Assembly (NCBI GenBank): GCA_020201095.1
Contig: JAIVHM010000145.1
Location: 12,988 to 48,087, forward strand
Direction of reading: 5' to 3'
From: Halomonas sp.
Lineage (GTDB): Bacteria; Pseudomonadota; Gammaproteobacteria; Pseudomonadales; Halomonadaceae
Length of the DNA: 35,100 bases
The first letter of the stretch is position 1, and each line of letters starts with the position of its first letter. A model generated the notes under the pieces. That model did no database searches, was not told the DNA's origin, and worked only from the letters and a program-made list of their open reading frames with translations. Shown here piece after piece: positions 1 through 35,100 of this stretch. A program made the translations under genes and the position numbers.

Positions 1-1322
1 TGGAATTCTTCCGGGGTGTAGCCTGCCGGTTCGTTAATGGCCGCGTTAAACTCCAAAAACTCGCCTGTTGAATAATCATTCATCGCCATTCCCACCGGCG
101 AAAGTTCAAACAGGCCGCGGAATTTCTCCTCCTGAGACGCCAATTTTTTTTGTGCCTGAACCTGGTCGGTGATGTCTTCATTGACCCCCACCACCCGCAG
201 AGGTTGACCTGACGCATCCTGGTTAGCCTGCGCAATCGCTCGAATATGCCGGATGGCCCCATCACTGCGAACTATCTGAAATTCTGATTCGTAACGCCCG
301 CCTTTGCGAGCCCCTTCGGCAATAGCCGCTTTGGCTGCTTCAGCCCCGTCAGGCAGTAGCGCCTTCTCCCAATCAGTCACCTTATGGCCAAAATCGTCCG
401 GCTGCACACCATAGATGGCAAACATCCCGTCATCCCAATCCAACCGTCCACTGGCCAAATCCAGATCCCAGATGCCCAGATTGGCTGCGGAGGTGGCCAG
501 TTTGAGCCGGCTGGTGAGTTGATCCTGCTTGTCTTGAGCCTCTTTTTCAGCCGTGATATCCCGACCTGTGCCGCGAAAACCGGTCAGATTACCTTCATCG
601 TCCAGAATCGGCAGGCCACTGACGCGCTGTGTGACCAGAGTCCCATCGGGCTTGAAAGAGGTATGTTCTAAACCACGCCAGGGCTCGGCATTGGCAGCCC
701 ATTGAGCCAAAAGGGCCTTAACCCGCTCAGCCTCTTCAGGGGGCATGAATTCTGACGGTGAATGTCCTAGAATTTCCTTAACCGGACGCCCGAGTAGAGG
801 CTCTACGGCAGGCGTGACGAAGGAGTAGACCCCCTCGGAGCTAATTTCCCAGATATATTCCCCTGAGGCTTCCGCCACATCACGAAAACGCTTTTCCCCA
901 TACTCAAGAGCACGCTGAGCTTCTTTCTGATCCGTGACATCCCGAAAAACGGCCATCAGGTAAGTGCCGGCGTTTATCTCCAAGAGGGTCACCGACACTC
1001 TGACATCGACCAGGCTGCCATCCTTGCGCCGATGTCGGCTATCAAAGTCCTCGCGGCCCGAAGCAATAACAGCCTCGATACGCTGCTGAATTTCTTCCGG
1101 TCCCATTTGCGCTTCAAAGTCCTGAACACGAAGCCGGGCAAACTCCTCGAGGGTGTAGCCCAACTGCTCGTAAGCAAGCCGGTTAAATTGCACGAGGTGT
1201 GCAGTACTGGGGTCGATGATCAGCGTGGCATCCGGATAGAGACCAAAAAAAGTGCGAGACTCTTCGCCGAGAAGCTGGTTCAGCCCTTGAGGATTTTTGG
1301 ACTCAGACGTTGAAGAACACAT
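1..1322 (-). CDS. Multi-PAS domain sensory protein, truncated at the window edge (C-terminal output domain not visible)
   Basis: Reverse strand is open from ATG at 1322 to base 1. Translation MCSSTSESKNPQGLNQLLGEESRTFFGLYPDATLIIDPSTAHLVQFNRLAYEQLGYTLEEFARLR... contains at least three PAS/PAC repeats (e.g. GFRGTGRDITAEKEAQ, VVGVNEDITDQVQAQ). Not in the ORF track because it runs off the window. Confidence 0.85.
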   Translation of the reverse strand, partial: MCSSTSESKNPQGLNQLLGEESRTFFGLYPDATLIIDPSTAHLVQFNRLAYEQLGYTLEEFARLRVQDFEAQMGPEEIQQRIEAVIASGREDFDSRHRRKDGSLVDVRVSVTLLEINAGTYLMAVFRDVTDQKEAQRALEYGEKRFRDVAEASGEYIWEISSEGVYSFVTPAVEPLLGRPVKEILGHSPSEFMPPEEAERVKALLAQWAANAEPWRGLEHTSFKPDGTLVTQRVSGLPILDDEGNLTGFRGTGRDITAEKEAQDKQDQLTSRLKLATSAANLGIWDLDLASGRLDWDDGMFAIYGVQPDDFGHKVTDWEKALLPDGAEAAKAAIAEGARKGGRYESEFQIVRSDGAIRHIRAIAQANQDASGQPLRVVGVNEDITDQVQAQKKLASQEEKFRGLFELSPVGMAMNDYSTGEFLEFNAAINEPAGYTPEEF

Positions 1323-1357
1323 GCGCACCCCTTGATTATAAGGTAATGGCTGAAACA

Positions 1358-1404
1358 GCCAAAAAAGATCATGAGCCTTCGGCAGGCTCATGATCTTTTT
1401 TGGC
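1358..1404 (-). terminator. Intrinsic terminator hairpin downstream of the diguanylate cyclase gene
   Basis: Perfect 21-bp inverted repeat gccaaaaaagatcatgagcct / aggctcatgatcttttttggc with a 5-nt loop; on the minus strand the stem is followed by a T6 run. Confidence 0.8.
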
Positions 1405-1656
1405 CTGCAAAGCTCGTATTGGAAGAAAAACAACATTCAATGCTTGTGCCTGATTTTCTTCTAGCAGCTTGGCAAAAACCTTTAAAACGGCCTATCTCAG
1501 TATTTTTGGCACAAAAGACAAGGGGTAATGCCCGAGTAAAACTCACCCAGAGACCGAAAAAACCTATTACTAACACTCAATGGTCCAAATTGATTCATAA
1601 CGGCAGAGCATTGAAGTAGCATTATTTTCCTCTAAGCGAGAGGTAGAAGGCAAATA

Positions 1657-2907
1657 TCAACCAACCACAACACGATTTCGCCCTGAGCGCTTTGCTTCAT
1701 AAAGCGCCCTGTCAATACGTTTGATAATGTCTACGGCGCTCTCATTGTCTATCTCAACCACACCAAAACTGGCGGTAATATGTTCGACGGAGGGAAAAGG
1801 TGTGTCGGCGATGAGCTGGCGTAACTTATCCGCAAGCTGTAACGCTTGATCCCGCGTCGTTTCGGGTATTAACACCATAAATTCCTCGCCTCCCCAACGA
1901 GCACAAAGATCTATCTCACGCAGGTTGTTGGAAAGAAGCCGGGCAAACTCTACCAGCACTTCGTCGCCGACATGGTGGCCGTAGGTATCGTTGATAAATT
2001 TGAAATGATCGATATCGAGCATAATAAGTGATAGCGGTCGCGCATAACGATCACTACGGGCTATTTCCTTGCTCAGCTGGCGATCAAAGCTCATGCGATT
2101 GGCTAAGCCCGTTTGGTCATCCGTATTGGCGATCCGCTTAAGCGCTTTTTCTCTATCAACACGCTCCGTCACATCCTTGCCCACAGACACATAGCGAATA
2201 ATCTGGCCTTGTGCATTTTTGACCGGTGTAATGGTTTGCTCAAGGTACACTGTCTGCCCATCGGCGGTCTGATCAATAAACGTATCGCTGAAAGGTTGGC
2301 CATGGATAAGGGTGTCCCACATATGGGCGTAAAACTGAGGTGTATGCTGGCCAGAACTCATGATTCGCGGAGTTTGCCCCATCACAGCCTCTCGATGGTG
2401 GCCCGTATGCTTCTCAAAGGCGGGATTTACATATTCAATACGGCCCTTAGCATCCGTCATAATCACAAGATCAGACGAGAGTTCGAGCGCGCTCGAAAGA
2501 ATCTGTATCGTTTCTTGATCATGAAAGGCGCGCGTGAGATCACGTTGAACCGAAATAAAATGGGTAATGTCGCCCATGGCGCTTCGGACCGGTGAGATAT
2601 TCCACTCGACTGGGTAAGCGCGCCCGTCTTTGCCGTAATTAGTCGTCACCGCTTCAAAATGTTCACCTGCGTCAAGTGCCTGACGTAAACGTGCCAGCAT
2701 CGCCCGATCGGTTTTCTCACCCTGTAGCAACCGGGGAGTTTTACCAATAAGCTCCTCACGAGTGTAGCCCGTCATCTGCGTCATAGCATGATTGACATAG
2801 ACAATAGTCGGTCCCGGACACTCAAGCGACGCGTTCGTAATCAATACAGCATTAAATGACTGCTCTACGGCGGTCTCAAGCAGCTGCTGATAGATGACAT
2901 CTTCCAT
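1657..2907 (-). CDS. PAS-PAS-GGDEF diguanylate cyclase
   Basis: Intact RWGGEEF active site, MLDIDHFKFINDTYGHHVGDE motif and an RxxD I-site (REID) five residues before GGEEF; two PAS domains. Start chosen at MEDVIYQQLL (residue 21 of the track ORF 1657..2967), matching the N-terminus of the paralogue at 4330. Confidence 0.9.
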   Translation of the reverse strand: MEDVIYQQLLETAVEQSFNAVLITNASLECPGPTIVYVNHAMTQMTGYTREELIGKTPRLLQGEKTDRAMLARLRQALDAGEHFEAVTTNYGKDGRAYPVEWNISPVRSAMGDITHFISVQRDLTRAFHDQETIQILSSALELSSDLVIMTDAKGRIEYVNPAFEKHTGHHREAVMGQTPRIMSSGQHTPQFYAHMWDTLIHGQPFSDTFIDQTADGQTVYLEQTITPVKNAQGQIIRYVSVGKDVTERVDREKALKRIANTDDQTGLANRMSFDRQLSKEIARSDRYARPLSLIMLDIDHFKFINDTYGHHVGDEVLVEFARLLSNNLREIDLCARWGGEEFMVLIPETTRDQALQLADKLRQLIADTPFPSVEHITASFGVVEIDNESAVDIIKRIDRALYEAKRSGRNRVVVG

Positions 2908-3040
2908 TGATACACCTTTCAATTCAGAGGGTAGCGAAAGCAGCTTCATGAATACGATATAACCCACTGCCTTAAGGACTGCTGCTATGCCTTCATCAAC
3001 ACGGCAATATCAGATTGGGCACCACTTCGTGGTCATCATG

Positions 3041-3865
3041 TCAGGTCATGTCAGAATCGCTCATTGACGTTAGGCGCTCCATAGGTAATACAGGTGCCTG
3101 ATGAACCGCTTCAAATGCGTCTTGAATATCTCTGACAATATGTTCAAAGGCAGGTCGAGCGTAGAAAAAGCCTTGCTGTAGATGAATACCTGCGTCCATC
3201 AACCAGCGCGCTTCCTGGACGGTTTCGACGCCTTCGGCAATTAGTGTCATATCAATACAACGACCCAGGTTTACCAGCGCTATTAAAAGCGATTGACGTC
3301 GACGATCCTGATCACAGTTCATGACAAGCTGCCGATCAATTTTAAGCTTGTTAGGTGATAGCGTGGTCAGCAAATCCAGATTGGCGTAGCCACTGCCAAA
3401 GTCATCCAGCGCGACGGTAAAGCCCATTTCCTTATAGGCATCGACAATATCATTGATATGCTGGCGATCACGCACCTGCTCGGTTTCTGTTATCTCAAAA
3501 ATCAGTTGATTTGTCGGCCACCCTACACGTTCAGAGACCTGCAGGGTCGCTTGAATACAGGCTTCGGGTTCGTAAACAGCATTGGGTAAGAAGTTAATGG
3601 ACAAGGGCCGATCCATCCCTAGCTGACTGGCAAGCTCAATGGCTTTGACACGGCATGCCTGATCGAAGCGGTAAAGTAATTCGTCAGTTACCTGACTAAG
3701 AATAGAAAAGGCGGATTCATCATTTATGCCCCGAACCAGTGCTTCATAGGCATAGATGTCTCGACGGGCAACGTCGACGATCGGCTGAAAAGCCATCGAA
3801 AACTCGAACGGAGTACCCCCATCACAATACGCGCACTGTCCATCAGTGCCGCCACAATTTTTCAT
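3041..3865 (-). CDS. Stand-alone EAL-domain c-di-GMP phosphodiesterase with Cys-rich N-terminus
   Basis: FQPIVD, YEALVRG, INFLPNAVYEP, FEITETE, LDDFGSGYANLDLL, KIDRQLV, LIAEGVET, QGFFYARP motifs. Confidence 0.9.
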   Translation of the reverse strand: MKNCGGTDGQCAYCDGGTPFEFSMAFQPIVDVARRDIYAYEALVRGINDESAFSILSQVTDELLYRFDQACRVKAIELASQLGMDRPLSINFLPNAVYEPEACIQATLQVSERVGWPTNQLIFEITETEQVRDRQHINDIVDAYKEMGFTVALDDFGSGYANLDLLTTLSPNKLKIDRQLVMNCDQDRRRQSLLIALVNLGRCIDMTLIAEGVETVQEARWLMDAGIHLQQGFFYARPAFEHIVRDIQDAFEAVHQAPVLPMERLTSMSDSDMT

Positions 3866-4329
3866 GATTATTCCCTATGGGATGAACTGGTGCCGTTGTC
3901 TTGATAGCGCCGATTAGTACGCCTCATACACGCTACTCAAAGGTAGGCGATGACTTTAAGGATACAACATTACTGATTATTAATGGGTGACGGTTAGAGC
4001 CGAGCTAGAAGACGCTTCCACAGCATAAGAGCTACTTTGGCTACCGAATAAATTATACAAAAATTATACATCAAGCCCTTTCCGCCATCTACTGTATAGC
4101 CAGATCACATTGGCATCCTCTGCTGTTTTACGCACAGAAAATCCAGCCGGAGGCTAGATCCAAATACACATGGCTTATAACCGACATGACGATCACAAGT
4201 GCTTACGTTATGATCAGTACCGTAATCGAATACAAAGCGCTTCACGCACCGCGTAGCGTATATATGTTAGCTAGATTTCTAGGGGCGCCCTAAATAATGC
4301 TATTCATGGCAACAACAGACGGAGTTTAG

Positions 4330-6774
4330 ATGCCGGTGCTTCAAGATACACTATTCCGTCAGGCCATTGATCAGGCATACGTATCTGTACTCATCACAAC
4401 GGCCGAGTTGGATTTACCTGGCCCCACAATTGTGTATGCCAACGCTGCGTTTTGCGCACAGGCTGGCTATACGGAAGAGGAGCTGATTGGTCAGACACCA
4501 CGGCTCCTTCAGGGACCCGAGACGGATCGTACCGTCCTGAATCGTTTGCGCACTGCCTTAGCGCAATCAGGCGCTTTTGATGGGCAGACAATTAATTATC
4601 GTAAAAATGGCTCGCCCTACCGCGTACGTTGGAGCGTCCGTCCCATACGAGATGATCAGCAACGCATCACTCATTACCTTTCACTGCAAAGCGATATCAC
4701 GGATATCAGCGTCACCCGCGATGAACTCACACGCCAAACTGAGCTACTCAAAATGGCCGAGAAAACTTTGCGATTTGGCGGTTGGCTCATCGACTTAAAA
4801 GACAATCGCATTGAATGGTCTAATATTGTCGCAGAAATTCATGGTATGCCGCATGGATTCTCGCCCACGCTCAGTCAAGCGATTGCATATTATATTCCTG
4901 AACACCGTGAGGAGATTCGTGAGCGTTTCACCGCCTGTGTAGAGCGAGGAGTATCTTACGACGAAGAATTTCAGATCATAAGAGCCGACGGAAAACGTAT
5001 TTGGGTGCGCACGCTAGGTGAGCCAATACGTGATGTAAGCGAGCGTATTGTGGGTGTCCGCGGTGCTTTTCAGGATGTGACACAACGTCGTGAACGGGAA
5101 CAAGAACTCCGCAAGCTGGCCTACATCACGGAGCAAAGCCCAGCCTCTATTTCGGTGACAGACCTTGCGGGCCACATTGAATATGTGAACCGCGCATTTG
5201 AGACAGTATCAGGCTATTCACGCGATATGCTGATCGGGAATACGCCGACAATGATTCAAAGTGGCCATACCCCAAAGGCTACTTACAGCGATCTCTGGGA
5301 AACAATTACAGCAGGGCATGTCTGGTCAGGCGATATACAAAACCGTCGTCATGACGGCACCTATTATTGGGAGCGCGAGTTGATTTCGCCGCTTACCGAT
5401 GACCTCGGAATAATGACGCATTTTGTCGCGATTAAACAGGACATCACGGCAATCAAACAAGCTCAGCAAGAGCTTAGTCGTATTGCGTTTGAAGATCCAT
5501 TGACGGAGCTCTATTCACGTGTTGGCTTTGAGCAGGCATTGCAAGCCCATTTAAGCCAAAGGGACTGGAAAGAACCGGGCGTGGTAGTGATGATCGATAT
5601 TGTCGGCCAACGTGATGTGAACGATGCATATGGCTATAAGGCAGGCGATCAGCTATTAATCGAGTTTGGGCGTCGTTTGTTAGCGTGGGCTCGCTGGCAG
5701 AATGGACTTGCCGGTCGCATTGGGGGTGACGAGTTCACGTTATTCTTACCTATTACCCGCCAAGAAACATGGGAGATGGTTTTTGAACCGTTACTTGATT
5801 CTCTGACTATGCCGATAGAGCTGGATGAAAACACGATGGAGCTCTCGGTTCGATTAGGCTACACGTCTTTTGATGCGTCTCCGCATTCAACTCAAGATCT
5901 CTTACGTGAAGCCGAGCGCGCCCTGCGAAAGCATCGTGAGGCTCCCTCCTTGCCGTGGGTAGCTTACGATCACCAATTCAAGGAAGACAGTCAGTTACGG
6001 ATTCAGTTAACCCGCGAGTTGCGCCAGGCGCTTGATGCTGACCAGTTGGAACTCCATTTTCAACCTAAAGTGGATCTCGCAACAGGGGCGGTCGTTTCTT
6101 GCGAGGCGCTGCTGCGGTGGCATCACCCAACGCGTGGTTTGGTTTCACCTGGCATATTCATCCCCATTGCCGAGCAAAGTCAGTTAATCGTTCCTATTGA
6201 GGAATGGGTCTTGCGCAATGCCTGTCAACATTTAAGAGAGTGGCGTGACGCGGGCCTTGACACTGTGCGTGTCGCGGTCAATGTATCGCTTATTCAGTTT
6301 CAGACAGGAAATTTGCCTAACCTGGTACAGAGTGTGTTGAGTAACTCTGGCATTGCGCCCGAGGAACTGGTGTTAGAGCTCACGGAAAGTGTTTTCAGCG
6401 AAGCCTCCGACACATTGTTACATCAAATGAATGCACTGCGTGAGATGGGGGTGCGTCTTTCATTAGATGACTTTGGCACCGGTTATTCGTCGCTACTCTA
6501 TCTACAGCAATATCCCGTCGATGAGATCAAGATCGATCAAGGTTTTGTATTTAACCTTCTTGAAAATGCTTTTAGTAGCCACCTCGTTGAGGCCGTTCTC
6601 ATGCTAGCTGAGTCGCTAGACGCTGAAGTCATAGCAGAAGGCATTGAGTCCGCGGCGGTAGGGGAAGCGCTATTAGCGATGGGATGTCGATTTGGACAGG
6701 GCTTCCACTATAGCCGGCCCTTGAAAGCTGATGACTTTCAGCAGATGCTTAAACGACGCGTTCCGCTTAGCTAG
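4330..6774 (+). CDS. PAS-GGDEF-EAL hybrid protein
   Basis: N-terminal LOV-like PAS (GPTIVYANAAFCAQAGYTEEELIGQTPRLLQGPETD), further PAS/PAC, RIGGDEF, then EAL motifs CEALLRW, VAVNVSLIQF, LELTES, LDDFGTGYSSLLYL, KIDQGFV, VIAEGIES, CRFGQGFHYSRPL. Confidence 0.93.
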   Translation: MPVLQDTLFRQAIDQAYVSVLITTAELDLPGPTIVYANAAFCAQAGYTEEELIGQTPRLLQGPETDRTVLNRLRTALAQSGAFDGQTINYRKNGSPYRVRWSVRPIRDDQQRITHYLSLQSDITDISVTRDELTRQTELLKMAEKTLRFGGWLIDLKDNRIEWSNIVAEIHGMPHGFSPTLSQAIAYYIPEHREEIRERFTACVERGVSYDEEFQIIRADGKRIWVRTLGEPIRDVSERIVGVRGAFQDVTQRREREQELRKLAYITEQSPASISVTDLAGHIEYVNRAFETVSGYSRDMLIGNTPTMIQSGHTPKATYSDLWETITAGHVWSGDIQNRRHDGTYYWERELISPLTDDLGIMTHFVAIKQDITAIKQAQQELSRIAFEDPLTELYSRVGFEQALQAHLSQRDWKEPGVVVMIDIVGQRDVNDAYGYKAGDQLLIEFGRRLLAWARWQNGLAGRIGGDEFTLFLPITRQETWEMVFEPLLDSLTMPIELDENTMELSVRLGYTSFDASPHSTQDLLREAERALRKHREAPSLPWVAYDHQFKEDSQLRIQLTRELRQALDADQLELHFQPKVDLATGAVVSCEALLRWHHPTRGLVSPGIFIPIAEQSQLIVPIEEWVLRNACQHLREWRDAGLDTVRVAVNVSLIQFQTGNLPNLVQSVLSNSGIAPEELVLELTESVFSEASDTLLHQMNALREMGVRLSLDDFGTGYSSLLYLQQYPVDEIKIDQGFVFNLLENAFSSHLVEAVLMLAESLDAEVIAEGIESAAVGEALLAMGCRFGQGFHYSRPLKADDFQQMLKRRVPLS

Positions 6775-7129
6775 AAAATAAGACTTCCAACCTGAACTCA
6801 AATATTAAGCGCAGCACCTTCAGTTTTCAGTGCCTCTGAATATGCCCTGAGGCGATACACTTTCTTAGCCGAACAAAGAGCTCAATAAACATCTAACTGT
6901 GTCACGGGAACGCTTTGCGCGATCCCAGACCGTGGATTAGACGCTGGCACTCGGGACTGACGAACGCAAGACAGGAATAGATGAACGGACTGTCTTAGGC
7001 GGCTCGATCACGGGCACGTGGCTACCGGAACGAGGCCAACTTCATCGCCATGACTTACCTGATAGGCCTCCCGGTAGGCCGCCTACTCGATCAGGCCAAA
7101 TCAACATGAAGTGACGAAGAACCAATTTT

Positions 7130-7297
7130 TTACTTTCCTTTCTTGAATTTTGCTTTGCAGTTACCACTCATGCACATAGTACAGTAGTGCTCCCTGTCCT
7201 CGTGTTTGTTACCCACAGCGATGGTAATGCCGCAGCCGTTGCAGATCAGAGTGCTAACGCCTTCTTCAAACTTTACAACTGCATGTTTATATTCCAT
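7130..7297 (-). CDS. Small (55 aa) Cys-rich, putative zinc-ribbon protein
   Basis: Manual translation: MEYKHAVVKFEEGVSTLICNGCGITIAVGNKHEDREHYCTMCMSGNCKAKFKKGK*. CNGC and CTMC pairs; GGAG ribosome-binding site 6-7 nt before ATG. Below the 60-aa cutoff of the ORF track. Confidence 0.7.
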   Translation of the reverse strand: MEYKHAVVKFEEGVSTLICNGCGITIAVGNKHEDREHYCTMCMSGNCKAKFKKGK

Positions 7298-7546
7298 AAA
7301 GTGCTCCGCGAAGACCCTATCCTGTAAGAACGGGGAGTAATACCTTGTCGGCGAAAGCCGACCCTTAACTAATACTCCTTTCGACGATGCTATCGGACAT
7401 CAGTTCAAATGCTGCTGACTCCCGACATTTACGCATTCATGCAAAGCTACGATGCTTGCGTCGGGCCAGATTCCTGACTGGAGTGGTCAAGCAAGGCGGT
7501 CTCAATGAACAAGTGCAACACCTAACCTATCAGGTAGGGTATTGTC

Positions 7547-8080
7547 TTGGCTCACTTTTATCGACGTCTTTCTGCTGAAGACCGAGCCTCCATCATGCTG
7601 ATGCGGGTTCACCATTCGATTCGTGCTATCGCGCGTCAATTAGGACGTGCACCCAGCAACATTTCACGAGAACTGACACGCCACACGGTCAGGCCTGATA
7701 TAGCGTATTACGCCAGTCTCGCTGGATATCGAACCCGACTGACCCGCTGTTGGCCTCGCCGTAGCCCGAAGCTGCCTCTCTATGGTGAGCTTTTCGAGCT
7801 GGTGGTCTACCTGCTGAGCAAGTACTGATCACCAGAGCAAATAGCCCGCATACTGAAGCGTAAGTTTCCTGATAACACTGACCATCACGCCTCACACGAA
7901 GCCATCTACAATGCGCTCTACCTCATTTCGCGCGGCTCGCTCAAGAAGGAGCTGATTGCCTGTTTGCACCAGGGTAAAGGTAAACGACGCCCTAGCGATA
8001 GGCGGCAACAGATTCCTGACCTGGTGAGTACCCACCTGCGGCCTCCAAAGATCGAAGACCGCCTGATGCCCGGCCACATC
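7547..8080 (+). pseudogene. IS30-family transposase remnant (internal stop, 3' truncated)
   Basis: MAHFYRRLSAEDRASIMLMRVHHSIRAIARQLGRAPSNISRELTRH (IS30 N-terminal HTH); in-frame TGA at 7826-7828, after which the same frame continues SPEQIARILKRKFPDNTDHHASHEAIYNALYLISRGSLKKELIACLHQGKGKRR...RPPKIEDRLMPGH and then loses similarity. The DDE core after MPGH is missing. Confidence 0.85.
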
Positions 8081-8137
8081 CTTTTGACCCCTTCATGCAA
8101 AAAGTGCATGGCGATGATAACACCGCGCCTCTACTGT

Positions 8138-8162
8138 CTATTTCAAGTGTACGTTCAAATAG
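8138..8162 (+). promoter_or_regulatory. Candidate operator (imperfect 25-bp palindrome) upstream of the tmpA-like gene
   Basis: CTATTTCAAGTGTACGTTCAAATAG: CTATTT-N-AA ... TT-N-AAATAG dyad, 33 bp upstream of the ATG at 8196. Confidence 0.4.
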
Positions 8163-8195
8163 AAGGTCAAATGCCACCACGTAGAGAACCTGGAT

Positions 8196-9356
8196 ATGCC
8201 AGCGACGTCACTGACGCTTACCGACTCGCCGCTTACATTAAACTGGGCGTCGCCTTACGGGCTTCAGCCAATCAGTCCACTATGGTTGCGCGAGAGGACT
8301 CAGGATCCAGCGCAATTAGACGTATTAACCTGCCAGCGTTTATTCGATTCACATCGAATTGACCCAGATTTGACTCTGACGGGGGCACGGTCGTTGAGTG
8401 AGACGCGTATCGAGTTCACTTTCAGCGACGGCCATGTCGAAGTCTATGATCTTGAGGCATTGGCTTTAGAGCTCGAAGGCGATGGCAGCTTTCCCAATCC
8501 GATTCCCTGGGACAGCCGCATTGATCAATCCGCGCAGCGGTTCGATTGGAACCAAATGGGAGATAACGATGCTTTTCACAAGGCACTCAAAGCCTACCTT
8601 CAACGCGGTTACATCATCCTGACAGGCGTGCCCACCGACCCTGAGCGAATACTGGAGGTCGGAAGGCATTTTGGATACGTAAAGGAAACGAATTTCGGTC
8701 GGTACTTCGAGGTATATTCACGGCCTGCTGGTAATGATCTTGCCTATCGCAGCGTTGCACTTGGCCCTCATACCGATAACCCCTATCGCAGCCCAGTACC
8801 AGGTATCCAGATGCTACATTGTCTGGTTAACGAAACCACAGGCGGTCTTTCGACACTGGTCGACAGCCTCAAGGTTCTTGAATTACTTAAAATTGAGCAC
8901 CCTCAAGGCTTCGAACTCTTGCGTACAACGCCGGTTGGGTATCGCTTCATTGATGCTGGCACTGAGCTGACAGCGCGTCGCTGCATGATTCGCACCGATG
9001 CAGACGGAGAACCCGTCGGGGTTCACTACAGTCCACGTCTCGATAGATTGCCTCACCTGTCTCCGGAGGATACACAACTGTTTCACCTGACTCGTCAGCG
9101 GCTGGGCGAGCTATTTGCAGATCCTGACTTTGAAATCCGCTTCCAACTCAATGCAGGGGAGCTGATGTTTTTTGACAACAATCGGGTTCTGCATGGTCGC
9201 ACCGCTTTTGACACACAGGAAGGAAGGCGACATCTGCAAGGCTGTTATTTGGACAGCGATGGGCCACGGGAGCGCTTCGCAACCACATTGATAAACGCTC
9301 GCGATCAGGCCGGTGAACGTACATATACTCATCAAACGGAGGAATACAACGGATGA
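8196..9356 (+). CDS. tmpA: Fe(II)/2-oxoglutarate-dependent oxygenase of the gamma-butyrobetaine hydroxylase/TauD superfamily; candidate TmpA (2-trimethylaminoethylphosphonate hydroxylase)
   Basis: HxD in GPHTDNPYRSPVPGIQMLHCL, distal His in FFDNNRVLHGRTAFD, BBOX-like N-terminal domain (LNWASPYGLQPISPLWLRERT...CQRLFDS), 4-bp overlap with a downstream HD-domain oxygenase gene. Confidence 0.72.
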   Translation: MPATSLTLTDSPLTLNWASPYGLQPISPLWLRERTQDPAQLDVLTCQRLFDSHRIDPDLTLTGARSLSETRIEFTFSDGHVEVYDLEALALELEGDGSFPNPIPWDSRIDQSAQRFDWNQMGDNDAFHKALKAYLQRGYIILTGVPTDPERILEVGRHFGYVKETNFGRYFEVYSRPAGNDLAYRSVALGPHTDNPYRSPVPGIQMLHCLVNETTGGLSTLVDSLKVLELLKIEHPQGFELLRTTPVGYRFIDAGTELTARRCMIRTDADGEPVGVHYSPRLDRLPHLSPEDTQLFHLTRQRLGELFADPDFEIRFQLNAGELMFFDNNRVLHGRTAFDTQEGRRHLQGCYLDSDGPRERFATTLINARDQAGERTYTHQTEEYNG

Positions 9357-9952
9357 AGCAAGTAGCATTCACCCAAATGAAAGATGGCACCGCTGAAGAG
9401 TACCGGTTTCTGGAACGGCTTGAAGATCAGTTTAACGAAGGACTAATTGATCGTCTTATTAAGGCGCTGCAAAACCTTGAGCAAGGCCTGAGTGGCTATC
9501 AGGTAAGTCGCCTGGAGCACTCGCTGCAATCCGCCGCTCGTGCTGAAGCCGACGGCGGTGACGATGACCTTGTCGTCGGCGCCTTGCTGCACGACCTGGG
9601 CGATGAACTGGCGCCGTACAATCACTCGCAGCTGGCCGCAAGCATCATTCGCCCTTATGTAAGGGCTGAAATCACCTGGATAATTCATCATCACGGGTTG
9701 TTTCAAAAAGTTTACTACGCGCACTACTTTGGCGAGGACCCGCATGAGCGCGATCGCTATCGTCATCATCCTTGGTACCAGAAGTGCGTCGATTTCTGCG
9801 AACTTTACGATCAGGCGGCCTTCGATCCGAACTACCCGACGCCGCCACTAAAGCACTTCGAACCCGCACTGCGGCGAGTGTTTTCACGCACGCCCTTTGA
9901 TCCCGCGATAATCGGGGAGGAACCTGCCGAGGACTTCAATAGCCTAGCTTGA
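9353..9952 (+). CDS. tmpB: HD-domain protein, candidate TmpB/PhnZ-type diiron oxygenase
   Basis: GYQVSRLEHSLQSA, ALLHDLGDELAPYNHSQLAASIIRPYV, IIHHHGLF, ELYDQAAFDPNYP: His/His-Asp/His/His/Asp series typical of HD oxygenases; ATGA overlap with the upstream 2OG oxygenase. Confidence 0.72.
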   Translation: MKQVAFTQMKDGTAEEYRFLERLEDQFNEGLIDRLIKALQNLEQGLSGYQVSRLEHSLQSAARAEADGGDDDLVVGALLHDLGDELAPYNHSQLAASIIRPYVRAEITWIIHHHGLFQKVYYAHYFGEDPHERDRYRHHPWYQKCVDFCELYDQAAFDPNYPTPPLKHFEPALRRVFSRTPFDPAIIGEEPAEDFNSLA

Positions 9953-10070
9953 TCATAGGGAATCAGGGGGATGGTGAGAACATTGATGTCGCTCATCAAG
10001 TGACGTATAAGTGCTCTTGATAAGGGTGGTTTTCTGTCTGTGGACCTAATCCGCCGAGCCCAACCAATCA

Positions 10071-11024
10071 GTGTCGAGGATGTACGTGGCCGCCCGACAA
10101 TTCTCTAACCTGTTGTCTTCAGACCTTGGGGCTCTCCCATCACTGCGTGGCCTCATCGCATTTGAGGCCACCGTCAGGTGTGGTTCGATGACAGCCGCTG
10201 CGGACGATATGAATACAACGCAGCCCACCATTTCTCAGCGCATCCGCGCACTCGAAGACCATCTGGGCTGCCCGCTGTTTGACCGCAGGGGCGGTCGTCT
10301 ATCTCTCAATGCTCGGGGTGAAGCCTTCTACGAAGAAATAGCGCCTGGCTTGGAACGTGTTTGCGGTGCTATTAATGATATTCGTCGTCAGACACAGGAA
10401 CGGACCCCCGTCATCAGTATCGCAGCGGGCGCAGGCTTTACCCACATGTGGTTGAGACCGCGCTTGACACGCCTGGAAAACACCTTTCCCGATCGATCAT
10501 TTCGCCTAATACCAATCGACCGAGACGAAGCCCCTGAGATGCAGAGTGCCGATATCGCCCTACGGTTTGGGCCAACTCTGCAGGATGAGCTTACCGACAC
10601 ACTGGTAGTGCCCGAAAAAGCTTTTCCTATATGCAGCCCTGAGTACGCCAACCAGCATCATCTAGACACCGAACTGGATGCCAAAGCACTTCATCGCATC
10701 ACCTTGCTGCACCTGGATATTCGTGACCCTCGCTGGCTGGACTGGGCGAGCTGGTGCAGACTTGCACACTTGTCTCCTCCTCCTCTTGAAAAGGCATTTC
10801 CCTACAACAACTTCCCTCTCTTACTCAATGCAGTGGTCAACCACCAAGGGGTCGCCCTTGGTTGGAGTCATGTGATCCAGGATATGCTGAATAGCGGTCA
10901 GCTTGTCGCCCTGGGACCCCATGTAACTCGCAAGAGCCATGGCTACCGTCTTAGTGTGCGAAATCCCGATAGTGCGGTGATCGCGCCTATCGTTAGCTGG
11001 CTTGAACGGGAGTTTGCGGGATAG
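10071..11024 (+). CDS. LysR-family transcriptional regulator (GcvA-like)
   Basis: SLRGLIAFEATVRCGSMTAAADDMNTTQPTISQRIRALEDHLGCPLFDRRGGRLSLNARGEAFYEEI, a canonical LysR HTH. Confidence 0.92.
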   Translation: MSRMYVAARQFSNLLSSDLGALPSLRGLIAFEATVRCGSMTAAADDMNTTQPTISQRIRALEDHLGCPLFDRRGGRLSLNARGEAFYEEIAPGLERVCGAINDIRRQTQERTPVISIAAGAGFTHMWLRPRLTRLENTFPDRSFRLIPIDRDEAPEMQSADIALRFGPTLQDELTDTLVVPEKAFPICSPEYANQHHLDTELDAKALHRITLLHLDIRDPRWLDWASWCRLAHLSPPPLEKAFPYNNFPLLLNAVVNHQGVALGWSHVIQDMLNSGQLVALGPHVTRKSHGYRLSVRNPDSAVIAPIVSWLEREFAG

Positions 11025-11165
11025 GTCTCGGCTATCGCGGGCGGGCGCGGAACCAGCTGCGCTTTTAGATTACATGCATTTTAAAGAGCCACTTTTAAAA
11101 GGAAGTTGAAAGCTTGCGGGGAGATCTTCCTCTAGCCAAAAATTCTCACACTCTCAGGTATACGC

Positions 11166-12296
11166 ATGTCTGATTTAAGTTATCTGCGCACAAACACCCC
11201 CGACCGCTTCAACGCTGATAGCGACCAGCCGACAATGAAAGCCGTGGTAACAACTGGCAATGGCGGCTATGAGAAACTCCACTACTGCGATGTTACGATC
11301 CCCACACCAGGACCCGGTGAGGTGTTGATCAAAGTGTTGGCTGCGGGTGTCAATAACACGGAAATCAATACGCGCCTTGGCTGGTATTCTTCATCTGTTG
11401 AAGGTGGCACCGAGCAGCTATCTGAAACCGACAGCGAATCGACGATTGAGGATGGAGGCTGGAACGAAACAACGCCATTTCCACTCATTCAGGGCACTGA
11501 TTGTTGCGGAGAGGTCACAGACAAAGGCGAGGGAACAAGTGAGCTGGAAATAGGGCAACGCGTGCTTGTTAGGGCTTGCATGCGCCTTAACGGCTTTGAT
11601 TCGCTGGATAACCTTTGGATGGCATCGGATTTTGACGGCGCCTTCGCCCAATACGTCAAAGTGCCCGCAAGTGAGGTATTTGAAATCAATTGCGATTGGA
11701 GCGACGAGGAACTTGCCACCATTCCCTGTGCCTATGGAACGGCTGAAAACATGCTCTACCGGGCAGATGTTAAAGCGACTGACCGGTTGTTGGTTACCGG
11801 AGCGTCTGGCGGCGTTGGCTCAGCCGTTGTTCAACTGGCCAAGCGGCGTGGTGCCCATGTAATTGCCGTGGCTGGGGCCCACAAACTTGATTTGGTTCGT
11901 GGCATTGGGGCTGACCAAGTGCTCCCTCGGGACCCAGACTTAATTGCAGAGCTTGGGGAGTCATCGGTGAATGTTGTCATCGACAATGTCGCCGGTGACC
12001 AGTTCGGGCAGTTGCTGAAACTGATGGCACGTGGTGGTCGGTACGCATCTTCTGGCGCCATTGCGGGGCCGATTACGACCATTGATATGCGTGACTTTTA
12101 TCTCAAGGATTTGACGCTGATTGGTTGCACAGCCTGGGATGAACCAATCTTTTCAGACCTTATCAGGTATATTGAGAATGATGAGATACGCCCTCTGGTA
12201 GCGCAATCGTTCGCACTGAAAGACATTGCGACGGCACAACAGGCGTTTCTCGAGAAACGACATTTCGGGAACTTTGTGCTGGTACCACCAGCTTAA
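11166..12296 (+). CDS. Medium-chain dehydrogenase/reductase (zinc-type alcohol dehydrogenase/quinone oxidoreductase-like)
   Basis: MKAVVTTGNGGYEKLHYCDVTIPTPGPGEVLIKVLAAGVNNTEINTRLGWY, VTGASGGVGSAVVQLAKRRGAHVIAVAG Rossmann motif. Confidence 0.9.
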   Translation: MSDLSYLRTNTPDRFNADSDQPTMKAVVTTGNGGYEKLHYCDVTIPTPGPGEVLIKVLAAGVNNTEINTRLGWYSSSVEGGTEQLSETDSESTIEDGGWNETTPFPLIQGTDCCGEVTDKGEGTSELEIGQRVLVRACMRLNGFDSLDNLWMASDFDGAFAQYVKVPASEVFEINCDWSDEELATIPCAYGTAENMLYRADVKATDRLLVTGASGGVGSAVVQLAKRRGAHVIAVAGAHKLDLVRGIGADQVLPRDPDLIAELGESSVNVVIDNVAGDQFGQLLKLMARGGRYASSGAIAGPITTIDMRDFYLKDLTLIGCTAWDEPIFSDLIRYIENDEIRPLVAQSFALKDIATAQQAFLEKRHFGNFVLVPPA

Positions 12297-12463
12297 TGAT
12301 ACAGGTCGTGCGAAAATTATTTGATTGTGAACATTATTTATCTGATTGCCTCAATGTCCGGCTTGATTCAAGGCCGGTTCGTAATAGCAAAAGAACAACC
12401 GTTCATCAATCGGATAATTGATGCTCTTACGTCACCACGTTCTTTAACCTCTTTAACGACAGA

Positions 12464-12482
12464 AAGCCGCTAAAAGCGGCTT
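12464..12482. terminator. Hairpin between convergent genes, probable bidirectional terminator
   Basis: aagccgct-aaa-agcggctt perfect 8-bp stem, between the MDR stop (12296) and the SBP stop (12513). Confidence 0.55.
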
Positions 12483-12512
12483 CCTGTGATGCGAGGCTAT
12501 CGTTCAAAAGAA

Positions 12513-13394
12513 TTAAATCAGGTCATTTTCCTCAAGAAAATTCTCCGCTACATCTTCGATGCTTTCACGTTCAACATCGACGCTAGCGTTGAGATTGGCC
12601 ATCGTCTGGTCATCCAGTAGTGCAGAGAGGGTATTCATCTGCTCAGCCAGTTCTGGAGCGGCCTCGAGGGTTTCCTCGCGGACGACCGGCGTCAAAGAAT
12701 AAGCGGGGAAGAAGCCCCGAGTATCTTCTAGGATTTCTAAATCGAAGGCTGGTACACGGCCGTCGGTTGAAAAGACAACCGCGACATCGACTTCAGCATC
12801 TCGCAGCGCTGAATACATAAGCCCAGTATCCATGCGGGTTATATCGCTGCGATCAACCTTGAAACCATATTCCTTCTGGAGCGGACGCCAGCCGTCATCA
12901 CGCGCATAAAACTCGGTGTCCAGGCCGATGGGTATTTCATCCCCATTGTTGAGCGCATCCGCTAGGTCGTCGAGCGTCTCGATACCACGCTCTTCTGCAT
13001 CTGCTTCGCGCATGGCCAGCGCATAGGTGTTGTTGGCATCAGAAGGATTCAACCAAACGATACCTTTTTCAGCGTCCAGCTCCTTGACCCGCTCATAAGT
13101 AGCTTCATCAGATAGCGATTCGCTGACATCGTTATAGACAATTAGGGACGTTCCCGTGTACTCCCAATAGAGATCGACTTGGCCGTTCTCTTGAGCCTGA
13201 CGCAGCACGGCGGAGCCCATGCCATCACGGCGGCTTATGTCATGACCCAGAGCGTCAAGGTACTGCTCTGTCATACTGGAAAGAATTAGCTGTTCAGTGT
13301 AGTTCTTACCTCCAACGGTGATTTCAGCGGCTCCAGCGGTGGTGATCGCACTGGCCAAAGCCAAACCAGACAGCGTGGTTATCAGACGTTTCAT
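12513..13394 (-). CDS. Glycine betaine/quaternary-amine-type ABC transporter substrate-binding protein (OsmF/YehZ/OpuCC-like)
   Basis: Signal peptide MKRLITTLSGLALASAITTAGAAEITVGGKNYTEQLILSSMTEQYLDALGHDI...VDLYWEYTGTSLIVYND. Confidence 0.88.
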   Translation of the reverse strand: MKRLITTLSGLALASAITTAGAAEITVGGKNYTEQLILSSMTEQYLDALGHDISRRDGMGSAVLRQAQENGQVDLYWEYTGTSLIVYNDVSESLSDEATYERVKELDAEKGIVWLNPSDANNTYALAMREADAEERGIETLDDLADALNNGDEIPIGLDTEFYARDDGWRPLQKEYGFKVDRSDITRMDTGLMYSALRDAEVDVAVVFSTDGRVPAFDLEILEDTRGFFPAYSLTPVVREETLEAAPELAEQMNTLSALLDDQTMANLNASVDVERESIEDVAENFLEENDLI

Positions 13395-13460
13395 AGGTAA
13401 TACTCCTTATTTTGCTAATGGTTGATCTTACTAAAGATCAATAATGTCCAGCACGAGCAC

Positions 13461-14192
13461 TCAGGGCCGCGCTGGATTGACGCCGCGAGGAACCACCAAA
13501 AAAGCTGTGGTGGCGATCAGGGCATCGACAACGATTGCCAGCAAAGCGGTGGGGATGGCACCGGCCAGCATCATCACAGGGTCATACAGATCAATGCCGG
13601 TAAAAATCAGCTCACCTAACCCGCCAGCGCCAATCAAGAAAGCCAGCGGTACGGTACCCACGTTGATTGTCAAAGCCGTGCGCATGCCCGCAAAAATAAC
13701 GTACAGGGCGTTAGGCAGCTCCACCTTGAGTAGGCGCTGGGTTGGGGACATACCGATACCGGCCGCAGCCTCCATAAGGGCGGCATCTACCCCCTTGAGG
13801 CCGGCATAGGTATTGCGAGCGATCGGCAACAGTGTCGCCACGAACAAACCAAATATCGCAGGAACCGAACCGATGCCCAGGAAACTCATCGAGAGTGCCA
13901 GCACCGCGAGCGTGGGGATGGTGGTGCCGATGTTAAGCACCTGCATTAACGACTCCGCCCAGCGCGTCATGCTCGGGCGGGACAACAAGATACCTAGGGG
14001 AATGGCCACCAGGATGGCCAAGCCACCAGAGATCGCAGTCAGCCAAAGATGCTGGATGGCGAGGTACTCTACATCGGGCAAATACCATAAAAATTCTTCA
14101 ATGATCCCGCTGGACTGTGTCCACACCCCCGCACAGAAAATCACCACCAGCAAGAAACCACGCAGGGCCCCTTTCATGCTCTGGATAGGCAT
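13461..14192 (-). CDS. Quaternary-amine ABC transporter permease (OpuC/YehY/YehW-like)
   Basis: Hydrophobic protein with ABC permease EAA-like motif ALMEAAAGIGMSPTQRLLKVELPNALYVIFAGMRTALTINVGTVPLAFLIGAGGLGELIF. Confidence 0.88.
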   Translation of the reverse strand: MPIQSMKGALRGFLLVVIFCAGVWTQSSGIIEEFLWYLPDVEYLAIQHLWLTAISGGLAILVAIPLGILLSRPSMTRWAESLMQVLNIGTTIPTLAVLALSMSFLGIGSVPAIFGLFVATLLPIARNTYAGLKGVDAALMEAAAGIGMSPTQRLLKVELPNALYVIFAGMRTALTINVGTVPLAFLIGAGGLGELIFTGIDLYDPVMMLAGAIPTALLAIVVDALIATTAFLVVPRGVNPARP

Positions 14193-14196
14193 AGGC

Positions 14197-15357
14197 TCAC
14201 TCCTTTATAACGCTGTCGGAATGGCGGCTTACAGCCTCTCGAGCACGGTAGCGTGAGCCCAGATGGTGAGTGATCGCACGCTGGGTAATCTGGCCACAGA
14301 CATACCCCCTGTCGTCAACGCAGGGCAACCACGTCGCATCTTGGGCGAACATTATCGAGGCCACTTTACGCAGGTCATCGTCCAGGTAAACAGTTGCCGG
14401 AACATTCTCGTAGTGATCGCGGCAATAGCCTTTGGTCGTCCTTGCGGTCGCTCGAGTCACAAGACCCACCGGCTGGCGCTGTTCGTTGATCATCAGAATT
14501 GCGCTCTGATAACCATAATCTTCCATTCGGGCCAGTGCTGCTTCCAAGGTATCGCTCGGTTTCACCGATCCGATCTCGTCGGAAACGACTTCTTGAACTT
14601 TGACAAGATTGAGACGCTTGAGCGCTCGGTCTTCGCCAAGGAAGGATTCGACAAACTCGTTTTTGGGTGCGGCCAGAAGATCGTCGGGTGAAGAATACTG
14701 CACCAGTTTTCCCTCACGAAATATTGCCACCTTATCGCCCATCTTGATCGCCTCATCAATGTCGTGGCTGACGAACATGATGGTCTTGTTCAGTTCCTGC
14801 TGCATTTTGAGGAACTCATCCTGGATCACCGCTCGGTTGATGGGATCGATGGCCCCGAAAGGCTCGTCCATCAGCATCACCGGTGGGTCGGCGGCGAGCG
14901 CGCGGGCCACTCCGATGCGTTGCTGTTGGCCCCCGGAGAGCTCACTGGGAAAGCGCTTGAGGAAGGCGTCGGGTTCCATAGAGATCATCGCCATCATATC
15001 CCGGGCCCGTGCCTTGTACTTGGCCTTATCCCAGCCCAGCAGCTTGGGCACGATCGTGATGTTCTCCTCGATGGTCATGTTGGGGAACAGCCCGATCTGC
15101 TGGATCACATAGCCAATATTGCGGCGCAAGTCCTGCGTATTCATGTCGGTCGTATCTTCACCGTTGATGAATACTTTGCCTGACGTCGGCTTCACGATGC
15201 GGTTGATCATCTTAAGGGTGGTGGTCTTGCCACAGCCCGATGGGCCAAGCAGGATACAGATCTCGCCGCTGGGCACCTCCATGCTAATGTGATCGGAAGC
15301 GACCACGGCGCCCTTGGGCGTGTCGAAGACCTTAGTCAGGTTATCGAGTTGGATCAT
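14197..15357 (-). CDS. Quaternary-amine ABC transporter ATP-binding protein with tandem CBS domains (OpuCA-like)
   Basis: Walker A GPSGCGKTTTLKMINR, signature LSGGQQQRIGVARALAADPPVMLMDEPFGAIDP, C-terminal CBS pair (VVSDEIGSVKPSDTLEAALARMEDYGYQSAILM...). Confidence 0.93.
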   Translation of the reverse strand: MIQLDNLTKVFDTPKGAVVASDHISMEVPSGEICILLGPSGCGKTTTLKMINRIVKPTSGKVFINGEDTTDMNTQDLRRNIGYVIQQIGLFPNMTIEENITIVPKLLGWDKAKYKARARDMMAMISMEPDAFLKRFPSELSGGQQQRIGVARALAADPPVMLMDEPFGAIDPINRAVIQDEFLKMQQELNKTIMFVSHDIDEAIKMGDKVAIFREGKLVQYSSPDDLLAAPKNEFVESFLGEDRALKRLNLVKVQEVVSDEIGSVKPSDTLEAALARMEDYGYQSAILMINEQRQPVGLVTRATARTTKGYCRDHYENVPATVYLDDDLRKVASIMFAQDATWLPCVDDRGYVCGQITQRAITHHLGSRYRAREAVSRHSDSVIKE

Positions 15358-15396
15358 ACCAATGTCCTTGTTGTCTCGGTCGTCAAAGGCTTTCTA

Positions 15397-16098
15397 TCAG
15401 GCAGTGGAACCGTCAAGCTCCATGCCTCGGGGGGTCAGGCGCTTCTGCACGAAGAGCAGAGTGTAGTCGACGATGACAGCCAGTAGACTTACTGCCACAG
15501 CGCCCACAATCAGTTGGCGCGGGTCAGACTGTGAAATGCCACGACTAATAAATGCGCCTAACCCACCGGCACCGATATAGGCGGCAATCGCCATCACACC
15601 AATATTGAGTACCACCGCCGTCCGCACGCCAGCCATGATCACCGGCACTGCCAGAGGAATCTCCACAAATCGCAGGCGCTGGTTAGGACTCATCCCGATT
15701 CCCCGAGCAGCCTCTCGCAGCGCCGGATCGACGTTATTGATCGCGGTATAAGTGTTACGGATGATTGGTAGCTGCGAATAGAGCAGCACGGCAATCACCG
15801 CGGGCAGGTAGCCTATACCCTGGCCGATTAGCGAGAGCACCGGAATCATAATGCCGAACAACGCAATCGACGGAATGGTGACGATAACCGAGGCGATGTA
15901 GAGCACGCTCTGTGCCAGACGCTCGTTCTTAGTGATGGCGATGCCGATCGGCACACCCGTCAAGGTAGCGACCCCGACAGCAACGCCTACCAGAGCAATA
16001 TGCTCCAGGGTACGCTCGACCAAAAGATCAATGCTGTCCAATGCATACAGAACCAGTTCCAAGTCAACTCTCCTCTTAGTGAGGGCAACACGCGCCAT
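15397..16098 (-). CDS. Quaternary-amine ABC transporter permease (second)
   Basis: ALREAARGIGMSPNQRLRFVEIPLAVPVIMAGVRTAVVLNIGVMAIAAYIGAGGLGAFISRGI permease motif; same operon. Confidence 0.88.
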   Translation of the reverse strand: MARVALTKRRVDLELVLYALDSIDLLVERTLEHIALVGVAVGVATLTGVPIGIAITKNERLAQSVLYIASVIVTIPSIALFGIMIPVLSLIGQGIGYLPAVIAVLLYSQLPIIRNTYTAINNVDPALREAARGIGMSPNQRLRFVEIPLAVPVIMAGVRTAVVLNIGVMAIAAYIGAGGLGAFISRGISQSDPRQLIVGAVAVSLLAVIVDYTLLFVQKRLTPRGMELDGSTA

Positions 16099-16643
16099 GC
16101 GTATTCCGCACTACACCGAGCTGAACGTGTGACAGCAGGCATCAATAAGCATGATGAAGTGCAGGCGATAGGCAGCCGTTTGCCGCGATTAGTGGCGAGG
16201 AGCTTAATAAGCCCGCCAATTTATTATGTTGGATGGTGAACAAAGCTGTACGAAAAGATTTAAATGATGTTTCAAGAAACAACAGCGATTAAACGTTAAC
16301 GCTGAATCACTCAAAACACAGCCTGGAGCATTATTTCCATCAATTATTTATAATTTTCGTCATGTAAGACGGTGTAAGATGAGTGCTTTCATTAGGAACG
16401 AAAATTTTTTAAATACTAAACCTGGGCAGCTACCCCTATTAAAAAAAATATACACTCTTATATTTCCTTCTCAGTAGCGTGTTGACCAAAAAAATTAAAA
16501 AACTTTATCCCGCATTTATTCACTATCTTACCCTATGTTCTGCGAAAAGTTATAAACCGAAAAAAGAAGTCGCTCACATCTTAGGGGAGGCACTGCAAAA
16601 ATACAGCCCTCCCACTGGTTATGGCGATCGAAAAGTCTACGAC

Positions 16644-18065
16644 TCAGGCACCCAGTATTGCCTTGGTTTCAACATACTCAAGGAGGCCTTCATCACCCCA
16701 TTCACGCCCATTACCGGATTGCTTGTAGCCACCGAAAGGAGCATCAAATGAAAACTCGGCTCCTTGAATATAACACTGGCCCGCTTTTAGGCGTCGTGCG
16801 ATGGGGAGCGCCTCGTCGACATCGCGAGCATATACCGCCGATGAAAGCCCATACGCCGTATCGTTCGCAATCTCAATGGCCTCTTCTAACGTGTCATACG
16901 CGATGATACAGAGAACCGGTCCGAAGATCTCTTCACGAGCAATCTTCATGTCATTACGCACATCACTAAAGATAGTGGGGCGGATGTAATAACCTTTGGA
17001 AAAACCTTCAGGTGCTTCCACGCCACCTTCGATCAAGGTAGCGCCATCTTCCAAACCACTCTGAATGAACCCCACCACGAGATCTTTCTGACGACGCGAG
17101 ACAAGAGGCCCCATCGTTGTGCTTGAGTCTCCAGGATCCCCAACGATCTGTTCCTTGGCGATCTCACCGGCCAGCTTTGCAGCTTGTTGCAGCTGCTTTC
17201 TGGGTACCAACATGCGCGTCAGGGCATCGCATGTTTGACCGGTATTCGCCATCACATTTTCTACACACAAGCGAACAGCCGCGTTCAGATCAGCCTCTTC
17301 GGTAATTACCAATGGCGACTTTCCGCCCAGTTCCTGGCAAACGCGCTTAATGCCTGGCGCAGCATTTTCCGCGACATTGGCTCCGGCCGTGGTCGAGCCG
17401 GTGAACGACACCATATCCACATAGGGATGCCCTGCCATCACCGGGCCAATTTCTGGCCCCACACCCGTTACCAAGTTAAATACGCCTGGGGGCAGGCCAA
17501 TACTGTCAAATATCTCGGCCATGATAAAATCTTGCAAAGGCGTTTGTTCCGCTGGCTTGGCCACCACGGTACAGCCTGCCGCCAACGCAGGTGCAAGTTT
17601 GCCAATCAATTGACTCAGTGGATAATTCCAGGGATTGATAAGCGAACATACCCCTATGGGTTCGTGAGAAATGACAACCCCTTCCTTACGTTCTGTCTGC
17701 TCCATCTTGAAAGCGCGTTCGGCGTAATAACGCATGCCTTCAATGGGACCATCTACATGAATGGCGCCTGTCGTCTGGATGGGACTGCCTAGCGTCGTGA
17801 CATGTACATCGCAAAGCTCATCATAACGGCGCTGCATCTCGTCTGCCGCCGCCATCAACAGCTCGTAACGCCGCTGGGCCGATGTCGCGGCCCAAGCGGG
17901 TAGCGCGGCTTGTGCCGCCGACAGCGCTTTCTCGACATCCTCTGAGCTTGCACGAGGTACTGAAGCACAGAGCCCCTCTGTCGCCGGATTCAGCACTTCA
18001 AGGCGTTCTTCGCCGCTGGGTGCTTCCCACTGGCCATTGATATAAAAACGGTCTCTGTGTTGCAT
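16644..18065 (-). CDS. NAD(P)-dependent aldehyde dehydrogenase
   Basis: PWNYPLSQLIGKLAPALAAGCTVVAKPAEQTPL, FTGSTTAGANV, CQELGGKSPLVI (Glu), NTGQTCDALTRM (Cys), EEIFGPVLCI. Confidence 0.93.
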   Translation of the reverse strand: MQHRDRFYINGQWEAPSGEERLEVLNPATEGLCASVPRASSEDVEKALSAAQAALPAWAATSAQRRYELLMAAADEMQRRYDELCDVHVTTLGSPIQTTGAIHVDGPIEGMRYYAERAFKMEQTERKEGVVISHEPIGVCSLINPWNYPLSQLIGKLAPALAAGCTVVAKPAEQTPLQDFIMAEIFDSIGLPPGVFNLVTGVGPEIGPVMAGHPYVDMVSFTGSTTAGANVAENAAPGIKRVCQELGGKSPLVITEEADLNAAVRLCVENVMANTGQTCDALTRMLVPRKQLQQAAKLAGEIAKEQIVGDPGDSSTTMGPLVSRRQKDLVVGFIQSGLEDGATLIEGGVEAPEGFSKGYYIRPTIFSDVRNDMKIAREEIFGPVLCIIAYDTLEEAIEIANDTAYGLSSAVYARDVDEALPIARRLKAGQCYIQGAEFSFDAPFGGYKQSGNGREWGDEGLLEYVETKAILGA

Positions 18066-18194
18066 GCGCTACTCCCCTATTCTGGGCGCTGGCTGAATGG
18101 ACATTCGGGAGCATTCTTTTAGCAAGCGCCGGTGAAGCGAAATGGCGGCAGCGTTTGCCGCGTCATGGTCTTGAATGGCTTAGGCTTAATACCT

Positions 18195-19172
18195 TCAGCT
18201 CGGTTCTTCTGTCAATTCCCGACCTCTAGCAAACACTTCATACCCGACCTCCTCCGGCTCATCGTCGGTGAGCTCCTCAGGGAAACCATCACCCAACACC
18301 TTCACATCACTGCGTTCTTCCAAGCGGCGAATGATGTTAGACGACCATTCACGAGCGCCGAAAGACGCTTGCCCATCGCGGAAGATATCCATGAGCAGTG
18401 GCGAGATCTCTAGAGGTACATCCAGATTTTTTGCCAGGGAATCAAAAAGGCCCACATCTTTGAGCACGAGATCCATGGTAAAGCTTATATTACGGCTGCC
18501 GTTGAGGATCACCTGAGATTCCGTCTCATGCACAAATGAATTACCCGATGAGATTCGGATTGCCTCGTAGGCCGTATTCATATCCATCCCTGCCTTTTTC
18601 GCCACCGTCAGAGCTTCAGACAGCGCGCACAAGTTGGCAGTGGCCAAGTAGTTCGTCAGAACCTTAAGGACTGACGCTGACCCTAGAGGCCCGGTATGAA
18701 GCACACGGCGACCGAGCGAGGTAAGTACCGGCAGAACCTTGTCGAAGCTTTCACGATCACCGCCAACAAAGATAGAAATGTTGCCGGTAGCAGCACGATG
18801 GCAGCCCCCAGAGACAGGCGCCTCGACAGCCCGAGCCCCCGTACTATTGACTCGTTCAGCTATACGGACGAGTTCTTGATCGTCCGTCGTACTCATCTCA
18901 AGCCACACTTTCCCTGCCGAAAGCCCTGCAATGATGCCATCGTCGGCTTCCATAACGGCACTGCATGCAGCCGGTGAAGGAAGGCAGGTGATGATAAGGT
19001 CTGAGGTTTCAGCAAGTGCCTTGGGAGACTCGGCCCCACTAGCGCCTTGATCAATAAAGGCTTGGGTGACGACTGGATCCAAGTCTCTAATCGTGACGTC
19101 ATGGCCGTTACGAATCAAACTAGCTGCAAGCTTGCCGCCTACATTTCCGAGCCCTACGAAACCTATTTTCAT
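18195..19172 (-). CDS. NAD(P)-dependent beta-hydroxyacid dehydrogenase (3-hydroxyisobutyrate dehydrogenase family)
   Basis: MKIGFVGLGNVGGKLAASLIRNGHDVTIRDL, VEAPVSGGCHRAATGNISIFVGG, VLKVLTNYLATANLCALSEALTVAKKAGMD. Start set at the internal Met of MGRQYMKIGF. Confidence 0.9.
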   Translation of the reverse strand: MKIGFVGLGNVGGKLAASLIRNGHDVTIRDLDPVVTQAFIDQGASGAESPKALAETSDLIITCLPSPAACSAVMEADDGIIAGLSAGKVWLEMSTTDDQELVRIAERVNSTGARAVEAPVSGGCHRAATGNISIFVGGDRESFDKVLPVLTSLGRRVLHTGPLGSASVLKVLTNYLATANLCALSEALTVAKKAGMDMNTAYEAIRISSGNSFVHETESQVILNGSRNISFTMDLVLKDVGLFDSLAKNLDVPLEISPLLMDIFRDGQASFGAREWSSNIIRRLEERSDVKVLGDGFPEELTDDEPEEVGYEVFARGRELTEEPS

Positions 19173-19425
19173 GTACTGCCTTCCCATCTATTTTTTGGAC
19201 AGATAGCGCGGCATAACAGGTGAGAGGAACGAGGTTTCCCACGGCTGCATCCGTCGCTAAAGGCAAACTACCGCAGGTATTATGAGAGGACAATTCACGT
19301 TATTTTCATGACTGGTAACATTTCGTATTTTTTACTTAATGGATAAAACCAGACATGCTCCAGAAGATAAAAAAATATCGAAACATAAAAAATTTAAATT
19401 AACCAATTAGCGGTGTCATTAAACA

Positions 19426-20346
19426 TTAACGTGATGCTTGTGAGGAAAGCCAGTCAATAAGGCGCTTTATTCGCTCGCTTGAAATCATATCTTTATGACA
19501 TACAAGGCCCCATTCACCAGGAGAATCGATCACTTGGTCTGCAGGATTAACCAAACGGCCATCGGCTAGGGCATCATCGGCAAAAGGCCCATTAACAAGT
19601 GCAACGCCCTCACCCCTTTCAGCCATTTCAAGGGCGGCAGCTAATGTATCGACAATAATACTTCCTTTAGGATATTCGTGCTCATGTGACGACAACGGTG
19701 GGTTAAGAGCATTCAGCCAGTTACTCCATGTCCAACTTTCTGTATAAACCTCGATTAACGGATAGTTCTTCAGCTGCTCTGGCGACAATGGCCGTTGACG
19801 CTCATCCAACATATCGGGGCTACAAACGGGAAAAATTTGTGAAGGAAATAACGGCGTCCAATGAAGATGATCAGGCAGAGGCGTATCTCGATAGATAATC
19901 GCTACATCAGCATTGGCTTCGTCGAAATCCCAACCCACGCTGTACGTCATGACTTGCAATTCGATTTCAGGGTAGCTTTCGTGAAACTGAGCAAGGCGCG
20001 GGGCAAGCCAACGTATTGATGTGGTGACATAGACCTGCATCCGAAGTGGATCAGCATCATACAAATGGCGAGCCGCTTCTGCACCGCTGATCAGTGTGGT
20101 GATGGCGTCACGCACGTGGGGGTAAAAGCGATGGCCAGCAGCCGTCAATAGTATGTTACGGCCCTTGCGTTCAAATAATTTGACGCCAAGGTTTTCCTCT
20201 AACCTATGAATTTGATTGGCAATAGCGGGATGCGTTAAGTGCAGTTCTTCTGCGGCGGCACGCAGATTTTGCAACCGTGCAGCTGCCTCGAAACCTCGCA
20301 GAGAACTGAGGGGTGGCAACTTGTGCAAGGGCAAGGGCGTTGTCAT
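19426..20346 (-). CDS. LysR-family transcriptional regulator (GcvA-like)
   Basis: LPPLSSLRGFEAAARLQNLRAAAEELHLTHPAIANQIHRLEENLGVKLFERKGRNILLTAAGHRF. Confidence 0.92.
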   Translation of the reverse strand: MTTPLPLHKLPPLSSLRGFEAAARLQNLRAAAEELHLTHPAIANQIHRLEENLGVKLFERKGRNILLTAAGHRFYPHVRDAITTLISGAEAARHLYDADPLRMQVYVTTSIRWLAPRLAQFHESYPEIELQVMTYSVGWDFDEANADVAIIYRDTPLPDHLHWTPLFPSQIFPVCSPDMLDERQRPLSPEQLKNYPLIEVYTESWTWSNWLNALNPPLSSHEHEYPKGSIIVDTLAAALEMAERGEGVALVNGPFADDALADGRLVNPADQVIDSPGEWGLVCHKDMISSERIKRLIDWLSSQASR

Positions 20347-20351
20347 GTTGA

Positions 20352-21107
20352 TCAGATCACGCGAGATGACAGTTGACGGGCGGCCTGAACGATAAATTTT
20401 GAATAGCCACGAGCATCCTGAGCGCTCAAGAAGTCACCGTCGATAACCGCACTGATTGCCGCAATGGGCTCGTTACGAAGATTAAGCACTGGGGCCGCCA
20501 GGAAATGTGTGCTTTTCTGAGACGTTCCGGTTGAGGTGGCATACCCCAAGCGATGCGCCCGTTCCAGCGCCAATAGCAAGTCATCATATTCACTGTCTCC
20601 CCGCTCGAGACCCAGTTCTTCAGCAAGATAGTTTTTCCAAGAGGCCTGAGGCCTCATGGCCAATATTGCCTTTCCTGCTGCGTCCTCATGGAACCCCATT
20701 GTCTTACCGATATAGAGATTGAGGCCGTTGTTAGACAGGTTATCTACCTTGGATACCAACACAACTTTGTTACCGATAGGCACGCTTAGGAAAATAGGCT
20801 TGTGGATTTCATTTTTGAGGATTTCTGCAATCGGATAGAAGTAGGGTATCAGGCTCTGCTTGTTATAAATTGTCGATGAAATCTGGAAAATCCGAGAGCC
20901 AATGCAATACGACTTCTTCCTATTAGGATCCTGGGCAACCAGTTGGTGATGCAGCAACGCGTTGACCACTCGATGCCCAGTAGCAGGCGAAATGCCGGTC
21001 GACTCACAGATTTCAGACAGTGTAAGTGGATAGGTAGAAGCGGCAAGAATGTCCAGGATCATGACACTATGATCGACCGCCGGTGCCTTGGTCTTTTCAA
21101 AATTCAT
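20352..21107 (-). CDS. IclR-family transcriptional regulator
   Basis: VDHSVMILDILAASTYPLTLSEICESTGISPATGHRVVNALLHHQLVAQDPNRKKSYCIGSRIFQI plus IclR ligand domain (GFHEDAAGKAILA). Confidence 0.92.
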   Translation of the reverse strand: MNFEKTKAPAVDHSVMILDILAASTYPLTLSEICESTGISPATGHRVVNALLHHQLVAQDPNRKKSYCIGSRIFQISSTIYNKQSLIPYFYPIAEILKNEIHKPIFLSVPIGNKVVLVSKVDNLSNNGLNLYIGKTMGFHEDAAGKAILAMRPQASWKNYLAEELGLERGDSEYDDLLLALERAHRLGYATSTGTSQKSTHFLAAPVLNLRNEPIAAISAVIDGDFLSAQDARGYSKFIVQAARQLSSRVI

Positions 21108-21208
21108 GCTGCTTGTGACACTCCTAAGCGTTTATACGGTGGTCTATCGGTCTTGACTCGCTTGCCCTAACACTTTCAGTTGACTTGTTAATTGATATCA
21201 CTGCATTT

Positions 21209-22825
21209 TTAGATGGCGTGGTCATCCAGAACCAGGCCAGCTCCTTTTTCCGCTACCATCATCACCGGGGCATTCAGATTGCCAGAGGTAATATTGGGGA
21301 AGATAGACGCATCAATAACCCTGAGACCTTTCACTCCATGGACGCGCAGGCGACTGTCTACAACGGCATCGTCGGGATTCGGCCCCATCCTGCAGGTGCC
21401 ACACAGATGATATATGGAGCCTGCATTGGCACGAAAGTACTCTACCATGCTTTCTTCATCATCAACGGCATTGCCCGGAAACACCTCAGCCTCGGTGATT
21501 GCCTGCAACTCCTGGGTAGCCATCAGCTTTCTGATCAGTTTGGTTCCTTGAATAGCTTCGTCGATATCCCGTTGAGTTGTGAAGTAGTTCGGGCGGATGA
21601 TCGGCGGGTCAGCGGGATCAGAAGAGGCAATATCGACGGTACCTCGACTTGATGGTCGGCAAGAATTAAATGCCATCAAAAAGCCGGAGTAAGGCTCAGG
21701 TGACAACTTCGCGTTTGGATTGCTAGGTATCTGGTAAGACATCGGATTGAAGTAAAGCTGAATATTGGGAAACGCTTCTTGCTCATTTCCCTTGAAGAAC
21801 CCACCCGCCTGATTGACGCTCATGCCCAAAGGGCCACTGCGGTTGACCAAGTACTGCAGACCTGCCTTCGCTTTCGCCCAAAAGGAAGCAAAATCATCAT
21901 TCAACGTTTTACGGTTGGCGCGATAATAAAAGCTAACGGCCAGGTGGTCCTGAAGGTTTTGACCTACCGCTGGCAGGTAAGCCGCTGGCTTAATACGGTG
22001 CCTTGCAAGAAGGTCAGTATCACCTACCCCAGACAGCTGTAAAAGTTTGGGCGAGTCCACGGCCCCGGCGCAGATAATGACTTCACGGCTCGCCCGAACC
22101 GATGTCCTGACGCCCTCGACATGGTACTCAACGCCGACAGCCTTACGGTCTTCATTAAAGATCACCTTTTCTACCTGACTTACCCGCTTGAGTTCCAAGT
22201 TGGACCGTGACAGCGCTGGCTTCAGGTAGGCGGTGTTGCTGGAATCACGCTGTCCGTTTCGAATATTGGCTTCGTAGATCCCCGCCCCTTCAATCGATGC
22301 ACCATTGAAATCGTCATTGAGGGGGTATCCAAGCTTATGAGCGGCTTGCAAATATGACTGACAGATGGGGTGGGCAGCATCTTTTAATGGTGTGATGCCG
22401 ATCTTACCTTGGCGAGAGTGATACTCAGTGTCTCCCGCAGGATGCTCCTCCAGCTTCTTGAAATAAGGAAGCAAGGAAGCGTAATTCCACCCATCGTTTC
22501 CAGCCCGTTCCCAGTCATCGAAGTCAGAAGGCTGCCCTCGAACATAGATCATCGCGTTGATTGAGCCTGATCCCCCCTGGACCTTGCCCCGAGGCGCATA
22601 CATCTTACGGTTAGCCAGCGCGGTTTCTTCGGCACTGTAATACATGTAGTTGTACTTGGGGTGGTAGTAAGTCTTGGCAAAACCTACAGGCACTTTGATC
22701 CAAGGGGAGACATCACGCCCCCCCGCTTCAACGACTAATACCCGATGGTATCCACTGGCACTTAAGCGGTTGGCAAGGACACATCCGGCTGACCCTGCTC
22801 CGACGATGATGAAGTCGTATTCCAT
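21209..22825 (-). CDS. GMC-family FAD-dependent oxidoreductase (choline dehydrogenase-like)
   Basis: MEYDFIIVGAGSAGCVLANRLSASGYHRVLVVEAGG, GKVQGGSGSINAMIYVRG, CAGAVDSPKLLQLSGVGD, VHGVKGLRVIDASIFPNITSGNLNAPVMMVAEKGA. Confidence 0.95.
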   Translation of the reverse strand: MEYDFIIVGAGSAGCVLANRLSASGYHRVLVVEAGGRDVSPWIKVPVGFAKTYYHPKYNYMYYSAEETALANRKMYAPRGKVQGGSGSINAMIYVRGQPSDFDDWERAGNDGWNYASLLPYFKKLEEHPAGDTEYHSRQGKIGITPLKDAAHPICQSYLQAAHKLGYPLNDDFNGASIEGAGIYEANIRNGQRDSSNTAYLKPALSRSNLELKRVSQVEKVIFNEDRKAVGVEYHVEGVRTSVRASREVIICAGAVDSPKLLQLSGVGDTDLLARHRIKPAAYLPAVGQNLQDHLAVSFYYRANRKTLNDDFASFWAKAKAGLQYLVNRSGPLGMSVNQAGGFFKGNEQEAFPNIQLYFNPMSYQIPSNPNAKLSPEPYSGFLMAFNSCRPSSRGTVDIASSDPADPPIIRPNYFTTQRDIDEAIQGTKLIRKLMATQELQAITEAEVFPGNAVDDEESMVEYFRANAGSIYHLCGTCRMGPNPDDAVVDSRLRVHGVKGLRVIDASIFPNITSGNLNAPVMMVAEKGAGLVLDDHAI

Positions 22826-22829
22826 CGCG

Positions 22830-24065
22830 TCATTGCTCCGGCATGTGTTTCCAGTCGGTGCCCGACTGGTCTTTATAGTCGTAAGGCGTCGGGTTCATGC
22901 TCAGGTGCAACACCTTGCCGGTATAAGGTGAATGGGCCTTCACCACGGCCATATCGAGCTCGATGCCTAGCCCGGGCTTGCTAGAGGGGATGACGTAGCC
23001 GTCACGCCACTCGATCTTTTCCTGAAGGACCTCGGCATGAAACCCACCCCAGGTACCGATGCTTTCCTGGATGAGAAAATTGGGGGTTGCTGTTGCTAGC
23101 TGAATGCTCGCCGCGGCGCCCACCGGGCCGTTGTAGAGATGGGGCGCAATCTGTGCATAGTGCACCTCCGCCAAGGCAGCGATCTTCTTGCCCTCAAGTA
23201 TGCCGCCGACACGACTCAGGTTCATCTGAAGAATCGATGCAGCCCCGTGGCTAAGCAGGTCGTGGAACTCATACTTGGTCGTGAGGCGCTCCCCTGTCGC
23301 AATGGGGATAGAAGTTTGGGCCGCTACGCGCGCCATTGCCTCGCTCTGGCCCGGCGGCACTGGCTCTTCAAACCACAGCGGATCATACGGTTCTAGTCGC
23401 TTAGCGAGGCGTATAGCCGATGCTGGCGTCATCTGCCCATGAGTGCCAAACAAGAGGTCACAGTCGTTACCTACCACTTCCCGAATGCGCTGACAGAAGA
23501 TGGCGCTCTTTTCCATGGCTTCCAGAGAAAGCATATGACCTGAGTAGGCCGTATAAGGACCTGCCGGATCAAACTTGAGAGCGGTAAAGCCTAGCGCCTT
23601 GTTCTCAAGGGCACACTCAACGGCCAGCTCCACATTGTCGTAGTTGTAGTTCCCGTCGGCATCACAGGGATACAAATAGGTGTAAGTGCGCAACTTGTCA
23701 TGCACTTTACCGCCAATCAGCTCGTAAACGGGCTTGCCCACGGCCTTGCCGATGATATCCCAGCATGCGATTTCAAGCCCGCTAAGCACGCCCATCATGG
23801 TCAAGTCGGCACGCTGGGTAAATCCACTTGAGTACGCTTCACGGTAGAGACGCTCAATGTGGTGAGGGTCTTTGCCTTTCAAGTAGCGTTCGAAGACATC
23901 CTCAATGGCTGCTTTCATCACCTGTGGATGAAAGGATGCCGCATAGACTTCCCCGATGCCCTCAACACCGCACGCTGTCCCAAGCTTTACAAATATCCAG
24001 TACATACCACCGACGTGAGGTGGAGGCGTAGCAACCACGTAGGGCTCGCAACTGACAACTTTCAT
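22830..24065 (-). CDS. Mandelate racemase/muconate lactonizing enzyme (enolase superfamily), sugar-acid dehydratase/cycloisomerase-like
   Basis: MLSGLEIACWDIIGKAVGKPVYELIGG-type N-domain, GTHGQMTPASAIRLAKRLEPYDPLWFEEPVPP, IATGERLTTKYEFHDLL, QMNLSRVGGILEGKKIAALAE, IAPHLYNGPVG. Start set at MKVVSCEPY (residue 17 of the track ORF 22830..24113). Confidence 0.9.
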   Translation of the reverse strand: MKVVSCEPYVVATPPPHVGGMYWIFVKLGTACGVEGIGEVYAASFHPQVMKAAIEDVFERYLKGKDPHHIERLYREAYSSGFTQRADLTMMGVLSGLEIACWDIIGKAVGKPVYELIGGKVHDKLRTYTYLYPCDADGNYNYDNVELAVECALENKALGFTALKFDPAGPYTAYSGHMLSLEAMEKSAIFCQRIREVVGNDCDLLFGTHGQMTPASAIRLAKRLEPYDPLWFEEPVPPGQSEAMARVAAQTSIPIATGERLTTKYEFHDLLSHGAASILQMNLSRVGGILEGKKIAALAEVHYAQIAPHLYNGPVGAAASIQLATATPNFLIQESIGTWGGFHAEVLQEKIEWRDGYVIPSSKPGLGIELDMAVVKAHSPYTGKVLHLSMNPTPYDYKDQSGTDWKHMPEQ

Positions 24066-24335
24066 GGATAAATCCTTTTCAAGTTGGCGTGTCAGATGGT
24101 GGTGAGACCCCACTATGAGGGGAAAGCAACGCCTTCCTCGGTAACGACTTCCCGGTAACGGCCGTCGCGTTCAGCAGGAACGACGCAGGGAATTATCTCG
24201 TCTGGTGCAACCTCTCCACTCGGAGAAAGCGCTTCGAGTGGATTAACCTTTGTGAACCAGACTTAGGGAGACGATGCTCCCACGACGTTCAAGCACCCCA
24301 CCCCATACATCAGTGACACTGCCGTGAAACACGGG

Positions 24336-25760
24336 TCAGTAGTTCAGTACTACAAGACGCGTCTGGGTGTAGTCCAACATGCCATGCTTGCCATCGTCTC
24401 CGCCCAGGCCAGAACGTTTCCAGCCCGCGTGGTAGCCCTGAAAAGGATCTGAAGGCGTACGGTTAATGTAGACTTCGCCTGCTTCAATGTTGTTGGCGAC
24501 CTTCATGGCTGTACGGTAGTCCTCGGTAAAGATCACGGAGGCAAGACCGAACTGATGGTCGTTGGCCATCGCCAATGCCGAGTCGATAGTGTCATACGTC
24601 AGTACTGGCAAAACGGGGCCGAAGATCTCTTCCTGAACAATCTCCATGTTCTGGCGACACTGCGTTAGTAATGTCGGCGGATAGAAATGCCCAGGGCCTT
24701 CTGGGATGTAGCCGCCAGTTTGCAGGCTCGCGCCATCATCAATGGCTCGTTCAACCATCTGGTGGATATTGAGGCGAGAATTTTCGTTGATCAGCGGCCC
24801 CATGAAATCGCTGTTATCGGCACGATTGCCGAATGGTAAAGCTTCAAGATGAGATTTCAGCAGATCGGTAAATTTCTCAGCGATAGACTCATGTACGTAT
24901 ACACGCTCAATAGCCGTACATAGTTGACCACAATTGCTCGTTTTGGAGTCAACGATCTGCTTTGCCGCCTGCTCGAGATCCGCATCTGGCTCCACAATAG
25001 CAGGAGACTTACCACCCAACTCCAAGGAAGACTTGGCAATATTGACTTGGGAGTACTCCAACACCTTACGACCCGCACCGACGCTACCGGTCAAGGTAAT
25101 CATCCCTACCTTCGGGTGCGTGCAGACGGCTTCCGCCGTGGGATGATCCATCGTCAGAATATTCACCACGCCAGCTGGAATCCCAGCCTCCTTGACCGCC
25201 TCGGCAATCTTGAAAGCTGAGCAAGGCGTATTGTTACTAGGCCGCACCACGACGCTATTGCCGGTGATGAGCGCCGGCGCAATCTTTCTGAGCAGGGTGA
25301 AAACCGGGTAATTGAACGGAATCAAGCAAGCCACCACCCCGATCGGCTCGCGTTGAAGTAGCAGGCTTTCGTTTGGCGTATCGCTAGGCATGATGTCGCC
25401 TTCAATACGGCGAGCCCACTCAGCGTGGTAACGCGTGATATCAGCTGCGTAGACCGCTTCGTTGGTCGCGTCTTCGAGACTCTTTCCCGACTCTTCAGCT
25501 AACGCCTGTCCGATGTCATGACGATGCGCCATCAGCGCGTCTGCAAGCTTGTACATATGGCCTGCGCGTTCAACGCTCGTTAGGCGACGCCACGCTTTCT
25601 GAGACGCGGCAGCGGCATCAACTGCTTTAAGCGCCTGCTCTGTATTCGCAGCCTGTACCTGCCCCACCAGTGTTTCGTTGGCCGGGTTATAGACTGGAAT
25701 CATGACGTTTTGCGGAGAAGAGACAAATTCATTATTGATGAAATTTCCGTCAGTGCTCAT
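24336..25760 (-). CDS. NAD-dependent aldehyde dehydrogenase (AldA-like)
   Basis: PFNYPVFTLLRKIAPALITGNSVVVRPSNNTPCSA, LTGSVGAGRKVLEY, LELGGKSPAIVEPDAD, NCGQLCTAIERVYV, EEIFGPVLPVLTYD. Confidence 0.93.
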   Translation of the reverse strand: MSTDGNFINNEFVSSPQNVMIPVYNPANETLVGQVQAANTEQALKAVDAAAASQKAWRRLTSVERAGHMYKLADALMAHRHDIGQALAEESGKSLEDATNEAVYAADITRYHAEWARRIEGDIMPSDTPNESLLLQREPIGVVACLIPFNYPVFTLLRKIAPALITGNSVVVRPSNNTPCSAFKIAEAVKEAGIPAGVVNILTMDHPTAEAVCTHPKVGMITLTGSVGAGRKVLEYSQVNIAKSSLELGGKSPAIVEPDADLEQAAKQIVDSKTSNCGQLCTAIERVYVHESIAEKFTDLLKSHLEALPFGNRADNSDFMGPLINENSRLNIHQMVERAIDDGASLQTGGYIPEGPGHFYPPTLLTQCRQNMEIVQEEIFGPVLPVLTYDTIDSALAMANDHQFGLASVIFTEDYRTAMKVANNIEAGEVYINRTPSDPFQGYHAGWKRSGLGGDDGKHGMLDYTQTRLVVLNY

Positions 25761-25818
25761 GGCTCACTCCTAAAGAATGTGCCATCAGACTAAGAAGCTG
25801 CCCAATGACTGTCAATAA

Positions 25819-25845
25819 AATTCCACATTTAAAATTATAATTCCA
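25819..25845 (-). promoter_or_regulatory. Candidate operator: AATTCCA direct repeats 20 bp apart upstream of the catabolic operon
   Basis: aattcca at 25819-25825 and 25839-25845 in an AT-rich stretch ahead of the ALDH start (25760). Confidence 0.3.
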
Positions 25846-25990
25846 TATATAGAAAATGAGGAGAAGCTCTTGCAACCTAGAAACCGGAACGCTTCCCGTA
25901 AGTTATATATGCAGGAAATGACCGCGAGAGGCCTGCTCGCTTGGCATCAAGTAGAAAAGCGGTGAATCGCCAAGGCGCCTTCAGTCAATC

Positions 25991-26158
25991 CGCAGCATCA
26001 AGCCAGAAACGTTGGAACGGGCGCATCACGTCCTGACCAGGAGCCTGATGGACACGAGGGATGCCTCGCTGGACAAGCTGCGCATCGACAGTACCGTGGT
26101 GGCCAGCCATATCGCCCCACCCAGTGATAGCCAAAAACAGACATTGAGGAAATTCTGA
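25991..26158 (+). pseudogene. ISNCY-like transposase relic (internal fragment)
   Basis: Frame 2: RSIKPETLERAHHVLTRSLMDTRDASLDKLRIDSTVVASHIAPPSDSQKQTLRKF*, resembling the KVRIDSTVVETNIHYPTDS block of ISNCY-type transposases. Confidence 0.55.
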
Positions 26159-26410
26159 TATAACGTAGATCGCACCGGTGGCTTTTTTAGAGCAGCGCGT
26201 GACATGAGTAACTTTTCCAGGTCGATTTCGGTCCACCTAGCCTCACGCATTTAACCGGAGCTGCTGAAAGACAGAAAGGCCAGCTTCAGAACATCTGATG
26301 GTGGTTATCCGATATAGCTGTCAATTGCGCGCAGAAAATCTGCCACCTCTCCACGGTCGGATAGAACAGAACAGCAAAGGCGCCATGAGCACGGCACTAC
26401 TGACAGAGTG

Positions 26411-27069
26411 TTATCCTTCTGTCCACATGCGATAGAGATTGCTCTTTGACTTGAAGAGCCGATCAAAAGCCGGGGTTTTCCCCTCTGTCTCGAAAATAGC
26501 CCGAGTGGCTGCATCAAGATCATACAGAATCTCACGCTAGGCAGGATCTTTGATCCAGCTTGTCACCCAACCGACAACCGCTATGCGCTCCCCCAAGCCA
26601 CGGGCTCTACGCGATGCAAAGCGCTGATGGGATAGAGCACCAAGTCACCTGGCTGTAACCGTATCACCCGTGCTTCGATATTATCCTCGATGATCAAGCC
26701 ACCACCCTCGTAGCTGTCGGGTTCGGAGAGCAGTAAGGTAAACGACAGATCGGTTCGGCAATCGTTCATGACGGGGTCGTCGACGTGAGTCCCATACTCC
26801 ATCCCCGATCGATAACGAGAGACCAGCATGCGAGCAAACTTGCGTGGCCTTGCGGCACTCTTAAACACCTCGTGCCGGTTCAGGGCCTTTTTGACCTTAG
26901 CCAGAATGGCATCGCGCTCAGCCGACGCCTGGGCATTATGCTTTACCCCGCGGGCATAGCGGCCTGCGGTGTTTATACCATCTTCATAAAGGATCGACTC
27001 GGCGGCCTCTCGCAAAGCCGCCACTTCGTGATGATCCAAGACATTGCCGATGATCATCATGGATATCAC
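26411..27069 (-). pseudogene. PKHD-type Fe(II)/2OG hydroxylase (PiuC/YbiX family) pseudogene
   Basis: ORF 26581..27069 gives MMIIGNVLDHHEVAALREAAES...YGTHVDDPVMNDCRTDLSFTLLLSEPDSYEGGGLIIED...LQPGDLVLYPISALHRVEPVAWGSA*; restoring one G in the G5 run near 26580 continues as ERIAVVGWVTSWIKDPA*REILYDLDAATRAIFETEGKTPAFDRLFKSKSNLYRMWTEG*, i.e. the expected PiuC C-terminus, with one further in-frame TAG. Confidence 0.8.
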
Positions 27070-27115
27070 TCCATAGCGATAACGGCTAATTCCATGCGAG
27101 CCGCTGCACCATAAA

Positions 27116-27670
27116 TCAGGCTGGAGTCGGGGGTCTCGATGTCTCTGCCTTGCAGATCTCCATAGGCCGCTTCGACGGCATCGACCTGCTTAAGAAAGCG
27201 CGTGATGCGCCTGACGCAACGTACCGCCGATCGCGATGGCCAACTGCTGCTCGAACCGGCCTATGAGCTGGAAGGCTGATGGACCAGCGCCGGAGGCGGT
27301 AATTCAGCGTTACAAGGCGAATGCGACCCACGAACAGTTCCATAGCGAGATCAAGACCGATTTCGACCTGGAACGTCTGCCCTCGGGCAAATTCGCCACC
27401 AACGACCTGATCCTGCACCTCGCTCAACTGGCCTACGACATCCTGCGCCTGATGGGGCAGTTGGGCATGACCGGCGATCTGAGCCCGGTCCGCCACCGGG
27501 CAAAGCGACGTAGGATACGCACCATGTTACAGGAACTGGTGCATCGCGCCGCCCTGGTTATCCGCAAGGCGAGGCAGATCATCTTCGACTTCGGGCACGA
27601 TATTGGGCGTATGGCGGTGCTCAACACCCTGTGCCCTCGGCCGCGTCACCCAATAGGGTCGCCATGCTGA
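27116..27670 (+). pseudogene. IS1380-family transposase C-terminal relic
   Basis: DRDGQLLLEPAYELEG*WTS (in-frame TGA), then frame change to PEAVIQRYKANATHEQFHSEIKTDFDLERLPSGKFATNDLILHLAQLAYDILRLMGQ...KRRRIRTMLQELVHRAALVIRKARQIIFDFG, typical of the IS1380 C-terminus. Confidence 0.75.
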
Positions 27671-27701
27671 TCGTCTATCGGGCAAGGCAGCCAGGCAGTG
27701 G

Positions 27702-27720
27702 GCTAACGGACACCGTTAGC
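27702..27720. repeat. Short perfect inverted repeat just downstream of the IS1380 relic
   Basis: gctaacgg-aca-ccgttagc. Confidence 0.6.
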
Positions 27721-27929
27721 GGGAATCACCGTGCCCGGCCGTTAGAAATACATGACAAAACAGGCTGTCGACGCCGACCGATGTAACAAGAGTCGGCCCT
27801 AGCAGGCAGGCGTTGGTCGATTGAGATGGTATCGGTGGTCAAAAAATGCTCGCTGGCGGTGATAGGGAAAGTGTTGGCGTCATCATCACGGATTCAGGTT
27901 ATTGAGAGTGTGCGAGCCAAACGTTTCAT

Positions 27930-28820
27930 TTAAATAAATTCAGCTTGCGCTTTTTCCAGTAACTTTTTCAAAGGTAAAAGCTCTAAATGTCGCTTGGCCG
28001 TGATGGCATAGAAACGTTCTACAATGTTGTCGAGTACGCAGTATTTTTCCAACCGACCGGTTTGCAGTTCATCCTGCACCACGACTTCAGGGACGACAGC
28101 AAGCCCTCCCGAGTCACGCGCCAGTAGTCGCAGCATGGCCATGTCATCGACCTCGGCATAGGGAGTTATCTCAACACCCATCTGGCTGAGCAGCATATCA
28201 AACTGACTCCTGATGTCGCTGCTCGGGCCAGGTAACAACAACTTGGCATTCACAAGATCGTCAGGGAAACGGAATGCTCTAGCCGCATCACCGGATGGTC
28301 CAACTATACACACGCTTTGTTCGGCAATCTGCTGACAGCGCCAACTGGTTGATGAATCCGACACAACAGAGCGGTTGGAGAGAATCAGATCCAACTTGTG
28401 GATACTGAGCAGCTCCAGTAATTCCTCAAGGCTCGCCGATCGCAGCACCAGCCTGACCTCCGTCTCGCCGATCACCGGCCGCAAGAAGTTATCTTGGAAA
28501 TTCCTGGACAAAGTTGCCACTGAGCCAATACGCAGCCGGTGCAGATGCTGAAGATTACCGCTCTCGGTCAGTGAAAGCAGTTCGCTGCCCAGGTTGAAAA
28601 TACTCTCGGCATACTCCAGCACCAAATGTCCGAACTCGGTCAATCTGAGAGAGCGGCCCTCCCGGGTGAACAACTCATGCCCCAATTGCTCCTGCAGCTG
28701 ACGTATTTGAGAAGAAAGCGCTGACTGGGAAACATTAAGCTGTCTGGCCGCCCTCGTCAGGTGCCCTTCTTTAGCCACGACCCAAAAATAATGCAGGTGA
28801 TGAAAGTTGAGATGTCTCAT
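27930..28820 (-). CDS. LysR-family transcriptional regulator, divergent from the dab genes
   Basis: MRHLNFHHLHYFWVVAKEGHLTRAARQLNVSQSALSSQIRQLQEQLGHELFTREGRSLRLTEFGHLVLEYAESIF. Confidence 0.93.
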   Translation of the reverse strand: MRHLNFHHLHYFWVVAKEGHLTRAARQLNVSQSALSSQIRQLQEQLGHELFTREGRSLRLTEFGHLVLEYAESIFNLGSELLSLTESGNLQHLHRLRIGSVATLSRNFQDNFLRPVIGETEVRLVLRSASLEELLELLSIHKLDLILSNRSVVSDSSTSWRCQQIAEQSVCIVGPSGDAARAFRFPDDLVNAKLLLPGPSSDIRSQFDMLLSQMGVEITPYAEVDDMAMLRLLARDSGGLAVVPEVVVQDELQTGRLEKYCVLDNIVERFYAITAKRHLELLPLKKLLEKAQAEFI

Positions 28821-28846
28821 GCAATTAGTTCCAAAAAAGAGAACGG

Positions 28847-28895
28847 TATCATCTTAATCATCTATTTTAAAATTCTGTTGCATCAAGAGATGATA
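28847..28895. promoter_or_regulatory. Candidate LysR operator in the divergent lysR/dab promoter region
   Basis: tatcatct (28847-28854) and agatgata (28888-28895) form an 8-bp inverted repeat, with an extra aatcatct copy at 28856-28863. Confidence 0.4.
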
Positions 28896-28926
28896 GGTCA
28901 TAAACCCCAATGACAAGGAACAGAAC

Positions 28927-29217
28927 ATGTCGAATAACCTTGAAAAAACCAATCATCTTTTAATCGACGGTGAGTTCTCAACCGAGGAAGCTCAGACAAT
29001 TCTGATGACGTTAATTGGAAACAAAGTCCGGTTTCACCAGCAAGAAAACTTGAGCCACGAGGAGCGATTCGGAGCCTCCAGTGAACGCAGCAGGGTCCGC
29101 ATTGAACAATTATTGCGGACCAGGGCGGACTTAACAGCGGTGATCAACGAGGCGAAGGCGTCGGGTGAGCGACTTGCCATCAACTGCACCATCGAGATAA
29201 CTCGCTTGAGTCAATAG
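28927..29217 (+). CDS. Small conserved-looking protein (96 aa) preceding dabB, function unknown
   Basis: ATG with upstream AAGGAA ribosome-binding site; MSNNLEKTNHLLIDGEFSTEEAQTILMTLIGNKVRFHQQENLSHEERFGASSERSRVRIEQLLRTRADLTAVINEAKASGERLAINCTIEITRLSQ; colinear with dabBA. Confidence 0.8.
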   Translation: MSNNLEKTNHLLIDGEFSTEEAQTILMTLIGNKVRFHQQENLSHEERFGASSERSRVRIEQLLRTRADLTAVINEAKASGERLAINCTIEITRLSQ

Positions 29218-29229
29218 ACGCGGCTCGTC

Positions 29230-29264
29230 AAATACTATTCGTTTTATAAGAACGAATAGTATTT
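29230..29264 (+). repeat. Perfect 14-bp inverted repeat (stem-loop) between the 96-aa gene and dabB
   Basis: aaatactattcgtt-ttataag-aacgaatagtattt. Confidence 0.9.
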
Positions 29265-29343
29265 AAATATATATTTTAATTTATTATTAAAAGCTTGGAT
29301 ACTTGCCCAACGAGTATGCTTTCCAACGCTGAGGCCTAGTTCC

Positions 29344-30915
29344 ATGCTTGATTTCCATCTATTGGAGCCTTTATTTCTAATCCTGATCCCCGTCTGTTTT
29401 CTCGTTGGAGCAATCAAAACTGCCGTTTTGCGATCGCATCCGCGCGCGAGCGACTTGTGGGTATTTGGTCTGGCGTTTACATTCGCTGTCTTTTCATCAA
29501 TTTGTAGCGGGTGGTGGCCAGGTACAACGAGTTGGCTGAACCTGGCGCCTCTGGCCCATGTCATGGTACTGCTGATCACTTTGTTAGGGATGATCCTGGC
29601 CCGGTTCTCAAAGCAGTATCTCGCGGGCGATCCTGGCCAGACGCGCTTCATGGTCTGGTTGCAGCTGACACTGACTAGCGTGGCCCTAATCGCTACAACC
29701 AACCATCTGCTGGTTTTCCTTGGCAGCTGGATTGCCATCAGCATCAGCTTGCATCAGTTGTTGATGTTTTTCCCTGAACGTCCCCGTGCGGCGCTGGCTG
29801 CTCACAAGAAATTCATTTTCGCGAGGCTGGCGGAGCTCTGTCTTGTAGTGGCGTTTGCGATGCTTTATGCCCGCTACGACACGCTTTTCATCGATCAGAT
29901 CCTGACCATGACTGCAGAGTCGATCGATCTGCCAACTGAAGCGAAAATCTCTTCCGTATTGATGGTGGTGGCTGCGCTCTTCAAATGCGCCCAGTTGCCC
30001 TTTCACGGCTGGCTTATTCAGGTCGTGGAAGCCCCCACCCCTGTCTCTGCCCTACTGCATGCTGGCGTGGTCAACCTCGGCGGATTTCTGATGATTCTGA
30101 TGGCGCCAATGATCTCTCAGGTGGCGTCCGCTCAGTGGCTTTTGCTTTTGATTGCAGGGCCAACGGCGGTGTTCGCTAGCCTGGTCATGATGACCCGGAT
30201 TTCCATCAAGGTAAGACTGGCGTGGTCCACCTGCGCCCAGATGGGCTGGATGCTGGTTGAGTGCGCCTTGGGGCTCTATGAGCTGGCACTTTTACATCTG
30301 GTGGCGCACTCCGCTTACAAGGCACACGCCTTCTTGGATGCAGGCAATACCGTTGAGGTTTCTCTGAAAAGGCGCCTTGTTGCCATCAAAAACCCCGGTT
30401 GGGGGGAGGTGCTGCCTGCGGCCTTGCTGGCGCTAGTGCTCACCATCACAAGCATATGGGTATCAAACGCTTCGGAACCGGTGCAGGTTATTTCCTGGAT
30501 GGTTCCTGGACTGGCACTGACGTTATTGCTGTCAGAAATATTTGCAGCAGAGAGAGGCACTACTGTCATTTTCCGAAGTCTGGTTCTTGGCGCGGTTTTC
30601 TGGGCTGTTTACTCCGCCCAGAAAACAGCTGCCCACTTTTTACTTTCACCACCGGATAACACTACCGGCCTTGGGGCAGTCAGCGTTACCGGCATTCTTC
30701 TGATCATGCTCATGATCGGCTATTTCCTGTTGCGCTATCGCCGTTACTCGCCCCTGGGCATTCGCTTCCATCGCTTGCTGTTTGCGGCCGCCTATCTTGA
30801 TGAATGGGCAACGCGCCTGACGCTTAAAATCTGGCCCGCCAAACTACCCGAGGTCGTGCAACCACGAAGTGTGGTACCCATTTCTTCTCCTGCTGGTTCC
30901 AAGGAGTCTGTCTGA
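29344..30915 (+). CDS. dabB: DabB/MpsA-like proton-conducting membrane subunit (NuoL/proton antiporter family) of an inorganic carbon accumulation complex
   Basis: NuoL-like core: LPFHGWLIQVVEAPTPVSALLHAGVVNLGGFLMILMAPM, RISIKVRLAWSTCAQMGWMLVECALGLYELALLHLVAHSAYKAHAFLDAG; adjacent to dabA. Confidence 0.92.
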   Translation: MLDFHLLEPLFLILIPVCFLVGAIKTAVLRSHPRASDLWVFGLAFTFAVFSSICSGWWPGTTSWLNLAPLAHVMVLLITLLGMILARFSKQYLAGDPGQTRFMVWLQLTLTSVALIATTNHLLVFLGSWIAISISLHQLLMFFPERPRAALAAHKKFIFARLAELCLVVAFAMLYARYDTLFIDQILTMTAESIDLPTEAKISSVLMVVAALFKCAQLPFHGWLIQVVEAPTPVSALLHAGVVNLGGFLMILMAPMISQVASAQWLLLLIAGPTAVFASLVMMTRISIKVRLAWSTCAQMGWMLVECALGLYELALLHLVAHSAYKAHAFLDAGNTVEVSLKRRLVAIKNPGWGEVLPAALLALVLTITSIWVSNASEPVQVISWMVPGLALTLLLSEIFAAERGTTVIFRSLVLGAVFWAVYSAQKTAAHFLLSPPDNTTGLGAVSVTGILLIMLMIGYFLLRYRRYSPLGIRFHRLLFAAAYLDEWATRLTLKIWPAKLPEVVQPRSVVPISSPAGSKESV

Positions 30916-33260
30916 TGTCAGCGTCCAGCCCCTTACTTTCTGCTGAAAAGAACGCTCTTCAAACTGATTGGCATGAGGCCATCACGGAAGCATGTGACCG
31001 GATTGCGCCAACATGGCCGCTCGACCAGATCAATGCCATAAATCCATTCTGGGAAATGCGCCATCAGCCCGTTGCCAGTGTTGCCGCTCGCATGGCGGCG
31101 CTGAATGGCACCTGCCTTGTGAATCAGGAGGCGCTGGCTATAGGCTCAGCAAGTAGAGACACCATCCACTCGGTGACAATGCCCGATCACTGGCGGAACT
31201 TGAGTGCACAGCTTGATCGACACCGTGATATGGCCCATCAGGTTAGTTGGCAAGATGAAATTGTGCACCAGATCAGCCAGTTCTGCGGTGATTACTTCCA
31301 GCGCTTGGATGCAGGTGAGTTCCAAGCCAGTGCCCAGCATCTTTATTACAGCTGGCTTGAAATGACTCGTTCTGATCGCGGCATTGCCATTGTCATGGAA
31401 GCGCCTTCCCTGCCAGGACAGTTCCGTGTTCTGCCGGATCAGTCTCATGATCTGATAGCCAATGCTCTAGATGCACTCGCCCTGTGTAAAGAGCATACAG
31501 CAGAGTATGCTCATGCACTTCTGCTGGATATCAACGGCTGGTCATCCTGGGCATCTTACCTGCGTTGGCAGTCGAGGCTGCAGGACAATGAGGCCGATCT
31601 GTTACCGGGGCTGCTAGCGATTCGCCTGGCCTGGGAGCTGGCGCTTTGGCGACATGTCGAGCAGATTGACGGTGCCATCTTTGCCGACCTGAAACAACGG
31701 TGGATCAACCAGTGGCAAGCCTGGCCGTCGATGCTGGTAAGCCATGAAAAGAGTCAGATGACCGGATGGCAATGGCAGGCACAGGCGGAATCCGCCTATC
31801 AACAACAAATGGCTGAAAAACTGTTGGGCTCGCCCGCCGACGAGACAGCCGTCGACCAGCCGCCAAAGCTGCAAGCGGCTTTTTGCATCGATGTGCGCTC
31901 AGAGGTTTTTCGCCGTGCGCTGGAAGCCCAGAACCGCGATATACAGACCCTGGGATTTGCCGGCTTCTTCGGAATGCCCATTGCTTATCGGCCCCGGGGC
32001 ACAGAATTTATCCGTCCCCAACTGCCCGGGTTGCTTGCTCCCTCCCTGGAAGTGACCGAGACAGAATCCTCTGCCCGAGCTTGTGGCCAGGCATTGGTAC
32101 GCCAAACTCACTGGATGAAATTCACCAGTTTAGCGCCGGCAAGCTTCAGCTATATAGAAAGCTTTGGCATCGCCCGTCTGGGTCGCCTGGTCAAAAATAC
32201 CTTCTTGGGGGATACATCCAGGCATCCGGTGGACAAGCTCCACGAAGAAAATGGCGAATTCGAGATCCGCCGGGACGGGGTGTTGCTGAGTACAACGGAA
32301 AAAGCCGAGCTTGTGGCGGGTATTCTTCGGGCCATGTCCCTGACGCGTCAATTTGCACCTATCGTGCTTCTCGTGGGCCACGGTAGCAGCACCCGTAACA
32401 ATCCTCACGCGGCCGGCCTGGACTGTGGTGCCTGTGGCGGACAAACGGGGTCGGTGAACGTTCGTGTGCTCGCCTACCTTCTCAACGACCCCGACGTGCG
32501 CTCAACCCTGGTAGAGCAAGGACTATCGATACCGCAGGAAACCCGATTTATCGGCGCACTGCATGACACGACGACCGATGAGGTGATCTGTGGAGGACAG
32601 GTCCCACAAGAAATCCTCGATTGGCTGCGACAGGCGGGCCAGCAGGCTCGTCGCGAGCGGGCTGGGCGCCTAGGACTCGGCAACGACGTTGATATTGACA
32701 GGGCCATTAAACGGCGCAGTCAAGACTGGTCGGAAGTGCGCCCCGAGTGGGGGCTGGCCGGCAACGCCAGCTTGATTGTGGCCCCACGCTCACGAACACG
32801 TCACCTGAACCTGGAAGGCCGCAGTTTCTTGCACGATTACCGCTGGCGCGAAGATGAAGGCTTTAGGGTTCTGGAACAGATCATGACCGCACCGATGCTG
32901 GTTACCCACTGGATCAACTTTCAGTATTTCGCGTCGGTGACGGACAACTTGCGTTACGGCAGCGGTAACAAGGTTCTGCACAATGTCGTGGGGGGGCATC
33001 TCGGCGTTTTTGAAGGCAACGGCGGCGATTTAAGAATCGGCCTACCGCTGCAGTCGATTCATGATGGTCATCAATGGGTTCATGAGCCACTGCGCCTTAG
33101 TGTTTACATAGTGGCACCCAGAGAAGCCATTACTGACATTGCCAGCCGGCATGCGGTGGTGCGTGAGCTGATCGACAATGATTGGCTATATGTGTTTCGG
33201 CTTGATGATGAGCAGGGCATTATTGAGCGGTTTTATCGTCAGCAGTGGAAAACCACGTGA
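30915..33260 (+). CDS. dabA: DabA/MpsB-like (DUF2309) beta-carbonic-anhydrase-like subunit
   Basis: Zn-site motifs AAFCIDVRSEVFRRALE and LLVGHGSSTRNNPHAAGLDCGACGGQTG; start overlaps the dabB stop (TGATG). Confidence 0.95.
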   Translation: MSASSPLLSAEKNALQTDWHEAITEACDRIAPTWPLDQINAINPFWEMRHQPVASVAARMAALNGTCLVNQEALAIGSASRDTIHSVTMPDHWRNLSAQLDRHRDMAHQVSWQDEIVHQISQFCGDYFQRLDAGEFQASAQHLYYSWLEMTRSDRGIAIVMEAPSLPGQFRVLPDQSHDLIANALDALALCKEHTAEYAHALLLDINGWSSWASYLRWQSRLQDNEADLLPGLLAIRLAWELALWRHVEQIDGAIFADLKQRWINQWQAWPSMLVSHEKSQMTGWQWQAQAESAYQQQMAEKLLGSPADETAVDQPPKLQAAFCIDVRSEVFRRALEAQNRDIQTLGFAGFFGMPIAYRPRGTEFIRPQLPGLLAPSLEVTETESSARACGQALVRQTHWMKFTSLAPASFSYIESFGIARLGRLVKNTFLGDTSRHPVDKLHEENGEFEIRRDGVLLSTTEKAELVAGILRAMSLTRQFAPIVLLVGHGSSTRNNPHAAGLDCGACGGQTGSVNVRVLAYLLNDPDVRSTLVEQGLSIPQETRFIGALHDTTTDEVICGGQVPQEILDWLRQAGQQARRERAGRLGLGNDVDIDRAIKRRSQDWSEVRPEWGLAGNASLIVAPRSRTRHLNLEGRSFLHDYRWREDEGFRVLEQIMTAPMLVTHWINFQYFASVTDNLRYGSGNKVLHNVVGGHLGVFEGNGGDLRIGLPLQSIHDGHQWVHEPLRLSVYIVAPREAITDIASRHAVVRELIDNDWLYVFRLDDEQGIIERFYRQQWKTT

Positions 33261-33319
33261 GAGCAAATCTGTTTGCGTGACAGGGAAGTCGTAATGTCCA
33301 ACTGAAGCATCTGAGCCGC

Positions 33320-33640
33320 TTAGTAAACCTCCCTGTGTCGTAATTCCCATTCTGCAGATGCAGGCGAAGTCCAGCAACGATCGTCCGCTTTGTATCGTCT
33401 GCTGCCAGTTGCCATAGCGCTTTTCTTCCGCAATGCGTTGTTCACTGCCTCCCGCAGGTCCTCGGCGTCCAAGGGGAAAGCGAAACCGCCGAAGTAACGA
33501 ACCTCTCGTCCATTGACCCGGCTTGGATGAGCAAAATCCGTAAGTCGGCTTCCCGCTTCATGAAAAATCTGATTACCAAGAGCATTAGAGAGGAAAACGA
33601 TTCGGTACCACTTTGAGGAGCTAATGACTGACTGAACCGG
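33320..33640 (-). pseudogene. Possible protein remnant without an obvious start codon
   Basis: Minus strand is open for about 106 codons: PVQSVISSSKWYRIVFLSNALGNQIFHEAGSRLTDFAHPSRVNGREVRYFGGFAFPLDAEDLREAVNNALRKKSAMATGSRRYKADDRCWTSPASAEWELRHREVY*. Protein-like composition, no ATG near the 5' end. Confidence 0.3.
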
Positions 33641-33936
33641 CTACGCGATGAAGCACATCGGTGGCTCTGGAACTGATCACGCGATTAATTTTGAGTAGGC
33701 ACTTAGACTGAAAGAAAACAAGGCGCCAATTAACATAGCCGATGCTTTGTAAGACCTTCAACCCGGCCGGCTTCTCCGCTACCAGTCCGAATCAACCCGG
33801 TTATGCTTACTAGCATCACATCAGGAAAGTCTCAATGGCCGCTTTTGGCCGATGGCTGAAGACCCTTCAGCACCTGGGGCGCACTAAACTGATAAGGTGA
33901 AGATTTTAGCCGGTTATTGCTTACCAAGGATTTGGC

Positions 33937-35100
33937 ATGATCTCTCCTCAACGTACAGCTGCGTCAACGTGCTTCTACGATGAACATGCTCACCGATTGT
34001 TTAACCAGTACCAATCGCTGAACTTTGAAAGTATCCATAGTGAATGGCTTCACCATCTCCCCGAGCAGCCCGGCTTAGCACTCGACGTTGGCGCTGGTAG
34101 CGGGCGCGATGCCAAAGCACTTGCAGAGCGCGGTTGGCAAGTGATGGCCGTTGAGCCTGCAAAAAAATTGAAAACGCTAGGGCAAGCATATACGCACGAG
34201 CGGGATGTCAGTTGGATTGACGATACCTTGCCTGCCTTGAATCGCGTCCGCCAGCTTTCACAGCGCTTCCAACTCATTCTTGTATCAGCTGTCTGGATGC
34301 ATTTGTCCCCTAATGAACAGCAACGTGCGTTGCGGGTGCTTAGCTCACTGTTAGCACCGGGCGGGCTGTTGGTGATTACCTGTCGTGAAGGCCCGGATAG
34401 TGATGAGCGTCAGTTTCATTCGGTCAATATGGGCGTATTGGATAACTGGGCTCGGGATCTGGCACTACTTCCCATGCAGGCAAGCCATGACAACGACCAA
34501 CTTGGGCGACAGGGTGTTGCCTGGCATCTACGTGTGTTCAAGCTGCCTGATGACGGCACTGGAGCGCTGCCTTCCATTCGACATATTATCGTTAATGATG
34601 ACAAGGCTTCTTCTTATAAGCTTGGTTTGCTGCGCACGTTGACGCGCTTGGCCGATAGTGCACCTGGCATTGTGATTTCACGAACAGACGAATGGGTGAC
34701 GGTACCTCTGGGGGCGGTGGGGCTTTTCTGGATAAAACTGTACCGTCCCTTGTTGATAGAGCGTAATTTGCGCCAAGCTCCCGGCAACAAGGGGTACGGT
34801 TTCGCGAAAAATGATTTCTATCGTTTGAAGCAACTATCGCCACATGATCTTCGTATTGGATCGGCCTTTTATGACCGACGGTGTGCTGCCACGATCATGC
34901 GGGCAATTCGCGATGCCTGCCAGACAATCCTCAAGATGCCGGCCCACTTCACTACCTGGCCCGGTAGCCAACGTCCGGTGTTTGATGGAAGTTATCAAGG
35001 GCTACGCATCCGCGAGAAGTCAGTTCGTCTCGATAACGCTACGCTTACTTCGTTCGGAACATTTCGTATTCCTACCTCACTATGGGACTCCATGAGCCGC
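33937..35100 (+). CDS. Class I SAM-dependent methyltransferase with a long uncharacterised C-terminal region (truncated by window end)
   Basis: Open from ATG 33937 to the window end: MISPQRTAASTCFYDEHAHRLFNQYQSLNFESIHSEWLHHLPEQPGLALDVGAGSGRDAKALAERGWQVMAVEPA (SAM motif I), LILVSAVWMHLSPNEQQRALRVLSSLLAPGGLLVIT. Not in the ORF track because it lacks a stop. Confidence 0.82.
   Translation, partial: MISPQRTAASTCFYDEHAHRLFNQYQSLNFESIHSEWLHHLPEQPGLALDVGAGSGRDAKALAERGWQVMAVEPAKKLKTLGQAYTHERDVSWIDDTLPALNRVRQLSQRFQLILVSAVWMHLSPNEQQRALRVLSSLLAPGGLLVITCREGPDSDERQFHSVNMGVLDNWARDLALLPMQASHDNDQLGRQGVAWHLRVFKLPDDGTGALPSIRHIIVNDDKASSYKLGLLRTLTRLADSAPGIVISRTDEWVTVPLGAVGLFWIKLYRPLLIERNLRQAPGNKGYGFAKNDFYRLKQLSPHDLRIGSAFYDRRCAATIMRAIRDACQTILKMPAHFTTWPGSQRPVFDGSYQGLRIREKSVRLDNATLTSFGTFRIPTSLWDSMSR

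Follow-up and report, generated by a model that had tools for sequence, protein, structure and literature searches.

The closest described counterpart of the gene pair considered here is TmpA/TmpB of Leisingera caerulea (PDB 6npb/6npc and 6npa), a system for the degradation of 2-trimethylaminoethylphosphonate. Related enzymes offer landmarks at the level of single residues. In BBOX, two asparagines hold the carboxylate of the substrate (PMC4736438). In TMLH, the residue homologous to BBOX Asn191 is Asp231, which is thought to bind the alpha-ammonium group of trimethyllysine (PMC7764450, a review). Among HD oxygenases such as PhnZ and TmpB, the YxxE motif is a substrate lid (PMC8177086). A TmpA/TmpB-like route with two oxygenases had been predicted for a locus of Halomonas sp., and this locus is compared here with the known systems.

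An overlapping gene pair and its distribution

Within the window, the whole 35,100 nt stretch of Halomonas sp. DNA that was analysed, a TmpA-like 2OG/Fe(II) oxygenase of 386 aa is encoded at 8196..9356 on the plus strand. It is followed at 9353..9952, also on the plus strand, by an HD-domain protein of 199 aa with a PhnZ/TmpB-type fold and six diiron ligands. The stop and start codons meet in a 4 bp ATGA (9353..9356, plus strand), suggesting that translation of the two genes is coupled. The overlapping oxygenase and HD genes of the original prediction are thereby borne out, as both reading frames lie on the plus strand at the expected place and have the ATGA in common. In all 41 Halomonadaceae-type loci, the window included, the hydroxylase gene directly precedes the HD gene, and the exact 4 bp overlap is kept in 25 of them; given this conservation of order and overlap, the pairing is not a product of chance. 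The pair is confirmed as real and as conserved in Halomonadaceae and beyond.

Relatives of the HD protein are found in 73 of the 151 genomes searched of the Halomonadaceae family and fall mostly into three clades: A (~80 % identity), B (~66 %) and C (~44 %). Of the 299 Pseudomonadota genomes sampled with a family profile, 41 have the HD family. Further members, on named contigs, belong to SAR11, SAR116, Betaproteobacteria, Chloroflexota and Gemmatimonadota. Library profiles name the family no further than 'HD domain', and literature searches yielded neither a description of it nor experimental evidence of the function of the pair.

The hydroxylase

The hydroxylase has a TauD fold (Pfam E 1.3e-45). 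Its best NCBIfam model is TmpA, at 330.1 bits and under the NF049936 equivalog cut-off of 400; scores against the BBOX model TIGR02409 (240.8 bits, cut-off 414.75) and the TMLH model TIGR02410 (162.5 bits, cut-off 268.3) are likewise under threshold. TmpA is also the closest solved relative by sequence (6npb, 187 bits; BBOX 116 bits) and the best fold match of the AlphaFold model (pLDDT 88), at E 2.9e-36, followed by BBOX at 3.6e-31. In a tree built by a quick method, with human BBOX on a long branch, all hydroxylase partners of the window HD family form one clade (support 97), which is sister to TmpA (92) under a joint node (99) with most BBOX-like proteins outside. Sequence, model scores, fold and tree agree that the hydroxylase is nearer to TmpA than to BBOX, as had been proposed. 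An ordinary BBOX of carnitine biosynthesis was also considered and is ruled out by the model scores, the tree and the active-site residues.

Active-site columns were numbered on human BBOX, with the Fe ligands 202/204/347 recovered as H/D/H. The window hydroxylase keeps the Fe triad H192/D194/H333, the 2OG arginine R345, and F167, F171, Y184 and Y351 at the positions of the trimethylammonium cage of TmpA. D181 occupies the BBOX Asn191 position and S279-P-R281 the positions 292–294. In TmpA, the asparagines at 191 and 292 form a pair facing the anionic part of the substrate. Asp is present at position 191 in 79 of 79 hydroxylase partners of the window HD family, N191 and N292 are both present in 14 of 14 TmpA rows adjoining TmpB/PhnZ, and position 292 is S or N in rows adjoining the window HD family (S279 in the window); a few of the rows behind these counts, which come from two collections, are near-duplicates. 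D181 corresponds to Asp231 of TMLH, and its ligand could be other than ammonium. This Asp and that of TMLH seem to have independent origins, the former inside the clade sister to TmpA. The cage is F, F, Y, Y in the window clade and degenerate in clade C (W, A, M, Y), so that a quaternary ammonium group is not assured for the clade C substrate.

Two other oxygenase genes of the same genome are recorded here. A separate BBOX-like gene (G000:C236:2613-3788, locus L238), in which N191 and N292 are kept, adjoins a betaine-type binding protein and a LysR regulator. At 26581-27069 of the window, a 162 aa Fe2+-dependent dioxygenase of the YbiX/PKHD type matches its 221-position model only up to about position 165 and is possibly truncated or frameshifted.

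The HD-domain protein

The 199 aa protein matches the Pfam HD domain at 25.1 bits (cut-off 22). The full set of candidate diiron ligands noted in the original prediction is present (H56, H80-D81, H91, H114 and D153). These ligands align with those of 20 TmpB/PhnZ proteins that the TmpB model retrieved from the same phylum. H56, Q59, H80, D81, H91 and D153 are invariant in all 148 examined members of the HD family, and H114 is found in all but one. The AlphaFold model (pLDDT 91) was used in a fold search, in which all 10 PDB matches at E < 0.001 are PhnZ/TmpB, the best being PhnZ (4n6w, E 6.4e-7); MIOX was reached at E 0.07 and ordinary HD hydrolases were not significant. The fold search thus groups the protein with PhnZ/TmpB-type oxygenases, as anticipated, and an identity as an ordinary HD hydrolase or MIOX is without a significant fold match.

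Sequence models give a more distant relationship. The TmpB model NF049941 (cut-off 300) scores 37 bits over 37 residues, and the other matches are short and weak (Phn-HD 44 bits, PhnZ 23 bits; cut-offs 215–300). Mean identity between the HD family and TmpB/PhnZ is 24–25 %, as against 40 % between TmpB and PhnZ. Four pocket motifs are absent from 148 of 148 family members: the YxxE lid, with Tyr/Phe at the Glu position (Y49 in the window); HDxGH, with Asp84 at the H62-type His; HVxAKR, with Gln118 at the K108-type Lys; and S..S..LQGG, the loop of which is deleted. The 20 TmpB/PhnZ proteins all have E at Y49, H at D84, K at Q118 and K at F157, and all carry insertions with the LQGG motif. In PhnZ, H62, K108 and S126 contact the phosphonate; beyond YxxE, the assignment of the PhnZ/TmpB pocket draws on such residue roles together with conservation. 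By these comparisons, the HD protein is a member of a family separate from TmpB and PhnZ. From its ligands and predicted fold, we infer a PhnZ/TmpB-type diiron oxygenase that would have no phosphonate site.

The original prediction had proposed clustering as a check, with BBOX on the one hand and MIOX or HD hydrolases on the other as alternatives to TmpA/TmpB. The outcome is neither, both proteins taking a third place in a sister clade.

HD genes without a hydroxylase partner

A TmpA-like gene lies near the HD gene in about half of the best 80 named loci, nearly always directly upstream. When 37 genomes that contain the HD family were searched, only 1 had a close TmpA-like relative. As many members are without a partner, locally or genome-wide, the HD enzyme need not always depend on a TmpA-like hydroxylase. 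The surroundings of partnerless HD genes include housekeeping genes, such as the PurF-like and CvpA-like ones of SAR11, SelO-type genes together with those of Rieske oxygenases, or genes of methylated-amine metabolism. These members, and the fact that HD domains are mostly hydrolases (PMC8177086), lend some weight to the view that the pair consists of a stand-alone 2OG hydroxylase and an HD phosphohydrolase or other non-oxygenase, with a coupling that is regulatory or coincidental. This is judged unlikely, since the only significant structure matches are to PhnZ/TmpB and none is to ordinary HD hydrolases, the gene overlap is conserved, and the identity of residue 191 in the partner changes without exception along with the HD family.

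In five SAR11 loci from single cells or MAGs (L207, L211, L218, L219 and L221), the HD gene has no TmpA-like partner and follows PurF-like amidotransferase and CvpA-like genes; these genomes are streamlined. In Thalassobaculum fulvum (L183:8748-10594), an HD-family gene directly follows that of a radical SAM protein, which may be an alternative partner.

Co-occurrence with TmpA/TmpB and the phosphonate question

Halomonas urmiana (L150) carries a window-type pair at 8867-10573 and then a genuine TmpA-TmpB pair at 11576-13299. The TmpA of the second pair falls in the TmpA clade and has N191/N292, and its TmpB is 56 % identical to a reference member. In locus L162, genes for an HD protein, an HIBDH-like and a TmpA-like protein are followed by a TmpA/TmpB-like pair. 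Since both adjoin each other in one genome, the window-type pair and TmpA-TmpB are different systems; the substrates of the two H. urmiana pairs are possibly related, and the window-type pair may have a phosphonate-related role, given the adjacency to TmpA-TmpB in two loci.

The original prediction went further and made the window pair a candidate for the degradation of 2-trimethylaminoethylphosphonate, which a true TmpA/TmpB pair would convert to glycine betaine and phosphate. Gene order and overlap are alike, TmpA is closer to the hydroxylase than any other characterised protein, the aromatic cage is retained, and in H. urmiana the two kinds of pair adjoin. Nevertheless, both proteins are under their equivalog cut-offs, Asn191 has become Asp and Asn292 Ser, and the HD protein, ~24 % identical to TmpB where TmpB and PhnZ share ~40 %, is without YxxE, HDxGH, HVxAKR and LQGG. 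In H. urmiana, moreover, the genuine pair alongside would be redundant. A Pho box was not found in the window, which counts weakly in the same direction, as phosphonate genes may be substrate-induced. The assignment to this substrate is accordingly not upheld and is regarded as highly unlikely. Of the predicted two-oxygenase route, the relay of two oxygenases stands as the best general reading, and the phosphonate substrate does not.

The pair may instead act on a sulfonate or on another phosphonate, such as one of the amino acid type that bears a trimethylammonium group, with D181 holding the extra ammonium and a C-P or C-S bond being cleaved. The Asp would fit an alpha-amino phosphonate, the HD protein has the PhnZ-type fold, and the pair adjoins TmpA/B-type pairs in L150 and L162. 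Those two pairs aside, annotation of the neighbours revealed neither a C-P gene nor a transporter specific to phosphonates, and not one characteristic PhnZ/TmpB pocket residue is kept in the HD family. Such a substrate is therefore considered improbable, if less so than 2-trimethylaminoethylphosphonate itself.

Genomic neighbourhood

Downstream of the pair, a LysR-type regulator is encoded at 10071..11024 on the plus strand, its nearest group being choline-sulfate/GcvA (212 bits, below cut-off). In most clade A/B loci, a relative adjoins the pair, and the window gene is likely to regulate the pair. A Zn-type alcohol/quinone oxidoreductase (11166..12296, plus strand), of which an 80 % identical gene lies beside the pair in Halomonas gemina (L145), and a glycine-betaine/choline-type ABC importer of binding protein, two permeases and ATPase (12513..16098, minus strand) are possibly associated with the pair.

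Further downstream is an ALDH/HIBDH/GMC catabolic block (16644..25760, minus strand). It encodes a BADH-like ALDH, an HIBDH-like dehydrogenase (18195-19187), LysR and IclR regulators, a choline-dehydrogenase-like GMC protein, a galactonate-dehydratase-like MR/MLE protein and a second ALDH. The block is directly beside the pair in H. gemina and is in part linked to it in L052, L175 and L182. Distant genomes also carry it alongside the pair or the HD gene (L145, L175, L182), but among halomonads it is rare, being missing in 17 of 21 that are pair-positive. In genome profiles of the 21 positives, HIBDH and MR orthologues were confined to the window genome and to three others, all of one genus (g7, apparently Cobetia); they were present in 0 of 20 genomes without the pair. 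An essential role for the block is ruled out by the absence of its orthologues from most pair-bearing genomes, and it is accessory at most. An HIBDH-like gene is linked to HD genes in seven loci at 58–85 % identity and in two more at 42–43 %, against a chance expectation of ~0.4, a rough hand estimate assuming one such gene per genome; being well above this estimate, the linkage may be meaningful.

At 29344-33260 of the window, a NuoL-like protein (PRK08168, above cut-off) is directly followed by a 781 aa protein without an NCBIfam match, an arrangement reminiscent of the DabB/DabA inorganic-carbon transporters.

Neighbouring enzymes vary from genome to genome. Clade A loci have LysR regulators and BCCT betaine transporters. 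In L165, a BADH-like ALDH and an HIBDH-like dehydrogenase directly follow the pair. L182 contains BetI-type and Rieske domains, a choline-dehydrogenase-like GMC protein and an ALDH, and L216 an MTTB-family methyltransferase and dimethylglycine-dehydrogenase-like proteins, with related genes in L193. Clade C loci (L053-L072) contain GbdR-like AraC regulators, a choline-type binding protein and, in many loci, a BBOX-like gene, together with an AruI-like 2-ketoarginine decarboxylase (763 bits, above cut-off), an aminotransferase and an Arg/Orn-type ABC importer; they look like an arginine- or trimethyllysine-related catabolic cluster. Taken together, the neighbourhoods point to quaternary or cationic amines as their common theme.

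The clade C genes also bring an alpha-oxidation of betaine acids into consideration, in which hydroxylation at C2 and cleavage would yield the acid one carbon shorter and CO2. This would be the carboxylate analogue of TmpA/TmpB, by direct chemical analogy, and its substrates would be, e.g., delta-valerobetaine or beta-alanine betaine. The transaminase and keto-acid decarboxylase of clade C could deliver such acids from trimethyllysine, and a BBOX-like gene is present in many of these loci. An Asp at the carboxylate-binding Asn position should, however, repel a carboxylate, and there is little likelihood that the pair works in this way.

Proposed function

The reading preferred here is that the pair forms a two-oxygenase catabolic relay, sister to TmpA/TmpB and acting on a different, cationic substrate; the odds for it are put at about even (roughly 0.5). 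Going by homology and conserved residues, the TmpA-like enzyme would first hydroxylate a carbon of the substrate with Fe(II), O2 and 2OG. The cationic end, probably a quaternary ammonium, would sit in the aromatic cage of F167, F171, Y184 and Y351, and an ammonium at the other end of the substrate would be held by D181, as has been proposed for Asp231 in TMLH. The HD protein, to judge from its ligands and fold, would then cleave the bond beside the new hydroxyl with O2. This is most likely a C-C bond, and likelier than a C-P bond because the phosphonate-pocket residues are gone from the HD protein.

The likeliest concrete substrate would be an amino acid whose side chain is cationic, trimethyllysine for instance, as a compound of this kind satisfies both hydroxylase contacts. 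Speculatively, hydroxylation at C3 and cleavage between C2 and C3 of trimethyllysine would give a gamma-butyrobetaine-type acid or aldehyde and a two-carbon fragment, products which the ALDH and HIBDH-like neighbours of some genomes would suit. The HD genes that lack a partner, the degenerate clade C cage and the changing neighbourhoods weigh against this reading. The more specific proposal, that hydroxylation and diiron C-C cleavage by the pair open cationic amino acids (trimethyllysine in the window clade and, in clade C, an arginine-like compound), is tentative and has perhaps one chance in several of being correct. If true, hydroxytrimethyllysine would be cut in one step toward gamma-butyrobetaine, replacing an aldolase and an aldehyde dehydrogenase, and the HD family would join the phosphonate branch and MIOX as a third functional branch of HD oxygenases.

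In methylated-amine metabolism, the pair could bring a new branch of HD oxygenases to light, one that cleaves C-C bonds. Annotation of the HD family as TmpB/PhnZ would overcount marine phosphonate degraders. The residue swap and the H. urmiana tandem make the substrate question directly testable.

Comparison with known systems

BBOX belongs to the same superfamily as the window hydroxylase and shares the 2OG/Fe residues and part of the cage. Both of its substrate asparagines are replaced in the window hydroxylase, however, and BBOX lies outside the clade of TmpA and the window protein. The HD protein resembles MIOX in its HD-type diiron ligands and in the notion that a C-C bond is cleaved, but the fold match is not significant (E 0.07) and sequence similarity was not detected. 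PhnZ, of the 2-aminoethylphosphonate system PhnY/PhnZ, shares fold and diiron ligands with the HD protein, the pocket motifs of which depart from it as they do from TmpB. TMLH resembles the window hydroxylase in the aromatic cage and in the Asp at the Asn191 position, with a predicted recognition of a second ammonium. The window hydroxylase is nevertheless not an orthologue (TIGR02410, 162 bits, cut-off 268) and, unlike TMLH, is coupled to an HD oxygenase-type protein.

TmpA/TmpB is alike in gene order and in its combination of a 2OG hydroxylase with an HD diiron-type protein; its hydroxylase is the nearest in clade and fold, with the aromatic cage and a TDNPYR motif in common. The differences are the changes of N191 to D and N292 to S, the scores of both proteins below curated cut-offs, and an HD partner from another family, ~24 % identical and without YxxE, HDxGH, HVxAKR and LQGG. 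The window-type pair is apparently a widespread, undescribed sister system of TmpA/TmpB.
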